64,000 bases of DNA from Micromonospora citrea (GTDB lineage: Bacteria > Actinomycetota > Actinomycetes > Mycobacteriales > Micromonosporaceae), in NCBI RefSeq assembly GCF_900090315.1, contig NZ_FMHZ01000002.1:1590501-1654500 (forward strand), given 5' to 3'. Positions 1-64,000 of the stretch are shown in pieces. The position numbers and the translations under genes are program-made. The notes beneath the pieces are model-generated. The model had not been told where the DNA came from. It searched no databases and was given only the letters and a program-made list of their open reading frames with translations. Numbering within the stretch: the first letter of the stretch is position 1; every line of letters begins with the position of its first letter.

Positions 1-402
1 GTGGCCATGGTCGACGGTCGCCCGGCGTACGCGCAGACCGTCAACGGCCGGGGCCACCCCGCCATCCCCGACCAGCTCGTCGCCCGGGGTGACGTCGTGC
101 GGTTCACCGTCGTCAACCGGAGCCTGGAAACCCACCCCTGGCACCTGCACGGGCATCCCGTGCTGATCCTGTCCCGGGACGGGACGCCGTCGACGGGCAG
201 CCCGTTGTGGATGGACACGTTCGACGTCCGGCCGGGCGAGACGTGGGAGGTCGCGTTCCGCGCCACCAATCCCGGGATCTGGATGAACCACTGCCACAAC
301 CTGCCCCACGCCCACCAGGGCATGATGCTGCGGCTTCGCTACGACGGCGTCACGACGCCGTTCGGCGACGCGCACGGCGCAAGCCCCGGCCATGGCCACT
401 GA
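1..402 (+). CDS. Multicopper oxidase, C-terminal cupredoxin domain (5' end outside window)
   Basis: This is the last 133 residues of a multicopper oxidase; the reading frame is open to the first base, so the gene starts upstream. Two copper-ligand motifs of domain 3 are visible: HPWHLHGH near residue 50 and WMNHCHN near residue 95, the HCH triad that links the type 1 and type 3 copper sites, followed by AHQGMM with the axial methionine. The His-rich tail (HGASPGHGH) ends the protein. Family members oxidise phenols, metals or cuprous ion with reduction of oxygen to water and are usually exported. The substrate cannot be told from this fragment. The family assignment is firm. Confidence 0.9.
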   Translation: MAMVDGRPAYAQTVNGRGHPAIPDQLVARGDVVRFTVVNRSLETHPWHLHGHPVLILSRDGTPSTGSPLWMDTFDVRPGETWEVAFRATNPGIWMNHCHNLPHAHQGMMLRLRYDGVTTPFGDAHGASPGHGH

Positions 403-623
403 TCCCGGCCGCGCCACCCGCCGGCTGGCGGAGCGCGCCGGACCGGCGACCTCCGCCCCGCCGCGAGTCGCACCGCCGCGGACAGCCCCGTCGCGAGCCA
501 GATCACGGCGGACAGTCCCGCGCGCCAGCCACCTGCGGCGGGCAGCGCCCCTGCCGACACGCGTCTCCGGCGCCGGTGCGCACGCCGGTCGAGTCCCACG
601 CCCACCACTTCAGGAAGAGACCG

Positions 624-2786
624 ATGAGAACTGACACTGCCCCCACGGACGGGATCCTGGCGAGACTGGCCCGGTTCTGCTACCGGCGTCGTCGCCTGGT
701 CCTCCTGACCTGGATCGCCGGCGTCGTCGCCGTGGCGTTCGTCGGCTTCGGCTACGGCGCCGCCGCCGACAACGACTACTCTGGTGGAGACTCCGACTCC
801 GCCAGGGCGCAGGTGCTGATCGAGAAGCACTTCCCCGAGCAGCGGGGGGACACGCTGACGCTCGCCGTGAAGGCGGAGAAGGGGATCGACGATCCCGCCG
901 CCCGGCGGAAGATCGAGAAGGTCATCGCCGACCTGGACGCCTCACCCGTCACCGGCCCGGTCACCTCGCCGTACCAGGACGCGAGCCTGGTGACGGCGGA
1001 CCGTCGCATCGCCCGCACGACCATCCCGCTGACCGACGTGGACGTGGCGAAGACCGACGTCAAGCCGCTGGTGGACGCGGTCAGGGACGCCTCCGGCGAC
1101 GGCGTGACGCTGGGGCTGGGCGGCGACAAGGCGGAGAAGGCCGAGACGCCCCCGCAGGGCTCGGCCGAGGGCGTGGGCCTCCTGGCGGCCGCGATCATCC
1201 TGTTCATCGCCTTCGGGTCGCTGGTGGCGATGGGCCTGCCGATCGTGACCGCGCTGCTGGGGATCCTCGGCGGCATCGCCCTGATGAAGCTGGTGGGGTA
1301 CCTGGTCCCCGCGCCGGACTTCACCGTGATCCTCGCCGCGATGGTCGGGCTCGGTGTCGGCATCGACTACGCGCTGTTCATCGTCACCCGCTACAAGGAC
1401 GTCCTGCGGGACGGCGGCGATCCCGAGAGCGCCACCGTCAAGGCGATCACCACCGCGGGCCACGCGGTGCTGTTCGCCGGCACGACGGTCGTGATCGCGC
1501 TGTTGGGCCTGATCACCATGGGACAGCGGCTGATGACCGGCGTGGCGGTCGCCACGTCGGTGATCGTGCTGGTGACGATGTTCGCCGCGGTGACCCTGCT
1601 GCCGGCGTTCCTGGGCTTCACCGGCCACCGGATCAATTCACTGCGCCTGCCCCGCCGCACGTCCCGCCGGGCGGACGGCGTCCCGTCCCGGCCGCGCCGC
1701 ACCCCGGCCGAGCGCTGGGCCCGAATGGTGCAACGCAAGCCGCTGGTCGCCGCGGTCCTGGCCACCGCGGTGCTGCTGGTGCTGGCCGCCCCCGCGCTGT
1801 CGATGCGACTGAGCCTGCCCGACGCCAGTGTCCAGCCCCGCGACAGGAGCAGCTACACCTCGCACGAGATCATTTCCGAGGGCTTCGGTCCCGGCTACGG
1901 CGCACCCATGATCTTCGCCACCCAGGTCGACTCCACCGACGCCGACCTGCGGCCCGTCGTCGAGGCGGTCAGGAGGACCGAGGGCGTCGCCTATGCCACG
2001 GAACCCCGGGTCAGCAAGGACGGGCGGGCCGCCGTCTTCATGGCCTTCCCCGAGACCGGGTACCAGGACGAGGCGACCGCCGACCTGGTGCACCGGCTCC
2101 GCGACGACGTGCTGCCCGGGGCCGGCGACGAAGAGGTCCATCTCGGCGGCCCGAACGCCGCCGCGATCGACCTCGCCGAGGACACCAGCTCGCGCCTGCC
2201 CCTGATGATCACGGTCGTCGTCGTGCTGTCCCTGCTGCTGCTGGTCGCGCTGGTCCGGTCGGTCACGATCGCGCTGCAGGCCGCCGTGATGAACCTGCTG
2301 TCGATCGGCGCCGCCTACGGCGTCCTGGTCGCGATCGTCCAGTGGGGATGGTTCGGCACTGCTCTCGGCTTCCCCACCGAGATGCCGATCACGACCTGGG
2401 TACCGATGATGATCTTCCCGGTCCTGTTCGGGCTGTCGATGGACTACGAGGTCTTCCTGATCTCGCGGGTCCGCGAGGAGTACGAGCGCACCGGCGACAC
2501 CCGCGCCGCCGTCACCGCCGGCCTGGCGGGGACCGCCAAGGTCATCACGGCCGCCGCCGCCATCATGATCGCCGTCTTCACGACCTCCCTGCTCGGCCCC
2601 GACGTCGCGGTCAAGCAGGGCGGGCTGGGGATGGCCGTCGCCGTGCTCATCGACGCCACCATCATCCGGATGGTCCTCGTTCCCGCCGTGATGGAGCTGT
2701 GCGGCAAGGCCAACTGGTGGATGCCGGGCCGGCGGAGGTCGCCCTCGGCCGCGCCGGCCCGGGTCGCGGCCGAGGTCGGCGGCTGA
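624..2786 (+). CDS. MMPL-family (RND-type) membrane transporter
   Basis: A 720-residue inner-membrane transporter of the MMPL family, proton-driven exporters of lipids or hydrophobic compounds. It has the classic duplicated layout: a membrane anchor near residues 25-45, an extracytoplasmic loop, a membrane block from about 190 to 370, a second loop, and a second membrane block from about 520 to 690. Each block carries the Asp-Tyr pair thought to act in proton relay, GIDYALF near 245 and SMDYEVF near 605. The ATG at 624 was chosen because AGGAAGAGA lies just upstream and because an RR-rich N terminus precedes the first membrane helix; the frame stays open further upstream but reads as low-complexity sequence. 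No regulator is adjacent on this strand. The cargo is unknown. Confidence 0.88.
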   Translation: MRTDTAPTDGILARLARFCYRRRRLVLLTWIAGVVAVAFVGFGYGAAADNDYSGGDSDSARAQVLIEKHFPEQRGDTLTLAVKAEKGIDDPAARRKIEKVIADLDASPVTGPVTSPYQDASLVTADRRIARTTIPLTDVDVAKTDVKPLVDAVRDASGDGVTLGLGGDKAEKAETPPQGSAEGVGLLAAAIILFIAFGSLVAMGLPIVTALLGILGGIALMKLVGYLVPAPDFTVILAAMVGLGVGIDYALFIVTRYKDVLRDGGDPESATVKAITTAGHAVLFAGTTVVIALLGLITMGQRLMTGVAVATSVIVLVTMFAAVTLLPAFLGFTGHRINSLRLPRRTSRRADGVPSRPRRTPAERWARMVQRKPLVAAVLATAVLLVLAAPALSMRLSLPDASVQPRDRSSYTSHEIISEGFGPGYGAPMIFATQVDSTDADLRPVVEAVRRTEGVAYATEPRVSKDGRAAVFMAFPETGYQDEATADLVHRLRDDVLPGAGDEEVHLGGPNAAAIDLAEDTSSRLPLMITVVVVLSLLLLVALVRSVTIALQAAVMNLLSIGAAYGVLVAIVQWGWFGTALGFPTEMPITTWVPMMIFPVLFGLSMDYEVFLISRVREEYERTGDTRAAVTAGLAGTAKVITAAAAIMIAVFTTSLLGPDVAVKQGGLGMAVAVLIDATIIRMVLVPAVMELCGKANWWMPGRRRSPSAAPARVAAEVGG

Positions 2787-2876
2787 CCCCGCCGCGAGTG
2801 GGAGGTGCGGGGGGACTCTCGGCGGTCTCCCCGCGCTCCCCCGGCCGGTCGCGGGACGCGTCGGCCCGGGCGCCGG

Positions 2877-4322
2877 TCAGGGCTGTTCCGGCTCCGCCAG
2901 GGCCGGCAGCGCGAGGCGCACGCGCAGCCCCGGCCCGCCGTCCCGGCCCGGGTGGGCGTCGGTCAGCTCGACACGCCCGCCGGCCCGCCGGACCAGCTCG
3001 CGCACGATGGCCAGGCCCAGGCCCGCGCCGCCGTCGTCGCGCGCCCGCGCGTCGTCCAGCCGGGTGAACCGGCCGAACACCCGCTCCCGGTCCGCGGCCG
3101 GGATCCCCGGCCCGTCGTCGGTCACGGTCACCAGGTGGTACGCCGCCGCGCCGTCCTCCCGGCCGGCGGCCAGCACCACCTCGGCGCGGGCGTGCCGGAC
3201 CGCGTTGTCGACCAGGTTGGCCAGGATCCGGCGCAGCTCGTCGGGGTCGCCCTCGGTCCACAGCGGGCCGGCCGGCGCGTCGAGGCGCACCGGCGGCGAC
3301 GGGTACCGGGCGGCCACCGACGCCAGCAGCGCGCCCAGCTCGACCGGGCCGGTGGCCCGCGCCGGCGGGCGCTCGTCGAGGCGGGCCAGCAGCAGCAGGT
3401 CGTCGACGAGCCGGCTGAGCCGCTCGGTGTCGGCGAGCAGGTTCGCCGTCACCGCCGTCCAGTCGGTGCGGTCGGCCAGCCGCCGGGCCACCTCCAGCTC
3501 CGTACGCATGTTGGTCAGCGGGCTGCGCAGCTCGTGGGCGGCGTCGGCGACGAACGCGCGCTGCCGGTCCCGGGCCGACTCCAGCCGGCCCAGCATCCCG
3601 TTGAGGGTGACCGCCAGCCGGTGGATCTCGTCCTGCGACGCCGGTACGGGCAACCGGCCGGCGCCGTCGCGCCCGGTGATCTCCTCCGCGCCCCGGCGCA
3701 GCGTCTCCACCGGGCGCAGGGTCGCCCCGACCACCCGCCAGGCCACGGCGGCGAGCACGGCCACCAGCGGCGGGAAGCTCACCAGCAGGATGGTCCGGAC
3801 GACGTGCGTGCTGTGCCGCGCGTCCGCCAGCGAGCGGGCCACCAGGACGGTGAGCGGGTCGGCGGCGGTGCCGGCCGGTACGGCCACCACCCGGACCGGC
3901 CCGGCCAGGTCGATCCGCTCGCCGGAGACCGTCAGCCGCTGCCGCGCGCCGACGTCGATCCGGTCGGCCGGGATCATCGGCACGAGCCGGTCGGCGTCGA
4001 TCGAGGCCGCCCGCACCCGCCCCCGCGCGTCGACCACCTGCACCCGGACCTGTCCTCCGGCCACCGGCAACGGGTCGGGCAGGGCGTCCTCGGCGGCCAG
4101 CAGCGCGACCGCGTCGGCCGTCCGGAACGCCTCGGTGTCGACGGCGCGTTGCAGCGCCCAGCCGAGCACCCCGAGCAGGACCAGCCCGCCCACGGCCAGC
4201 CCCACCGAGACGCCGAGCACCCCGACCACCATCAGCCGCCCGCGCAGCCCGAGCGCGGCCCGCAGCCGCCGCGCGCGGAGGGACCGGAGGCGATCCGAGG
4301 GGGCCCTGCCGCCGGCCGTCAT
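2877..4322 (-). CDS. Sensor histidine kinase (OmpR-partner type)
   Basis: A 481-residue membrane sensor kinase. It has two membrane helices (about 30-58 and 180-200) around a periplasmic sensor region, a HAMP segment, a HisKA box with phospho-acceptor His near 262 in ADAAHELRSPL, then the ATPase N box (NLVDNAVRHA), G1 (DDGPGIP), F (FGRF) and G2 (GAGLGLAIV). Its ATG overlaps the stop of the upstream response regulator as ATGA, so the pair is translationally coupled. The stimulus is unknown. The secreted LolA-like gene on the other side of the regulator promoter is a plausible target or partner; this is inferred from position only. Confidence 0.93.
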   Translation of the reverse strand: MTAGGRAPSDRLRSLRARRLRAALGLRGRLMVVGVLGVSVGLAVGGLVLLGVLGWALQRAVDTEAFRTADAVALLAAEDALPDPLPVAGGQVRVQVVDARGRVRAASIDADRLVPMIPADRIDVGARQRLTVSGERIDLAGPVRVVAVPAGTAADPLTVLVARSLADARHSTHVVRTILLVSFPPLVAVLAAVAWRVVGATLRPVETLRRGAEEITGRDGAGRLPVPASQDEIHRLAVTLNGMLGRLESARDRQRAFVADAAHELRSPLTNMRTELEVARRLADRTDWTAVTANLLADTERLSRLVDDLLLLARLDERPPARATGPVELGALLASVAARYPSPPVRLDAPAGPLWTEGDPDELRRILANLVDNAVRHARAEVVLAAGREDGAAAYHLVTVTDDGPGIPAADRERVFGRFTRLDDARARDDGGAGLGLAIVRELVRRAGGRVELTDAHPGRDGGPGLRVRLALPALAEPEQP

Positions 4323-4975
4323 GTGGCGAGCCGGTAGCCGGCGCCCCGGACCGTCTCCAGGCGTTCGCGGCCGATCTTGCGACGCAGGTATCCGACGTAG
4401 ACCTCGACCGCGTTGGGCGCGGTCTCGTCGCTGGCGTCCCAGACGTGGTCCAGCAGCTCGATCTTGGAGACGACCTCGCCGGGCCGACGCATCAAGTAGT
4501 CCAGCAGCGCGAACTCGCGGGCGGTCAGCGCGATCTCGGCGTCGGCCCGGGTCACCCGCCGCCGGGCCGGGTCGAGCCGCAGGTCGCCGACCGCGAGCAC
4601 CGTCGGCCGCTCGGGCGCGCCGCGACGCAGCAGGGCCCGCAGCCGGGCCAGCAGCACCACGTACGAGAAGGGCTTGGTGAGGTAGTCGTCGGCCCCGCAG
4701 TCCAGCCCGTCGGCCTGGTCGTACTCGCCGTCCTTGGCCGAGAGCATCAGCACCGGCAGCCAGTGCTCCTCGGCGCGCAGCAGGCGGACCAGCTCGTAGC
4801 CGGAGAGGCCGGGCAGCATCACGTCGAGGATCATCGCGTCGTACCCGCCGTGCCGGGCCGCGTCGAGCCCCGCCGGGCCGGTCTCCGCCACGTCCACCGC
4901 GAAGCCCTCGGCCTGCAGCCCGCGTTGCAGGGCGGACGCCAGCCGCGACTCGTCCTCCACCACCAGCAACCGCAC
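4319..4975 (-). CDS. OmpR/PhoB-family response regulator
   Basis: A 218-residue regulator. The receiver domain (1-120) has the acidic pair ED near residues 7-8, the phospho-acceptor Asp in MILDVMLPG near 51, and the KPF lysine near 101. The DNA-binding winged helix (about 125-218) ends with the typical RTVRGAGYRL-like segment. It is the first gene of a two-gene operon with the kinase (4-base overlap) and is transcribed divergently from the LolA-like gene across a 95-bp intergenic region that must hold both promoters. The family assignment is firm; the target genes are unknown. Confidence 0.95.
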   Translation of the reverse strand: MRLLVVEDESRLASALQRGLQAEGFAVDVAETGPAGLDAARHGGYDAMILDVMLPGLSGYELVRLLRAEEHWLPVLMLSAKDGEYDQADGLDCGADDYLTKPFSYVVLLARLRALLRRGAPERPTVLAVGDLRLDPARRRVTRADAEIALTAREFALLDYLMRRPGEVVSKIELLDHVWDASDETAPNAVEVYVGYLRRKIGRERLETVRGAGYRLAT

Positions 4976-5070
4976 GGCTCAAGGGTGCCACCCGCGCGCC
5001 GGTGGCCGTACCGTCGTCCTCAGCACCCTCACAGGGTCGACCGGGCAGGATGTCCACCAGGAGGTGCCAC

Positions 5071-6183
5071 ATGTCCGTCCTGAAGAGCCGTCCCGTCCTG
5101 CGGTGGCTGGTCCCGGTGACCGCCGTCGCGACCGTCATCGGCGGCGGCGCCGCGCTCGGCACGTTCGCCGCCCAGGCCGAGCCGAGCCTGCCGCCGCGTA
5201 CCGCCGCCCAACTCCTGGTCGACCTGCAGACCTCCCGGCTGGAAGGGCTCTCCGGCACGGTCGTGCAGCGCGCCGACCTGGGCCTGCCGCCGCTGGCCGG
5301 GCTGGCCGGGCTGGCCGGCGGCGACAACCTGACCAGCCTGCTGACCGGCACGCACACGCTGCGGGTCTGGCACTCCGGCCCCGACCGGCAGCGGGTCGCC
5401 CTGCTGGACACGCTCGGCGAGCGGGACATCATCCGCAACGGCCGGGACGTCTGGACCTGGGACAGCCGGACCAACTCCGCCACGCACCGCACCCTGCCGA
5501 CGGGCGACGACGAGACCGCGGCCCCCGAGTTGCCGGCCACGCCGCAGGACGCGGCCGACCGGGCCCTCGCCGCGATCGACCCCAGCACCGAGGTGAGCGT
5601 CGGCCGGTCCGCCACGGTCGCCGGGCGAGACGCGTACGAACTGGTGCTCGCGCCCCGCGACGCCGCCTCGCTGGTGCACCAGGTGCGCATCGCCATCGAC
5701 GCGCGCGAGCACGTGCCGCTGCGCTTCGAGGTGCTCGCCGACGGCAGCGACAAGCCGGCCTTCGAGATGGCCTTCACCCAGGTGTCGTACGCCCGGCCGG
5801 ACGCCGACCGGTTCACCTTCAACCCGCCGCCCGGGGTGAAGGTCACCGAGGAGACCGTCGGGGACCGCCCGGGCGGCGCGCGCAAGGCGGGCGACGGCGA
5901 GCGGCCGGACGTGCGTACCGTCGGCGAGAGCTGGGCCACCGTGGTGGTGGCGCGCCTCGACGGGGCGGGGGCGCGCGGCGGCCGGGAGCGGGCGCCGGCG
6001 GCGGGGGCCGGGTCGACCGGCGACGCCGCGGCGCTGCTCGGCGCGCTGCCCGCGGTCAGCGGCGACTGGGGCAAGGGGCGGCTGCTCACCGGAAAGCTGT
6101 TCAGCGTGCTGCTCACCGACGACGGCCGGGTGATCGCCGGAGCGGTGACGCCGGAGCGGCTCTACGAGGTCGCCAAGGGCTGA
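5071..6183 (+). CDS. Secreted LolA/RseB-fold protein
   Basis: A 370-residue exported protein. A signal peptide covers about residues 1-37 (KSRP start, a hydrophobic core, then AAQAEP). The body has the LolA/LppX/RseB type of fold, recognised by RVWHSGPDRQRVALL, GRDVWTWDS, and FEMAFTQVSYARPDADRFTFNPP. In actinobacteria such proteins are predicted to bind lipids or sense envelope state. The C terminus ends in a second small beta segment (GKLFSVLLTDDGRVIAGAV). The ATG at 5071 follows ACCAGGAGG at good spacing. It diverges from the two-component system and may be under its control. The exact function is unknown. Confidence 0.75.
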   Translation: MSVLKSRPVLRWLVPVTAVATVIGGGAALGTFAAQAEPSLPPRTAAQLLVDLQTSRLEGLSGTVVQRADLGLPPLAGLAGLAGGDNLTSLLTGTHTLRVWHSGPDRQRVALLDTLGERDIIRNGRDVWTWDSRTNSATHRTLPTGDDETAAPELPATPQDAADRALAAIDPSTEVSVGRSATVAGRDAYELVLAPRDAASLVHQVRIAIDAREHVPLRFEVLADGSDKPAFEMAFTQVSYARPDADRFTFNPPPGVKVTEETVGDRPGGARKAGDGERPDVRTVGESWATVVVARLDGAGARGGRERAPAAGAGSTGDAAALLGALPAVSGDWGKGRLLTGKLFSVLLTDDGRVIAGAVTPERLYEVAKG

Positions 6184-6200
6184 ACGAGTCGCACCTGTCC

Positions 6201-6226
6201 GGGGGTCCGCCGCACGGCGGGCCCCC
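6201..6226 (+). terminator. Hairpin terminator after LolA-like gene
   Basis: An 11-bp G/C stem (one T-G wobble) with a GCAC loop starts 17 bases after the stop codon. There is no T run, as is common for actinobacterial terminators. Confidence 0.6.
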
Positions 6227-6285
6227 GATAGTTGTGCGGGGAGGCCACGACACGCCGGCACGAGGGCCACGGCGCGCGGGCGGCG

Positions 6286-6333
<48 letters not shown>

Positions 6334-6426
6334 TAGCCGGCCGCGCGACCCGGCCGTGACGTGACCCCGACGCGCTTGGTCCGGGCACGCGGCGCGCGGT
6401 ATCTTTCTCAGTTCAGGCAACAAAAA

Positions 6427-6457
6427 GGAACGGCTCTCGAATAGCCGTTCCGAGAGC
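6427..6457 (+). promoter_or_regulatory. Leader with two mutually exclusive hairpins upstream of helD
   Basis: The short, A/T-rich leader of the HelD gene holds two overlapping inverted repeats. Hairpin A pairs GGAACGGCT (6427-6435) with AGCCGTTCC (6443-6451), 9 bp with a 7-base loop. Hairpin B pairs GCTCTCG (6433-6439) with CGAGAGC (6451-6457), 7 bp with an 11-base loop. They share bases and cannot form together. This is the arrangement of attenuators or antiterminators, or the sequence could be a doubled protein-binding palindrome. A function is inferred only. Confidence 0.5.
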
Positions 6458-6481
6458 GATGATAACCAATTGGGAGACGGC

Positions 6482-8776
6482 TTGTCAAGGCATTCCGACG
6501 ATTCCGGGGAATTGCGGCCCGACGACGAGATCGGCCGCGAACAGGAATACGTCTCGATGCTCTACCGGCGCCTCGACGGGCTGCGTGAGCAGGCGTCCCG
6601 TCGGCTGACCGAGGAGCTGCGCGCGACCGGCGGCACCCTTCAGGCCCGTTCCCAGCGCGACAGCGCGGTGCGGATGTACGCCGAACAGGTCGAGCAGTTC
6701 GCCGCCGTGGAGAACGGCCTCTGCTTCGGCCGCCTCGACACCGACGAGGGCGGTCCCCACTACATCGGCCGGATCGGCATCTTCGACACCAGCGGCGACT
6801 ACGACCCGCTGCTGATGGACTGGCGCGCCCCGGCCGCCCGCGCCTTCTACCTCGCCACGGCCGCCAACCCGCAGGGCGTACGGCGGCGGCGGCACCTGCG
6901 CACCCGGGAGCGCAAGGTGGTCGCGCTCAACGACGAGGTGCTGGACCTGGCGACCGCCTCCCCCACCGCGCACGAGGAACTCACCGGCGAGGCCTCGCTG
7001 CTCGCCGCGCTCAACGCCGGCCGGACGGGCCGGATGCGCGACATCGTCGAGACCATCCAGGCCGAGCAGGACCGCATCATCCGCGCCGACCTGCCGGGCG
7101 TGCTCGTGGTGCAGGGCGGCCCGGGCACCGGCAAGACCGCCGTGGCGCTGCACCGCGCGGCGTACCTGCTCTACACCCACCGGCAGCAGCTCTCCACCCG
7201 GGGCGTGCTCCTGGTCGGCCCGAACGCCACGTTCCTGCGCTACATCTCCCAGGTGCTCCCGGCGCTGGCCGAGACGGGCGTGCTGCTGCGTACGCAGGGC
7301 GACCTGTTCCCCGGGGTCAGCGCCCGGCGCGCCGAGACCGCCGAGACCGCCGCGCTCAAGGGCCGCGCGGTGATGGCCGACATGCTGGCCGCCGCCGTGC
7401 GGGACCGGCAGTGGGTGCCCGACGAGCCGCTGGAGATCGAGCTGCCGCAGCAGGAGGTGCTCCGGCTCGACCCGGCGACCGTCCGCGACGTCCGGGACCG
7501 GGCCCGCCGGTCGGGCCGCCCGCACAACCTGGCCCGGGCGCTGTTCGACGTCGAGATCGTCCACGCGCTCGCGGCCCAGGTCGCCGAGCGCATCGGCGCG
7601 GACCCGCTCGGCGGGGAGAACCTGCTCGACGAGGCCGACGTCGCCGAGATCCGTCGCGAGCTGCGGGAGGAGCCCGAGGTGCGGGCCGCGCTGGACCAGC
7701 TCTGGCCCGTGCTCACCCCGCAGCGCCTGCTCGCCGACCTGTACGCCTCGCCCGACCGCATCGCCGCCGCCGCGCCCATGCTCACCGACGCCGAGCGCGC
7801 CCTGCTGCGCCGCGAGCCGGGCGGCTGGACGCCGGCCGACGTGCCGCTGCTCGACGAGGCGGCCGAGCTGCTCGGCGAGGACGAGCGGGCCGCCGCCGCC
7901 CGTCGGGAGCGCATCCGGGCCATGCAGCGGGAGTACGCCGAGGGCGTGCTGGAGATCGCCCGGGGCTCCCGCTCGATCGACGTGGAGGACGAGGCCGAGG
8001 GCGGCGAGATCCTCGGTGTCACCGACCTGATCGACGCCGACCGGCTGCTGGAACGGCAGGAGGAGGTCGACCGGCTGACCACCGCGCAGCGGGCCGCGGC
8101 CGACCGGAGCTGGGCGTTCGGGCACGTGATCGTCGACGAGGCGCAGGAGCTGTCGCCGATGGCGTGGCGGCTGCTGATGCGGCGCTGCCCGAGCCGCTCG
8201 ATGACCATCGTCGGCGACGTGGCGCAGACGGGGGCGCTGGCCGGCACGCCGTCCTGGGCCGACGCGCTGGAGCCGTACGTGGCGCAGCGCTGGCGGCTGG
8301 AGGAGCTGACGGTCAGCTACCGCACCCCGGCCGAGGTCATGGCCGTCGCCGCCGAGGTGCTCGCCGAGATCGACCCGGCGCTGCGCCCGCCCCGCTCCGT
8401 ACGCTCCAGCGGGGTGCCGCCGTGGGACCGCGCGGTGGCGGCGGAGCGGCTGGCGGCCGAGGTGGTCGAGGCGGCGGCCCGGGAGGCGGCGGGCCTCGCC
8501 GACGGCCGGCTCGGGGTGATCGTGCCGGCCGGCCGGGTCGACGCGCTCGGCGGCGCGCTCACCGCCGCCCTGCCCGAGGCGGCCGTCGGCGAGCACCCGG
8601 AGCTGGAGAGCCGGGTGGTGGTGCTCACCGTCGCCCAGGCCAAGGGGCTCGAGTTCGACTCGGTCCTGCTGGTCGACCCCGACCGCATCGTCGCCGAGTC
8701 CCCGCGGGGCCGCAGCGACCTCTACGTCGCCCTCACCCGCGCCACCCAACGCCTCGGCGTCATCCGCCCCGCCTGA
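6482..8776 (+). CDS. helD: HelD-family RNA polymerase recycling ATPase (UvrD-like)
   Basis: A 764-residue superfamily 1 ATPase of the HelD/HelR type. The N-terminal coiled coil (about 10-80) is followed by the HelD-typical segment IGRIGIFD...LLMDWRAPAARAFY. Motor motifs follow in order: Walker A GGPGTGKTA near 210, VIVDEAQELSPM near 550, GDVAQ, SYRTPAEV, KGLEFDSVLLVDP near 725 and YVALTRATQRLG at the C terminus. HelD proteins pry RNA polymerase off DNA and recycle it; some actinobacterial members give rifamycin tolerance. The TTG at 6482 was chosen because GGGAGACGG sits 5 bases before it; another in-frame TTG lies at 6470. It is a single gene, convergent with the next one. Confidence 0.85.
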   Translation: MSRHSDDSGELRPDDEIGREQEYVSMLYRRLDGLREQASRRLTEELRATGGTLQARSQRDSAVRMYAEQVEQFAAVENGLCFGRLDTDEGGPHYIGRIGIFDTSGDYDPLLMDWRAPAARAFYLATAANPQGVRRRRHLRTRERKVVALNDEVLDLATASPTAHEELTGEASLLAALNAGRTGRMRDIVETIQAEQDRIIRADLPGVLVVQGGPGTGKTAVALHRAAYLLYTHRQQLSTRGVLLVGPNATFLRYISQVLPALAETGVLLRTQGDLFPGVSARRAETAETAALKGRAVMADMLAAAVRDRQWVPDEPLEIELPQQEVLRLDPATVRDVRDRARRSGRPHNLARALFDVEIVHALAAQVAERIGADPLGGENLLDEADVAEIRRELREEPEVRAALDQLWPVLTPQRLLADLYASPDRIAAAAPMLTDAERALLRREPGGWTPADVPLLDEAAELLGEDERAAAARRERIRAMQREYAEGVLEIARGSRSIDVEDEAEGGEILGVTDLIDADRLLERQEEVDRLTTAQRAAADRSWAFGHVIVDEAQELSPMAWRLLMRRCPSRSMTIVGDVAQTGALAGTPSWADALEPYVAQRWRLEELTVSYRTPAEVMAVAAEVLAEIDPALRPPRSVRSSGVPPWDRAVAAERLAAEVVEAAAREAAGLADGRLGVIVPAGRVDALGGALTAALPEAAVGEHPELESRVVVLTVAQAKGLEFDSVLLVDPDRIVAESPRGRSDLYVALTRATQRLGVIRPA

Positions 8777-8808
8777 CCCCCTCGCCCCGGCGGAGGGTGA
8801 AGGGGCGG

Positions 8809-9222
8809 TCACTCGTCGGTGAAGTCGCCGACCTGGCTGGCGGTGCCGGACTGGTCGCTGGTGGAGCCGCCCGCCGGGGTGCTCATCCCGCCGGTGGTGG
8901 CGTCGCCCGTGGTGGTCGGGGCCACCTTGCCGGGGTGCCGCTCCGGCTGCCGGGCCACCCGGCGCACGCTGGCCGGGCCGGCGGTCCCGCCGGTCGTGGT
9001 GACCGCGCCCTGCCCGCGGGTGGGGCCGCCGTCGCGCAGCACCTCCGGGTCGACCGGGACGTGGGCGGGGTCGTCCGGGTCCTCGTCCTGGATGACCCGC
9101 TGCACGTCGTTGGGGGGCACCGTCACCTCGTCCAGGGCGCCCTCGCCGTACACGCCGCCGGCGATCCGGTCCTCGGCACGGCGGGCCGCGTCCTGTGGCT
9201 TGTCGTCCTCGCGCACGTCCAT
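8809..9222 (-). CDS. Small acidic, disordered hypothetical protein
   Basis: A predicted 137-residue soluble protein with no recognised domain. It starts MDVREDDKPQDAARRAEDR and becomes rich in Asp, Glu, Pro, Thr and Gly, ending in a low-complexity Thr/Ser/Gly tail (GDATTGGMSTPAGGS). It has no signal peptide or membrane helix. The start at 9222 was chosen because GAGG lies just upstream; the frame remains open further upstream but there it only translates the 18/19-bp tandem repeat. It converges with helD. Whether it is expressed is uncertain, but the charge pattern of the first 80 residues looks like real protein. Confidence 0.55.
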   Translation of the reverse strand: MDVREDDKPQDAARRAEDRIAGGVYGEGALDEVTVPPNDVQRVIQDEDPDDPAHVPVDPEVLRDGGPTRGQGAVTTTGGTAGPASVRRVARQPERHPGKVAPTTTGDATTGGMSTPAGGSTSDQSGTASQVGDFTDE

Positions 9223-9293
9223 CACCTCGCAGAGAGTGTCGGTCTGCACCGCGTGCCCGACGACCGGCCCGGCAAACCACGCCGCCCCGGCCC

Positions 9294-9423
9294 GGCCGGT
9301 GGCCACGGACAGGCCGGTGGCCAGGCCGGTGGCCACCGACAGGCCGGTGGCCACGGACAGGCCGGGCGGCCACGGACAGGCCGGGCGGCCACGGACAGGC
9401 CGGGCGGCCACGGACAGGCCGGT
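9294..9423. repeat. Degenerate 18/19-bp tandem repeat array
   Basis: Copies of a unit containing CACGGACAGGCCGGGCGGC (19 bp) or its 18-bp variant CACGGACAGGCCGGTGGC follow one another; the last copies are spaced exactly 19 bases apart (9371, 9390, 9409). The array lies in the 410-bp stretch between the small acidic gene and the next small membrane protein, where no other gene is seen. The units abut directly with no spacers. Confidence 0.8.
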
Positions 9424-9632
9424 GACGTACCCCGGCCGTGGCGCGCGCCGCACGGCCGGCGGGGGCGACGGGCGGGCGCGGATTTTCCCGGCCGCCTGCG
9501 GGTGTTACTGCCCCCGACGGGCCGGGTAGACGGCGGGTGCCCCCGCCATGAACGCGAACCGTGCCGTGGCCGAAACGCGGTAGCGGGGCGAGGGAGTGCA
9601 GGTACGACTCATCGCATCCTGAGGAGGACAAG

Positions 9633-10022
9633 ATGAGCACGCAGGCTGCATCCACCAGGCCGATGAACCGCCCGGCGCAGGACGCGCCCAACCGCACCAT
9701 GCAGGACCGGGCCATCCAGGAGACACCCACCCGGCCGATGCCGATGGTGCACGACGGGCGTCGCGAGGCCATGCAGGCGCCCGGCACGGAGACCAAGCCG
9801 TCGCTGCGGACCACCGAGTTCTGGGTCTACATCGCGGCCGTGATCGGCGTGCTGGCCGCCTCGCAGCTGGTCGGGCGGAACTCGGCCGGGGTGGACATCT
9901 TCCGGGCCGACAACGCCTGGTTCATGATCACGCTGCTGACCATCGGATACCTGGGTAGCCGTGGTCTGGCCAAGGCCGGCAGCAACTGGCGCAGCGGTGA
10001 GGAGCGCAAGGCCCGGCACTGA
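9633..10022 (+). CDS. Small two-helix membrane protein
   Basis: A 129-residue protein not assigned to a named family. Residues 1-70 are hydrophilic and proline-rich, with repeated RPM motifs (STRPMNRP, PTRPMPM). Two membrane helices follow, FWVYIAAVIGVLAAS (about 75-92) and AWFMITLLTIGYLGS (about 103-118), then a basic tail. GAGGAGG lies 6 bases before the ATG, a strong ribosome site. The cytoplasmic N-terminal tail suggests a scaffold or stress-associated membrane protein, but no function can be stated. It ends in a strong shared terminator facing the Spo0M gene. Confidence 0.8.
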   Translation: MSTQAASTRPMNRPAQDAPNRTMQDRAIQETPTRPMPMVHDGRREAMQAPGTETKPSLRTTEFWVYIAAVIGVLAASQLVGRNSAGVDIFRADNAWFMITLLTIGYLGSRGLAKAGSNWRSGEERKARH

Positions 10023-10049
10023 CCCGGGCACCGCGCGCCACAGCGGTTC

Positions 10050-10085
10050 GGTGGCCTCTCGGGACGACAGTCCCGGGAGGCCACC
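10050..10085. terminator. Bidirectional terminator
   Basis: A 16-bp stem (10050-10065 with 10070-10085, one G-T wobble) with loop GACA lies between two convergent genes and can serve both. Confidence 0.8.
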
Positions 10086-10098
10086 GTCGCGTGTGGTC

Positions 10099-11049
10099 CT
10101 ACTCCTCGAAGCCCCAGTCCTCGGCGAAGTCGCCCTCGACCGCATCCTCGATCATCTCGCCGGCGATCATGCCTCCGGCGAGGCCGAGCGCGGCCCCGGC
10201 GACCACGCCGCCCATGCCGGGCCCCCGGCCGTGGCCGTGGCCGTGCCCGCCGAAGCCCTGGGCGCGCAGGCTGCCGTAGCGGGAGGTGGTCTCGCGCAGC
10301 CAGCCGTCGACGACCTGCGTCCAGTCGCTGCGGTCGGCGTCGGCGTGCGAGACCCGGTAGAGGCCGAAGACGTCGTGCCCGGCGGTGAGGAACCCGCCGC
10401 GCTTGTCGCACTCCAGGATGACCTCGACCCCGTGCGGGCTGGTGACGAAGGTCAGCTCGACCTCGTTGATGGTGCCCGCGTACTGCGGCGAGGCGAAGAA
10501 CTCGATCTCCTGGTAGAACGGCAGCGTCTGCTGGGTGCCCCGGATGTGGCCGCGTTCGAGGTCGGCGTGCTTGAAGCGGAAACCGAGCCGCTGGAACGCC
10601 TCCAGGATCCGCTCGTGCACCGGCAGCGGGTGCACGTTGACCTGGTCCAGGTCGCCCTTGTCGACCGCCCGGGCGATCGCCAGCTCGGTGCGCAGCCCCA
10701 TCGTCATGCCGCGCAGCCGCTGGCCGTACACGTCGGTGATCGGGGTCTCCCACGGCACCGGGAGCTGGAACGGCAGGGAGAGCTGCTGCTTCGGGGCGAG
10801 CTGGAAGGCGCCGCTGACCGGCAGCCGGTGGAACTCCATGACGCCCGCGTACTCGGTGTCGCCGCCCTCGATCTCGACCCGGGTGACCAGGCTGACGACG
10901 ACCTGCTCGACGTTGGCGGGGGCGTCCCCGCCCAGCAGGTTGACCTGGCCCTCCAGGTTCAGGCCGGGCCGGGTGTTCGGGTTGGTCAGGACGGTGTCGA
11001 CGCTCGGCCCGCCCACGCCGAACGCGCTCAGCATCTTCTTGAAGACCAT
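10099..11049 (-). CDS. Spo0M-family (SpoOM) arrestin-like protein
   Basis: A 316-residue cytoplasmic protein of the Spo0M family, named for sporulation control in Bacillus and built on an arrestin-like fold. Typical blocks are visible: MVFKKMLSAFGVGGPSVDT at the start, PGLNLEGQVNLLGG, the LPFQLPVPWETPITDVYG core, and the Spo0M-specific ILEAFQRLGFRF and LPFYQEIEFF stretches. After residue 270 there is a Gly/His-rich linker (GGHGHGHGRG) and a short hydrophobic glycine-rich stretch before an acidic tail. Its partner is not known in actinobacteria. The stop faces the bidirectional terminator. Confidence 0.88.
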   Translation of the reverse strand: MVFKKMLSAFGVGGPSVDTVLTNPNTRPGLNLEGQVNLLGGDAPANVEQVVVSLVTRVEIEGGDTEYAGVMEFHRLPVSGAFQLAPKQQLSLPFQLPVPWETPITDVYGQRLRGMTMGLRTELAIARAVDKGDLDQVNVHPLPVHERILEAFQRLGFRFKHADLERGHIRGTQQTLPFYQEIEFFASPQYAGTINEVELTFVTSPHGVEVILECDKRGGFLTAGHDVFGLYRVSHADADRSDWTQVVDGWLRETTSRYGSLRAQGFGGHGHGHGRGPGMGGVVAGAALGLAGGMIAGEMIEDAVEGDFAEDWGFEE

Positions 11050-11161
11050 CGGAACTCCCGCAGCATGACGCCGTGCTCCGCCCTGGAGCCGGCCCTTGAA
11101 CTCACCGGGAGGCTAACCGGCAGCGCTGTGAAGTGTCTGTGAAGCGCGCCGGCCCGGGTCG

Positions 11162-11938
11162 TCACCGCACCTCCACCACGACCAGTTCGCCCACCTGGTC
11201 GCCCACCTGGTGACGCGCCGCCACGGGCAGCCCCGCGTCGGTGACCAGCACGTCCGCCTCGGCCAGCGGGGCGATGGTGGCGATGCCGATCGTCTCCCAC
11301 TTGGTGTGGTCGGCCAGCACCACCAGCCGGCGGGACGCGTCGACCAGACACCGGTTGATCCCGGCCTCCAGCAGGTTCGGCGTGGTGAACCCGGTGCGCG
11401 GGCTCATCCCGTGCACGCCGAGGAAGAGCACGTCGACGTTGAGGGACCTGACCGCCGCCTCGGCCACCGGCCCGGTCAGCGCGTCCGAGGGGGTACGGAT
11501 GCCGCCGGTCAGCACGACGGTCTGGTCCGCGCGGGGGTTCTGGTAGAGGGCGTCGGCGACCGGGATCGAGTTGGTGACCACGGTCAGGCCGCGTACGTCG
11601 GCCAGCAGGGTGGCGAGCGCGGCGGTGGTGGTGCCGGCGGAGAGCGCGACGGCCATGCCCGGTTCGACCAGGGCGGCGGCCCGCTCCGCGATCGCCCGCT
11701 TCTCGGCCTGTTGCCGGACCGACTTGGCCGCGAAGCCGGGCTCCTCGGCGGAGCCCGGACCGGCCAGCGTCGCCCCACCGTGGACCTTGGCGACCAGGCC
11801 CCGCTCGGCCAGCGCCTCCAGGTCGCGCCGGATAGTCATGTCGGAGACGCCGAACCGGCTCACCAGGTGGCTGACCCGCACCCCGCCGTGCTGCCGGATC
11901 AGTTCGAGGATCGCGGTCTGCCGCTGTTGGGCCAGCAT
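11162..11938 (-). CDS. DeoR-family sugar-locus regulator
   Basis: A 258-residue repressor. The N-terminal DeoR helix-turn-helix is clear (QRQTAILELIRQHGGVRV, then FGVSDMTIRRDLEAL and KVHGGA, residues 1-60). The C-terminal DeoR sensor domain, related to phosphosugar isomerases, shows LSAGTTTAALA, VVTNSI, VLTGG and the DHTKW block near 215. It lies 22 bp downstream of the GH42 beta-galactosidase on the same strand, so both are probably one operon, and it likely represses this operon and the divergent galactoside importer. The effector, probably a phosphorylated sugar, is inferred from the family. Confidence 0.9.
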   Translation of the reverse strand: MLAQQRQTAILELIRQHGGVRVSHLVSRFGVSDMTIRRDLEALAERGLVAKVHGGATLAGPGSAEEPGFAAKSVRQQAEKRAIAERAAALVEPGMAVALSAGTTTAALATLLADVRGLTVVTNSIPVADALYQNPRADQTVVLTGGIRTPSDALTGPVAEAAVRSLNVDVLFLGVHGMSPRTGFTTPNLLEAGINRCLVDASRRLVVLADHTKWETIGIATIAPLAEADVLVTDAGLPVAARHQVGDQVGELVVVEVR

Positions 11939-11960
11939 CCGGATGACCTCCTTCGGGCCG

Positions 11961-13979
11961 TCACGCTACGGACGTGGGAGCCGCGCCGGCGGCGGGGCCC
12001 TCGCGGACGACGGCCACCTCCCCGGCCGGCACGACCAGCTCGCCGTCGCAGGGCCGGCCCGTCAGCAGCTCCACGCCGGTGGCGTCGAGCCGGACGTCGA
12101 CGTCGGTGTGGTTGATCACGAACAGCCAGCTGCGGTCGCCGGCCCGCCGCCGGACCACCTCCACGTCGACGGGCACCCGCGCGGCCGGACGCGCCCCGGA
12201 CTCGGCCACCAGCCGGGCGACCAGCGCGTCCGTGGCCGCCGCGTCCAGTCGGGTGCCGACGTACCAGGCCGCGCCCGCGCCGACCGCGTGCCGGGTCAGG
12301 GCCGGCACGCCCGGCAGCGGCCCGTCGGCGTACGCGGCGAGAACCTGGGCGCCCTCGGCGTGCAGCCACTCCGTCCACACGTCGGCGGTGGAGCCGTCGT
12401 CCAGGGTGACCCGCTCCCCCGCCCGCAGCGGGAAGAACTCCTCGACGCGTACGCCCAGCAGCTCCCGGAACGCCCCCGGGTAGCCGCCGAGGCGGATGTG
12501 GTCGTGCTCGTCGACGATGCCGCTGAAGTACGTCACCAGGGCGGTGCCGCCGGCCTCGACGAATCCGCGCAGCGCCTCGGCGTGCGCGTCGCGGACCAGG
12601 TAGAGGGTGGGCGCCAGCACCAGCCGGTAGCGGGAGAGGTCGGCCGACGGGTGCACCACGTCGGCGGTGATCCCGGCCCGCCACAGCGCCTCGTGCAGCG
12701 CGCCGAGCCGGTCGGCGTACGTGACGTCGACGCTGGGGTGCGAGTCGAGCTCGACGCCCCACCACGCCTCGTAGTCGAACAGGATCGCCACCTCGGCGTC
12801 GACCCGGCTGCCGCGCACCTCGGCCAGGGCCGCGAGGTCGGCGCCGAGCCGGCATACCTCACGGAACACCTTGGTGTCGGGGCCGGCGTGCGGCACCAGG
12901 GCGGAGTGGAACTTCTCGGCGCCCGCGCGGGAGGCCCGCCACTGGAAGAAGAGCACCCCGTCGGCGCCACGCGCCACGTGCGCCAGGCTGTTGCGGCGCA
13001 ACTGCCCGGGGGTCTTGGCGACGTTGCGCGGCTGCCAGTTGACGGCGCTCGTGGAGTGCTCCATCAGCAGCCACGGCGCGCCGCCGGCGATCCCGCGGGT
13101 GTGGTCGGCGGCGAGGGCGAGGCCGACGTGGGCACGCGGGTCGGCGGCGGTCAGGTAGTGGTCGTTGGCGACCACGTCCACGTCGGACGCCCAGGAGTGG
13201 TAGTCCAGGTACTTGATTCCGGTGCCGATCATGAAGTTCGTGGTGACCGGCTGGCGGACCAGGCGGTCCAGCGCCTCGCGTTCGGCGCGCAGCTGGGCCC
13301 GCTGCTCGTCGGAGGAGAAGCGCAGGAAGTCCAGCTGCTGGGTGGGGTTGGCGAAGGTCGGCGCGGCGCGCGGCGGGTTGATCTCGGCCCAGTCGCCGTA
13401 GCGCTGGCTCCAGAACGTGGTGCCCCAGGCGTCGTTGAGCGCGTCCAGGTCGCCGTGGCGCCCGCGCAGCCAGCGGCGGAACGCCGCCGCGCTGACGTCG
13501 CAGTAGCAGTGCACGTTGTGGCAGCCCAGCTCGTTGGAGACGTGCCACATCACCACGGCGGGATGCTCGGCGTACCGGGTGGCGACGGCCTCGACCAGGG
13601 CCAGCGACCGTTCGCGGAACACCGGCGAGCTGGGGCAGTACGCCTGCCGCCCGCCCGGCCACAGGATCGCGCCGTCGGCGCGCCGGGGCAGCGTCTCCGG
13701 GTGCCGGTGCGCCAGCCAGGGCGGCGGGCTGGCGGTGGCGGTGGCCAGGTCGACCGCGATGCCGCCCGCGTGCAGCACGTCGAGCGCCCGGTCGAGCCAG
13801 CCGAACTCGTACGCGTCGGGCTCGGGTTCGAGCAGCGCCCAGGAGAAGATGCCGACCGAGACCAGGTTGACCCCGGCCCGGCGCATCAGCTCGACGTCCT
13901 CGGCCCAGGTCGACTCGGGCCACTGCTCGGGGTTGTAGTCGGCACCGAACCAGATCCGCTCGCCCTGCCATCGCCGCAT
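11961..13979 (-). CDS. GH42 beta-galactosidase
   Basis: A 672-residue cytoplasmic glycoside hydrolase of family 42, hydrolysing beta-galactosides. Family marks are FGADYNPEQWP near residue 12, the acid/base Glu in WHVSNELGCH near 150, the nucleophile Glu in LLMEHSTSAVNW near 310, the Cys cluster HCYC typical of zinc-bearing members, the trimerisation/flavodoxin-like middle domain and a beta C-terminal domain. No signal peptide is seen, so it acts on imported sugar. It diverges from the ABC importer/alpha-galactosidase operon and precedes the DeoR regulator, so the locus handles both alpha- and beta-linked galactosides. Confidence 0.93.
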   Translation of the reverse strand: MRRWQGERIWFGADYNPEQWPESTWAEDVELMRRAGVNLVSVGIFSWALLEPEPDAYEFGWLDRALDVLHAGGIAVDLATATASPPPWLAHRHPETLPRRADGAILWPGGRQAYCPSSPVFRERSLALVEAVATRYAEHPAVVMWHVSNELGCHNVHCYCDVSAAAFRRWLRGRHGDLDALNDAWGTTFWSQRYGDWAEINPPRAAPTFANPTQQLDFLRFSSDEQRAQLRAEREALDRLVRQPVTTNFMIGTGIKYLDYHSWASDVDVVANDHYLTAADPRAHVGLALAADHTRGIAGGAPWLLMEHSTSAVNWQPRNVAKTPGQLRRNSLAHVARGADGVLFFQWRASRAGAEKFHSALVPHAGPDTKVFREVCRLGADLAALAEVRGSRVDAEVAILFDYEAWWGVELDSHPSVDVTYADRLGALHEALWRAGITADVVHPSADLSRYRLVLAPTLYLVRDAHAEALRGFVEAGGTALVTYFSGIVDEHDHIRLGGYPGAFRELLGVRVEEFFPLRAGERVTLDDGSTADVWTEWLHAEGAQVLAAYADGPLPGVPALTRHAVGAGAAWYVGTRLDAAATDALVARLVAESGARPAARVPVDVEVVRRRAGDRSWLFVINHTDVDVRLDATGVELLTGRPCDGELVVPAGEVAVVREGPAAGAAPTSVA

Positions 13980-14252
13980 GGATGCAGAGCGTGCCCGGCG
14001 AGGGCGGCCAAGTCAACACGTTCCAACATCGATCATCTTTACAACGTTTACCGGCCAACTGCCTTGTCGCGGCTGGATTGCCGCGCCGATGCCGCCCCCT
14101 TGACAGCGCCCGGAGGACGAGTAGCTTGAGGCGCCACTGGCAATTCGTGTTCGCGAATGTGGGTTCGCGATGGATCCGGATGTGTGATCACGGTTGCTGG
14201 GACACCGCCCTCACCGGCCCTCGGGCACACCTCTTCATCCGCAGGAGGCACC
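13980..14252. promoter_or_regulatory. Divergent control region of the galactoside locus with putative operators
   Basis: The 273-bp region between the beta-galactosidase and the importer holds no gene. It contains two copies of TTCGCGA (within 14150-14157 and at 14164-14170), the first forming the palindrome TTCGCGAA. These are candidate DeoR sites before the importer. On the galactosidase side lies TTTACAACGTTTACC (about 14038-14052), a loose LacI-type palindrome around AACGTT. Which regulator binds where is inference. Confidence 0.4.
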
Positions 14253-15581
14253 ATGTCCCGTCCCCGCACCCAGGCCGAATACCTGGCCCGGCTCGTACCC
14301 CCCTCCGTCGCCGGCCTCCACCGTCGGTCGCTGCTGGCCGGCGCCGCCGGCACCGGCGCGCTGCTCGGCACGGGCCTGCTCGCCGGCTGCGGCGGCTCCG
14401 ACTCCGGCGGGTCGGACGCCAAGACGGTGTCGCTGGGCTCGAACCAGTCCGACCCGAAGCCCAAGGAGGTGGTCGCGAAGGTCATGGACGGGTTCCAGAC
14501 CTCGTCCGGCCTTCGGGTCGCCGTCAACACCGTCGACCACAACACGTTCCAGGAGAACATCAACAACTACCTGCAGGGCAAGCCCGACGACGTGTTCATG
14601 TGGTTCGCCGGCTACCGGATGCGGTTCTTCGCCGCCCGCGGCCTCGCCGGCGACCTCAGCGACGTGTGGGGAAAGCTCTCCGGCTTCTCGGACGCCTTCA
14701 GGAAGGCCTCCACCGGCGACGACGGCAAGCAGTACTTCGTGCCGTCGTCGTACTACCCGTGGGCCGTCTTCTACCGCAAGTCGGTCTGGCAGCAGAACGG
14801 CTACCAGGTGCCGAAGACGCTCGACGAGATGACCGCCCTCGCCGGGGAGATGAAGAAGGACGGTCTCGTCCCCATCGCCTTCGCCGACAAGGACGGCTGG
14901 CCGGCGATGGGCACCTTCGACATCCTCAACCTGCGGATCAACGGCTACCAGTTCCACGTCGACCTGATGGCCGGCAAGGAGTCCTGGACCTCCGACCGGG
15001 TCAGGAAGGTCTTCGACACCTGGCGCGGGCTGCTGCCGCTGCACCAGCCGGACAGCCTCGGCCGGACCTGGCAGGAGGCCGCCCAGTCGTTGCAGCAGAA
15101 GAAGAGCGGCATGTACCTGCTCGGCCTCTTCCTCGGCCAGCAGTTCAACAACGACGAGCTCGACGACCTGGACTTCTTCACCTTCCCCGAGATCGACCCG
15201 GCGATCGGGGCGAAGGCCTTGGACGCGCCCATCGACGGCTACATGATGGCCCGCAAGCCGAAGCAGGAGGCCAACGCCAGGAAGCTGCTGGAGTACGTCG
15301 GCTCGAAGGCTGCCGCGGACATCACCGTGAAGAACGACCCGAGCACCCTGGTCGCCAACACCCAGGCCGACACCAGCGGCTACAACGCGTTGCAGCGCAA
15401 GGCCGCCGAGCTGGTCGGCTCGGCCACCGAGATCGCCCAGTTCCTCGACCGCGACACCCGCCCGGACTTCGCCTCGACGGTGATCATCCCGGCGCTGCAG
15501 CAGTTCATCAAGGACCCGAAGGACATCGACGGGTTGACGTCCAGCATCGAGAACCAGAAGAAGTCGATCTTCACCGACTGA
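14253..15581 (+). CDS. ABC transporter sugar-binding lipoprotein
   Basis: A 442-residue extracellular solute-binding protein (family 1, carbohydrate type). The signal HRRSLLAGAAGTGALLGTGLLAGC near residues 20-43 combines a twin-arginine-like start with a lipobox (LAGC), so it is a lipoprotein, possibly Tat-exported. The mature part has the usual two-lobe pattern: SGLRVAVNTVDHN, PDDVFMWFAGYRM, FVPSSYYPWAVFYRKS, and the C-terminal lobe GYMMARKPKQ. AGGAGG lies 5 bases before the ATG. It is the first gene of a four-gene operon with two permeases and an alpha-galactosidase; the ATPase is not encoded here, so a shared MsiK-like ATPase elsewhere is likely. Confidence 0.93.
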   Translation: MSRPRTQAEYLARLVPPSVAGLHRRSLLAGAAGTGALLGTGLLAGCGGSDSGGSDAKTVSLGSNQSDPKPKEVVAKVMDGFQTSSGLRVAVNTVDHNTFQENINNYLQGKPDDVFMWFAGYRMRFFAARGLAGDLSDVWGKLSGFSDAFRKASTGDDGKQYFVPSSYYPWAVFYRKSVWQQNGYQVPKTLDEMTALAGEMKKDGLVPIAFADKDGWPAMGTFDILNLRINGYQFHVDLMAGKESWTSDRVRKVFDTWRGLLPLHQPDSLGRTWQEAAQSLQQKKSGMYLLGLFLGQQFNNDELDDLDFFTFPEIDPAIGAKALDAPIDGYMMARKPKQEANARKLLEYVGSKAAADITVKNDPSTLVANTQADTSGYNALQRKAAELVGSATEIAQFLDRDTRPDFASTVIIPALQQFIKDPKDIDGLTSSIENQKKSIFTD

Positions 15582-15602
15582 CGGCGAGAGGGGAAGGACA
15601 CC

Positions 15603-16562
15603 GTGTCCGACCTGCCCCTGATCCAGGCGGATCGCGCCGTGCCGTCGCCGGCCGCGACCACCACCGCCACGGGTGGTCGCGGCCGCCGGCTACGGCTGTT
15701 GTCCCGCACCGACCGCGTGGTCGTCACGCTCATGGTGCTCGTACCGCTGCTGCTCGTCGTCGGTCTGGTCTGGCTGCCGGCGGTGGCCACGGTGGCGCTC
15801 TCCGGCACCGACTGGGACGGCATCGGCCCGCTGGGCGACATCGAGTGGGTCGGCGCACGCAACTACACCGACGTGGTCCAGAACTACCCGCCGTTCATGC
15901 CGGCCGTGCGGAACAACATGCTCTGGCTGGCGGCGCTGTTCGTGGTGGCCACCCCGTTCGGCATGTTCCTGGCCGTCCTGCTCGACAAGGAGCTGCGGGC
16001 GACCAGGTTCTACCAGACCGCGCTCTACCTGCCGGTGGTGCTCTCCCTGGCACTGATCGGCTTCGTCTGGCAGCTGCTCTACTCCCGCGACCAGGGCCTG
16101 GTCAACGCGGTCCTCGGCACCGACGTCGACTGGTACGGCGACCCGGACGTCAACATCTGGGCCGTGCTGCTGGCCGCCGGCTGGCGGCACGTCGGTTACG
16201 TCATGCTGCTCTACCTGGCCGGGCTGAAGGGCGTCGACCCGTCGCTGCGGGAGGCGTCCGCCGTGGACGGCGCGTCGGAGAGCCGCACCTTCTTCTCGGT
16301 GATCTTTCCGGTCATGCGGCCGATCAACATCATCGTGCTGGTCGTGACGGTGATCGAGTCGCTGCGCGCGTTCGACCTGGTCTGGGTGGTCAACAAGGGC
16401 CGCAACGGCCTGGAGCTGCTCTCCGCGCTGGTCACCCAGAACGTGGTGGGCGAGGCGAGCCGGATCGGGTTCGGCTCGGCGTTGGCGACGATCATGCTGG
16501 TCGTCTCGCTGGTCTTCATCACCGTCTACCTGGTGACCGTCATGCGGGAGGGACGCCGATGA
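15603..16562 (+). CDS. ABC sugar permease (MalF type)
   Basis: A 319-residue membrane permease with six predicted helices. The cytoplasmic coupling loop EASAVDGASESRTFFSVIFP near residue 217 is the EAA motif that docks the ATPase. It starts with GTG 22 bases after the binding-protein gene, preceded by GAGAGGGGAAGG, and its stop overlaps the next permease start (ATGA). It pairs with the following gene to form the import channel, presumably for alpha-galactosides such as melibiose or raffinose, judged from the adjacent GH36 enzyme. Confidence 0.93.
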   Translation: MSDLPLIQADRAVPSPAATTTATGGRGRRLRLLSRTDRVVVTLMVLVPLLLVVGLVWLPAVATVALSGTDWDGIGPLGDIEWVGARNYTDVVQNYPPFMPAVRNNMLWLAALFVVATPFGMFLAVLLDKELRATRFYQTALYLPVVLSLALIGFVWQLLYSRDQGLVNAVLGTDVDWYGDPDVNIWAVLLAAGWRHVGYVMLLYLAGLKGVDPSLREASAVDGASESRTFFSVIFPVMRPINIIVLVVTVIESLRAFDLVWVVNKGRNGLELLSALVTQNVVGEASRIGFGSALATIMLVVSLVFITVYLVTVMREGRR

Positions 16563-17470
16563 CCGCCATGACCGTGGGCCCGCGGGCCGGGGCGACGCCC
16601 GCCACCGCCCGCCGTCGACCGCCGCGCCCGCAGCGGGTCGTGCTGCACGTGTTCCTCGCGGCGGTGGCGGTCGGCTGGCTCTTCCCGATCCTCTGGGCCG
16701 TGCTGACCTCCCTGCGCTCCTACGAGTACACCGCGACCCACGGCTACGTCTCGCTCGGCGGGTGGACCCTCGACAACTACGTCACCGCCTGGCGGACGGC
16801 GGAGTTCGGCAAGCGCTTCCTCAACTCCGCGTACATCACCGTGCCGGCGGTGCTGCTGACGCTCTTCCTCGCCTCGTGCGTCGCGTTCGTCATCGCGCGG
16901 TTCAGCTGGAAGACCAACATCGTCCTGCTCGGCCTGTTCACCGCGGCGAACCTGCTGCCGCAGCAGGCCCTGCTGATCCCGCTGTTCCGGCTGTTCACGC
17001 AGGTGCCGCTGCCGGCGTTCATGAGCGACTCCGAAGTGCTCTACGACAGCTACTGGGGCCTGATCCTGGTCAACGTGGCCTTCCAGTGCGGCTTCTGCGT
17101 CTTCGTGCTCAGCAACTACATGAAGGCGCTGCCGCGCGACCTCTACGAGGCGGCGATGGTCGACGGGGCGAGCGTGTGGCGGCAGTACTGGCAGGTGACC
17201 ATGCCGCTGTGCCGGCCGGCCCTGGCGGCGCTGGCCACGCTGGAGGTGACCTGGATCTACAACGAGTTCTTCTGGGCCACCGTGCTGATGCGCACCGGCG
17301 ACAAGTTCCCCGTGACCAGCTCGCTGAACAACCTGCGCGGCGAGTTCTTCACCGACAACAACCTGGTCTCGGCCGGCTCGGTGCTGGTCGCGATCCCGAC
17401 CCTGGTGATCTTCTTCCTGTTGCAGAAGCAGTTCGTCCGGGGCCTGACCCTGGGAGCGTCCAAGGGATGA
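16559..17470 (+). CDS. ABC sugar permease (MalG type)
   Basis: A 303-residue permease. Its N terminus is basic and proline-rich, then helices begin at about residue 30; the coupling loop EAAMVDGASVWRQYWQVTMP sits near 197. It ends with the MalG-like tail QKQFVRGLTLGASKG. It overlaps its neighbours at both ends by four bases (ATGA), so the operon is tightly coupled. It forms a heterodimer with the preceding permease. Confidence 0.93.
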   Translation: MTAMTVGPRAGATPATARRRPPRPQRVVLHVFLAAVAVGWLFPILWAVLTSLRSYEYTATHGYVSLGGWTLDNYVTAWRTAEFGKRFLNSAYITVPAVLLTLFLASCVAFVIARFSWKTNIVLLGLFTAANLLPQQALLIPLFRLFTQVPLPAFMSDSEVLYDSYWGLILVNVAFQCGFCVFVLSNYMKALPRDLYEAAMVDGASVWRQYWQVTMPLCRPALAALATLEVTWIYNEFFWATVLMRTGDKFPVTSSLNNLRGEFFTDNNLVSAGSVLVAIPTLVIFFLLQKQFVRGLTLGASKG

Positions 17471-19611
17471 GCGTCGTCCACCTGCGCCGCGCGCGGACCA
17501 GCCTGGTGCTCGACGCGCGCGGCCCGGCGCTGCCCCGGGTGACGCACTGGGGCGCCGACCTCGGCCCGGTACCGCCCGGCGACCTGCCCGCACTCGTCGA
17601 CGCCACCGTCGCGCCGGTCGTGCCGAGCAGCTTCGACGCCCCGACCGTGCTCTCCCTGCTGCCCGAGGCGTCGGCCGGCTGGAGCGGCCGGCCGGCGCTG
17701 GCCGGGCACCGCGACCGCGCCGCCTGGTCCACCGCCTTCCGCCTCGACTCCCTCGACGTCGGCGACGACGATCCGGCCGCGCCGGCCCGGGTCACCGTCC
17801 GGGCGTCCGACGCCGACGCCGGGCTGTCGCTGACCGTCGAGGTCACCCTCGACCCGACCGGGCTGGTGCTGCTGCGGCACCGGCTGCGCAACGACGGCGC
17901 CACCGCGTACGAGCTGCGCGAGCTGACCCCGGTGCTGCCGGTGCCGGCGGTCGCCACCGAGCTGCTCGACCTGACCGGCCGGTGGTGCCGGGAACGGTCG
18001 CCGCAGCGGCACCCGTGGCCGATGGGCGCGTGGGTGCGGGAGGGCCGGCACGGCCGCACCGGGCACGACGCGACCCTGCTGCTGGTCGCCGGCACGGCCG
18101 GGTTCGGCTTCGGGCACGGCGAGGTGTGGGCGGTGCACACCGCGTGGAGCGGCGACCACGTGACCTTCGCCGAGCGCCGGCCGACGGGCGAGGCCACACT
18201 CGGCGGCGGCGAACTGCTCGCCCCCGGCGAGGTGCTGCTCGCCCCCGGCGCGGAGTACGCGACCCCGCTGCTGTACGCGGTCTTCTCCGACGTCGGGCTG
18301 GACGGGCTCAGCGACGTACTGCACACCCACCTGCGCGCCCGGCCGCAGCACCCGGCCACCCCGCGCCCCGTCACCCTCAACGTCTGGGAGGCGGTCTACT
18401 TCGACCACGACCTGGACCGGCTCCGCGCCCTCGCCGACCACGCGGCGGAGGTCGGCGTGGAACGCTTCGTGCTCGACGACGGGTGGTTCCGGGGCCGCCG
18501 CCACGACCTCGCCGGCCTCGGCGACTGGTACGTCGACGACGCGGTCTGGCCGGACGGCCTGCATCCGCTCATCGACCACGTACGCGGGCACGGCATGCAG
18601 TTCGGGCTCTGGGTCGAACCGGAGATGGTCAATCCCGACTCGGAGTTGTTCCGTGCCCACCCCGAGTGGGTGCTCGCGGCGCCCGGCCGACTGCCGCCGG
18701 AGTGGCGGCACCAGCAGGTGCTCGACGTGGCGCACCCGGCCGCGTACGCCTATCTGCTGGAGCGGCTCGACGACCTGCTCACCACGCATCCCGGCATCGG
18801 CTACCTCAAGTGGGACCACAACCGGGACCTCACCGAGGCGGGCCACCACGGCCGGCCCGGCGTGCACGAGCAGACCCTCGCCGTCTACCGGCTCCTCGAC
18901 GAGTTGCGCCGCCGCCACCCGGGCGTGGAGGTCGAGAGCTGCGCGTCCGGCGGCGCCCGGGTGGACCTGGAGATCCTGCGGCGCACCGACCGGGTCTGGG
19001 CCAGCGACTGCAACGACGCCCTGGAGCGGCTGGCGATCCAGCGCTGGACCGGCCTGCTGCTGCCGCCGGAGCTGGTCGGCAGCCACATCGGCCCCGAGCG
19101 CTCGCACACCACCCACCGGGTGCACGACCTGGGCTTCCGGGCGACCACCGCGCTCTTCGGCCACCACGGCATCGAGTGGGACATCGGCGCTATCGGCTTC
19201 GCGCAGCGCCGCGAACTGGCCGCCTGGGTGGCGCTGCACAAGCGGCTCCGCCCGCTGCTGCACGCCGGCCGGGTGGTCCGGGTCGACCACCCTGACCCGG
19301 CCGTCTGGGCGCACGGCGTGGTCGCCCACGACGGTTCCCACGCGGTGTACGCCGTGACCCGGCTGGCCACGTCGGTGGCCCAGGTGCCCGGGCCGGTCCG
19401 GCTCCCCGGCCTCGACCCCCGCCGGCGGTACGCGGTGCGCCCCGTCCCGGGCGTGCCGGAGCCCGCGACCCTCCAGCTCACCGAGCCGGGCTGGCTGGCC
19501 GACGGCGGGGTGACGCTCGGCGGCGCGGTGCTGGCGACCGTCGGGCTCCAGGTGCCGGCGCTGCACCCCGAGCAGTCCGTGCTGCTCGAACTCACCGCCG
19601 CCGACGAGTGA
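17467..19611 (+). CDS. GH36 alpha-galactosidase
   Basis: A 714-residue cytoplasmic alpha-galactosidase of family 36. The N-terminal beta domain is followed by the catalytic barrel, seen in FVLDDGWFRGRR, WVEPEMVNPDSEL, the nucleophile Asp in LKWDHNRDL near 459, ESCASGGARVDLEI near 493 and the acid/base region VWASDCNDALERL near 513, then SHIGPERSHTTHR. No signal peptide is seen. It is the last gene of the importer operon (ATGA overlap) and would release galactose from imported raffinose-type sugars. Immediately after its stop lies the remnant of a sigma factor, which suggests a past deletion. Confidence 0.93.
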   Translation: MSVVHLRRARTSLVLDARGPALPRVTHWGADLGPVPPGDLPALVDATVAPVVPSSFDAPTVLSLLPEASAGWSGRPALAGHRDRAAWSTAFRLDSLDVGDDDPAAPARVTVRASDADAGLSLTVEVTLDPTGLVLLRHRLRNDGATAYELRELTPVLPVPAVATELLDLTGRWCRERSPQRHPWPMGAWVREGRHGRTGHDATLLLVAGTAGFGFGHGEVWAVHTAWSGDHVTFAERRPTGEATLGGGELLAPGEVLLAPGAEYATPLLYAVFSDVGLDGLSDVLHTHLRARPQHPATPRPVTLNVWEAVYFDHDLDRLRALADHAAEVGVERFVLDDGWFRGRRHDLAGLGDWYVDDAVWPDGLHPLIDHVRGHGMQFGLWVEPEMVNPDSELFRAHPEWVLAAPGRLPPEWRHQQVLDVAHPAAYAYLLERLDDLLTTHPGIGYLKWDHNRDLTEAGHHGRPGVHEQTLAVYRLLDELRRRHPGVEVESCASGGARVDLEILRRTDRVWASDCNDALERLAIQRWTGLLLPPELVGSHIGPERSHTTHRVHDLGFRATTALFGHHGIEWDIGAIGFAQRRELAAWVALHKRLRPLLHAGRVVRVDHPDPAVWAHGVVAHDGSHAVYAVTRLATSVAQVPGPVRLPGLDPRRRYAVRPVPGVPEPATLQLTEPGWLADGGVTLGGAVLATVGLQVPALHPEQSVLLELTAADE

Positions 19612-19684
19612 CGCGGACGGCGGACGGCGGCGGGAAATTCCTCGCGCCAAGCAGCGCATCCGCGATTCGCGGGTCTCGTTCCGG

Positions 19685-20425
19685 ATGCCCGAGCCGGCCG
19701 ACCGGGAGGCGCGGTTGGCCGCCGTGCGGCACGTGCTCTACCTGATCTTCACCGAGGGGCACACCGCCAGCCTGGGCGCCGACCTGCGCCGGGTGGACCT
19801 GTCGGAGGAGGTGATCCGGCTGACCCGGGCCCTGCGCGCCCGCCTGCCCCATGACGCCGAGGTCGCCGGGCTGCTCGCGCTGATGCTGCTCACCGACGCC
19901 CGCGCCGCCGCCCGGACCGGGCCCTCGGGCGAGCTGATCTCCCTGGCCGACCAGGACCGCAGCCGCTGGGACGCGGCGGCGATCGCCGAGGGCGTCGCCC
20001 TGGTCACCTGGGCGCTGCCGCGCGGGCCGGTCGGGCCGTACCAGCTCCAGGCGGCCATCGCCGCGCTGCACGACGAGGCGCCCAGCACCGCGCAAACCGA
20101 CTGGTCGCAGATCCTCGCCCTGTACGAGGTGCTGGAACGATCCTCCGGCAACCCCGTCGTCTCCCTCAACCGGGCGGTGGCGACCGCGATGGTGCACGGC
20201 CCGGCCGCCGGCCTGGCGGCGCTCGACGCGCTGGACGCCGATCCCCGGCTCGCGGGGCACCACCGGCTGCCCGCTGCCCGGGCGCACCTGCACGAGATGG
20301 CCGGCGACCGGGAACGGGCGGTGGCCGCGTACCGGGCCGCCGCCGCCCTGACCACGAGCCTGCCGGAGCAGCGGTACCTGACGATGCGCGCCGCCCGCCT
20401 CGCCGCCGCCCCGACCGCACGCTGA
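19685..20425 (+). pseudogene. 5'-truncated ECF sigma factor (SigJ/ECF41-like, DUF6596 part only)
   Basis: The 246 residues from the ATG match only the C-terminal half of large ECF sigma factors of the YlaC/DUF6596 type: ARLAAVRHVLYLIFTEGH, the QLQAAIAALHDEA block, ALYEVLERSSGNPVVSLNRAVA and the C-terminal helical repeats. The family is normally about 400 residues with sigma regions 2 and 4 at the N terminus; these are absent. The same frame continues upstream of the ATG with RAKQRIRDSRVSFR (from about 19643), which is the family's conserved link after region 4. The frame then runs straight into the 3' end of the alpha-galactosidase gene. So a deletion seems to have removed the promoter-recognition half. 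A shortened product with a new role cannot be excluded. Confidence 0.75.
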
Positions 20426-20449
20426 CGCGGCACGGCGGCGCGCGCCGCC

Positions 20450-20479
20450 GGTGGCCGGGCCGGCGCGGGCCCGGCCACC
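20450..20479. terminator. Bidirectional terminator
   Basis: A 12-bp G/C stem (20450-20461 with 20468-20479) and a 6-base loop lie between the convergent sigma remnant and the mannanase gene. Confidence 0.65.
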
Positions 20480-20496
20480 GACGGCGCCCCTCGCCC

Positions 20497-21852
20497 TCAG
20501 CGCGCGGCGCAGGTCACCGCGGGCGTGGCGTTGGTGCCGTTCCAGCTAGCGATGAAGCCGAAGCTGGTGCTGGCCCCGGCGCCCAGCCGACCGTTCCAGT
20601 CGACGTTGCGCGCGGTGTACGACGATCCGCTGCCGCTCACCGTGGCGTTCCACGCCTGGCTGACCGACTGGCCGTTCGCGAAGGTCCACGTCGTCGTCCA
20701 GCCGGTGATCGCGGCGGAGCCGGCGGTCACCTTCACCTCGCCCTGGAAGCCGCCCTGCCACTGGTTGACCACCGTGTACGTCGCGGTGCACCCGCCCGGC
20801 GGCGGCGTGGTCGGTGGCGGCGTGGTGGGCGGCGGCGTGGTGGGCGGCGGAGTCGTCGGCGGGGTGCTGCCGAAGACGGTCGCCTCCCTCGCGGTCGCCC
20901 TGATGCCGTTGGCGCCGTTGAAGATCCGCTGACCCCAGGTGGTCAGCCTGGCGGGGTCGAAGTTGGTGACCATGTCGAGGTATTCGACGCCACCGCCGTT
21001 GCCGCTCCACGACCAGCCCAGGTAGCCGATCCCGTTGGCCTGCGCGTACGACAGGATGGCGTCCTCGTCGGGGTTGCCGTCGGAGTGGTCGAAGCCGAAC
21101 TCGCCGACCACGATCGGCAGTCTGGCGGCGCGGAACCGGCCCAGGTAGTCGCTGACCTCGGCGGCGGTGTCGAAGACGCCGTACATGTGGATGGAGAACA
21201 CGGTGTTGCGGTCGGGGTCGGCGGCGAACACCGAGGCGGCGTTGTCGCGCATGGTGAACGACCAGTCCTGGCCCCAGTTGGGCGCGTCCACCATGATCGT
21301 GTGGTCCAGCCCGGCGGCGCGCAGCCGCTTCACGGCGTTCGAGGTGTCGGTGGCCCAGGTGCCGTAGCCCTGGTTGCCGTACGGCTCGTTGCCGATGTTG
21401 ACGATGACGTACTTCTCCTGGCCGGCGAGGGCGGCGGAGACGCTCAGCCAGTAGTCGACGGCCTGGTCCAGGGTGGCCGCCCCGCTCTGCTCGCCGTAGC
21501 CGGTGGTGTCGTGCACCTCCAGCACGCAGATCAGCCGGTTGGCCTTGCACAGGGAGACGACGTTGGCGACGTCGGCGGTGTCGTTCTTCGCCCATCGCTG
21601 GCCGCTGGCCAGCACCACCCGCACGGCGTTCGCGCCGAGCGCCTTGATGTCGGCGAAGGAACCGGTCTGCTGCTGGTACCAGGTGTGCGCGTGGTTGACG
21701 CCGCGCATGACGAACTCGTTGCCGTTGGCGTCGTAGAGCCTGCCGTCGGCGACGGAGAAGCCGGTCGCGGCCCGCGCGGGCTGCCCGAACGCCAGCACGG
21801 CGACCAGCAGCGCGAGCAGGGCCGCACCGGCGGCGGAGAGTCGTTTCTTCAT
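20497..21852 (-). CDS. Secreted GH5 endo-beta-mannanase with CBM2
   Basis: A 451-residue exported enzyme. A signal peptide (MKKRLSAAGA to ARAATG, about 1-32) is followed by a GH5 barrel. The RGVNHAHTWY segment near 50 resembles subfamily 8 mannanases; the acid/base Glu is in NIGNEPYG and the nucleophile in VVGEFGFD. A linker of TTPPP repeats (about 325-350) joins a C-terminal family 2 carbohydrate-binding module with the usual flanking cysteines (GGCTATY and PAVTCAAR) and tryptophans. It would cut mannan or related plant polysaccharide outside the cell while bound to cellulose. Substrate choice between mannan and glucan is inferred from motif likeness. It is a single gene with its own promoter. 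Confidence 0.88.
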   Translation of the reverse strand: MKKRLSAAGAALLALLVAVLAFGQPARAATGFSVADGRLYDANGNEFVMRGVNHAHTWYQQQTGSFADIKALGANAVRVVLASGQRWAKNDTADVANVVSLCKANRLICVLEVHDTTGYGEQSGAATLDQAVDYWLSVSAALAGQEKYVIVNIGNEPYGNQGYGTWATDTSNAVKRLRAAGLDHTIMVDAPNWGQDWSFTMRDNAASVFAADPDRNTVFSIHMYGVFDTAAEVSDYLGRFRAARLPIVVGEFGFDHSDGNPDEDAILSYAQANGIGYLGWSWSGNGGGVEYLDMVTNFDPARLTTWGQRIFNGANGIRATAREATVFGSTPPTTPPPTTPPPTTPPPTTPPPGGCTATYTVVNQWQGGFQGEVKVTAGSAAITGWTTTWTFANGQSVSQAWNATVSGSGSSYTARNVDWNGRLGAGASTSFGFIASWNGTNATPAVTCAAR

Positions 21853-21990
21853 GGCCTTCCTCAAGGGAGGACCCCCGCTGCCCAGGAGGGGGTGGGACGT
21901 CACAGGGGGATGGCGGCTGCAGCCCGACAGCCGCCGCCCGGCTCTCGGCCGCGCACGGATCAGCGTAGGCCGATCCTTCCGGCCACGCAA

Positions 21991-22002
21991 TGAACCGGTT
22001 AA
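21991..22002. promoter_or_regulatory. Candidate LacI-type operator before mannanase
   Basis: TGAACCGGTTAA, with the perfect core AACCGGTT, lies about 140 bp upstream of the mannanase start and about 90 bp upstream of the divergent oxidoreductase. Palindromes with this core are common LacI-family sites. No regulator gene is adjacent, so this is a weak call. Confidence 0.3.
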
Positions 22003-22090
22003 GGAGCGTGGGCGGGGACCCCGGACGGGATGGTTGACCCGCCCCGGTCGGGGTATCCGGGGATGATCCGCCCAGGTCGGAAGGAGCGCC

Positions 22091-23053
22091 ATGGTCAAGG
22101 TCGGTTACACCCTGATGTGTGAGCAGGCCGGCCCCAAGCAGCTGGTCGACTACGCGGTGCGGGCGGAGGCGGCCGGCTTCGACCAGCTCGTCGTCTCCGA
22201 CCACTACTACCCCTGGCTCGACTCGCAGGGCCACTCCCCGTACGCCTGGTCGGTGCTCGGCGCCGTCGCGCACGCCACCGGCCGGGCGGAGCTGATGTCC
22301 TTCGTGACGTGCCCGATCCGCCGCTACCACCCGGCGGTGGTGGCGCAGAAGGCCAGCACCGTCGGGGTCCTCTCCGACGGCCGGTTCACCCTCGGCCTGG
22401 GCGCGGGCGAGAACCTCAACGAGCACGTGGTGGGCGGCTGGCCGCACGTGCAGCAGCGGCACGAGATGTTCGAGGAGGCGCTCCAGATCATCCGGCCCCT
22501 GCTCAACGGGGAGACCTTGACCTTCTCCGGCAACCACTACGACGTGCCCGACGCGTACGTCTGGGACCGCCCGGAACGCCCGGTGCCGGTGGCCGTGGCC
22601 GCCTCCGGCCGGCAGTCGGCCACCCTCGCGGCCGAGTACGGCGACGGCATCGTCGCCACCGAACCGGACCCGCACATCATCGAGATGTACGACGACGCGG
22701 GCGGCGCCGGAAAGCCCCGCTACGGGCAGGTGGCCATCTGCTACGGCCGGGACGAGGCGGAGTGCCGCAAGATCGTGCACGACCAGTTCCGCTGGTTCGG
22801 GATGGGCTGGAAGGTCAACGCGGACCTGCCCGGGCCGGAGTCGTTCGCCGCCGCCACCCAGTTCGTCCGCGAGGAGGACGTGGCCGAGGGGATCTCCTGC
22901 GGGCCCGACGTGGACCGCCACGTCGAGGCGTTCAAGAAGTTCGTCGACGCGGGCTTCACCCACGTGGCGATCGTGCAGGTCGGCGGCGAGACGCAGCCGA
23001 TGTTCCTGGAGTGGGCGCAGGAGCAGCTGCTGCCACGGCTGCGCGAGCTGTGA
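22091..23053 (+). CDS. F420-dependent LLM-class oxidoreductase
   Basis: A 320-residue luciferase-like flavin-fold enzyme. It begins VKVGYTLMCEQAGPKQLVDYA and shows the LLM barrel pattern: SDHYYPWLDSQGHSPYAWSVLGA, the FVTCPIRRYHPAVVAQKASTV strand, and LGLGAGENLNEHVVG. It closely follows the F420-dependent TIGR03557 type rather than FMN enzymes. The substrate is unknown. AGGAGCGCC lies just before the ATG. Its stop overlaps the GTG of the following alpha/beta hydrolase (GTGA), so the two are co-translated and may act in one pathway. Confidence 0.88.
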   Translation: MVKVGYTLMCEQAGPKQLVDYAVRAEAAGFDQLVVSDHYYPWLDSQGHSPYAWSVLGAVAHATGRAELMSFVTCPIRRYHPAVVAQKASTVGVLSDGRFTLGLGAGENLNEHVVGGWPHVQQRHEMFEEALQIIRPLLNGETLTFSGNHYDVPDAYVWDRPERPVPVAVAASGRQSATLAAEYGDGIVATEPDPHIIEMYDDAGGAGKPRYGQVAICYGRDEAECRKIVHDQFRWFGMGWKVNADLPGPESFAAATQFVREEDVAEGISCGPDVDRHVEAFKKFVDAGFTHVAIVQVGGETQPMFLEWAQEQLLPRLREL

Positions 23054-23907
23054 GGACCTCGCCGACCCGGCGGCCCCGGCCGACCCCGCCCGGCAGGTTC
23101 GGCCCGGCCGAGCTGCGCCTCGCGCTGGCCGCGCCCCGCCCGGCCGCCGGCCTGACCAGCGAGTGGCGGCTCGTCGACGGGCTCCGTACGCACACCCGCC
23201 GCACGGCCGACCCGGGCACCGGCGGCACGCCGGTCGTCCTGGTGCACGGGCTGGCGGTGTCGCACCGCTACCTGACCCCGCTCGCCCTGGCGCTGGCCGA
23301 CACCCACCCCGTGTACGCGCCGGACCTGCCCGGCTTCGGGCTCACCGAGCGCCCCGGCACGGCGTACGACGTGCTCCGGCACGCCGACCACCTGGCCGCC
23401 TGGCTCGCCGCGTACCGGATGCCGCCGGCCTGCCTGGTCGGGCACTCGTTCGGCGCGGAGGTCGTGGCGGCGCTGGCCGCGCGGCACCCCGACGCGGTCC
23501 GGGCCGTGGTGCTCGCGGGGCCGACCAGCGACCCGGCCGCCCGCTCCCGGCGCGGGCAGTTCGGGCGCTGGCTGGTGGACACGCTGCGCGAGGCGCCGTT
23601 GCAGGCGCCGATCCTGCTCCGCGACGTCGTCGACGCCCGCCCCTGGCGGGTGCATGCCACGCTGTCGCACTCGGTACGCAACGGCGTCGAGGCGGACCTG
23701 GTCCGGATCGCCGCGCCCACGCTCGTGGTCACCGGCTCCCGCGACCCGGTAGTACCGGCGTCCTGGCGCTCGCAGGTGACCCGACTGGTGCCGCGGGCCC
23801 GCGCGGTGACCGTGCCGGGCGCCGCGCACAACGTCGCCACCACCGCACCGGCGCAGGTCGCCGACGCGATCCGTGCCCTTCTCGCCCCGTCGCTGACGAA
23901 CAGGTGA
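23050..23907 (+). CDS. Alpha/beta-fold hydrolase
   Basis: A 285-residue serine hydrolase. The N-terminal 50 residues are basic and proline-rich; the fold starts at VVLVHGLAVSHRYL with the oxyanion-hole HG. The nucleophile elbow is GHSFGAE near 133, the acid is in the VVTGSRDPVVP strand near 230 and the catalytic His in PGAAHNVATTAP near 258. The GTG start overlaps the stop of the oxidoreductase. The substrate is unknown. Confidence 0.88.
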   Translation: MRTSPTRRPRPTPPGRFGPAELRLALAAPRPAAGLTSEWRLVDGLRTHTRRTADPGTGGTPVVLVHGLAVSHRYLTPLALALADTHPVYAPDLPGFGLTERPGTAYDVLRHADHLAAWLAAYRMPPACLVGHSFGAEVVAALAARHPDAVRAVVLAGPTSDPAARSRRGQFGRWLVDTLREAPLQAPILLRDVVDARPWRVHATLSHSVRNGVEADLVRIAAPTLVVTGSRDPVVPASWRSQVTRLVPRARAVTVPGAAHNVATTAPAQVADAIRALLAPSLTNR

Positions 23908-23911
23908 TCAC

Positions 23912-24031
23912 ATGCGCATCGGCAACACGGAGATCCGACCCGCCGGCGGCGGCCTCGGCTGCCTCCTGATGATCCTCTTCTCGATCGTCGCCTCGGTCGT
24001 CCTGACCGTCCTGCTCAACCTGCTCCTGTAA
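23912..24031 (+). CDS. 39-residue single-helix membrane peptide
   Basis: A short frame, MRIGNTEIRPAGGG followed by a hydrophobic helix (LGCLLMILFSIVASVV and on to LLNLLL), ends at TAA. It starts 4 bases after the stop of the hydrolase gene and has an AGGTG site before the ATG. The clean soluble-then-membrane layout and G/C third positions support a real gene. Function unknown. Confidence 0.6.
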   Translation: MRIGNTEIRPAGGGLGCLLMILFSIVASVVLTVLLNLLL

Positions 24032-24133
24032 CCACCGCCCGCCGATCCCACCCCGCCCTCTGTGGCCCCACCGCGCGCTCGCGGTCACCGCACGAGACCT
24101 TGGTAGGACCGGGCCCCGGGCCGACGACCGGGC

Positions 24134-24937
24134 TCAGGCCGGGTCGAGGGCCAGGTCTGCGACGACCGGGTAGTGGTCGGAGGCGTACTCGGCGTCGCCG
24201 CCCCGCACCACCCGGCAGTCTCGCACCCGCGCCGCGAGCGGCGCGGTGCCGAGCAGGTAGTCCAGCCGCATTCCGGAGAACTCCGCCCCGCCGCCGTGCC
24301 GGGTCGGCGCGGTCAGGCCGGCGTCGGGGGTGCCGGCCGCCGCGTACAGGTCGACCAGGCCGGCGGCGAGCAGCCGGGCCACCGCGCGGGTGTCCACCGT
24401 CCGCCCGTCCCGGCGCAGGTGACGACGACGGTACGCGGCGGGGAGCCGGGCGATCCGGTCGGTGTGGTCGGCGACCGGGTCGAGGGTGTTCAGGTCCCCG
24501 GCCAGCAGCCCCAGCTCGCCCGGCGCGCGGCGCAGCGCGGCGGCGACCCAGCCCGCCTCGACGCGCCGCCGCAGGCCCGAGTACGGGTCCAGGTGGACGC
24601 TCAGCACGGTCAGCGGGCCGGCGTCGGTCGGCACGGTGACCCGTTGCGCGGCGTGGTGGAACGGCCGGCGCACCCGGGCGGCGGCGAGGGCGCGCAGCGG
24701 CGGTCGGAGCAGCACCGCCACCGGCTGCCCGAGGCAGGACCGGGCCAGGTGGGCGGTCATCCCCACCCGGCCCGCGAAGTCCGCGAGCGTGTCGCCCGAG
24801 TCGAAGTTCCGCAACTCCTGCAGGGCCAGCACGTCGGGCCGCTGCTCGGCGACGACCCGCACCAGCCGGTCGCGGCGGTCGGCGCCGCCGGAGTCCCGCC
24901 CGCCGGTCCGGATGTTCCAGGTCATCACCCGCAGCAT
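24134..24937 (-). CDS. Endonuclease/exonuclease/phosphatase-family protein
   Basis: A 267-residue metal-dependent phosphoesterase of the EEP family. Signature motifs appear in order: MTWNIRTGG at the start, LALQELRNFDSGD near 40 (metal-binding Glu), VLSVHLDPYSG, AGDLNTLD near 142, and SDHYPVVADL near 255 with the catalytic His. There is no signal peptide, so it is probably cytoplasmic. The gene begins 8 bases after the PAP2 stop on the same strand and likely belongs to that operon. The substrate could be nucleic acid or a phospholipid head group. Confidence 0.88.
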   Translation of the reverse strand: MLRVMTWNIRTGGRDSGGADRRDRLVRVVAEQRPDVLALQELRNFDSGDTLADFAGRVGMTAHLARSCLGQPVAVLLRPPLRALAAARVRRPFHHAAQRVTVPTDAGPLTVLSVHLDPYSGLRRRVEAGWVAAALRRAPGELGLLAGDLNTLDPVADHTDRIARLPAAYRRRHLRRDGRTVDTRAVARLLAAGLVDLYAAAGTPDAGLTAPTRHGGGAEFSGMRLDYLLGTAPLAARVRDCRVVRGGDAEYASDHYPVVADLALDPA

Positions 24938-24945
24938 CGCCGGCG

Positions 24946-26436
24946 TCAGTCCACCCGGGCGGCCTTGGCCAGCTCGTCGTCCAGGGTGTGCACGTCCTCG
25001 GACTCGATGCTGGGCCGGTTTCCCTCCCGCAGGTCCTCGTTGGGGCGGACCACCCAGTAGAGCAGCCCGACCCAGAGGGCGGTGAGGATGATCGCGCCCA
25101 TGAAGTCGGTCGGGTGGTGCATCCCCCGGTACATGCGGGAGATCGCCACGCCGGTCGGCATCACCACCGCCAGCGCCACGAAGACCCACCGCCACCACCG
25201 GTCCGTACGCGGAAAGACGATCACCGCGATGGCCACCCAGACGCAGAGGGTGGCGGCGATGTGGCCGGACGGGAACGAGGAGGTCGGCATCGGGCCGTCG
25301 AGGTTGCCCACCGGCGGCCGCGGCCGGTCGACGGCCGCCGCGGCGGCGAGGAAGAGGCTCAGCTCGCCGAACATGGTCAACGCCACGAACAGCACCGGCC
25401 GCCAGCGCCGCCACACGGCCAGCACGAGCGGGCAGAAGACCAGCGAGATGAGCAGGATCGCGTGGGTGTCGCCGACCTTGCTCCACCAGTAGCTGAAGTC
25501 GTCCCTGCCCGGGGTGCGGTGCTCGGCGAACCACCGTGGCACGTCGGTGTCGAGGGTGGCGAAGAAGGTGCCGCCGGCGTGGTAGCTGACGAACATGCCG
25601 AAGCCGTACAGCGCGCCGAGGACGAGCACCCAGCCGACGACCAGCTCGAACACGGCGGCCCGGGGGTGCGGCAGCAGGTGCGCCTCGTCGGGGGCGGGCG
25701 CCACGTCGTGCGCGGCCTCCGGTTCCAGTCCCTCGGTCAGCGCCGGCACCGGCCGGCCCCGCTCCAGCCGCCACAGCCGGAAGGCGTACGCGGTGACGCC
25801 GAGCCAGGCGGCGCCGAGCAGCCAGGCCCCGACCACGTCGGAGAGGAAGTGCACGCCCAGCGCGATCCGGGTCAGGCCGATCAGGAACACGACGGTGGCG
25901 ACCAGGGCGATCGCGGGCTTGCGCCAGCGACGCGACATGGCCGGCAGGAAGACCAGCAGCAGCGCCCCGTACGCGACCATCGAACCGAGGGCGTGCCCGC
26001 TGGGGAAGCTGTCCCCCGCGTAGCTGCCGATCGGCACGTCCACCTCGGGGCGCAGCCGGTCGACGAGCGTCTTGAGCGCCGGGTCGAGGATCAGCGCGCC
26101 GAGACCGGTGACGATGAGGAACACCGCGAGCCGGCCCTGCCGCCGGATCAGCAGGCCGACCACCGCGACCGACACCAGCCAGATGATGACCGCCCGGCCG
26201 CCCAGGTCGGTGAGCGCGTTGAGCACGGTCACCAGCGGCCCGTGCGGCGCGACCAGGTCGTTGAGCCAGGCGGCCACGCCGTGGTCGACGTCGTAGAGCG
26301 GGGTCCACCTGGTCCGGACCAGGACGAGGAGCACCCCGAAACCGACCCCGGCGCCCAGTACGACCGCCAGGCCGGCGAGCGTCCGTTCGGTGAAGTGACC
26401 CAGGGGTCGTCGCAACGCCTCTTTGACCGCGCCCAC
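24946..26436 (-). CDS. Double PAP2 phosphatase membrane protein
   Basis: A 496-residue membrane protein holding two complete PAP2 (lipid phosphatase) domains in tandem. Domain one shows KTLVDRLRP near 128, SFPSGHALG near 145 and RIALGVHFLSD near 195. Domain two shows VDRPRPPVGN near 365, SSFPSGHIAAT near 385 and SRMYRGMHHPTDF near 432. All catalytic His and Arg residues are present in both. About ten membrane helices are predicted. The family removes phosphate from isoprenyl or diacylglycerol phosphates. The neighbourhood (EEP, YihY, diacylglycerol kinase) fits lipid turnover. The duplication within one chain is unusual. Confidence 0.9.
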   Translation of the reverse strand: MGAVKEALRRPLGHFTERTLAGLAVVLGAGVGFGVLLVLVRTRWTPLYDVDHGVAAWLNDLVAPHGPLVTVLNALTDLGGRAVIIWLVSVAVVGLLIRRQGRLAVFLIVTGLGALILDPALKTLVDRLRPEVDVPIGSYAGDSFPSGHALGSMVAYGALLLVFLPAMSRRWRKPAIALVATVVFLIGLTRIALGVHFLSDVVGAWLLGAAWLGVTAYAFRLWRLERGRPVPALTEGLEPEAAHDVAPAPDEAHLLPHPRAAVFELVVGWVLVLGALYGFGMFVSYHAGGTFFATLDTDVPRWFAEHRTPGRDDFSYWWSKVGDTHAILLISLVFCPLVLAVWRRWRPVLFVALTMFGELSLFLAAAAAVDRPRPPVGNLDGPMPTSSFPSGHIAATLCVWVAIAVIVFPRTDRWWRWVFVALAVVMPTGVAISRMYRGMHHPTDFMGAIILTALWVGLLYWVVRPNEDLREGNRPSIESEDVHTLDDELAKAARVD

Positions 26437-26514
26437 GGCAGCCTCCCTCTCGCCTCTGGCGTGCCGCAGTACCCGATCGACGCTCCGCGTACACCGGGGG
26501 GTGTCCGAAGCGGA

Positions 26515-27516
26515 CTACAGCGACGTCATCTCGCCGGTGTCGTGGATGCCCTCGCGCTCGGTCTCGGGTTCCCAGAGGTCGGGTTGGGCGGGCTCGCGTA
26601 CGCCGATGCGCAGCGCCTCCAGCTGGGCGGCGAAGGACAGGCCGCCGAAGAGCGCCATGCCGGTCAGGTTGGCCCAGAGCAGCAACGCCATCATCCCGGT
26701 CAGCGCGCCGTACGTCTGGCCGAACCCGTCGCTGAACCGCACGTACGCGGCGAGCAGCAGGCTGGCCAGCCACCACAGCGCGGTGGCGATCCCGGCGCCG
26801 AAGAACAGCCAGGACAGGCCGGGCTGGTTGCGGCGGGGCGCGTGCCGGAACAGCACCGCGACGGCGAGGACGGTCAGCCCCAGGCTGAGCGGCCAGCGCA
26901 CTGCGTCCCAGACGCCGTTGGCGAGCTCGCCCCAGGCGTAGTGCCGCTGCACCGAGTCGCCCATCGGGCCGCCGCCGACGAGGATCAGGAACCCGGTCAG
27001 CGCCGGTACGCCGGCCGTGAGGGCGAGGACGGCGGCGCGGACGTACTTCCACAGCGCCGGGCGGTCCCGCTCCACGCCGTAGATCCGGTTGGCCCCGCGC
27101 TCGATCTGCGCCATGGTGCTGGTGAGCGCGACCAGGCCGGTGATCATGCCGAGGCCGAGCGCCAGCTCGCCGGCGCGTTCGGTGCGGTCGCCCTCGCCGA
27201 GCAGCTCGGCCACCACCGGCTCGCTCGCGCCGGGGGTGAGCGCGAGCACCGTGTCGGCGACGACCTGGCCGCCCTCCTCCACGCCGAGTTCGCTGATCAG
27301 GCCGGTCAGCGCGATCATGAACGGCACCACCGCGAGGCAGAGTTGCAGGGCGAGGGCGCGCGAGTGGCTGAACCCGTCGCCGTAGCGGAACCGGATGAAC
27401 GCGTCCCGCAGCAGGTGCCAGCCGCCGTGGCGGCGCAGCGTGTGCCAGGCGTCGTCGGCGTTGAGCTCCTCGTCGGGCATCAGCCGGGTCTCCGGCACCA
27501 TCCGGGTGCTACTCAC
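26515..27516 (-). CDS. YihY/BrkB-family membrane protein
   Basis: A 333-residue inner-membrane protein of the YihY (BrkB) family, with six predicted helices. Recognisable blocks are RALALQLCLAVVPFMIALTG near 60, MAQIERGANRIYGVERDRP near 130 and YGALTGMMALLLWANLTGMALFGG near 280. The function is not settled; members are often called virulence factor BrkB or putative ribonuclease BN in error. It starts with GTG overlapping the stop of the diacylglycerol kinase-like gene by 8 bases, so the two are coupled. Confidence 0.88.
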   Translation of the reverse strand: MSSTRMVPETRLMPDEELNADDAWHTLRRHGGWHLLRDAFIRFRYGDGFSHSRALALQLCLAVVPFMIALTGLISELGVEEGGQVVADTVLALTPGASEPVVAELLGEGDRTERAGELALGLGMITGLVALTSTMAQIERGANRIYGVERDRPALWKYVRAAVLALTAGVPALTGFLILVGGGPMGDSVQRHYAWGELANGVWDAVRWPLSLGLTVLAVAVLFRHAPRRNQPGLSWLFFGAGIATALWWLASLLLAAYVRFSDGFGQTYGALTGMMALLLWANLTGMALFGGLSFAAQLEALRIGVREPAQPDLWEPETEREGIHDTGEMTSL

Positions 27517-28510
27517 GGCGCGCCTCTTCGATGAGCTGCTCGCCCCGCTCCCCCGCCGCCTGCGCGTCGTCGGCCAGGTCGGGGGCCTGCTCGGGCTGCG
27601 GCACGCAGAGCCACAGGGCCCGCCGCCGGATCTCGGCCTTCAGGGTGCGGCCGGGCTCGATGAGGTCGCCGTCCAGCTCGCGGGGCTGGGCCCGGTTGCT
27701 GGTGATCTCCACGCGCCTGCCCCGGAAGACCTCCATCCGGGGGACGCGGTCCTGCTTGCGTACGACCGCCCAGCCGAGCGCCAGCCAGTGCCGCAGCGTA
27801 CGCGGAGTGAGCACCGCGACGTCGAGGTAGCCGTCGTCGGGCTCGGCCTCGGTGAGCAGGCGTACGCCGCCCTGGAGGCGCCCGACGTTGGCGACCAGTA
27901 CCGAGCGGGCCCGCCGACGGATCGGCTGCTGGTCGTCGATGCGGATGGAGACCTTCATCGGCCGGTCGCGCAGGTGCCGGGCGGCCCCCACGACGTACGC
28001 CGGCCAGCCGATCCGCTTCTTCGTGGTCTCCGAGGTGTCGGCGAGCATCTGGGCGTCGAAGCCCATGCCGGCCATCACGGTGAAGTAGTGGTCCTCGACC
28101 GCGCCGACGTCGAGCAGCCGGCGGCCGCGCTCGACGGCTACCTCCAGCCCGGCGGCCAGGTCGTTCGAGAGGCCCAGGTTGGCCGCGAGCAGGTTGCCGG
28201 TGCCCTGGGGCAGCACGGCGAGCGCCACGTCGGTGCCGACGAGGCCGCTGACGCAGGACATCACGGTGCCGTCGCCGCCGCAGGCGAAGACCACGTCCAC
28301 GCCGGCCTCGACCGCCTTCTCGGTCTGGCCGCGGCCCGGGTCCTCGACCGTGGTCTCGAACCACAGCGGCTCCGGCCATCCGGCGGCGGCGAGGGCGTCG
28401 TGGACCGTTCGTCGCAGCTCGTCGAGGTCGGCCACCTTCACCGGGTTGACCACCACGGCGGAGCGCAGGCCGCCCTCGTGCGCCGCGCTCCTGTCCTGTC
28501 CAGCATCCAC
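27509..28510 (-). CDS. Diacylglycerol/lipid kinase-family protein
   Basis: A protein of about 333 residues with the DAGK catalytic fold. The diagnostic CGGDGTVMSCVSGL lies near 75, LPQGTGNLLAANLGL near 105, and the C-terminal beta domain has GGVRLLTEAEPDDGYLDV and DGDLIEPG. It phosphorylates diacylglycerol or a related lipid with ATP at the membrane surface. The frame opens further upstream to GTG at 28573; the GTG at 28510 was preferred because homology starts shortly after it (RSAVVVNPVK). It heads an operon with the YihY gene; the start is the uncertain point. Confidence 0.82.
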   Translation of the reverse strand: MDAGQDRSAAHEGGLRSAVVVNPVKVADLDELRRTVHDALAAAGWPEPLWFETTVEDPGRGQTEKAVEAGVDVVFACGGDGTVMSCVSGLVGTDVALAVLPQGTGNLLAANLGLSNDLAAGLEVAVERGRRLLDVGAVEDHYFTVMAGMGFDAQMLADTSETTKKRIGWPAYVVGAARHLRDRPMKVSIRIDDQQPIRRRARSVLVANVGRLQGGVRLLTEAEPDDGYLDVAVLTPRTLRHWLALGWAVVRKQDRVPRMEVFRGRRVEITSNRAQPRELDGDLIEPGRTLKAEIRRRALWLCVPQPEQAPDLADDAQAAGERGEQLIEEARRE

Positions 28511-28690
28511 GGCGCCAGTGTGCAGCAGAACCGCCCCGGCAGCGACCCGACGGAGCGGTGACGTTACGCGCACCGAAAACGGGTTTGCCGGCCCGGCGCC
28601 GTTCCCACCCCTGGCCCGTCGCCGGCCTCCCGTCGCCGGCCTGTGGTGCCGACTCCCCGTCGATCACGATGTTGACGCCCTCCCCGTCGA

Positions 28691-28742
28691 TCATGAGGTC
28701 GACGGCGGTTGTCGGGATCGATCCGACCGGCCGACCTCATGA
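28691..28742. terminator. Long imperfect hairpin after the ClpN gene
   Basis: TCATGAGGTCG (28691-28701) pairs with CGACCTCATGA (28732-28742), and the space between contains a second hairpin, GTCGGGATC with GATCCGAC. It lies directly downstream of the ClpN gene and upstream of the lipid kinase, and could terminate the ClpN transcript. Confidence 0.5.
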
Positions 28743-28757
28743 CCAACGGAGTGCGGG

Positions 28758-29336
28758 TCAGGCTGCGGGATGGAGGGCGGTCTCCACGCGGCGGCGCAGG
28801 TCGTCCAGGTCGGCGCCGGCCTCGGTGAGCACCAGCGCGCCGAGGCCCTGCCCCTCGCGCAGCACGCCGAGCAGGATGTGCTCGGTGCCGATGTGGCGGT
28901 GGCGCAGCCGCAGCGCCTCCCGCAGGGCCAACTCCAGGCTCTTCTTGGCGCGCGGGGAGAAGGGCCCGCCCGCGTACCGTCGGCGACCCCAGCGGCGGCG
29001 CGGCGGCGGCGCGGCCTCGCGCAGCGCGTCGGGGCCGAAGGACTCCTCGATCCGCGCCACGATGGCGGCGAGGTCGATGCCGATCTCGCGCAGGGCGGCG
29101 GCATCGGCGTCGGCGAGGCCGGTGCCGCCCCGCTCGGTGTGCCGGCGGACGCGGGCCCGCAGGTCGTCGGCCCGGACGCCGGCATCGGCGAGCACCCGCG
29201 CGGCGAGGCTGTCGCCGTCGGCGAGCAGGGCGAGCAGCAGGTGCTCGGTGCCGACCGGCCGCTGGCCCTCGGCCCGGGCCTCGTCCCGGGCGGCGCGCAC
29301 CACGGTGCGGGCCCGCTCGGTGAACCGTTCGAACAT
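28758..29336 (-). CDS. Stand-alone ClpN double-repeat protein (no ATPase)
   Basis: A 192-residue protein made of two Clp N-terminal repeats. Repeat one (1-65) has MFERFTERARTVVRAA and GTEHLLLALLADGDSLAARVL. Repeat two (about 118-190) has FSPRAKKSLELALREALRL and GTEHILLGVLREGQGLGALVL. No Walker motifs follow, so it is an adaptor-like protein without unfoldase activity, possibly a substrate receptor or competitor for ClpC. GGGAGG precedes both GTG 29339 and ATG 29336; ATG has the better spacing. The start overlaps the stop of the upstream HTH gene, so the two are coupled. Confidence 0.88.
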   Translation of the reverse strand: MFERFTERARTVVRAARDEARAEGQRPVGTEHLLLALLADGDSLAARVLADAGVRADDLRARVRRHTERGGTGLADADAAALREIGIDLAAIVARIEESFGPDALREAAPPPRRRWGRRRYAGGPFSPRAKKSLELALREALRLRHRHIGTEHILLGVLREGQGLGALVLTEAGADLDDLRRRVETALHPAA

Positions 29337-29572
29337 CACGCCTCCCAGGAGGATCCGACCGCCGGTCGCCCGGCGTGCTTCTTGTGGACCGCCTGCCGGC
29401 TGACCTCGAGCTCGTCGGCGATCTCCTGCCAGGACCAGCCCTGTCGACGGGCGTTGTCCACCTGGACCACCTCGAGGCGTTCGAGCAGCCGGCGCAGCGC
29501 GCGGACGGCGCGCAGCCCGACCCGGGGGTCGGTGCTGCCGGCCGCCGCGGCGAGTTCCGTTGCCTGACTCAT
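29336..29572 (-). CDS. Small helix-turn-helix regulator
   Basis: A 78-residue DNA-binding protein. The helix-turn-helix WSWQEIADELEVSRQAVHKKH spans about 46-66, preceded by a helix LRAVRALRRLLERLEVVQVDNARRQG. Its stop (TGA) overlaps the start of the ClpN gene. Two palindromes, GTCAAC-N4-GTTGAC, lie just upstream and probably are its operator, so autoregulation is likely. A TTGACA-17-TAAGTT promoter overlaps them and would place the transcript start almost at the ATG, a leaderless message. Confidence 0.88.
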   Translation of the reverse strand: MSQATELAAAAGSTDPRVGLRAVRALRRLLERLEVVQVDNARRQGWSWQEIADELEVSRQAVHKKHAGRPAVGSSWEA

Positions 29573-29575
29573 GTC

Positions 29576-29618
29576 GTCAACTTACGTTGACACCGCCCGT
29601 CTGTCAACTCACGTTGAC
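29576..29618. promoter_or_regulatory. Doubled palindromic operator between HTH-clpN and PP2C genes
   Basis: GTCAACTTACGTTGAC (29576-29591) and GTCAACTCACGTTGAC (29603-29618) are perfect inverted repeats with 4-base spacers, 27 bp centre to centre, so on nearly the same helix face spread over two and a half turns. They overlap the predicted minus-strand promoter and lie upstream of the plus-strand PP2C gene. They are a strong candidate for binding by the adjacent HTH protein. Confidence 0.65.
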
Positions 29619-29654
29619 ACCCAATCCCGGGTCCTCCGGTGCTACCGTCCGCCG

Positions 29655-30449
29655 GTGTCCAGCCGCCGCCCGCGCCCCGCAGAGGCGCCCGTGCCCACCG
29701 AGCCGCACCGTCACCCGCTCGGCGGGATCACGCTGGAGGTCGTCGGCGGCAGCGTCGTCGGCGACCGCTACCCGGCCAACTTCGACGTGCTGCACGTCGA
29801 CCCGGCCCTGCCGTTCGTCGCGGTGGCCGACGGGATGGGTGCCGGCGAGGGCAGCCGGCGGGCCGGGGCGACGGCGACGGGCACGCTGGTCGCGCACGTC
29901 CGGGCCGCCTGGCCCGAGGTCGCTCCCCGGCAGTTGCGCGCCGCCGTGGCCCACCTCCAGTCGGCCGTACGCGCCGCCGGCGCGGGCCTGGCGGAGCTGA
30001 CCGGCTGCACGCTGACCGCCCTGCTCGTGGAGCCGGACGGCGGCCAGGGCTGGATCGTCCAGCTCGGCGACTCCCGCGCGTACCGGCTGCGCGACGGGCT
30101 GCTGGAGCTGGTCACCGTCGACCACACCGCGGCCTGGCTCGGCGTGCTGCACGGCTGGTACCCGGCCGACTCCCCCGCCGCAGCCCACGCCCGCTACCAG
30201 CTCACCCGCTACGCCGGCCACCCCGGAGAGCCGGAGGCGGACCTGCTCGCCGTGTCGCTGCGCGCCGGGGACGTCTGGCTGCTCTGCACCGACGGGGTCA
30301 GCGACCAGGTCGACTACCACCGGATGTGCCGCCTCCTGGCGGCCCCGCGTCCCCAGGACGCGGTCCGGGACCTGCTCGACGCCACACTGGCCGCCGGCGG
30401 CGACGACAACGCCACCGCCGTGGTGGTCCGGGTCCACGCCCCGGGCTGA
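29655..30449 (+). CDS. PP2C-type Ser/Thr protein phosphatase
   Basis: A protein of about 264 residues with the PPM/PP2C fold. Metal-binding Asp residues are in FVAVADGMGAGEGS near 55, GDSRAYRLRDG near 140, LLCTDGVSDQ near 220 and GGDDNATAVVV near 250. It is short of a membrane anchor and is presumably cytosolic, dephosphorylating Ser/Thr kinases or anti-sigma partners. The GTG at 29655 was chosen because the frame before it is just the operator region; GTG 29691 is another choice. It is divergent from the HTH-ClpN operon and may share its operator. Confidence 0.82.
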   Translation: MSSRRPRPAEAPVPTEPHRHPLGGITLEVVGGSVVGDRYPANFDVLHVDPALPFVAVADGMGAGEGSRRAGATATGTLVAHVRAAWPEVAPRQLRAAVAHLQSAVRAAGAGLAELTGCTLTALLVEPDGGQGWIVQLGDSRAYRLRDGLLELVTVDHTAAWLGVLHGWYPADSPAAAHARYQLTRYAGHPGEPEADLLAVSLRAGDVWLLCTDGVSDQVDYHRMCRLLAAPRPQDAVRDLLDATLAAGGDDNATAVVVRVHAPG

Positions 30450-30498
30450 CGGCGACCCGGCGGCCCCGTACCGAACCGACCGGACCGACGGCGAAGAC

Positions 30499-30538
30499 GC
30501 CGCTGGCCGGCACCCCGTGCGGGGTACCGGCCAGCGGC
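30499..30538. terminator. Bidirectional terminator
   Basis: GCCGCTGGCCGG pairs with CCGGCCAGCGGC, continued by ACCCC/GGGGT around a GTGC loop after one mismatch. It lies between convergent genes. Confidence 0.7.
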
Positions 30539-30553
30539 GGTGGTTCACGTGTG

Positions 30554-31147
30554 TCAGCTGTTCCAGTGCTCGGCGACGAGGTCGGCGGCCTGCTGCTCCC
30601 ACTGCGCGTAGTGGTCGGGGTAGGCCGACACCTGCACCGTCTGCGCCGCCTTCGTCAGCGGCATGTCCTGCCACCCGTCGACCTGCTTGAGACCCTTCAG
30701 GAACGCCATGGTCGAGTACTCCGGGTCGGTGATCTGCTCCACCGTGCCCCACCCACTCGACGGGCGCTGCTGGAACAGGCCCTGCGAGTCATGGTCGTTG
30801 CGCTCACCCAGATGACCCAGGTTCTCCAGCTTCGACTCCTGCAACGCCGTCGCGATCGCCACCACGGCGGCACGCTCGTCCATCCCGGCCTTCTTCGTCG
30901 CCGCGACGATCGCCTTCACGTTACCGACCTGCTCGTCCGACAGATCGATCCGCGACTGCGCACCCTGCACACCGTGCGGAACCAGCTTGCCCTTGTCCAC
31001 GCCCGGCTTGTCGGCCTGCACCGCCACCGCGGTGACCGGAGCGGCCTCGACCGGCGAGGCGTGAGCGGCAGCCGGACCGGCGAACACACCACCGGCAAAG
31101 GCCAGACCAGCGACACCCAGAACGCTCTTACGCATGATCGTGTTCAC
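30554..31147 (-). CDS. Secreted lysozyme-like (transglycosylase-type) protein
   Basis: A 197-residue exported protein. The signal peptide (MRKSVLGVAGLAFAGG to AAAHA) lies after a short VNTI lead. The mature part carries a lysozyme-like fold of the actinobacterial type: AAVVAIATALQESKLENL near 115 with the candidate catalytic Glu, then NDHDSQGLFQQRPSSGWGT and a conserved helical tail. Such proteins act on, or bind, cell-wall glycan. The GTG at 31147 was chosen since GGAG precedes it by 6 bases; in-frame ATG codons lie on both sides. It has its own promoter and a 5' leader of unknown structure. Confidence 0.8.
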   Translation of the reverse strand: MNTIMRKSVLGVAGLAFAGGVFAGPAAAHASPVEAAPVTAVAVQADKPGVDKGKLVPHGVQGAQSRIDLSDEQVGNVKAIVAATKKAGMDERAAVVAIATALQESKLENLGHLGERNDHDSQGLFQQRPSSGWGTVEQITDPEYSTMAFLKGLKQVDGWQDMPLTKAAQTVQVSAYPDHYAQWEQQAADLVAEHWNS

Positions 31148-31627
31148 GATGGGCTCCATTCGGGGGAAGGCACCCGCACGACTACCGAGGGGGATCGGAA
31201 ACGCGGGGTGCAAGCACCGTCCGGCGCTCACAAGGGAACTCAAGGGGAAAAGATCAGACCGACCAGGATCTCGCCGGGGCGGGGGGACGCCCTCGCGTCG
31301 GCCGGACCATGTCCAACGACCGCCGGCCCGCCGTCATTCCGGGCCCGGCACCCCCACCCGCAGGCGGAACGTGCCCTCACTCGGCCGTACGCAGGGTGTA
31401 ACGACCCCGACCCCGCCACGATTCCGCGCCCGCGATGCCCCCGATCACACCCCCGAAACCGGACACCCGACCCGACACCCGACACCGTCGACCACCAGAC
31501 GGCCCAGGACGTCGGCACACACCGGGCACACGCCGCAGACCGAACGGTCGGGCGCACACCGGATCGTCAGCGCACACCGGAGCGGCGCCGACGAACAGGG
31601 CGGCACGGACGACGCGCAACCACCGAC

Positions 31628-31701
31628 GGGGTGTGGCCCGCCGTGCCCGGCGCAGGGATCAAGCCTGACCGCCCGGAGCCGGGCACGGCGGGCCACACCC
31701 C
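31628..31701. repeat. 23-bp perfect inverted repeat
   Basis: The arm at 31628-31650 (GTGTGGCCCGCCGTGCCCGG plus three G) is the exact reverse complement of 31679-31701, with 28 bases between. The right arm is the start of the 56-bp tandem array. It would form a very stable hairpin or cruciform. Confidence 0.85.
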
Positions 31702-31944
31702 CACCACGACGGCACCGCAACCTGACCACCCGAACCCGGCCACGGCGGGCCACACCCCCACCACGACGCACCGCAACCTGACCACCCGAACCCGGCCACG
31801 GCGGACCACACCCCCACCACGACGCACCGCAACCTGACCACCCGAACCCGGCCACGGCGGACCACACCCCCACCACGACGCACCGCAACCTGACCACCCG
31901 AACCCGGCCACGGCGGACCACACCCCCACCACGACGCACCGCAA
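31684..31944. repeat. 56-bp tandem repeat, 4.6 copies
   Basis: Units start at 31684 (57 bp), 31741, 31797, 31853 and 31909 (partial). Each begins CACGGCGG(G/A)CCACACCCCC and ends CCCGAACCCGGC; units differ at one or two bases. They abut without spacers. The whole stretch from 31148 to 32079 between the lysozyme-like gene and the stress protein shows no convincing gene; frames through it give only low-complexity Pro/Thr/Arg or Gly/Trp sequence. Confidence 0.9.
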
Positions 31945-32079
31945 GCCAGAGACCGCAAGCCAACCAGACACCCACGCAACCCGGCCCGGCACACCAACCC
32001 CGATCCCGCCCCACCAGCCCACTCACGGGACTAGCCTCGACACGAGGGCCGGGCGCGACGCCTGCGGAGGTGATGTCGG

Positions 32080-32907
32080 ATGGCCGCAGCCACCGACGCG
32101 GCGGTGCTGGTCGGGCTCGGCTCGGAGCGCAACCTGCCGGTGGTGCGGCTGGCCGCGCAGGAGGCCGCCGCACACGGCCGGCCGCTGTGCCTGCTGCACG
32201 CCTTCAACTGGACGGCGGCGCTGGAGGCGCCGTCGATCGCCGGTCCACGCGCCGAGGCCGAGGAGTTGATCTCCCGGGCCACCGAGATCGCGAACGAGGT
32301 CGAGCCGTCCCTGCCCGTCAGCGCGGAGATCATCGAGGGCGCGCCCGTGCCCACCCTGGTCCGCCGTTCCGAGTCGGCCTTCCTGCTCGCCATCGGCGAC
32401 GCCGGCATGGCGACCTGCGCGGACTGCGTACCGGCCGACGCGGCGGCGGTGCAGCTCGCCGCCCGGGCCGGGTGCCCGGTGCTGGTGGCCCGTCGGGAGC
32501 CGCCGCCCCAGGGCCCCGTGCTGGTCGGCGTCGACGGCTCCGACAGTTCCCGGGGCGCGCTGGAGTGGGCGTTCGATTGCGCGGCCCGGCGGGAGGCGCG
32601 GCTGCTCGCCGTGCGGGTCGTCGAGCCGGAGGAGGCCACCGAGGATCCCGACCTGCTCGTCGGGCTGGTCGCGCGGTGCGCGGACCGCTTCCCCTCGGTC
32701 GCGGCGGAGTGCCACACGATCCGCGGCGACCCCGGCACCGTACTGGTGGAGCAGTCCCGCTCGTCGCAGGTGGCGCTCGTCGCGGCCCGGGGCGACGAGC
32801 CGTGGCGGGGCATGCTCGGCGCGGTGAGCCAGGCGCTGCTCTACCACTCCCCCGCGCCGGTGATCGTGGTGCGCGGCCGGACGGGGATGCCGGCGGACGG
32901 GGCGTAA
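32080..32907 (+). CDS. Universal stress protein (double domain)
   Basis: A 275-residue protein with two UspA folds, residues 1-140 and 145-268. The second starts VLVGVDGSDSSRGALEWAF, the usual ATP-binding strand, but its late loop reads ARGDEPWRGMLGAVSQALL and the first repeat lacks the G-x2-G-x9-G pattern, so ATP binding may be partial. Double-domain USPs are typical members of the mycobacterial DosR regulon. GGAGG lies 9 bases before the ATG. It leads the stress cluster, upstream of the phosphoketolase. A half-site GGGACTA at 32027 is seen, too weak to call a regulator box. Confidence 0.88.
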   Translation: MAAATDAAVLVGLGSERNLPVVRLAAQEAAAHGRPLCLLHAFNWTAALEAPSIAGPRAEAEELISRATEIANEVEPSLPVSAEIIEGAPVPTLVRRSESAFLLAIGDAGMATCADCVPADAAAVQLAARAGCPVLVARREPPPQGPVLVGVDGSDSSRGALEWAFDCAARREARLLAVRVVEPEEATEDPDLLVGLVARCADRFPSVAAECHTIRGDPGTVLVEQSRSSQVALVAARGDEPWRGMLGAVSQALLYHSPAPVIVVRGRTGMPADGA

Positions 32908-32921
32908 CGCCCGGCCGGCGC

Positions 32922-32935
32922 AGGACCAACGGCCC
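32922..32935. promoter_or_regulatory. DevR/DosR-like box before phosphoketolase (13/14)
   Basis: AGGACCAACGGCCC matches the palindrome GGGNCNNNNGNCCC with one mismatch (first base). It lies 98 bases before the phosphoketolase ATG, in the 126-bp space after the stress-protein gene. Confidence 0.5.
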
Positions 32936-33033
32936 TGATCGACATCGGCGTCGAGCGGGAAGCTGAGATCGGCCCGGACGAATCCCCGCTCCGAGGATGC
33001 AGGATTCCCCTACCCGCGAGAGGCTCATGCAGT

Positions 33034-35436
33034 ATGGACACCGCTCTCGACCTGCACAGCCCCCTGACCGAAGACGAGCTGCGCCGGCTTGACGCCTACT
33101 GGCGGGCGGCCAACTACCTGACCGTCGGGCAGATCTACCTGCTCGACAATCCGCTGCTGCGCGAGCCGTTGGCACCCGAGCACGTCAAACCGCGACTGCT
33201 CGGCCACTGGGGCACCAGCCCAGGTCTGAACCTGCTCTACGCCCATCTCAACCGGGTGATCGTCGCCCGCGACCTGCACGCCATGTTCGTCACCGGTCCC
33301 GGCCACGGCGGCCCGGCGATCGTCGCGAACACCTGGCTGGAGGGCACCTGGAGCGAGCTCTACCACCACATCGGCCGCGACGAGGCCGGCATGGCCCGGC
33401 TGTTCCGCCAGTTCTCCTTCCCGGGCGGCATCCCGAGCCACGTGGCGGCGGAGGTGCCGGGCTCGATCCACGAGGGCGGCGAGCTGGGGTACGCGCTGAG
33501 CCACGCCTACGGCGCGGCGTTCGACAACCCCGACCTGCTGGTGGCCTGCGTCATCGGCGACGGGGAGGCGGAGACCGGCCCGCTCGCCGGGAGCTGGCTG
33601 TCGAACGTGTTCCTCAACCCGGCCCGCGACGGCGCGGTGCTGCCCGTCCTGCACCTCAACGGCTACAAGATCGCCAACCCCACGGTGCTGGACCGGATTC
33701 CCGACGACGACCTGCTCGCCATGATGCGCGGCTTCGGCTACCAGCCGTACGTGGTGGCCGGCGACGACCCGGCCACCGTGCACCAGACGCTCGCCGCCAC
33801 GCTTGACCGGGCGTTGGACGAGATCGCCGCCATCCAGCGGCGGGCCCGCTCCGGCGGCACCGTCGAGCGCCCCCGCTGGCCGATGATCGTCCTGCGTACG
33901 CCGAAGGGCTGGACGGGGCCCCGCGACGTCGACGGCAAGCGGGTGGAGGGCACCTACCGCGCCCACCAGGTGCCCCTGTCCGAGGTGCGCAAGAACCCGG
34001 AGCACCTGGCCGAGCTGGAGCGCTGGCTGCGCAGCTACCGGCCGGAGGAGCTCTTCGACGCCACCGGCGCGCCGGTCGCCGAGCTGGCGGAGCTGCCGCC
34101 CAAGGGCGAGCGTCGGATGAGCGCCAACCCGGTCACCAACGGCGGGCTGGTGCTGCGCGACCTGGCGCTGCCGGACTTCCGCGACTACGCCGTCGACGTG
34201 CAGAAGCCCGGCGAGACCGTGGCCGGGGCGACCGGCGCGCTCGGCCCGTGGGTACGCGACGTGATCACCGCCAACCCGCAGACGTTCCGCCTCTTCGGCC
34301 CGGACGAGGTCGCCTCGAACCGGCTCGGCGCGGCGTTCGAGGTCACCGACCGGGCCTGGGTGGCCGGGACGGTCCCCGGCGACGAGCACCTCTCGCCCGA
34401 CGGGCGGGTGATGGAGGTCCTCTCCGAGCACCTCTGCCAGGGCTGGCTGGAGGGCTACCTGCTCACCGGCCGACACGGCATCTTCACCAGCTACGAGGCG
34501 TTCATCCACATCGTCGACTCGATGGTCAACCAGCACGCCAAGTGGCTGAAGGTGACCCGGGGAATCCCGTGGCGCAAGCCGGTGGCCTCGCTGAACTACC
34601 TGCTCTCCAGCCACGTCTGGCGCCAGGACCACAACGGCTTCTCCCACCAGGACCCGGGCTTCATCGACCACGTGATGAACAAGAAGGCCGAGGTGGTACG
34701 CGTCTACCTGCCGCCGGACGCGAACACCCTGCTCTCCACCATGGACCACTGCCTGCGCAGCCGGCACTACATCAACGTGGTGGTGGCCGGCAAACAGCCC
34801 GCGCCGAACTGGCTGTCGATGGACGAGGCGATCCAGCACTGCCGGCGCGGCATCGGCATCTGGGACTGGGCCAGCACGGACGCGGGCAGCGAGCCCGACG
34901 TGGTGCTCGCCTGCGCGGGCGACGTGCCGACGCTGGAGACGCTGGCCGCGGCGGACCTGCTGCACAAGCACCTGCCGAGCCTGAAGGTGCGGGTCGTCAA
35001 CGTGGTCGACCTGATGCGCCTGCAGCCGCCGACCGAGCACCCGCACGGCCTGTCGGACAAGGAGTTCGACACCATCTTCACGCGGGACAAGCCGGTCATC
35101 TTCGCCTACCACGGCTATCCGTGGCTGATCCACCGGCTCACCTATCGACGGACCAACCACGACAACCTGCACGTGCGCGGCTACAAGGAGGAGGGCACCA
35201 CCACCACGCCGTTCGACATGGTGATGCTCAACGACCTGGACCGCTTCCACCTGGTCATCGACGTGATCGACCGGGTGCCGGGCCTGGCCGCCCGCGCCGC
35301 CCACCTGCGGCAGGAGATGGTCGACGCGCGGCAGTCCTGCCGGGACCACACCCGCGAGCACGGCGAGGACGACCCCCGGGTCGCGGAGTGGCGTTGGGTC
35401 CGCGAGACGGACCCCGGACTGCGCGGTGACCAGTGA
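33034..35436 (+). CDS. xfp: Phosphoketolase (xylulose-5-P/fructose-6-P)
   Basis: An 800-residue thiamine-diphosphate enzyme that splits xylulose 5-phosphate or fructose 6-phosphate with phosphate to give acetyl phosphate. It has the full family length: [20 protein letters not shown] near 87, [17 protein letters not shown] near 128, the TPP motif [14 protein letters not shown]...N near 170, [17 protein letters not shown] near 527 and the C-terminal [22 protein letters not shown] precedes the ATG by 10 bases. It is followed at 50 bp by a second stress-protein gene, likely one operon. In hypoxia, acetyl phosphate could give ATP without full glycolysis; that role is inferred. Confidence 0.95.
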
Positions 35437-35486
35437 GCGCGAGGAGTGAGCCTGCGAGCCCCGCAGCCGCGAACGAGGAGGTTTCG

Positions 35487-36359
35487 ATGGGCGACAACGA
35501 GATCCTGGTCGGCTACGACGGCTCCGCGGACGCCTCGGTCGCCCTCGAGTGGGCGTTGGAGGAGGCCGGCCGCAGCGGCCGGCCGGTCCGGCTGGCGTAC
35601 GTCTTCGAGTGGTTGACCGTGGCGAGCTGGGTCGGGCCGGGCGTCGCGCCGGGCATCTGGCCGGACGAGACGGCCCGCCGCCAGGTCGAGGAGCTGGTGA
35701 GCAAGGCGGCGGCCGACGCCTCCGCCGCGCACCCGGAGCTGACCGTCACCGGCGAGGTGTTCGACGGGCCGCCCGCGCTGGTGCTCCAGGAGCGCTCGGC
35801 GCAGGCCGCCCTGCTGGTGATGGGCACCCGCGGGCACGGCGGCTTCGGCGGACTGCTCGTCGGCTCCACCGCGGTCGCGGTGACCGCCCACGCGCACTGC
35901 CCGGTCGTGGTGGTCCGCGGCGAGGCCGCCGCCGGGGGGCGGGCCGGTCACGTCGCGGTCGGCGTGGACGGCTCCGAATGCTCGCTGCTGGCGCTCGGCT
36001 TCGCCTTCGAGCAGGCCGCGGCCCGGCGGGTGCCGCTGCACGTGGTGCGCGCCTGGCACCCGCCCGCCGGCCAGCGTCCGCCGTCGGGGCCCGAGGCGCG
36101 GGAGGCCACGGCGGCCGACCGGGCCGAGCTGGACGAGCCGATCGCCCGCTGGAGCCGGACGTTCCCCGACGTGGCGGTCACCGTCGAGGTGGCCCAGGGC
36201 AGCCCGGCGTCGCTGCTGGTCGACGCCAGCCGCAACGCGGCCCTGGTCGTGGTCGGCAGCCGGGGCCGGGGCGGCCTGACGGGGATGCTGCTCGGCTCGG
36301 TCAGCCAGCAGCTCATCCAGCACGCCCACTGCCCGGTCGCGGTGGTCCGGGAACGGTGA
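35487..36359 (+). CDS. Universal stress protein (double domain, ATP-binding)
   Basis: A 290-residue tandem UspA protein. Both repeats carry the full nucleotide-binding pattern: MGTRGHGGFGGLLVGSTA near 112 and VGSRGRGGLTGMLLGSVSQ near 256. The start ATG 35487 follows GAGGAGG by six bases; the frame is also open from GTG 35433, overlapping the end of the phosphoketolase gene, but that stretch has no homologous look. It closely resembles the DosR-regulated Rv2623 type of mycobacteria. It probably shares a transcript with the phosphoketolase and ends at a strong terminator. Confidence 0.92.
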   Translation: MGDNEILVGYDGSADASVALEWALEEAGRSGRPVRLAYVFEWLTVASWVGPGVAPGIWPDETARRQVEELVSKAAADASAAHPELTVTGEVFDGPPALVLQERSAQAALLVMGTRGHGGFGGLLVGSTAVAVTAHAHCPVVVVRGEAAAGGRAGHVAVGVDGSECSLLALGFAFEQAAARRVPLHVVRAWHPPAGQRPPSGPEAREATAADRAELDEPIARWSRTFPDVAVTVEVAQGSPASLLVDASRNAALVVVGSRGRGGLTGMLLGSVSQQLIQHAHCPVAVVRER

Positions 36360-36366
36360 GCGGAGG

Positions 36367-36405
36367 GGGCACCCCGGCGTCGGATCCCCGACGTGCGGGG
36401 TGCCC
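36367..36405. terminator. Bidirectional terminator
   Basis: GGGCACCCCG (36367-36376) pairs with CGGGGTGCCC (36396-36405), with an inner GTCGG/CCGAC stem. It separates the stress protein from the convergent ATPase gene. Confidence 0.7.
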
Positions 36406-36408
36406 TTC

Positions 36409-38754
36409 CTAACGCTCGCCGCCGGCCGGCGCGGCCGGGCTCAGCGAGAAGTATTCCTCTTCCTCCTGCGTCAGGTGCAGCCGGAGCACCGCCTCCAGGC
36501 CGTAGAGGGCGGCGAGCAGGTCGGTGAGCTGGTCCCGGCGCAGAGGGCCGTCGCCGGCCTGGGCGAGGTGCGCGCCGACGCGGTCCACCAGCCGCCGGAT
36601 CTCCACATGGGCACGGCTCATCGTCGAGGTCGCCTCGGCGCTGCCCAGCGGGTCGGCCAGCGCCGGGTAGAGGTGCCGCTCCTCGGCGGCCTCGTGGGGC
36701 AGCACCTCACCGGTCAGCCGCCGGTGCGTCTCGCGCAGCGCCGGCACGCACTCCGGCGCGTCGGGCCGGGTGGCGACCAGGTCGGCGGTGTCCCGCAGCC
36801 CGGCCAGCACGTCGCGGATCCCGCCGTGCTCGCCGGCGTACCGGTCGAGGATCTCGCGGGTGTCCGACGACACGTCGCGGCGGCGCAGCCCGCCCCCGAG
36901 CGCGCGCAACGCGTTGAGGATCACCAGCACGTCGATGCCCTCCTGGAGGAACGCCCCGGCGACCGGCGGCAGCCGCCCGACGGCGGCGACGAACATCGCC
37001 AGCACGGCGAGGCCCATCCCGACGGTGGCGCTCTGCACCGCGATGCGGCGGGCGTACCGGGCGATCTCCACCGCGTCGGCGAGCCGGTCCAGCCGGTCGA
37101 CGGTCAGCACCGCGTCGGCGACGTCGGCCGAGGCGGTCGCCCCGGTGGCGCCCATGGCCACCCCGACGTGCGCCTCGGCCAGCGCCGGGGCGTCGTTCAC
37201 CCCGTCGCCGACCATGACGGTGACCGCCCGGCCGGCCTCCTCGCGTACCCGGGCCACCTTCTCCGGCGGCGAGCACCGGGCCAGCACGTCGTCCACGCCG
37301 ACCGCCTGCGCGACCTGGGCCGCGGTGTCGGGCCGGTCCCCGGTCACCATCACGATGCGGCGCAGCCCCACCTCGCGGAGCCGGCGCACGGTGCGGCGGG
37401 CGTCGGGGCGCACCGGATCCTCCAGCACTATCGCGCCGAGCGGGCCGGCCTCGCCGCTGACCCAGACCACGGACCGGCCCGCCAGATCGGCCCGGGACCG
37501 GGCCCGCCGCGCCCACTCGGGCAGGTCCTCGTCGAGCTGACCGACGCGGACCAACCGCCCGTCGACGAACCCGCGTACGCCCCGCCCCGGCTCCTCGGTC
37601 ACCTCGGTCGGCTCGCTCAGCGACAGCCCCCGGTGGCGGGCCTGCGCCACCAGGGCGCGGGCCAGCACGTGCGGGGACAGCTGCTCGACCGAGGCGGCGA
37701 GGCGCAGCACGTCCTCCCGGTTCCCGCCGGGGGCGGCCTCGACCTCGGCGGCGCGGGGACGACCCGCGGTCAGCGTGCCGGTCTTGTCCACCAGCAGGAC
37801 GCGGGCCCGGCCGAGCAGTTCCAGCGAGCCGCCGTCACGGACCAGCACCCCGCGCCGGGCGGTCCGGGACAGCCCGGAGACGATGGCGATGGGGGTGGCC
37901 AGCAGCAGCGGGCACGGGGTGGCGACCACCAGCACGGCCACCGCCCGGACGAACTCGCCGGAGAGGAGCCAGCCGAGCCCTGCCAGGACCAGCGTGAACG
38001 GCACGAACGCGGCGGCGTACCGGTCGGCGAGGCGGACCATCGGCGCCTTGCGGGCGGTCGCCTCCTCGGCCAGCCGGACGATCCCGGCGTAGGTGCTCCC
38101 CGCCGCGTCCTTCGTGGCGCGCATCCCGAAACCGGCCCCGGCGTTGACCACACCACTGGCGACCTGCTCGCCGGCGGCGCGCCGCACCAGCCGGGACTCG
38201 CCCGTCACCGCCGACTCGTCCAGCGTCACCGGCTCGTCGACCTGCCCGTCGACCGGCACCACGTCGCCCGGGCCGACCAGCAGCCGGTCCCCCGCCGCCA
38301 CGGCGTCCAGCGGCACCTCCTCGACGCTCCCGTCCGGGCCGCGCCGCCGGGCGTTGCGGGGGGCACGGGCGAGCAGCGCGCGCAGGTCGCGGGTCGCCCG
38401 CCCCTGGGCGTACGCCTCCAGCGCCCGGCCGGTGACCAGCATCAGCGCGATCACGGCCCCGGCCAGGTACTCCCGCACGACCAGCGCGCCGGCCAGGGCC
38501 AGCACGGCGATCACGTCCACCCCGAACTGCCGGCGCCAGAGCTGCCGCAGCACGGACCACGCGGCGGGCGCCAGGGCGGCCACGGTGGCGAACGCCCACA
38601 CCAGGTCCGCCGCGTCGCGCCGGCGGGCGAGCCACAGCACGGCCCCGGCCAGCACCAGCGCCGTCACCCCGGCCAGCGGCGCCCACAGCAGCGGGCGCGC
38701 GCGCTCCCGCCGTACCGGCTGTTCCGGCACGCACTCCCGCGGCGGCGTTCCCAC
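36409..38754 (-). CDS. P-type metal ATPase fused to a C-terminal hemerythrin domain
   Basis: A 781-residue fusion. Residues about 25-620 form a P1B-like cation ATPase: two leading helix pairs, actuator VTGES near 185, membrane motif VATPCPLLLATP near 285, phosphorylation DKTGTLTAG near 330, SPHVLARAL near 370, MVTGDRPDTAAQ and GDGVNDAPALAEAH near 520. No N-terminal heavy-metal domain is present. Residues about 628-781 are a hemerythrin-type helical bundle with the iron-ligand pattern: EH in YAGEHGGIRD, LPHEAAEERHLYP, SRAHVEIRRL and LRLHLTQEEEEYF. The tail lies in the cytosol and may gate transport by oxygen, NO or iron. It starts with GTG and a weak ribosome site; an upstream box matches the DevR palindrome. 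The transported ion is unknown. Confidence 0.9.
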   Translation of the reverse strand: MGTPPRECVPEQPVRRERARPLLWAPLAGVTALVLAGAVLWLARRRDAADLVWAFATVAALAPAAWSVLRQLWRRQFGVDVIAVLALAGALVVREYLAGAVIALMLVTGRALEAYAQGRATRDLRALLARAPRNARRRGPDGSVEEVPLDAVAAGDRLLVGPGDVVPVDGQVDEPVTLDESAVTGESRLVRRAAGEQVASGVVNAGAGFGMRATKDAAGSTYAGIVRLAEEATARKAPMVRLADRYAAAFVPFTLVLAGLGWLLSGEFVRAVAVLVVATPCPLLLATPIAIVSGLSRTARRGVLVRDGGSLELLGRARVLLVDKTGTLTAGRPRAAEVEAAPGGNREDVLRLAASVEQLSPHVLARALVAQARHRGLSLSEPTEVTEEPGRGVRGFVDGRLVRVGQLDEDLPEWARRARSRADLAGRSVVWVSGEAGPLGAIVLEDPVRPDARRTVRRLREVGLRRIVMVTGDRPDTAAQVAQAVGVDDVLARCSPPEKVARVREEAGRAVTVMVGDGVNDAPALAEAHVGVAMGATGATASADVADAVLTVDRLDRLADAVEIARYARRIAVQSATVGMGLAVLAMFVAAVGRLPPVAGAFLQEGIDVLVILNALRALGGGLRRRDVSSDTREILDRYAGEHGGIRDVLAGLRDTADLVATRPDAPECVPALRETHRRLTGEVLPHEAAEERHLYPALADPLGSAEATSTMSRAHVEIRRLVDRVGAHLAQAGDGPLRRDQLTDLLAALYGLEAVLRLHLTQEEEEYFSLSPAAPAGGER

Positions 38755-38809
38755 CTGCGGATCGTCTCAGCGTCCGCCGGCCCGGGGAGGCCATCCGGGC
38801 GAACCGGCG

Positions 38810-38823
38810 GGGGCGAAGTGCCC
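38810..38823. promoter_or_regulatory. DevR/DosR-like box between ATPase and nitroreductase (13/14)
   Basis: GGGGCGAAGTGCCC matches GGGNCNNNNGNCCC with one mismatch. It lies 56 bp before the ATPase start (minus) and about 120 bp before the nitroreductase start (plus), so it could serve both divergent genes. Confidence 0.45.
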
Positions 38824-38943
38824 TGCCGCGCCGGGACCTGCGTACCGTGCGTGGTCGTCGGGCATGTCGCAGGATGGAGCGGCAACCCGGCCCGGGGCAC
38901 GTCGGGCTGGGGCACGATGGGGAGAAACGGAAAGGTCGTGACG

Positions 38944-39954
38944 ATGAGCCACGAGACGCCGGCTACGGGCCGCCCGCTGACCACCGCCCTGGCGGAGGCC
39001 GCCGCGACGGCCGGGCACGCCCCGTCGGTGCACAACAGCCAACCGTGGCGCTGGCGGGTGCTGCCGGACGCGTTGGAGCTGCGCGTGGTGCGCGACGCCC
39101 GGCTGACCGCGACGGACCCGGAGGGGCGGCTGGTGGCGTACAGCTGCGGGGCTGCGCTGCACCACGCGCGGGTGGCGCTGACCGCGGAGGGCTGGACGGC
39201 CGTGGTGGAGCGGATGCCCGACCCCGACGAGCCGGACCTGCTGGCCCGGCTGACCGGGTTGGCCCGCGCGGAGGCCGACCCGGAGGCCATGCGCCTGGTG
39301 CAGTGCATGCAGGTGCGACACACCGACCGGCGCCCGGTCAGCGAGGAGCCGGTGCCCACGGCCGCCCTCGGGCAGATCGCCTCGGCGGTCACCGCCGAGG
39401 GGTGCCAGCTCCAGTTCCTCGACCGCGACAACGTGATGGAGTTGGCCGCCGTGGCCAGCCACGCCGCGTCGGTCGAGGCGGAGGACCCGCAGCTGCGCGA
39501 GGAGTTGCTGTACTGGACCAGCCGCGCCGGCACCGGCACCGGCCTGCCGCCGGAGGTGCTGCCCGAGGAGGCGCCGCAGACCACCGTGCCCGGCCGCGAC
39601 TTCGGCCGCCCCGGCACCCTGCCGGTCGGTCCGGGGCACGACCGGGCGGCCGTCTACGGGCTGCTCTACGGCGACGAGGACGAGCCGGACAGCTGGCTGC
39701 GCGCCGGCGAGGCGCTCTCGGCGGCCTGGCTGACGGCCACCCGGCTCGGGGTCTCGGTGGTGCCGCTCAGCGGCGTGGTGGAGGTGGCGGGCACCCGGCA
39801 GACGCTGCGTGGGCTGCTGGCCGGTCTCGGCTACCCGTACCTCGTCATGCGGCTGGGGATCGCGGACCCGGCGCACGCCGGGCCGCCGCACACCCCGCGG
39901 CTCGCGGTGGCGCAGGTGGTGGACACCTCGGCGGTACGCGACGCGGGCGCGTAG
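38944..39954 (+). CDS. Acg-family nitroreductase-like protein
   Basis: A 336-residue protein of the Acg/Rv3131 family, a double nitroreductase fold. The N-terminal FMN-type motif APSVHNSQPWRWRV lies near 25; other family marks are VQCMQVRHTDRRPVSEEPV near 120 and the C-terminal GVSVVPLSGVVEV and PYLVMRLGI. In mycobacteria these proteins are among the most strongly DosR-induced; some are thought to sequester FMN rather than reduce nitro compounds. It is divergent from the ATPase-hemerythrin gene. An AAAGG site precedes the ATG; an in-frame GTG lies 6 bases upstream. Confidence 0.88.
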   Translation: MSHETPATGRPLTTALAEAAATAGHAPSVHNSQPWRWRVLPDALELRVVRDARLTATDPEGRLVAYSCGAALHHARVALTAEGWTAVVERMPDPDEPDLLARLTGLARAEADPEAMRLVQCMQVRHTDRRPVSEEPVPTAALGQIASAVTAEGCQLQFLDRDNVMELAAVASHAASVEAEDPQLREELLYWTSRAGTGTGLPPEVLPEEAPQTTVPGRDFGRPGTLPVGPGHDRAAVYGLLYGDEDEPDSWLRAGEALSAAWLTATRLGVSVVPLSGVVEVAGTRQTLRGLLAGLGYPYLVMRLGIADPAHAGPPHTPRLAVAQVVDTSAVRDAGA

Positions 39955-39965
39955 CGGCGCAGCCC

Positions 39966-40038
39966 GGCGCGTGGCCGGGCAGCCCGCGCCGCGGCACGGC
40001 CGGCGCGTAGCCGGGCAGCCCCGCGCCGCGGCACGGTA
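39966..40038. repeat. 36/37-bp tandem repeat, two copies
   Basis: Two near-identical units (39966-40001 and 40002-40038), each beginning GGCGCGT(G/A)GCCGGGCAGCCC and ending in GCGGCACGG, follow the nitroreductase; a third copy starts (GGCGCGT) and fades. The arms are self-complementary and may end transcription. Confidence 0.7.
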
Positions 40039-40135
40039 GGCGCGTCACGGCAGGGCCCGGCCGGGAGGGCGGCCGGCGGCGGTCGGCGCGCCCGGGCGCT
40101 TGGCGGCCCCTCGGGTCGAGGCCATCGGGCGATAA

Positions 40136-41878
<1,743 letters not shown>

Positions 41879-41895
41879 CAGAGATGATGTTGATG

Positions 41896-42047
41896 AGCAC
41901 CTCCCGCCGAGGTCTGACCCAGCGACTGACTGACTTCGGGTCCTTAACCGGATTTGTCGGCCTCGGTCGGGAGGTGCTTGTGCACTCACTGGACGTGGCG
42001 TTGTGACTTCATAGGAGCCTGGCCAGAGGCCCCATCTCTGTCTTGTC
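41896..42047 (+). ncRNA. Candidate IS110 bridge RNA
   Basis: The non-coding end can fold as a bridge RNA. A first stem pairs 41896-41912 (AGCACCTCCCGCCGAGG) with 41961-41978 (17 bp, one bulged T), closing a 48-base loop. That loop contains GCGACTGAC (41922-41930), identical to the genomic flank at 41871-41879, as expected of a left target guide. A second loop contains CATAGGAGC (42010-42018), identical to the element's right end, and CATCTCTGTC (42033-42042), complementary to its left end, as expected of the two donor guides, with a small GCCT/AGGC hairpin between them. Exact RNA ends and the basal stem of the second loop are not clear by eye. Confidence 0.55.
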
Positions 42048-42103
42048 CGCGTTGCCCGGCTGGTGCGTGCCGCCCTGCCCCAGTCACGAGCGACAGGACG
42101 ACG

Positions 42104-43174
42104 ATGCCTCCTATTACACCTGACCAAGCCGAGATCGAGGTCGCCGGTGGAGTCGACACGCATCAGGACACGCACACCGCGGCGGTGATCGACCTGGTCG
42201 GGCGAGTGCTGGGTACCCAGCAGTTCCCCACCACAGGGGCTGGGTACGCCGCTCTGCTGGCCTGGATGCGTGGGTTCGGCCGGGTGTGGCGGGTCGGGGT
42301 CGAGGGAACCGGCGCCTACGGGGTAGGACTCGCCCGCCGGCTACGTGGCGAAGGTGTCGAGGTGATCGAGGTCGATCGACCCCACCGTAAGACCCGCCGT
42401 TTCCAGGGCAAGTCCGACCCGATCGACGCCATCGCAGCGGCTAAGGCCGCCCTGGCCGGCGAGCGGACCGGCATCCCCAAGCAGCGCGACGGCCGCGTCG
42501 AAGCTCTGCGTAACCTACGGGTGGCCCGCCGCAGCGCGGTCGACCAGCGCGCCGACGCCCAGCGCCAGATCAAGGCCTTGATCGTCACCGCTCCCGACGA
42601 GCTGCGTGCCCGGCTGCGCGGCCTGACCGTCACGCGGCTGATCGCCACCTGCGCAAACCTGCGGCCCGATCGGACCGACGCCGCGACCCCGGCCACCGCT
42701 GTCAAGATCGCCCTACGTTCCCTGGCCCGCCGCCACCAGCAGCTGTCCACCGAGATCGCCGACCTGGACGAGCTGCTCGAACCGCTGGTGGCCGCCATCA
42801 ACCCCAGCCTGGTCGCCGTCAACGGCGTCGGCGCCGATGTCGCCGGCCAACTGCTGGTCACCGCCGGCGAGAACCATGATCGGCTCACCTCCGAAGCCGG
42901 GTTCGCCATGCTCTGCGGCGCCGCCCCGATCCCCGCGTCCTCCGGCAAGACCACCCGACACCGACTCAACCGCAGCGGTGACCGACAGGCCAACGCCGCC
43001 CTCTACCGCGTCGTGCTCTGCCGCCTGCGCTGGGACCCCCGCACCCGCGCCTACGCCGAACGACGCACCAAGGAAGGCCTGTCCAAGAAAGAGATCATCC
43101 GATGCCTCAAACGCTACATCGCCCGCGAGCTCTACCAGCTCATCACAACAAATGATCTTCAACTCGCCGCTTGA
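42104..43174 (+). CDS. IS110-family transposase (DEDD recombinase)
   Basis: A 356-residue transposase. The N-terminal DEDD RuvC-like domain starts GGVDTHQDTHTAAVID (first Asp) and continues with VEGTGAYGVGLARRL (Glu) and KSDPIDAIAAAKAAL (the Asp pair). The C-terminal transposase_20 domain has VNGVGADVAGQLLV and FAMLCGAAPIPASSGKTTRHRLNRSGDRQAN with the catalytic serine region. Full length, no frameshift, so the element may be active. The ATG follows AGGACG. The family uses a bridge RNA from the element end to choose donor and target. Confidence 0.95.
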   Translation: MPPITPDQAEIEVAGGVDTHQDTHTAAVIDLVGRVLGTQQFPTTGAGYAALLAWMRGFGRVWRVGVEGTGAYGVGLARRLRGEGVEVIEVDRPHRKTRRFQGKSDPIDAIAAAKAALAGERTGIPKQRDGRVEALRNLRVARRSAVDQRADAQRQIKALIVTAPDELRARLRGLTVTRLIATCANLRPDRTDAATPATAVKIALRSLARRHQQLSTEIADLDELLEPLVAAINPSLVAVNGVGADVAGQLLVTAGENHDRLTSEAGFAMLCGAAPIPASSGKTTRHRLNRSGDRQANAALYRVVLCRLRWDPRTRAYAERRTKEGLSKKEIIRCLKRYIARELYQLITTNDLQLAA

Positions 43175-43234
43175 CATCCATAGGAGCATCCCTCGCCCCT
43201 CTTCCCCGCCCTCTCCCCGCCCCTTCCGGCCCGC

Positions 43235-43301
43235 GATCTTGCACTTGCTGCCCCGGCATACGGGGCAAGTGCCTCATTTCGGGGGCAGGAACTGCAAGGT
43301 C
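43235..43301. repeat. Intergenic palindromic element with alternative hairpins
   Basis: GATCTTGCACTTGCTGCCCC (43235-43254) pairs with 43281-43301 over about 17 of 20 positions. Inside, TGCCCCG and CGGGGCA around GCATA (43249-43267) form a second hairpin that competes with the outer stem. It lies downstream of devR (minus) and may end its transcript. Its form resembles dispersed palindromes I recall from Micromonospora intergenic regions. Confidence 0.55.
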
Positions 43302-43349
43302 GACGCGGGAGGGAGCGGGTGCGGCGGCGGGGAGGTGGAGTGCGGTGGG

Positions 43350-43988
43350 TCAGTGGGTCTTGCCGAGGAGGCGGGTGGCGAGGACCGCCGCCTGGGTACG
43401 ACGCTCCAGGCCGAGCTTGGCCAGCACACTGGAGACGTAGTTCTTCACCGTCTTCTCGGCCAGGAACATCTTGCCGGCGATCTCCCGGTTGGTGAGGCCC
43501 TCGGCCACGTACTCCAGGATCCGCCGCTCCTGCTCGGTGAGCGACTTCAGCTCGCGGGGCTGCTCGACGCCGCTGCGGATGCGCTCCAGCACGCGGGTGG
43601 TGATCGCCGGGTCGAGCAGCGACTGGCCGGCCGCCACCCGGCGCACCGCGTCGACCAGGTCGGTGCCGCGGATCTGCTTGAGCACGTAGCCGGCCGCGCC
43701 CGCCATGATCGCCGCGAAGAGCGCCTCGTCGTCCTCGTAGGAGGTGAGGATCAGGCCCTTGATCGACGAGTCCACGGCCCGCACGTCCCGGCACACGTCG
43801 ATGCCGTTGCCGTCGGGCAGCCGCGCGTCGAGAATCGCCACGTCGGGCCGCAGGGCCGGGATGCGACGCGCCGCCTCCTGGGCCAGGCCGGACTCGCCGA
43901 CCACCTCGATGTCACCGCTGCTCTGCAGCAGGTCGGCCAGGCCACGACGGACGACCTCGTGGTCGTCGAGCAGGAACACGCGGATCAT
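43350..43988 (-). CDS. devR: NarL/FixJ-family response regulator (DevR/DosR-like)
   Basis: A 212-residue regulator. The receiver (1-120) has DDHEVVRRGL at 8-17, the phospho-acceptor Asp in VAILDARLPDGNG near 54, the switch Thr in LILTSYEDDEA and Lys in YVLKQIRG near 104. A linker leads to a LuxR-type helix-turn-helix (about 148-205): LTEQERRILEYVAEGLTNREIAGKMFLAEKTVKNYVS, whose recognition helix AEKTVKNYVSSVL is almost that of mycobacterial DosR. It is convergent with the DevS-like kinase and divergent from an Acg-type nitroreductase, with three exact palindromic boxes in the shared promoter region, so it probably regulates both directions. Confidence 0.92.
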   Translation of the reverse strand: MIRVFLLDDHEVVRRGLADLLQSSGDIEVVGESGLAQEAARRIPALRPDVAILDARLPDGNGIDVCRDVRAVDSSIKGLILTSYEDDEALFAAIMAGAAGYVLKQIRGTDLVDAVRRVAAGQSLLDPAITTRVLERIRSGVEQPRELKSLTEQERRILEYVAEGLTNREIAGKMFLAEKTVKNYVSSVLAKLGLERRTQAAVLATRLLGKTH

Positions 43989-44024
43989 CCCTAGTTTCTA
44001 CCCCCTCCCCGCCGGACTCCGCAC

Positions 44025-44038
44025 GGGCCGAAGGTCCC
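44025..44038. promoter_or_regulatory. DevR/DosR-like box 1 (exact)
   Basis: GGGCCGAAGGTCCC matches GGGNCNNNNGNCCC at all eight fixed positions. It lies 37 bp upstream of the devR start, suggesting autoregulation. Confidence 0.6.
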
Positions 44039-44182
44039 GAACCGCCACAACCCGGCCGCCGGGGCGGTCGTCGGGACGCCGGCGGGCCGGGCCGACCGCC
44101 TCCCCGCCGGGGGCCGGTAGAGCGTGACCTGGGACGGAGCCCGTGCCCCGGGACGGGCCGGTGGGCCGGGGCGCCGTTCGCC

Positions 44183-44196
44183 GGGCCGAAGGTCCC
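44183..44196. promoter_or_regulatory. DevR/DosR-like box 2 (exact)
   Basis: The same 14 bases as box 1, GGGCCGAAGGTCCC, occur 158 bp away and about 130 bp before the nitroreductase start. A 13/14 match, GGGCCGGTCGGGCC, follows at 44209-44222. Confidence 0.6.
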
Positions 44197-44231
44197 TGAG
44201 CTGGCACGGGGCCGGTCGGGCCCGGCGGGTC

Positions 44232-44245
44232 GGGACGTCCGGCCC
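44232..44245. promoter_or_regulatory. DevR/DosR-like box 3 (exact)
   Basis: GGGACGTCCGGCCC matches all fixed positions of GGGNCNNNNGNCCC, 81 bp upstream of the nitroreductase ATG, a usual distance for activation. Confidence 0.55.
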
Positions 44246-44326
44246 TGCCCGCTCCCCGCCCCGCTGACGCACCGTGGAGATGTACCGGACGGGGGCGGCA
44301 CGAACTGCCACGGAAGGAGCACAACC

Positions 44327-45301
44327 ATGGACACCGGCTTCACCGTCGAGCAGCTGAGGGCCGCCGCGACCGACGCCGTACGGGCGCCGTCGCTGCACAA
44401 CACCCAGCCGTGGCGGTTCCGGCTGCGCGACGGCGGCATCGAGGTGCTGGTCGACCCGGCCCGGCGCCTGCCGGCCACCGACCCCAACGGCTGGGGCGTC
44501 CGCATCGCCTGCGGGGCGGCGCTGTTCAACCTGCGGCTCTCCCTGGCCGCCGCCGGCACCCCGGCGAAGGTGCGGCTGCGCCCCTACCCGGCCGAGCCGG
44601 ACGTGGTGGCCCGGCTGGTCCCGGACGTTCCGCGCCGCCCCACCCCCGCCGAGCAGGCCCTGCACGCGGCGATCCCCCGCCGGTTCAGCAACCGGGCGCC
44701 GTTCTGGCCGGACCCGGTGCCCGCCGACGCCCGCTGGCGGCTGGGCGAGGCCGCCCGCGCCGAGGGATGCTGGCTGGAACTGCTGATCGGGGTCAGCGCG
44801 GTGAACGCGTTCGCCGAGATCGCCCGCAGCGCCCACCGGGTCCTCGAACGCGACCCGGCGTACGTGGCCGAACGACAGGAATGGGTGCGCTCGGCACCCG
44901 CCCCCGACGGCGTGCCGGCCTCCTCCGGCGGCCCGCAGGGCGAACCGCAGGACCTGCTGCCCTCCCGGGGCTTCGGCGGGCTGAACCGGGCGCCGGGACG
45001 GGACTTCGAGCCGGAGCCGCTGGTCGCCGTACTCGGCTCGCCCGGCAACACCGCCGTCGACCAGGTCGCCGCCGGGCAGGCGTTGCAGCGGGTGCTGCTG
45101 GCGGCCACGGACTCGGGGCTGGCGGTGTCGATGCTGTCCCAGCCGATCGAGGTGCCCAGCGCCCGCGAGCAGTTGCGGCTGTCGCTGGGACGGTTCGGCA
45201 CCCCGCAGATGGTGATGCGCATCGGGTACGGCCAGCCAGGCTGGCCGACCCCCCGCCGAGACGTGGACGAGGCGCTGGACATGCCGGTCGTGCGGTCGTG
45301 A
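44327..45301 (+). CDS. Acg/Rv3131-family nitroreductase-like protein
   Basis: A 324-residue member of the same family as the protein at 38944. The N-terminal motif APSLHNTQPWRFRLRDGG lies near 20, then RRLPATDPNGWGVRIACGAALFNLRL, the RRFSNRAPFW block near 115 and the C-terminal GLAVSMLSQPIEVP and PQMVMRIGYGQPGWPTPRR. GGAAGGAG precedes the ATG. It is divergent from devR, the same arrangement as Rv3131 next to devR-devS in Mycobacterium tuberculosis, and has DevR-like boxes in its promoter. The FMN-linked activity is inferred from the family. Confidence 0.9.
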   Translation: MDTGFTVEQLRAAATDAVRAPSLHNTQPWRFRLRDGGIEVLVDPARRLPATDPNGWGVRIACGAALFNLRLSLAAAGTPAKVRLRPYPAEPDVVARLVPDVPRRPTPAEQALHAAIPRRFSNRAPFWPDPVPADARWRLGEAARAEGCWLELLIGVSAVNAFAEIARSAHRVLERDPAYVAERQEWVRSAPAPDGVPASSGGPQGEPQDLLPSRGFGGLNRAPGRDFEPEPLVAVLGSPGNTAVDQVAAGQALQRVLLAATDSGLAVSMLSQPIEVPSAREQLRLSLGRFGTPQMVMRIGYGQPGWPTPRRDVDEALDMPVVRS

Positions 45302-45339
45302 GCAGCCCCCGCTCGTCCTCAGGGACGAGCGAGGGCTGC
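45302..45339. terminator. Terminator after second nitroreductase
   Basis: A 17-bp stem with one mismatch (45302-45318 with 45323-45339) and a TCAG loop starts one base after the stop. It separates two convergent genes. Confidence 0.75.
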
Positions 45340-45376
45340 CCCCACGCCGCACTGGGTCGCGCGAAACGGCGGCAGC

Positions 45377-46201
45377 CTAGCGGGACAGGATCCGCTTGAT
45401 CGCCGGGCCGAGTGCGACCACGCTGGACGTGTCGTCGGGCTGGTGCGTCGCCCAGACCACGCCCCCCATGACCTCCGAGGGGTCGGCGAGATCGGGTAGC
45501 ACACGCTCCACCGTTGAGGAGCCCAGTTCCGTCAGCAGTCGACGGGCCAGATCCCCGTCACCGGCGATGGCTTCGGCGGGCCAGGTGGCGGTGCCGAGCC
45601 AGGCCAGCAACTGGCGCGCGACGGTCGCCGGGTCGGGCTCCGATTGGGTCAGCTTGGCGACCATCCGTGGTACGGACGATTGATCGACCTTGGCTGCCAT
45701 GTCTCCGGACATCCCACGCAACTCGTCGCGGAGGGCTACCGGTACACGATGCCGCGCCAACGCCTCGTCATCGCCGGCGGGCCTGAATTGGACATCCCCC
45801 TCGTCCAACCCCAACGCGCTGATCATCTCGCTCAACAGGCTTCTCGATCCGCCCTGAACACCCAACTCGGCGAAGAGGAGTTCCAGATCGACCGGATCCG
45901 CGGTCACAAGATCGACGCCGAACCGCTCCCGCTCCCAGGAAATAGCGCCTGGATGCACGGACGCGGAACCGACGAGATCATTGCCAGTGTCGTACAGCGC
46001 CAACGTCACATCACCGGGGCACCTGCAGATGTCCCTGGTCACCTCACCCGAGGTGGTCAATTTCCACAGCTTCTCCAGGGCCGCAACGTCCGTGACCTCA
46101 GCGAGCACCTCACGTTCCGACAGAGGAGGACCGTCCTCCCCTTCTGACAGGATACGAGCAATGCGGACACGGCCCCTTGCATCGTCGAGCCACTGCCGCA
46201 T
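45377..46201 (-). CDS. Hypothetical protein in immunity-gene position behind the RHS toxin
   Basis: A 274-residue soluble protein with no recognised domain and no signal peptide. It starts MRQWLDDARGRVRIARIL and contains a short cysteine pair (DICRCPGD near 60) and several acidic stretches (GLDEGDVQF). The DNA has visibly more A and T than the genes around it. It lies immediately downstream of the RHS gene on the same strand, where cognate immunity genes sit. A hairpin between the two (46271-46297) suggests separate transcription, which would keep immunity expressed. The ATG at 46201 follows AAAAAAGG at 7 bases; the frame is open for nine more codons upstream. The immunity role is inferred from position only. 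Confidence 0.7.
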   Translation of the reverse strand: MRQWLDDARGRVRIARILSEGEDGPPLSEREVLAEVTDVAALEKLWKLTTSGEVTRDICRCPGDVTLALYDTGNDLVGSASVHPGAISWERERFGVDLVTADPVDLELLFAELGVQGGSRSLLSEMISALGLDEGDVQFRPAGDDEALARHRVPVALRDELRGMSGDMAAKVDQSSVPRMVAKLTQSEPDPATVARQLLAWLGTATWPAEAIAGDGDLARRLLTELGSSTVERVLPDLADPSEVMGGVVWATHQPDDTSSVVALGPAIKRILSR

Positions 46202-46270
46202 TTGCTTACCTTTTTTCAATGAGTTCAAGGACGAACACCATCCTGGTCGTCGAAAGCGCTGAGCACAGCC

Positions 46271-46297
46271 CGGCCGGCACCGTAAAGGTGCCGGCCG
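46271..46297 (-). terminator. Terminator between RHS gene and immunity-like gene
   Basis: CGGCCGGCACC and GGTGCCGGCCG form an 11-bp stem around GTAAA, 11 bases after the RHS stop. Confidence 0.65.
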
Positions 46298-46307
46298 AAC
46301 TGTCGAG

Positions 46308-49300
46308 CTACCGCCTCACCACACTACATGCCGCCCAGTGACATGTGCCCATGCCAGGTTGGACCAGAGTGCTGAGCAGAGTGGGCTCGCTAACCCTCTT
46401 GGATCCCTCGCGAACCCTGAGACCACTCGCGGGCAGCAGAGTGAAGTTCGGCATGGATTCCCCAGAGCGATAGATTTTCACCGGCGCGGGGGAGGATCGT
46501 CCACTCTCGACCCTGAAGGCGTCCGTGTCCAGCAACTTCTTGGAGTAGGGCACGTAGACAGCGATCTCCGTGCCCTCCGGGACGGTGAAGTTGCCGTTCG
46601 CAGTGTCGTGCTTTCCGTGCCCGGCGAACACCACTTCACCGTCCGGACGCCCGCCTGGCATGATCGCTTTAGGCGGTGCCGGAGCAGCACGGGTACGCGC
46701 GGCATCCTCCGCCCGAGTGAGGATGTCGTCGGCCCACTTCCTGTTCTCCGCCCAGGTCATCAGGGCAGAACCCGCCCGACGGAGGGTGTCGACGATCGGA
46801 TCGATCTTCTTAATCAGCTTGATGGCCTTGCCCCAGGGCACCATGTCGATGAGCGCCCAGGCACACGCCTTTAGATCACCTCCGATACAGCCCATGATGT
46901 CGTTGATGCCGAAGAACTCGAGCAGAAGTTGACCGCCCGCCTTGACGATGATGTCAATGGCGTTCTGCTTCTTGACTTCCTTGGCGCGTTTGATCTGTTC
47001 GTCGGTCGGGCCGCCGTTCTTTCCGCCCTTGCCGCCGCCGTTGCCGCCGCCGGCCTCGTGTGCCGCCCGGGCCGCAGCCCAGTCGTCGTCGCCGCACTTC
47101 CCGCCGCAACCGTCGTTGTCGGCCTTGACGTCGTGGTAATTGCCATACATGTCCTCGTAGTCGCCATTGCAGGCGTCATCGGAGCAGGACTTGAGGCCGG
47201 TCGGGTCGGCGAAGGTGACCGGGCTGTTGTTGCCGTAGGCGTAGGCGTTCCACTGCTGCGGGTCCTTCAGATCCTGGATCGGGTCCACCGAGATGAACCG
47301 TCCCAGGCCAGGGTCGTACTGCCTGGCCCCGATGTTGGTCAGACCCGTCGGGTCCTTGTCGCCGCCGACGAAGCCCTTGCTGTTCGTCCACTGCGGCTGG
47401 CCCCCGCGCGGGCCGCCGTACGGGGTCTGCCGGCGGACGCTGACCGCCTGGGTGCCGGCGTCGATCGCGGTCTGCTGGGTGCCCTGGTGGTCGGTGTAGA
47501 GCCAGGTCAGCCCGGTCGGGGTCCGGTTGCCTACCGTCTTGCCGGCGAAGCTGTAGTAGCGGGTGCCGGTGACGACCGAGGTGTTCTCGCGCCGGATCTC
47601 CTGGCCCGGCAGGTAGAGGGTGGTGCCGGTGGCGTCGCGGCGGATCAGCCGCACGCCGCTCGCGTCGTAGATGTTGGTCTCGACGGTCTGCCCACCCGCG
47701 CTCACCGAGGCGAGCTTGCCCTCGGAGTTCCAGTTCAGCGTCTGGGAGTTGGTTCCGCTGTCGCAGGCGTTGGCGGCGCTGCCCGTCGGCCGGCAGGTCA
47801 TGTTGCCGGCGTCGTCGTACGCGTACTTCGTGGTGACCGCGGACTGCCCCGGCGCCTGGGTGACGACCTCGGTGACGGCGTGCGGGCGCACGACGTCCTT
47901 GCCGCTGTCGGGCGTCGTGTAGGAGCGGGTGGTGTCGCCGGCAGACGTGTGCACCTTCTCGCTGCTGCGGTTGCCGACGTCGTCGACGGTCCACTCGTGC
48001 CAGTACTCGGCCGGGCCGCCCAGGTTCGGCACGCTCGGGTCCGCGGCGCAGTCGATGCCGGACTTCGGCGTCCACGCGTTGGTCATCCGCCGCAGTTCGT
48101 CGTAGCGGAAGCACTGGGTGTCCGCCGCCCCGACCTCCGGGGTGTCCGCGATCGACAGGATGTTGCCGGCCGCGTCCCGGGTGAACCGGGTGTCCGCCAC
48201 CGTGCCGGTCGCGGTCTCCGGCTTGATCTTCACCCGGTCAACCCGACGGGTGGTCAGGTCGTAGTACGTGGTGTCCTGGACGTACACCCCGCCGTCGACC
48301 TTGCGGGTGGTCAGCGTCGGCTCACCGTACTGGGTGTAGTCCTGGCCGATGACGTAGCGGCCGACGTTGATCAGGTTGGTGGCCAGCTCCGTCGGCAGGC
48401 CGGTGACGGCGTCGAACTTCGTCTCGACCTTCTCGGTGGTGAGGCTGCCGCCGGCCGGGTACGTGATGCTGGCCGGGCTGCCGTCGTACGGCGAGTAGCC
48501 GTAGGCGTAGATCCACGTGCCGGCCAGGTTGGCGCCCTCGTTGGCCGGGATGACGTAGTTCGCGCCGGTCGGCTGGTAGCGGGTGTTGAAGCCCCGCACC
48601 TGCCACTTGTAGGCGTTGGCGGAGCCCGCCGACTCGTACCGGATGCTCTGGGTGAGCTGACCGCGGACGACCTGGCCGCTGTAGAGCTTGTCGTACCTCC
48701 ACTCGGCGAGCTTGTTCGCCGCCGCGATGCTGCCCTGGTAGAGGCCGATCCGGCGGCCCAACGAGTCGTACTCGTTGACGAGCACGTTGTCGTTGGCGTC
48801 GGTGGTCGACTCCACCTGGTCGTACACCGTGTAGGTGGTGGTGGTCGTGCCCTTGTCCGGGTCCTTCGCGGTGATCTGCCGGCCCTTGACGTCGTAGGTG
48901 TTGACCCACTCGTTGCCGCCGGTGTCCTTGACCAGCGTCAGCTGGCCCTTGCGGTTGTAGCTGTAGGTGGTGACGTGGTCGGGCTTGACCCCGGTCCGGT
49001 CGGGCCGCTGCCGCAGCTCAAGCGTCCGTCCCTCGATGTCCGTCTTCGTCGTGGTGATGGTGCCGCCGACCGGCGGGGTCACCACCGTGGTGTCGCCCAG
49101 GTAGCGGGTGGTGGTGCGCCACTTCTCGACGAGGTTGGTGACGCCGTCGGTGCCATAGAAGATCGCGTCGGTGGCCCGGGAGGCGTTGTCGTAGACCATC
49201 TTCGTCAGCGCCGGCACCGACCACTCCGGCTCCCACCAGAGCGCCCCGCTCGGCGCGCCCGGTTCGGCGTGCGCCTGGTAGGTCGTCACCGCCCGGCCGG

Positions 49301-52300
49301 TCGCGTCGTACAGCGTGTCGGTGACCACCCGGTCGCCGCCCACGCCGGCCTTCTGCGTCTGGCGCGGCCGCAGGAGGGCGTCCTTGATGTCGTACGACGT
49401 GAGGTAGCCGCCGCCGGCGTGGAGCACCCGGCTCTTCGTATACGGGTAGGCGTCCTTGTTCGGGGCGTAGTGGTAGGTGTATTCGACGGAAGGGCTCGTC
49501 GGATTCTCCGACTTCAACCAGCCGGCCTTCCAGCCCCGGGCCAGCCGGCCCATCGGGTCGTACTCCATGTCGGCGACCCGACCGTTGTAGTCCGTGGTCC
49601 GGATCGGCTGACCCCAGTAGGGCCGGGTCTCGATGGTGGTGGTCCAGTCGGTGGTGCTGCCGTTCGGGTCAGGCGTCTTCGTGACAACCTTCGTGACCGG
49701 TCCACCGGTGGCCGGCGTGTACTCCGTGGTCGCCGTTCGGCCGCGCACGTCGGTGGCGGTCTTCGGCCGCCCGTACGCGTCGAAGGTGGCCTGGCTGACG
49801 GTCTGCCAGACGGTGCCCCCGGCGGCCGACCAGTCACTGAGCTTGTCGACCCGGGTGACCGCGCCCGTGGTCGGCGCGGCGTCGATGCTGGTGGCGCCGT
49901 CGTAGAACTTCCGCTCGTCGGCGACGATGTCGTCCTGGGTCGCGGGCTCGGTCGCGCACGGCACCGCCTTGACGGTAAGCCGCTTGACCGTCTGCGTGAT
50001 GTTCGCAGCGGTGTTTCGCGTGTACTGATACGTGGTGCACTTCTCGTCGCCCGTCTTGGCGACGTCGCCGTCGGCCTGAACGGTCTCGATGGTGCCGTAC
50101 GTGTCGTGGAAGGTCGACACGTTGCGCGAGGTCCGCCACCCGGCGGCGCCGTCCACGCCAATGGCGACGGCGCTGTACGCGATCCGGGTGTTGGTCCAGC
50201 GGGCGGTGACCTCGTCGCCGTTGATGGTGCGGGTGGCGAGCGCCGGCGAGCGCCACGGCACGTTCACGGTCTTGCTGACCGGCTTGGTGTCGACGCCGTT
50301 GTAGACGACCTGTTCGCGCACCATGCCGGCGAACTGGTCCTCGTCGTACACCGTCTCGCTGCCCAGGGACGCCGCGACGGTGACGCTGCGGCTGCCGCCG
50401 GTCTTGGTGAGCCGGTCGCCGTGCATGCCGCGCAGGAAGGTGGTGCGGGTCAGGGTCTGCGCCGGGGCGTCGCCCTTGCGCACCTCGACCTGGGCGAAGC
50501 CGCGGAACTGGTTCCACGTCTTGCGCTTCGGCTTGACCAGCCCGTTGTCGTCGGCGTAGTGCCAGGCGGGGTCGCCGAGGAACCGGTAGTAGGTGTTCTG
50601 CACCGGCTGGCCCCGGTCGGAGCCGTTGGCGACGACCATCAGGTCGGACTCGGACACCTGCTTCACGACGTACTTGTGCCAGTACTCGGTGAGTTCCTTG
50701 CTGGAGTCGTACGGGTCGGGGCCGACCACCGGGTAGCAGAGCCGGGTGTTGGTCTCCGGCGCCGACGGCAGGCTGCTGGCGGTGCAGTCGGGCAGGCTGT
50801 AGGTGACCTGGATCTTGCCGCCGGTCTCGGTGACGATGTTGCCGATCCGCATCCGGTTGTTGCTGGTGTTGTTCTTGGTGAGCACCCGGTTCGGCATCGA
50901 CACCGGCACGAAGGTCACCGCCGGCATGGTCTCGGTGCCGCCGACGAGGCCCTTGTACTGCACCGAGCTGAGCCACATGCCCGCGTGGTCGCTGCCGTCA
51001 CCGACGGCCGGGTAGGTGTGGCCGAGCGTCCACGAGTCGACGGGCTGCCAGGCCGGGGTGGTCTTGGTGGTGTCCCACACCTGGGTGGTGACGGTGGACA
51101 GCCGCTTGGTGGTCCAGAACGTCGGACCGTAGTTCTCCTTGCAGTCCGCCGCGCCGGCCGTGCACTCCTGGTCCCACGGCACGTCCTTCCAGTGCGCCGC
51201 GTCCTTGACGTGGCAGTCCGCCGCGCAGCGGTCGACGCTGGTCAGCACGACCTGCGCGAGGGGGGTCACCGACCGGTCGGTGGCGCCACGGTCCCAGGTG
51301 CCGTAGTCGATCCGCTTGAGCACGCCGCCCCGGGTGTAGAGGGCCTTGTTGGTCGAGGTGGCGTTCTTGCCGTAGTAGTTGGTCTCCTTGTCGTACCAGT
51401 ACGACAGGGTGTTGCCGCGCGGGTCGACGACGTAGTCGAGGTTCCACCGCCAGGTCTGGTTGCAGAACGACGAGGCGAACGACGAGACGTTGCACGGCTC
51501 GTCGGCGTGGTTGCCGGCGACGGGGACGGTCCAGGCGGAGTTCGTCGCGCTGCCCTGCCCCGGCAGGTTGTTGAGGCCGAAGAAGTACTGCACGCCGTCG
51601 GACGTGGTGACCTTCCAGTGCTCACCGTTGTCGTCGCCGTTGCCGGCGCCGGTCAGCTTCTCGATCTTCGAGCCGTCCTCGTTGCGGGTGTGCCACCCCT
51701 TGCCGGTCTCGAAGATGAGCTCGCCGCCGCGCCCGTTCAGCGACAGGGTGGCGTTGTCGGACCGCCAGCACTGGTCGCCGGTGCGGTTGGTGCTGTTGTT
51801 GCCGCCGGTCATGTCGTCGGCGCACGGCACGTAGCTGCGCTCGATGTAGCCGGACCAGAGGTCGAAGCCCTCACCGACCCAGGACGGCTGGCTGTTCGAC
51901 GCGTCCGACTGGCCGTCGACCTTGTCCGAGGTGTAGGACAGGCCCAGGGTCGGCGCCGGGCCGCCGACGGCCGGCGGCATCCGCATCGGGTACGACCAGC
52001 TGAACCCGCCCGTCGACGTGCCCGCCGACCAGGTGGCGCTGGCCGACATCGGGGTGGCGGAGAAGTCGCCCTCGGGGCCGGAGGAGCCGGCCGCCAACGC
52101 CACGAGCGTGGCGGCGGATCCGGCGACCCGCGCGTCCGCCGGGACCGACACCTCGGCGGTGACGGAGCCGCCGTCGTTGCGGGACTTCAGCGGCGTGGCC
52201 GCGCATCCGGTCTTCTCCGGCGTGCGCAGCCCGCACTCCGGCACCTGCCACAGCCTGAGCCGGGACGACCAGTTGCCGCCGAAGGCGTGCCTGAAGCCGC

Positions 52301-52868
52301 GGTAGTCCACCGACACGGTGGCGGCGGCCGGCTTGGCCGCGTCGGCGCCGGGCGCGGTGGTCGCGCCCGCCCCGGCCGCCGGCCGGCCGGCGGCGCCGCC
52401 GACGCGCAGCAGCAGGCCGTCGCGCCAGCGCGCCGGCACCGCCGCCCGGTCCAGCACCTCCACCGACACCGCCGACGCACGGTCGCCCGCCGCGCCCGGG
52501 GCGCGGCCCACCGACACCGGCAGCGCGCCCGCCTTCACCGGCGCGACGGCGGCCCGCCGCTCGCCGGCCGGTGCGGCGGGCAGGGTCACGGACGCCTTGC
52601 CGGGCTTCGGCCACACCGGGGCGGCGAGCTTGGCGCTCTCGGCCTCCTTGACGGGGTACGCCCGCCCCTGCGCGGTGGAGCCGTGCTTGTCGAGCTTCTC
52701 GCGCTGGCCGGTGAGCTTCGCCGCGTCGGGTGCCGCCTGCGCGGGCACCGACAGGCCGGAGACGGCGAGCGCGCCGGTGAGCGCCGCCGCGACGACGGCA
52801 CGCAACCGGTTGTATTGCTTTGCCTGCTTTCGTGGCGGTTCGAGGGGTTGTTTCGGGACGCGTTTCAC
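46308..52868 (-). CDS. Secreted RHS/YD-repeat polymorphic toxin
   Basis: A 2186-residue exported protein. The signal region (RLRAVVAAALTGALAVSG to AQAAP, about 22-46) follows a basic start. After an Ala/Pro-rich segment comes an SpvB-like N-terminal beta region (LGLSYTSDKVDGQSDAS near 300), then YD repeats from about 1080 (TEYTPATGG, YDPMGRLARG, YSYNRKGQLTLVKDTGGN), and the RHS core end YDPGLGRFISVDP...FADPTGL near 1890. The last 294 residues form the variable tip: a Gly/Asp-rich linker, a helical stretch (GGDLKACAWALIDMVPWGKAIK) common before toxin domains, and a final 110-residue domain starting VVFAGHGKHD. Its GTG follows GGAGG. It should deliver the tip outside the cell; the tip's activity is unknown, with some likeness to Stv-type domains. 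Confidence 0.88.
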   Translation of the reverse strand: MKRVPKQPLEPPRKQAKQYNRLRAVVAAALTGALAVSGLSVPAQAAPDAAKLTGQREKLDKHGSTAQGRAYPVKEAESAKLAAPVWPKPGKASVTLPAAPAGERRAAVAPVKAGALPVSVGRAPGAAGDRASAVSVEVLDRAAVPARWRDGLLLRVGGAAGRPAAGAGATTAPGADAAKPAAATVSVDYRGFRHAFGGNWSSRLRLWQVPECGLRTPEKTGCAATPLKSRNDGGSVTAEVSVPADARVAGSAATLVALAAGSSGPEGDFSATPMSASATWSAGTSTGGFSWSYPMRMPPAVGGPAPTLGLSYTSDKVDGQSDASNSQPSWVGEGFDLWSGYIERSYVPCADDMTGGNNSTNRTGDQCWRSDNATLSLNGRGGELIFETGKGWHTRNEDGSKIEKLTGAGNGDDNGEHWKVTTSDGVQYFFGLNNLPGQGSATNSAWTVPVAGNHADEPCNVSSFASSFCNQTWRWNLDYVVDPRGNTLSYWYDKETNYYGKNATSTNKALYTRGGVLKRIDYGTWDRGATDRSVTPLAQVVLTSVDRCAADCHVKDAAHWKDVPWDQECTAGAADCKENYGPTFWTTKRLSTVTTQVWDTTKTTPAWQPVDSWTLGHTYPAVGDGSDHAGMWLSSVQYKGLVGGTETMPAVTFVPVSMPNRVLTKNNTSNNRMRIGNIVTETGGKIQVTYSLPDCTASSLPSAPETNTRLCYPVVGPDPYDSSKELTEYWHKYVVKQVSESDLMVVANGSDRGQPVQNTYYRFLGDPAWHYADDNGLVKPKRKTWNQFRGFAQVEVRKGDAPAQTLTRTTFLRGMHGDRLTKTGGSRSVTVAASLGSETVYDEDQFAGMVREQVVYNGVDTKPVSKTVNVPWRSPALATRTINGDEVTARWTNTRIAYSAVAIGVDGAAGWRTSRNVSTFHDTYGTIETVQADGDVAKTGDEKCTTYQYTRNTAANITQTVKRLTVKAVPCATEPATQDDIVADERKFYDGATSIDAAPTTGAVTRVDKLSDWSAAGGTVWQTVSQATFDAYGRPKTATDVRGRTATTEYTPATGGPVTKVVTKTPDPNGSTTDWTTTIETRPYWGQPIRTTDYNGRVADMEYDPMGRLARGWKAGWLKSENPTSPSVEYTYHYAPNKDAYPYTKSRVLHAGGGYLTSYDIKDALLRPRQTQKAGVGGDRVVTDTLYDATGRAVTTYQAHAEPGAPSGALWWEPEWSVPALTKMVYDNASRATDAIFYGTDGVTNLVEKWRTTTRYLGDTTVVTPPVGGTITTTKTDIEGRTLELRQRPDRTGVKPDHVTTYSYNRKGQLTLVKDTGGNEWVNTYDVKGRQITAKDPDKGTTTTTYTVYDQVESTTDANDNVLVNEYDSLGRRIGLYQGSIAAANKLAEWRYDKLYSGQVVRGQLTQSIRYESAGSANAYKWQVRGFNTRYQPTGANYVIPANEGANLAGTWIYAYGYSPYDGSPASITYPAGGSLTTEKVETKFDAVTGLPTELATNLINVGRYVIGQDYTQYGEPTLTTRKVDGGVYVQDTTYYDLTTRRVDRVKIKPETATGTVADTRFTRDAAGNILSIADTPEVGAADTQCFRYDELRRMTNAWTPKSGIDCAADPSVPNLGGPAEYWHEWTVDDVGNRSSEKVHTSAGDTTRSYTTPDSGKDVVRPHAVTEVVTQAPGQSAVTTKYAYDDAGNMTCRPTGSAANACDSGTNSQTLNWNSEGKLASVSAGGQTVETNIYDASGVRLIRRDATGTTLYLPGQEIRRENTSVVTGTRYYSFAGKTVGNRTPTGLTWLYTDHQGTQQTAIDAGTQAVSVRRQTPYGGPRGGQPQWTNSKGFVGGDKDPTGLTNIGARQYDPGLGRFISVDPIQDLKDPQQWNAYAYGNNSPVTFADPTGLKSCSDDACNGDYEDMYGNYHDVKADNDGCGGKCGDDDWAAARAAHEAGGGNGGGKGGKNGGPTDEQIKRAKEVKKQNAIDIIVKAGGQLLLEFFGINDIMGCIGGDLKACAWALIDMVPWGKAIKLIKKIDPIVDTLRRAGSALMTWAENRKWADDILTRAEDAARTRAAPAPPKAIMPGGRPDGEVVFAGHGKHDTANGNFTVPEGTEIAVYVPYSKKLLDTDAFRVESGRSSPAPVKIYRSGESMPNFTLLPASGLRVREGSKRVSEPTLLSTLVQPGMGTCHWAACSVVRR

Positions 52869-52916
52869 TGTGCCTCCACAGGCGCGGTCGATGGGTCGGA
52901 ACGGAGGTGGGAGGGG

Positions 52917-55900
52917 TCAGTCGACGGGCTCGACGGTCTCGGCCGACTCGGAGTTGAAGAGGATCTTGACGGCGGTGTCCGTGAGCGCGCCCTGGTACAG
53001 ACCGAGGTCGTCGACGTCACCGCGCAACCGGTTGACCATGCCCGGGGTGCCCCCGGCCGCGGTCCACTGCGCGCCACCCACGGCCAGCGGTCCGGTGGCG
53101 TCGAACGCTCCGGTGAACGTGCCCGAGAAGGGAACGGTGGCTTCCAGGACACCGTTGACGTAGAGGCGGATCTGCCGCCGGGCGACGTCGTGGACCCCCA
53201 CCAGATGGGTCCAGCGGGACAGGTCGTCCTCCACGTTGATGGCCTGCGACGTCATCAGCGCCTCCCTGCTGTTGCCGTCGACGTCGCTGTCCGCCCCGAA
53301 GACGGTGAACGACCACCGGTACGCCGTCACGCCGTTCTCCACCCGATCCCGCAGCCCCAGGTAGAAGGCGGACTGCTTCGCTCCCCGCTGGGACACGACC
53401 GTCTGGACGCCACCCAGCGCCGACGGGCGTACCCAGACCGCGACCGAGAAGGACTGGTCGGTGCGCAGGACCCGGCCGTTCTGCCAGACGGGGTTCTGCG
53501 GCTCGCCGAGGTTGTCCTGCGACAGGCCGTACTCGCGGGTGGTCAGGCCGTAGTAGGGGTCGGCGGTGTCCTCGGTGAAGTGCACCGCGTCGAGCAGCAG
53601 CCCGTCGTCGCGGTGCCCGGCCCCGACGTTGCTGCCCTGGGTGAGGGCCAGCCGGCGGCCGAACTGGCCGGCCTCCGGAGCGCTGCACAGCGTCGGGTCG
53701 AGGAACTCCTCGTAGCAGGGCTGGGCGCCGGAGAAGGTCCAGTCGCCGACCTTGACGGCGCTGAGCATCCCGGGCTCGTCGAAGCCGCCCGACTCCGGGT
53801 CGTCGGCGGACTGACCGACGAAGTCGTGGTCGACGAGGGTCCGGTCGTAGACCTGGACGTCGGCCAGGTTCCCCTTGAACCAGTTGCTCGCGGCGCCGGA
53901 ACTCCAGCCTCGTCCCAGGACGAACCTGCCGCTCGCGCTCCACGGCGTGGCGGTACGGGCGGCCTCGGCGGCGAGGGTGCCGTTGACGTAGAGCCGGACC
54001 TTGCCCGCGGTCTGGTCGTAGACGCCCGCGACGTGCGTCCACCGGCCCACGTCCGCCGTGGTCAGCGGGGCGCTGCTGGAGGCGACCCGGCTCGCACTGG
54101 ACTGGAGGTCGGTGTCCTTCATCAGGAACGACCAGCGCGGTGTCGCCGGCGAACCTTCGAGCCGCGTGCCGAGGTGGAACCCGGCGGCGCTCACGCCCTC
54201 CTGGGCGGCCACCACCATGTCGGTCGTCGTCGGCAGGGAGTTCAGCCGCACCCAGCCGGCGACGCTGAACGATTTGGTGGTGTCGACGACCCTGGTCGTG
54301 GTGGTCAGCGCCGAGGAGGTGCCGTTGAACGAGGCCGTCTCGCCCCGGATCAGCCTGAGGTCACCGGTCCAGGAGACGCTGCCGCCGGTGAAGGAGTTGT
54401 CGCCGGCCAGCATCGGCTGGCTGTCCGCCATCGGTCCCGGGTCGACGCCCGGATAGTTCTCCAGTCCCCAGCGGGCGACGGCGGGCGTCGGCCGGGCCGC
54501 GGTGAACTCGTGCGAGCCGTAGCCGACGTTGCCGGCGCCGTCGACGGCGGAGACGGAGATGGTGTTCTGGCCGTACTTCGGCACCATGAGCGACACGCTG
54601 GCCTGCTTGCCCGTGACGCGGAACCCCGTCGACGGGTCGATCCAGGTGCCGGTCGTGGCGGCGATCTCCGTGGTGGGCGGGTTCACCCAGCCGTACCGGA
54701 ACTTCGTCACGGTGGTGTCGGTGGAGCGGACCGCGAAGGTGGCCACGGTGCCCGGCACCGGGGGCGCGGAGGTGAGCGTCGCGGTCACGGGCGGCACCTT
54801 CGTGTCGGCCACGAACTTGCACCAGTCGGACCAGACGCTGGTGCGGCTGTAGGGGGCGGGGTCGGTGGCCCTGGCGCGGAACGCGTACGTGACGGCCTCG
54901 GACACGGTCACCGCCGCCGTGGTGGAACGGCCGCCGGCGGGCACGGATGCTCCGGCGGGTGGCGTCCGGCGCGGCGTCGACGCGTCGATGACCCCGCTGG
55001 CGGGCACCTGCACCCACTCGTACGCCGTGGCCAGCGCCTGGGTGCTGTCGGCGTCGGGGAAGATCGCCGAGAACGTCGGCTTCAGGGTGCCGACGACCAG
55101 CGTGGTGTTGGCCGGGCAGGCCACGCCGGCCGCCTGGAGGCTGCTCGGCTTGCCGGGGATGTTGTCGTAGTCGACCACGAGCTTGGCGTTGTTGGGGAAG
55201 AACTTCTTCCACCTGTCGGTGGTGGACTCGCCCGAACCGTCGGTGGCGCTGCACGCGCAGAACGCGAACGTGATGTTCGTGGCGTTGCTGGTCGCGTGGG
55301 TCTGGATGACGCTGGTGACGGCCGAGCCGGTGAAGTTGACCGTCATGTCCGGCTGCGGGGAGTCCGAGCAGCCCGAGCCCTCGTTGGCGTGCGAGCTGGC
55401 CGAGGACTTCAGGCTGTTCAGCTTCGGCGACCAGCCGGTACGCGGCGTCGAGGCGATGCCCCCGGAGTGGTACATGTACGTCGGCGTGTTGCCGCAGGAC
55501 CAGGAGTGGTCGAGCTTCATCTGCACGTACGCCGACTCGATGTGCTTGCCCCGCATCGCGGTGAGGGGGAAGTCGAAGAACGACCGGTAGAGCTTGCCGG
55601 AGTCCGGGTCCCTGCCGACGCGGGCGACGGTCGTGTCGGTGTTGTTGGAGTTGTTGTTGGTCGCGTACGCCCATCGGGACTTGCCGGTCGACCAGGCGGG
55701 GTCGATGTAGACGGGGTAGGCCGCGTCCGGTGCGAGCAGCTTCGCGTCCGGCCGCAACACCAGGTCGCCGCCGGCCACCTCGACACCCACCGGCGCGGTC
55801 TTCGCCGCGTCGCCCGGCGCCGCCGACGACGACCGCGACGGCAGCCCGCCGCCGGTCCGGGCGTCGGCGCGGTCCGCTGCGGCCGAACGGGCCGGGGCAG

Positions 55901-56672
55901 CAGGCGCGGTGTCGTTCGAGTCCCACATCACCGCGGGTTCGGCGGAGGCCAACACCTCACCGCCCGCCGTCGCGGTGAGCCGGCCATCCGCGCCCCGCAC
56001 CACCCGGGCGTCGCCGCCCAGGTCGAACCGCAACTCCCGCAACCTCGGATCCGCCGCCGCCCGCGCATCCCTCACCACGAACACATGCGTGAACCCCGTC
56101 CGCGTCGCCCGCAACACCAGATCCGTCCCCGGCAACACCTCCGCATACGTCGCCGCATCACCACTGACCGACGGCCTCGGCAACCCACCCGGCCACGACA
56201 AACTCAGCGACTTCCCCCGCCGCACCAACGTCACCGCCGCACCCGCACCACCATCGGAAAACCACACATCCGCCACCGACGCCACCGGACGCCAACCACC
56301 CGACACCCGCCGCAACGACAGATCCACATCCACCCACGAACCATCCGACCGCTTCACCCGCTGCGGCACCACCGCCGACTCCACCGTGAAACCACCCGAC
56401 GGATTCGCGAACACCTGCGACAACTCCGTCCGCGCCGACGCCACCTCCACCCGCCGACCCGACCGCACCGCCACCACAGCCGCCGACCCCGCATCCGGCG
56501 CCACCGACACATCCGACCCCACCACGGGCCTCGCGGGCTCCGCCCGCGCCACCGACGGCACCGTCACGACCGAGGCGGCGAGGGTGCCGACCACGAACGC
56601 GGCGAGCGCGGCGCCGGCCCCTGTGGTGCGCTTTGATGGTGTTTTGTGCAGCTTTTCAGGGACGCGTGTCAC
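52917..56672 (-). CDS. Secreted DNRLRE/LamG surface protein A, partner of RHS
   Basis: A 1251-residue exported protein. The N terminus (about 1-48) is a signal with hydrophobic core ending SVARAEP. Residues about 50-240 are a conserved beta domain (SLSWPGGLPRPSVSGDAATYAEVLPGTD) shared almost unchanged with the next gene. A DNRLRE-like domain follows (about 305-470, SRWAYATNNNSNNTDTT, SYVQMKLDHSWSC-type), then Ig/FN3-like segments and two LamG domains (about 800-960 and 1060-1240, each with VGxWTHLVGVYD-like and VRLYVNG motifs). It probably sits on the cell surface and helps export or display the RHS protein 48 bp downstream. GTG start behind GGAGG. Confidence 0.85.
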   Translation of the reverse strand: MTRVPEKLHKTPSKRTTGAGAALAAFVVGTLAASVVTVPSVARAEPARPVVGSDVSVAPDAGSAAVVAVRSGRRVEVASARTELSQVFANPSGGFTVESAVVPQRVKRSDGSWVDVDLSLRRVSGGWRPVASVADVWFSDGGAGAAVTLVRRGKSLSLSWPGGLPRPSVSGDAATYAEVLPGTDLVLRATRTGFTHVFVVRDARAAADPRLRELRFDLGGDARVVRGADGRLTATAGGEVLASAEPAVMWDSNDTAPAAPARSAAADRADARTGGGLPSRSSSAAPGDAAKTAPVGVEVAGGDLVLRPDAKLLAPDAAYPVYIDPAWSTGKSRWAYATNNNSNNTDTTVARVGRDPDSGKLYRSFFDFPLTAMRGKHIESAYVQMKLDHSWSCGNTPTYMYHSGGIASTPRTGWSPKLNSLKSSASSHANEGSGCSDSPQPDMTVNFTGSAVTSVIQTHATSNATNITFAFCACSATDGSGESTTDRWKKFFPNNAKLVVDYDNIPGKPSSLQAAGVACPANTTLVVGTLKPTFSAIFPDADSTQALATAYEWVQVPASGVIDASTPRRTPPAGASVPAGGRSTTAAVTVSEAVTYAFRARATDPAPYSRTSVWSDWCKFVADTKVPPVTATLTSAPPVPGTVATFAVRSTDTTVTKFRYGWVNPPTTEIAATTGTWIDPSTGFRVTGKQASVSLMVPKYGQNTISVSAVDGAGNVGYGSHEFTAARPTPAVARWGLENYPGVDPGPMADSQPMLAGDNSFTGGSVSWTGDLRLIRGETASFNGTSSALTTTTRVVDTTKSFSVAGWVRLNSLPTTTDMVVAAQEGVSAAGFHLGTRLEGSPATPRWSFLMKDTDLQSSASRVASSSAPLTTADVGRWTHVAGVYDQTAGKVRLYVNGTLAAEAARTATPWSASGRFVLGRGWSSGAASNWFKGNLADVQVYDRTLVDHDFVGQSADDPESGGFDEPGMLSAVKVGDWTFSGAQPCYEEFLDPTLCSAPEAGQFGRRLALTQGSNVGAGHRDDGLLLDAVHFTEDTADPYYGLTTREYGLSQDNLGEPQNPVWQNGRVLRTDQSFSVAVWVRPSALGGVQTVVSQRGAKQSAFYLGLRDRVENGVTAYRWSFTVFGADSDVDGNSREALMTSQAINVEDDLSRWTHLVGVHDVARRQIRLYVNGVLEATVPFSGTFTGAFDATGPLAVGGAQWTAAGGTPGMVNRLRGDVDDLGLYQGALTDTAVKILFNSESAETVEPVD
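55991..56573. repeat. 583-bp near-identical block, copy 1 (in gene A)
   Basis: Matches 59764-60346 base for base, with one difference noticed by eye (C at 56071, T at 59844). On the coding strand, from about 56573 down to 56090, many codons end in G or T (GTG, TTG, GGT, GAT), unlike the C/G-ending codons on both sides. Confidence 0.92.
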
Positions 56673-56728
56673 CGTGCCTCCAGGCGTGGTCAGAATCGGC
56701 GGAACTGCGGCGAGAGGGTCTGGGGCGC

Positions 56729-59700
56729 TCAGCCCACGGTCTCGGTGGCCTTGGTGGATTCCGCGGCGAAGATCTCCTTCACGGCGACGGCGTTCAGCGC
56801 ACCCTGGCGCAGCCCGACGTCGTCGATGTCGCCGTGCCAGCGGTCGACCAGCAGAGGGCTGCCGCCGGGCGGGGTGTAGCGGGCCGCGCCGAGATAGAGC
56901 GGACCGGTGGCGTCGAAGGCGCCGGTGAAGGACCCGGTCCCGTACGGCACCGTCGACTCCAGGTTGCCGTTGACGTAGAGCCGGACCTCCCGGCGGGACT
57001 GGTCGTAGACTCCGACCAGGTGCGTCCAGGCCGACAGGTCGTCGTCGTTCATCACCCGGGACGTCATCATCGCGTCGACCACCCGGCCGTTGAGCCCGTC
57101 GACGTCGACGCCGAAGACGCTGAAGGACCAGCGGTGCTCCACCGTCCCGTTGACCGTCTTCTGCCGCTGCCCGAGATAGAAGGCGGACTGCTTCGTACCG
57201 ATCTGCGCGACGGCCGTCTGCATGCCCAGCGACTTCGGCCGCACCCACGCGGTCACGGAGAAGGACTGGTCGGTACGCAGCACCCGCCCGTCCTGCCAGA
57301 CCGGCTGCGCGCCGGTGCCGGTGTTGTCCTGCGAACGGCCGTACTCGACGGTGGCCTGGGTGGGATCGTCGACGGCCTCCGAGTCGAAGGAGAGGAACGC
57401 CTCACGGCCGTCGTCGCCCGTGGCGACGCCCTTGGTCAGGGCCAGCCGGCGGCCGAACTGCCCGGCCTCCGGCGCCTCGCAGAGGAACGGCTCCGTCGTC
57501 TCCTCGTAGCACGCCACGGCGCCGGCGAAGTCCCAGTCGCCCACCATGACGCTGCTGAGCATGCCCGGCTCGTCGAAGCCACCCGCCCCGGGATCCTCGG
57601 TGCGCTGGCCGGTGAAGTCGTGCTCGACCAGCGCCCGGTCGTACACCTGCACGTCGGCGATCGAACCCTTGAAGTGGTTGTTGGAGACGCCGGGGCCCGC
57701 GTGCCGACCGATCTGGAAGCCGTTCGTGGCGTTCCAGGCGCTGGTCCACGGCGCGGTGGCGACCGCGACGCCGTCGACGAAGAGGGTCAGCGTGCGGGCC
57801 GCCTCGTCGTAGGAGAAGGCGACGTGCTGCCAGCGCCCGACGTCGGCGCTGGTGATGGCGGTCGGCGCGGAGACACCGCCGTAGGTGGCGGCGTCGCAGT
57901 CGGTGCTGCGGGTGGTGACGTTCCACTTCGGCACCCCGGCGGTCAGGACGACGCCGAAGAAGAACCCGTACATGCAGGCGCCGCTCTGCGTGGCGACGGC
58001 CATGTTCTGCGTCGGCAGGCTGGACAGCCGCACCCAGGCGGCGACGCCGTACGACTTCGAGGTGTCCACCACCGGCCCGGCCGTCCGCAGGTGGGCCGTG
58101 GTGCCGTTGAGGGTGGCCGTGTGCCCACGGACGATCCGGGCGTCCTTGGCCCAGGTGACGTCGGTGGCGGTCAGGGGCGTGTCGCCGCGCAGCGCCGGCT
58201 GGCCGTCCGCCAGCGGTCCCGGCTCGACGCCCGGGTAGTCCTCCAGCCCCCAGCGGGCGACGGCGGGCGACGGCCGGGACGCGACGAACTCCGCGGAGCC
58301 GTCACCCACGTTCCCCGCGCCGTCGATGGCCTTGACGTGCAGGGTGTTCTGGCCGTACTTCGGCACCGACAGCGAGACCGACGCCTTCTTCACGCAGGTC
58401 GACGTGCCGGTCTCCGCGTCGTACGAGCAGGCGGTCGTCGCGGGGACCTCCCGGGTGCCGGGCGCGACCCAGCCGTACCGGAACTTCGTCACGGTGGTGT
58501 CGGTGGAGCTGAGACCGAAGGTCACGACCGTGCCGGGCAGCGGACTCGGATCACCGGCCAGGCCGACGCTCACCGGGGGCACCTTGGTGTCGATCCGGAA
58601 CTCGCACCACGGCGACCAGGGGCTGGTGCGGCTGTAGGGGGCGGGATCGGTGGCCCGCGCGCGGAAGGCGTACGACCTGCCCTCGACCAGGCCGGTGAGC
58701 GGCGCCGTGACGGAGCGGCCGCCGGCCGGCACCGACGCTCCCACCGGCGCGGGCTTGCGCGGGGTGGAGTCGTTGTAGGTGCCGGTGCCGGGAATCTCCA
58801 GCCACTCGTACGCGGTCGTCAACGCCTGGGTGCTGTCGGCGTCCGGGAAGATCGCCGAGAGGGTGGGGTTCAGGGTGGCCACGCCGATGCGCTGGTCCGG
58901 CGTGCACGCCACGCCCTGCGCCTGGAGGTTCCTGGGCGCACCGGGGACCGAGTCGAAGTCGACGACCAGCTTGGCGCTGGCGGGCCAGAACTTCTTCCAC
59001 CGGTCGGTGGTCGACTCGCCCGAGCCGTCGGTGCCGCTGCACGCGCAGAACGCCAGGGTGATGTTGGTCCAGTTGTTGGTGGCGTGGGTCTGGATGACGC
59101 TGGTGACGGCCGAGCCGGTGAAGTTGACCGTCATGTCCGGCTGCGGGGAGTCCGAGCAGCCGTAGCCCTCGTTGGCGTGCGAGCTGGCCGAAGACTTCAG
59201 GCTGTTCAGCTTCGGCGACCAGCCGGTACGCGGCGTCGAGGCGATGCCGGCCGAGTGGTACATGTACGTGGGCGTGCTGGTGCAGGACCAGGAGTGGTCG
59301 AGCTTCATCTGCACGTACGCCGACTCGATGTGCTTGCCCTTGAGGGCCGACAGCGGAAAGTCGAAGTAGGACCGGTAGAGCTTGCCGGAGTCGGGGTCCC
59401 TGCCGACGCGGGCGACGGTCGTGTCGGTGTTGTTGGTGTTGTTGTTGGTCGCGTACGCCCACCGGGACTTGCCGGTCGACCAGGCGGGGTCGATGTAGAC
59501 GGGGTAGGCCGCGTCCGGTGCGAGCAGCTTCGCGTCCGGCCGCAGCACCAGGCGCCGGGCGGAGATCTCGGTGCCGACGGGCGCCGTCCTGGCCCGGTCA
59601 CCCGGAGCGGACGACGAGGACGGCGTCACCGCGGCGTTCCCACCGGCCGCGCCGGCCCGGGCCCCCGGGGTCGACGCCGCGGCGGTGGCGGAGTCCCACA

Positions 59701-60433
59701 TGACGGCGGGTTCGGCGGAGGCGATCTGCTCGCCGCCCGCCGTCGCGGTGAGCCGGCCGTTGGCGCCCCGCACCACCCGGGCGTCGCCGCCCAGGTCGAA
59801 CCGCAACTCCCGCAACCTCGGATCCGCCGCCGCCCGCGCATCCTTCACCACGAACACATGCGTGAACCCCGTCCGCGTCGCCCGCAACACCAGATCCGTC
59901 CCCGGCAACACCTCCGCATACGTCGCCGCATCACCACTGACCGACGGCCTCGGCAACCCACCCGGCCACGACAAACTCAGCGACTTCCCCCGCCGCACCA
60001 ACGTCACCGCCGCACCCGCACCACCATCGGAAAACCACACATCCGCCACCGACGCCACCGGACGCCAACCACCCGACACCCGCCGCAACGACAGATCCAC
60101 ATCCACCCACGAACCATCCGACCGCTTCACCCGCTGCGGCACCACCGCCGACTCCACCGTGAAACCACCCGACGGATTCGCGAACACCTGCGACAACTCC
60201 GTCCGCGCCGACGCCACCTCCACCCGCCGACCCGACCGCACCGCCACCACAGCCGCCGACCCCGCATCCGGCGCCACCGACACATCCGACCCCACCACGG
60301 GCCTCGCGGGCTCCGCCCGCGCCACCGACGGCACCGTCACGACCGACGCCGCCAGGGCCACGGACACCGCCGCCGCGAGCAGCCCGACACCTCTCGACCT
60401 GCGCCCAGGCAGCTGCCAGCGGCCAGCAGTCAT
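56729..60433 (-). CDS. Secreted DNRLRE/LamG surface protein B
   Basis: A 1234-residue paralog of the next gene in the operon. The signal peptide (RSRGVGLLAAAVSVALAAS, ending ARAEP) is different, but residues about 45-240 are nearly identical. A DNRLRE-like domain with KSRWAYATNNNTNNTDTT and CTSTPTYMYHSAG, FN3/Ig-like segments and two LamG domains follow (WTHLVGVYDQSRREVRLYVNG in the second). The ATG at 60433 follows a GGGGGAT site; more upstream starts are open but read as unrelated sequence. It is the first gene of the presumed operon B-A-RHS. Partial divergence of the LamG domains may reflect different ligands. Confidence 0.85.
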   Translation of the reverse strand: MTAGRWQLPGRRSRGVGLLAAAVSVALAASVVTVPSVARAEPARPVVGSDVSVAPDAGSAAVVAVRSGRRVEVASARTELSQVFANPSGGFTVESAVVPQRVKRSDGSWVDVDLSLRRVSGGWRPVASVADVWFSDGGAGAAVTLVRRGKSLSLSWPGGLPRPSVSGDAATYAEVLPGTDLVLRATRTGFTHVFVVKDARAAADPRLRELRFDLGGDARVVRGANGRLTATAGGEQIASAEPAVMWDSATAAASTPGARAGAAGGNAAVTPSSSSAPGDRARTAPVGTEISARRLVLRPDAKLLAPDAAYPVYIDPAWSTGKSRWAYATNNNTNNTDTTVARVGRDPDSGKLYRSYFDFPLSALKGKHIESAYVQMKLDHSWSCTSTPTYMYHSAGIASTPRTGWSPKLNSLKSSASSHANEGYGCSDSPQPDMTVNFTGSAVTSVIQTHATNNWTNITLAFCACSGTDGSGESTTDRWKKFWPASAKLVVDFDSVPGAPRNLQAQGVACTPDQRIGVATLNPTLSAIFPDADSTQALTTAYEWLEIPGTGTYNDSTPRKPAPVGASVPAGGRSVTAPLTGLVEGRSYAFRARATDPAPYSRTSPWSPWCEFRIDTKVPPVSVGLAGDPSPLPGTVVTFGLSSTDTTVTKFRYGWVAPGTREVPATTACSYDAETGTSTCVKKASVSLSVPKYGQNTLHVKAIDGAGNVGDGSAEFVASRPSPAVARWGLEDYPGVEPGPLADGQPALRGDTPLTATDVTWAKDARIVRGHTATLNGTTAHLRTAGPVVDTSKSYGVAAWVRLSSLPTQNMAVATQSGACMYGFFFGVVLTAGVPKWNVTTRSTDCDAATYGGVSAPTAITSADVGRWQHVAFSYDEAARTLTLFVDGVAVATAPWTSAWNATNGFQIGRHAGPGVSNNHFKGSIADVQVYDRALVEHDFTGQRTEDPGAGGFDEPGMLSSVMVGDWDFAGAVACYEETTEPFLCEAPEAGQFGRRLALTKGVATGDDGREAFLSFDSEAVDDPTQATVEYGRSQDNTGTGAQPVWQDGRVLRTDQSFSVTAWVRPKSLGMQTAVAQIGTKQSAFYLGQRQKTVNGTVEHRWSFSVFGVDVDGLNGRVVDAMMTSRVMNDDDLSAWTHLVGVYDQSRREVRLYVNGNLESTVPYGTGSFTGAFDATGPLYLGAARYTPPGGSPLLVDRWHGDIDDVGLRQGALNAVAVKEIFAAESTKATETVG
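59764..60346. repeat. 583-bp near-identical block, copy 2 (in gene B)
   Basis: The partner of 55991-56573. Outside the block the paralogs fall to clearly lower DNA similarity: the sequence changes abruptly after CGACGGCACCGTCACGACCGA at the signal-peptide end. Confidence 0.92.
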
Positions 60434-60622
60434 CGCAATCCCCCGTGAAGATGAGAACCAGTCGGGCGAACTGTAGGGGCGCCTCCGACCCTTGTCCATA
60501 TCGATCACGATGCGTGAGCCGAAAAGGGACACCGCCACCCAGCGGGCATCGGGAAAACACCCACCGTGAGCGCCCGCCGGCCCACCCGACGACAATCGTC
60601 CACTGTGGCCGAGCGACGTCGG

Positions 60623-61633
60623 TCAGTCCATCGTCGCGCCCGTCGCCGACAGCAGCGCCGCCTCCCGGTCCGGGGCCAGGCCGACGGGGGCGCGCTGCGG
60701 GCGGCCGGCCCGCGGCGGAACCGTGCCGACCCCCCGCAGCCAGGCCCAGGTGTCCGCGACCGTCTCGGCCACCGGGCGGCAGGTCAGCCCCGCCGCGTAC
60801 GCCCGCTCGACGCCGCGTTCCTGCAACCAGCGGTATTCGTGCCCGGCCGGGATCCAGACCGGCAGGTCGTTCCACGGCACCACTCCGGCGGCCAGGATCG
60901 GCTCGGGATCGGTCCAGCGCAGCCGGGCGTCGGCGCCGGTGGCCGCGACGCAGGCGTCGAGCAGCTCACCCATGGTGGCGTGCCCGGTGCGGCTCACCAC
61001 GTTGAACGTCCCGCCCAGCCCCTCCGCGCCCCGGTCCAGCATCCAGCCCGCCAGGTCCCGGACGTCGACGTACTGCACCGGCAGGTCGACCGGGCCCGGC
61101 GCCAGCACGTCTCCGCCCCGGGCGATGCGCCCCAGCCACCAGGGCAGCCGGCCGATGTCCTCCCCCGGCCCCAGGATCAGCCCCGCCCGGGCGATCAGCG
61201 CCCGGGCGCCGAACACCTCTCGCACGGCCCGCTCCCCGCCGGCCTTGTTGTGCGCGTAGTCGGCGTCGTCGGCGTCCGGCTCGCCGCCCACCACGGGGGC
61301 GTCCTCGCCCACGCCGGGCGCGACGGGCGGGGCGTAGACCGAGCCGCTGGAGACGTAGACGTACGCGCCGACCCGGCCGGCCAGCGCGCGGGCGGCGTCC
61401 CGTGCCGCCCGGGGGGCGCCGTCCCAGGTGTCGACCACCACGTCCCACTCGCCGCCCGCCAGGGCCGCGAGGCCGCCGGGCGCCGTCCGGTCACCCCGCA
61501 GCCGGTGTACGCCCTCCGGCGTCGCCCCGTGCAGGCCCCGGTTGAACACCGTCACCGACCAGCCCCGACGCACCCCCTCGGCCACCGTCGCGCCACCCAC
61601 GAAGCCCGTCCCACCCAGCACCAGCAGTCTCAT
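60623..61633 (-). CDS. NAD-dependent epimerase/dehydratase
   Basis: A 336-residue short-chain-type enzyme. The nucleotide-binding start is LLVLGGTGFVGGATV (GGxGxxG); the catalytic Tyr and Lys appear as DYAHNKAGGERAV near 160, with SSGSVY before it. The C-terminal region carries a sugar-epimerase-like substrate segment (WLGRIARGGDVLAPG, QYVDVRDLAGWML). The substrate is unknown. It stands alone, convergent to nothing on this side, with a short intergenic region before the surface-protein operon. Confidence 0.88.
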   Translation of the reverse strand: MRLLVLGGTGFVGGATVAEGVRRGWSVTVFNRGLHGATPEGVHRLRGDRTAPGGLAALAGGEWDVVVDTWDGAPRAARDAARALAGRVGAYVYVSSGSVYAPPVAPGVGEDAPVVGGEPDADDADYAHNKAGGERAVREVFGARALIARAGLILGPGEDIGRLPWWLGRIARGGDVLAPGPVDLPVQYVDVRDLAGWMLDRGAEGLGGTFNVVSRTGHATMGELLDACVAATGADARLRWTDPEPILAAGVVPWNDLPVWIPAGHEYRWLQERGVERAYAAGLTCRPVAETVADTWAWLRGVGTVPPRAGRPQRAPVGLAPDREAALLSATGATMD

Positions 61634-61783
61634 GCGTCCACTGTGCCGGCTCGGGGCGGCGATCCGGCCGGTGTTCACGGTGAGCGGATCTGCCCACGGC
61701 AGAACCGGCGACCGGCGAGCGGCCTCCTGCTGTCGGAGGAGGCGCCGGGAGCCACCGCGACCGGCCGTAGGCCGCTCGAACGC

Positions 61784-62058
61784 GATGGCGACAGCATCTA
61801 CGATCACACGACCTTCCCCCTCGACGAGCGGACCTTCGCGGCGGCCTTCGACGAGGAAGATCTGGTCATCGCGCCGGCCGGCCGCGAATCCGACGTGGAC
61901 GCCACGATCGCCTGGACGGTCGGCTCCCGCTACTCGTGGCCGCTGCGCTGGGGGGCACCACGTTCGCCGCCGACGTGCGGGAGGCCTACGACCACGCCGA
62001 TGCCGATGGGCTGACACGCATGGTCCTCGCCGAGGTCCTCGGTCTCGAGGGCTACTGA
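61784..62058 (+). pseudogene. Frameshifted remnant of a small protein gene
   Basis: From 61784 the plus strand reads DGDSIYDHTTFPLDERTFA... to YSWPLRW in one frame; after the G run at about 61949-61954 the next frame continues sensibly with TTFAADVREAYDHADADG and ends VLGLEGY at a TGA (62056-62058). The acidic, protein-like sequence on both sides of the G run suggests one gene broken by a single-base change. The upstream start is not clear. No family recognised. The rest of 61634-62238 shows no gene. Confidence 0.45.
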
Positions 62059-62238
62059 TTCTCACGGTGGCGGGGTCGGTGCGGCAGTCGCGAGCTGACA
62101 GGCCCCGGCACCGTCCCGAGAGTGTCCGGCTCGCGGTGGCTGAGAGTCCGGGGCCGGGCGGGCGGCGCGGTGTTCAGCGGGAGGTGGTCGAGTCGTAGGC
62201 CGACCGCGCGGCGTCGACGTCGACGGGGGTGCGAATGC

Positions 62239-62313
62239 TGGTGGGCGATACTGGGTTTGAACCAGTGACCTCTTCCGTGTCAAGGAAGCGCGCTCCCACT
62301 GCGCCAATCGCCC
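62239..62313 (-). tRNA. tRNA-Val (GAC)
   Basis: The minus strand folds as a cloverleaf: acceptor GGGCGAT/ATCGCCC, anticodon arm CTTCC-TTGACAC-GGAAG with anticodon GAC, T arm ACTGG-TTCAAAC-CCAGT. Discriminator A and CCA are encoded (62239-62242). Confidence 0.95.
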
Positions 62314-62362
62314 GGGGTGACCGCCAGGTCCGGCGGGCCGGACCGCGAACAGGCGGATCGCG

Positions 62363-62435
62363 AGCGGACGACGGGATTCGAACCCGCGACCCTCACCTTG
62401 GCAAGGTGATGCGCTACCAGCTGCGCTACGTCCGC
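62363..62435 (-). tRNA. tRNA-Gly (GCC)
   Basis: Acceptor GCGGACG/CGTCCGC, anticodon arm TCACC-TTGCCAA-GGTGA with anticodon GCC, T arm CGGG-TTCGAAT-CCCG. CCA is not encoded. Confidence 0.95.
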
Positions 62436-62611
62436 GTGCCGCCGGCGTTCGTCGGCGACGGGGGAAACTCTACCCGACGGCAAGATCGCCCGGCACTCGA
62501 CCCCGCCGGTGCCGACGGGTCGCCTCCCACGCCGGGATGATTGCGCTGGTCAGCCACGGGGTACTGATGACCCTCGACAGCACACCACATCCCCTGACCA
62601 AGGAGGCTGTC

Positions 62612-62851
62612 GTGGGTATCGGCACCAGCATCTTCCTGATCGCGCTCGGCGCGATCCTCACCTTCGCGCTCGACGCGAGCCTCGGCGGCATCAACCTCGA
62701 CGTCGTCGGCTGGATCCTGATGGCGGCCGGTGTGCTCGGCCTCATCATGACCACCCTCATCTGGGGCCGCCGGCGCCAGGTGGTCAGCACGACCGAGCCG
62801 GTGGAGTACCGGCGGGTCGAGGAGCGCCGGGACGTCGCCCCGCCGCTCTGA
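62612..62851 (+). CDS. DUF6458-type small membrane protein
   Basis: A 79-residue membrane protein. It begins VGIGTSIFLIALGAILTFALD, one helix, then GGINLDVVGWILMAAGVLGLIMTTLIW, a second helix, and a basic/acidic cytoplasmic tail (RRRQVVSTTEPVEYRRVEERR). This two-helix layout is the DUF6458 pattern, common in actinobacteria, function unknown. The GTG at 62612 follows AGGAGG by 5 bases; upstream in-frame ATGs lack such a site. It lies on the opposite strand between two tRNA groups. Confidence 0.85.
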   Translation: MGIGTSIFLIALGAILTFALDASLGGINLDVVGWILMAAGVLGLIMTTLIWGRRRQVVSTTEPVEYRRVEERRDVAPPL

Positions 62852-62918
62852 CCCGTGGATCAGCCCGGGGCGGCGGAGGCGGCGAGGAAGCCCCTCGAAG
62901 GGACTCTGGGAAACGGCG

Positions 62919-62948
62919 AAGGCCCGTCACCTGATGGTGACGGGCCTT
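62919..62948. terminator. Bidirectional terminator
   Basis: AAGGCCCGTCACC pairs with GGTGACGGGCCTT (13 bp, TGAT loop). It ends the DUF6458 gene and, from the other side, the Gly-Cys-Val tRNA transcript. Confidence 0.85.
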
Positions 62949-62953
62949 CCTGC

Positions 62954-63028
62954 TGGTGGGCGATACTGGGTTTGAACCAGTGACCTCTTCCGTGTCAAGG
63001 AAGCGCGCTCCCACTGCGCCAATCGCCC
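62954..63028 (-). tRNA. tRNA-Val (GAC), second identical copy
   Basis: Sequence identical to the copy at 62239-62313, including the encoded CCA (62954-62956). It is last of a Gly-Cys-Val transcript. Confidence 0.95.
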
Positions 63029-63041
63029 TCGTCTGTTACCG

Positions 63042-63112
63042 AGGTGGGGACGGGATTTGAACCCGCGTACACGGCTTTGCAGGCCGTTGCCTCGCCTCTC
63101 GGCCACCCCACC
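63042..63112 (-). tRNA. tRNA-Cys (GCA)
   Basis: Acceptor GGTGGGG/CCCCACC, anticodon arm ACGGC-CTGCAAA-GCCGT with anticodon GCA, T arm CGGG-TTCAAAT-CCCG. No encoded CCA. Confidence 0.95.
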
Positions 63113-63146
63113 GAGGTTGCCCCCGTCATGCGTGGCGGCATCTCCG

Positions 63147-63219
63147 AGCGGACGACGGGATTCGAACCCGCGACCCTCACCTTGGCAAGGTGATGCGCTA
63201 CCAGCTGCGCTACGTCCGC
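63147..63219 (-). tRNA. tRNA-Gly (GCC), second identical copy
   Basis: Identical to the copy at 62363-62435 through the acceptor, anticodon and T arms. First gene of the Gly-Cys-Val run. Confidence 0.95.
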
Positions 63220-63513
63220 GTGTCTCCGGCGTTAACCGGTGACGGGTGAGAACTTTAGCCGAGCCGGCGAGCGGTTGCCAAATCGGGGTGATGCTCGGCG
63301 CGTCCGGAAGTGTCGGGCCGTCCCACGGCTGAGCTTCCTAGGAGACTGGGTTGAGCGAATGCGCCCTTTCGCGCGCCGAGGGCCTGGCGAGGACCGCGCA
63401 CCGCAGGATCGCCCCGAAATTGGTCGAAACTGTCCGGATTCCGACTCCAGGGAGGGTGGCCGGGCCGTGATCGGTGACTGCCTGTGTTCAAGCTGATGGG
63501 CTACGGTAACGGC

Positions 63514-64000
63514 GTGACGAGACGTGCGGCCGAGATCCGCCTGGATGCCCTGCTGCGCACCGCCTGCGACGTGATCGTGGAACGCGGCCTGGCCAACACG
63601 CGCACGGCCGACGTGGCGCAGGCGGCCGGGGTGAGCCAGGCGCTGGTCTTCTACCACTTCGCCACGAAGGACCGGCTGCTCGCGCAGGCGTTCGCGTACG
63701 CGGTCGAGCAGGACCTGGCCCGGCTGGACGCGGTGATGCGGTCCAGCGCCCCGCCCCTGACCAAGCTGCGCCGGATCGTCAAGCTCTACACCCCGGCCGG
63801 CAGGGCCACGTCCTGGGCGATGTGGATCGACGGCTGGGCGGAGTCGCTGCGCACCCCGGAGCTGGAGAAGGTCTCCCGCCGGCTCGACCTGCGCTGGCGG
63901 GAGGATCTGGCGACGGTGATCTCGCAGGGGGTCCGCGACGGCACCTTCGAGTGCGCCGACCCGGCCGGCGCCGCGTGGCGGATCAGCGCCGTGATGGACG
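63514..64000 (+). CDS. TetR-family regulator (3' end outside window)
   Basis: The first 162 residues of a TetR repressor. The helix-turn-helix is clear: ALLRTACDVIVERGLANTRT, then VAQAAGVSQALVFYHFATKDRLLAQ (residues 10-58). The ligand-binding domain begins after residue 70 and resembles BetI/TetR_C_6 members (GRATSWAMWIDGWAE). The GTG at 63514 was chosen; TACGGT a few bases before it could be a -10 box of a leaderless message, and ATG 63496 is in frame. No gene is seen in 63220-63513. Confidence 0.85.
   Translation, partial: MTRRAAEIRLDALLRTACDVIVERGLANTRTADVAQAAGVSQALVFYHFATKDRLLAQAFAYAVEQDLARLDAVMRSSAPPLTKLRRIVKLYTPAGRATSWAMWIDGWAESLRTPELEKVSRRLDLRWREDLATVISQGVRDGTFECADPAGAAWRISAVMD

Follow-up and report, generated by a model that had tools for sequence, protein, structure and literature searches.

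A putative low-oxygen regulon core of the DevR/OsdR type in Micromonospora, with a conserved box pair before the phosphoketolase gene

The closest described systems are OsdKR of Streptomyces and DevRS/DosT of Mycobacterium. The OsdK-OsdR regulon of S. coelicolor comprises SCO0167-SCO0219, and its box has the consensus AGGGCCGATCGGCCCT (PMC5069765). For the mycobacterial system, the parts of two reports on which we draw place Acg-family genes in the DosR regulon, the role of Acg as a nitroreductase being doubted (PMC3110807), and describe cooperative use of adjacent boxes by DevR (PMC3029386). Here we compare with these systems a block of genes in a 64,000-nucleotide stretch of DNA from Micromonospora citrea (the window). 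Micromonospora is a soil-dwelling, non-pathogenic, antibiotic-producing genus, for which a limited literature search found no study of the DevR switch. The comparison extends this dormancy switch to Micromonospora, with genus-wide evidence for the predicted sites.

Profile searches (Pfam and NCBIfam) recovered all genes named in a preliminary description of this DNA. Two tandem-domain universal stress proteins (USPs) are encoded by usp1 (32080-32907, plus strand) and usp2 (35487-36359, plus), with the phosphoketolase gene xfp (33034-35436, plus; Pfam XFP_N, XFP and XFP_C) between them. They are followed by a P1B heavy-metal ATPase that carries a hemerythrin domain at its C-terminus (36409-38754, minus; P1B-5-like); acg1 (38944-39954, plus), upstream of the kinase gene; a sensor kinase of the DosT/DosS/OsdK-like GAF-GAF-HisKA_3-HATPase architecture (40145-41878, plus); a DevR/OsdR-type NarL regulator with a receiver and a GerE/LuxR helix-turn-helix (43350-43988, minus); and acg2 (44327-45301, plus), divergent from the regulator gene. 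Both acg genes encode Acg/Rv3131-family FMN oxidoreductases, scoring 277.6 (acg1) and 312.6 bits (acg2) against NCBIfam NF047509 (cut-off 199). An IS110-family transposase gene (42104-43174, plus; NF033542 above cut-off), absent from the earlier gene list, lies between the kinase gene and the regulator gene convergent with it. TBLASTN at 1e-15 found no match to it in the congeneric stretches (40, each about 18 kb long), and when plasmids were searched with the IS region, the five matches listed were all relatives of IS110 elements. The transposase is no component of the DevR system.

Of 53 relatives that gave a match, 40 were chosen for contig room as the congeneric sample, whose loci are mutually related; the regulator was not seen in seven of 60 relatives. 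The xfp gene was found in the window and in 37/40 congeneric loci, the usp1-xfp-usp2 part being missing in the other three (L145-L147). Across these loci usp1 is a conserved neighbour of the block, while usp2 and xfp probably share one operon.

Among solved structures, the best PDB match of the regulator is DevR (3c3w, E 9.5e-72), followed by VraR (7.5e-44). Its alignment with DevR is gapless over 207 residues, with 120 identities counted on the printed match line. In the printed alignment the recognition helix is the same as that of DevR, with identical residues through MFLAEKTVKNYVS, and an Asp stands at the place aligned with the phosphorylatable Asp54 of the DevR family; the best-scoring paralogue in the same genome has 44% identity to the regulator. 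Judged from sequence, with orthology assigned by best match, the regulator is a DevR orthologue. The GAF-A domain of the kinase matches DosT (2vzw) with E 7e-55, the DosT/DevS structures spanning 7e-55 to 2.4e-50. Residues H150, which we take to be the heme-ligand His, Y172, presumably the distal Tyr position, and G88 are kept in all 41 congeneric rows, window included, and H150 is found in 50 of the 54 rows from named loci. At the position of Gly88, DevS as printed for 4ynr has Glu. By these alignments the kinase resembles the DosT/DosS heme sensors.

With OsdK-OsdR the Micromonospora system has in common a DevR-type regulator, a DosT-like kinase near it, and USP, nitroreductase-family and nitrate reductase targets, which in S. 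coelicolor are clustered round the regulator. With DevRS/DosT of M. tuberculosis it has in common an orthologous regulator, a heme GAF kinase, Acg-family genes and USPs, although gene order differs between the block and the DosR regulon. While osdR and osdK form an operon in S. coelicolor, the kinase gene is here convergent with the regulator gene, in the window and in 40/40 congeneric loci, and shares no operon with it; the shared operon characterises the S. coelicolor locus and does not define the kinase family. Its location behind acg1 is a detail new here. The clustering itself, contrasted in the preliminary description with the scattered DosR targets of M. tuberculosis, had precedent, as a clustered OsdR regulon of S. 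coelicolor is already in print. The earlier observation is confirmed and its interpretation partly supported: the system is a relative of the known DevR/OsdR switch with phosphoketolase added, so that the proposal was right in kind but not new.

The gap between the regulator gene and acg2 (338 bp in the window) holds exact copies of the palindrome GGGNCNNNNGNCCC at 44025, 44183 and 44232, just as first described. Putative DevR box A, GGGCCGAAGGTCCC (44025-44038), has its centre 43 bp upstream of the start codon of the regulator gene; an extra putative box with the same core (44183-44196) is also exact. Before acg2 lies the putative primary box B, GGGACGTCCGGCCC (44232-44245), likewise exact, preceded by 23 bp by a putative secondary box B' with one mismatch (44209-44222). 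The 14-bp core GGGCCGAAGGTCCC at 44025 and 44183 is that of the predicted OsdR sites of SCO0216 and SCO0167 (PMC5069765), so the box cannot be called the block's own. The claimed likeness to the DosR consensus holds for both sites, which fit the consensus quoted in PMC2947987; judged against that consensus, the Micromonospora core contains more G + C.

Exact boxes occur in this gap in all 41 loci (40 congeneric ones and the window). In every one of them an exact box A has its centre 42-44 bp upstream of the regulator start, and acg2 has an exact box within 350 bp upstream in 40/41. Gap length ranges from 159 to 338 bp, with one gap of 1183 bp. In the 40 loci with gaps below 700 bp, box B lies 61-141 bp before acg2, and these gaps contain 84 box sites, compared with 0-6 for 13 control half-sites. 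A third exact box is present in three of the 40 relatives (L127, L141 and L150), in none of them with the core found at 44183. Box pairs in the gap are spaced by 22 bp in 28/41 loci and by 23 bp in 23/41. Outside the genus, only 19 of 71 regulator genes have an exact box upstream (controls 2-10). Lack of conservation in related genomes had been named as evidence that would speak against the proposal; the boxes are kept across the genus.

The putative phosphoketolase box, AGGACCAACGGCCC (32922-32935), and the putative acg1/ATPase box (38810-38823) each have one mismatch in the window and stand at conserved positions, where many relatives have exact boxes. Each has a putative companion with one mismatch, 23 bp before the former (32899-32912) and 23 bp after the latter (38833-38846). 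An exact box is centred 75-107 bp upstream of xfp in 34/38 loci (controls 0-7; it is lacking in the window, L139, L141 and L148), with box pairs spaced by 23 bp in 29/38 and by 22 bp in 28/38, other spacings averaging 1.05. Upstream of acg1 an exact box was found in 22/41 loci (controls 0-10); two of these loci, L146 and L147, have another gene order, and among the 38 loci arranged as in the window the count is 20. Pairs in this region are spaced by 22 bp in 16/41 and by 23 bp in 10/41 (other spacings average 1.02). Three promoter regions of the block thus bear box pairs 22-23 bp apart. The signal for the ATPase gene alone is weak (13/27, one control half-site reaching 14/27). No exact box was found in the 350 bp before usp1 (0/38 loci) or the kinase gene (0/41), and the same interval before usp2 contains one in 1/38 loci only. 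USP homologues near devR in other genera have a box in 16/28 cases (controls 0-4).

The putative phosphoketolase box, genus-wide in Micromonospora, is a detail new here. Phosphoketolase appears neither in the S. coelicolor target table nor in the main text of that report (PMC5069765), whereas a conserved box pair precedes its gene here; as a DosR target in M. tuberculosis, none was found in the literature searched. We also considered phosphoketolase as a DevR target across the whole class and rejected this, since few xfp genes outside the genus have the box. The class-wide search found xfp in 137 of 246 genomes; 27 of the best 30 loci lie outside the genus, and an exact box no more than 300 bp away was seen in 1/27 (controls 0-4). 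With the contig ending close to xfp, four of these loci (L289, L300, L309 and L310) are misplaced, which leaves 1/23. Where xfp lies near devR in other genera, a box is upstream in 2/8 loci (L027 and L068; L052, represented by a wrongly cut stretch, was left out).

CtpF is a P2-type ATPase. The block ATPase, proposed as its equivalent, is of the P1B heavy-metal type (above two NCBIfam cut-offs) and is without P2-type domains, so a P2-type gene elsewhere is the better counterpart. The block ATPase gene is present in the window and in 26/40 congeneric loci. The motif elements of its product, read by eye, are H, HxxxE, HxE and HxxxxE. In the portion of PMC9388753 on which we draw, P1B-5 ATPases with a hemerythrin-like domain have the C-terminal hemerythrin, H, HxxxE and HxE as well, whereas their final element is HxxxxD; that portion mentions no box like the putative DevR box adjoining the gene here.

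The regulon reaches beyond the one block in which it had been described as gathered, for conserved boxes also precede three genes elsewhere in this genome. The narG gene, which is beside the regulator in S. coelicolor, is distant here, about 1.6 Mb from the regulator on the contig, and has a box upstream in 10/14 loci (controls 0-2). A P2-type ATPase gene with USPs after it has one in 24/26 loci (controls 1-10), and in one of the two loci without it (L235) the match begins no earlier than residue 411; this gene (G000:C2:1046101) has P2-type Pfam domains, and its best NCBIfam matches, of the calcium type, are below cut-offs. The third encodes a 191-aa membrane protein, with a box in 24/30 loci (controls 0-4). 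Further candidate box sites lie at 738540 (before a cupin/YwiC pair), 61392 and 1048642.

We regard the block as the core of a Micromonospora DevR/OsdR low-oxygen regulon with a probability of about 0.9. In the scheme that we infer, the heme-GAF kinase probably responds to a loss of O2, or to NO/CO, and would phosphorylate the DevR-type regulator, which would then bind GGGNCNNNNGNCCC palindromes, cooperatively where two of them stand in tandem at a distance of 22-23 bp, or two helical turns. This would activate three promoter regions: that of the regulator's own gene and the divergent acg2; that of the divergent P1B ATPase gene and acg1, the latter followed by the kinase gene; and that of phosphoketolase and usp2. 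The regulator may also act on narG, the P2-type ATPase gene with its USPs and the small membrane protein gene. The box pairs two helical turns apart provide a promoter architecture open to test.

In a GC-rich genome such palindromes might be accidents of base composition or DNA shared through recent descent. The genome contains 584 exact GGGNCNNNNGNCCC per strand in 7,208,999 bases, which gives about 0.026 exact boxes expected in 338 bp, in line with the earlier estimate of well under one, and three were found (Poisson probability of at least three, 3e-6). As this region was picked after the fact, about 0.06 such stretches are expected genome-wide (7.2 Mb/338 bp x P). Over the whole genome the strict patterns are no commoner than their controls (for GGGMCSWWSGKCCC, 12 sites and 16 with the pattern reversed; for GGGHCNWWNGNCCC, 30/28 and 35/41), and we rejected a genome-wide excess as evidence. 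One-mismatch boxes in the window number 113, compared with 210 expected from shuffles; being rarer than expected, they are no evidence by count, and the copies at 32922, 38810 and 44209 cited in the preliminary description retain value by their places, where relatives keep boxes. We judge the boxes to be real because they are conserved at orthologous positions: the centre of box A stays fixed despite the variable gap length (box B being looser), G/C control half-sites are rare in the same gaps, and three promoter regions have the 22-23 bp spacing in common. An accidental origin thus seems next to negligible. Of the strict-pattern sites, 12 in all, the ones in L185, L186 and L189 fall within predicted genes, as do several wider-pattern sites in L267-L280.

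It is very improbable, too, that the palindromes are operators of another regulator to which the DevR-like protein is merely adjacent. Related regulators are indeed numerous in the genome (the query has 74 matches, some of which cover a single domain), and so are GC-rich palindromes; however, the core has the same sequence as predicted OsdR sites, and OsdR bound tested predicted sites, and also mycobacterial DevR targets, in gel shifts (PMC5069765). Moreover, the regulator has the recognition helix of DevR, and the box accompanies its gene in 41/41 loci as well as the known target families Acg, NarG and, outside the block, USPs. A real regulon with a signal other than oxygen, the input to the kinase being redox state, NO or development, deserves more thought, since osdR mutants develop faster and the activating signal is still to be confirmed (PMC5069765). 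We nevertheless consider it unlikely: the His and Tyr of the heme positions are conserved, Gly88 stands in place of the DevS Glu, the predicted targets include narG and hemerythrin proteins, and in S. coelicolor both low O2 and an NO donor induce osdR and its neighbours (PMC5069765).

Within the low-oxygen reading, a long shot is that phosphoketolase and the DevR switch form a metabolic feed-forward loop that keeps the dormancy programme on without the kinase. Low O2 would activate DevR, DevR would raise phosphoketolase, and the resulting acetyl phosphate could both yield ATP via acetate kinase and phosphorylate DevR directly. The comparison of the three systems suggests a distinction between targets common to Streptomyces and mycobacteria and recruits of one lineage, such as phosphoketolase. 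Flavohemoglobin/Rrf2 and cytochrome bd are candidate extra targets seen in one genome only.

The window occupies positions 1590501-1654500 of contig C2 in the 7.2-Mb M. citrea genome (G000). The genes named in the preliminary description were all found at or near the coordinates it gave: the phosphoketolase gene xfp (33034-35436, +) between two universal stress protein (USP) genes, usp1 (32080-32907, +) and usp2 (35487-36359, +); a P1B ATPase gene with a hemerythrin domain (36409-38754, -); acg1 (38944-39954, +); a GAF-GAF-HisKA_3 kinase gene (40145-41878, +); a regulator gene (43350-43988, -); and acg2 (44327-45301, +). An IS110 transposase gene between the kinase and regulator genes (42104-43174) had been overlooked; this element has no match across 40 congeneric stretches.

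The best solved-structure match of the regulator is DevR (3c3w, E 9.5e-72), followed by VraR (7.5e-44); the alignment with 3c3w is ungapped over 207 residues, 120 of them identical. Its best-scoring paralogue in the same genome shows 44% identity, and its best named relatives (95-99% identity) come from Micromonospora, one being labelled only Micromonosporaceae. GAF-A of the kinase matches DosT (E 7e-55) and DevS (2.1e-51 to 2.4e-50). A histidine and a tyrosine, which we take to be the heme ligand and the distal residue, respectively, are invariant in all 41 loci analyzed, as is a glycine where the DevS row of 4ynr shows glutamate. The histidine is present in 50 of 54 rows from named loci, some of these Micromonospora too.

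The regulator was identified at E <= 1e-60 in 54 of 61 Micromonospora genomes, including that of M. citrea. Seven of the 60 relatives (G004, G014, G016, G040, G052, G054 and G056) had no such match; since all are drafts (130-890 contigs), loss and an assembly gap are indistinguishable there. The set of 41 loci consists of the window and a stretch of roughly 18 kb from each of 40 relatives, picked for the surrounding contig among the 53 that matched. Best matches to acg1, the kinase, the regulator and acg2 occur in all 41 loci; for usp1, xfp and usp2 there are 38, and for the ATPase 27. Loci L145-L147 lack usp1-xfp-usp2 and differ in acg order. The kinase and regulator genes lie tail to tail, 5-329 bp apart, in 38 of the 40 congeneric loci, the other two having larger insertions (3878 bp in L149, 2584 bp in L150). 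Hence this gap, which holds IS110 in the window, tolerates insertions.

Conservation of the palindromic box in related genomes, the check proposed in the preliminary description, is evident: at least two exact boxes lie in the regulator-acg2 gap in 41 of 41 loci. In every locus box A (44025 in the window) has its center 42-44 bp ahead of the regulator start. Where the gap is shorter than 700 bp (40 loci), box B (44232) is 61-141 bp ahead of acg2; these 40 gaps contain 84 exact sites, versus 0-6 for thirteen G/C control half-sites. Within 350 bp upstream, exact boxes precede acg2 in 40/41 loci, xfp in 34/38 (controls 0-7), acg1 in 22/41, or 20/38 excluding L145-L147 (controls 0-10), and the ATPase gene in 13/27, which taken alone is weak because controls reach 14 (range 0-14). 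Because the boxes at 32922 and 38810 each deviate by one mismatch, the window itself counts as a miss for xfp, acg1 and the ATPase; L139, L141 and L148 also lack an exact xfp box. In the same 350-bp range no exact box precedes the kinase gene (0/41), usp1 (0/38) or PP2C (0/19), and one precedes usp2 (1/38).

Could the boxes be chance occurrences? Three exact copies (44025, 44183 and 44232) in the 338-bp regulator-acg2 gap, versus 0.026 expected, make chance unlikely, as had been estimated, with the caution that the region behind this P of 3e-6 was picked after inspection. The one-mismatch copies gain no weight from their number (113 in the window versus 210 expected), but those at 32922, 38810 and 44209 lie where relatives have conserved boxes. 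Stricter patterns were no more frequent in the genome than in the backward control. Of the 12 genome sites of the strict pattern, two fall inside the window and the other ten in seven stretches, all of which were inspected. It is conservation, not counts, that settles the reality of the boxes.

A 23-bp spacing of boxes was first noticed in the window (44209 to 44232, 32899 to 32922 and 38810 to 38833); every spacing from 15 to 60 was then scanned, with at most two mismatches per pair in total. Counts at neighboring spacings overlap. At spacings 23 and 22, respectively, pairs occur before xfp in 29/38 and 28/38 loci (mean of spacings outside 21-24, 1.05), before acg1 in 10/41 and 16/41 (1.02), and before acg2 in 23/41 and 28/41 (5.38); in the acg2 region the distance between boxes A and B itself yields 19 at each of spacings 55 and 56, and there are 15 and 17 at spacings 32 and 33, respectively. 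No pairs at spacings 21-24 precede usp1, usp2 or the kinase gene. DevR is described as binding cooperatively at close-packed sites, the proximal one overlapping the -35 element (PMC3029386). TTCTAC lies at most 22 bases from the regulator start codon in 40/41 loci and, on the gene strand, could be part of the -10 element of a leaderless message.

Three loci outside the block were analyzed for box conservation within the genus. The box precedes narG in 10/14 loci, paralogues included (gene in 12/61 genomes), a P2-type ATPase gene followed by USPs in 24/26 (26/61 genomes), and the gene of a 191-aa membrane protein, a family without Pfam or NCBIfam match, in 24 of the 30 best loci (51/61 genomes). 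The predicted regulon therefore spans several loci; the block in which it was described as gathered stands as its core. As CtpF is of the P2 type, this P2-type ATPase is presumably its counterpart. The two 191-aa copies in M. citrea (G000:C2:1219914-1220486 and 813822-814385) each have a DevR-like box about 90-120 bp upstream, the one at 813703 also lying inside the 5' part of a divergent CBS-BON gene in its longest reading; in G047, G020 and G029 a relative is encoded at most about 3 kb away from the regulator gene. In the M. citrea genome, candidate DevR-consensus sites lie between a divergent flavohemoglobin/Rrf2 pair (G000:C2:1468459) and before cytochrome bd subunit I (6980987). Outside the genus, the box precedes the regulator in 19 of 71 named loci (controls 2-10) and USP homologues in 16/28 (controls 0-4). 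A phosphoketolase box as a general trait of such genes was rejected (1/23 usable loci elsewhere, 2/8 near devR in other genera).

Most likely, the heme kinase, on losing O2, would phosphorylate the DevR-type regulator, which would bind cooperatively at box pairs and induce the Acg oxidoreductases, phosphoketolase-USP and the nitrate reductase encoded outside the block, perhaps also metal export. Phosphoketolase would supply acetyl phosphate and therefore ATP through acetate kinase, which is encoded elsewhere in the genome. Phosphorylation in vitro with acetyl phosphate, described for OsdR (PMC5069765) and DevR (PMC3029386), suggests a feed-forward loop in which this acetyl phosphate itself would phosphorylate the regulator; such a loop seems improbable.

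The kind of system is already known, since the OsdK-OsdR regulon, its sites, the DosR consensus and Acg targets have been published. OsdR of S. coelicolor is a DevR orthologue, with a regulon centered on SCO0167-SCO0219 and the site consensus AGGGCCGATCGGCCCT; SCO0216 and SCO0167 are preceded by the predicted sites AGGGACCTTCGGCCCC, and the reverse complement of these includes the exact core of the boxes at 44025 and 44183 (PMC5069765). Both boxes also fit the quoted DosR consensus NNNGGGHCNWWNGNCCCBNN (PMC2947987), and DosR targets include Acg-family genes, with doubt cast on a nitroreductase role for Acg (PMC3110807). Thus the box has the DosR-type skeleton ascribed to it but is not the block's own. 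In the literature searched, we found no link of phosphoketolase to DosR or OsdR control and, among the publication titles listed, no DevR/OsdR system in Micromonospora. New in detail are the phosphoketolase box pair kept across Micromonospora, the kinase gene behind acg1 and convergent with the regulator gene, and the hemerythrin-bearing P1B ATPase inside the block.

The segment 43188-43345 holds a dispersed repeat, roughly 100-150 bp long and often matched on both strands, as expected of an imperfect palindrome; 58 of the 65 own-genome matches of a 41880-43345 query hit its last 160 bases (40 of 722 first candidates scored). Further downstream, 46308-52868 (-) encodes a 2186-aa protein that, judged by eye, resembles an Rhs-repeat protein whose C-terminus is variable.
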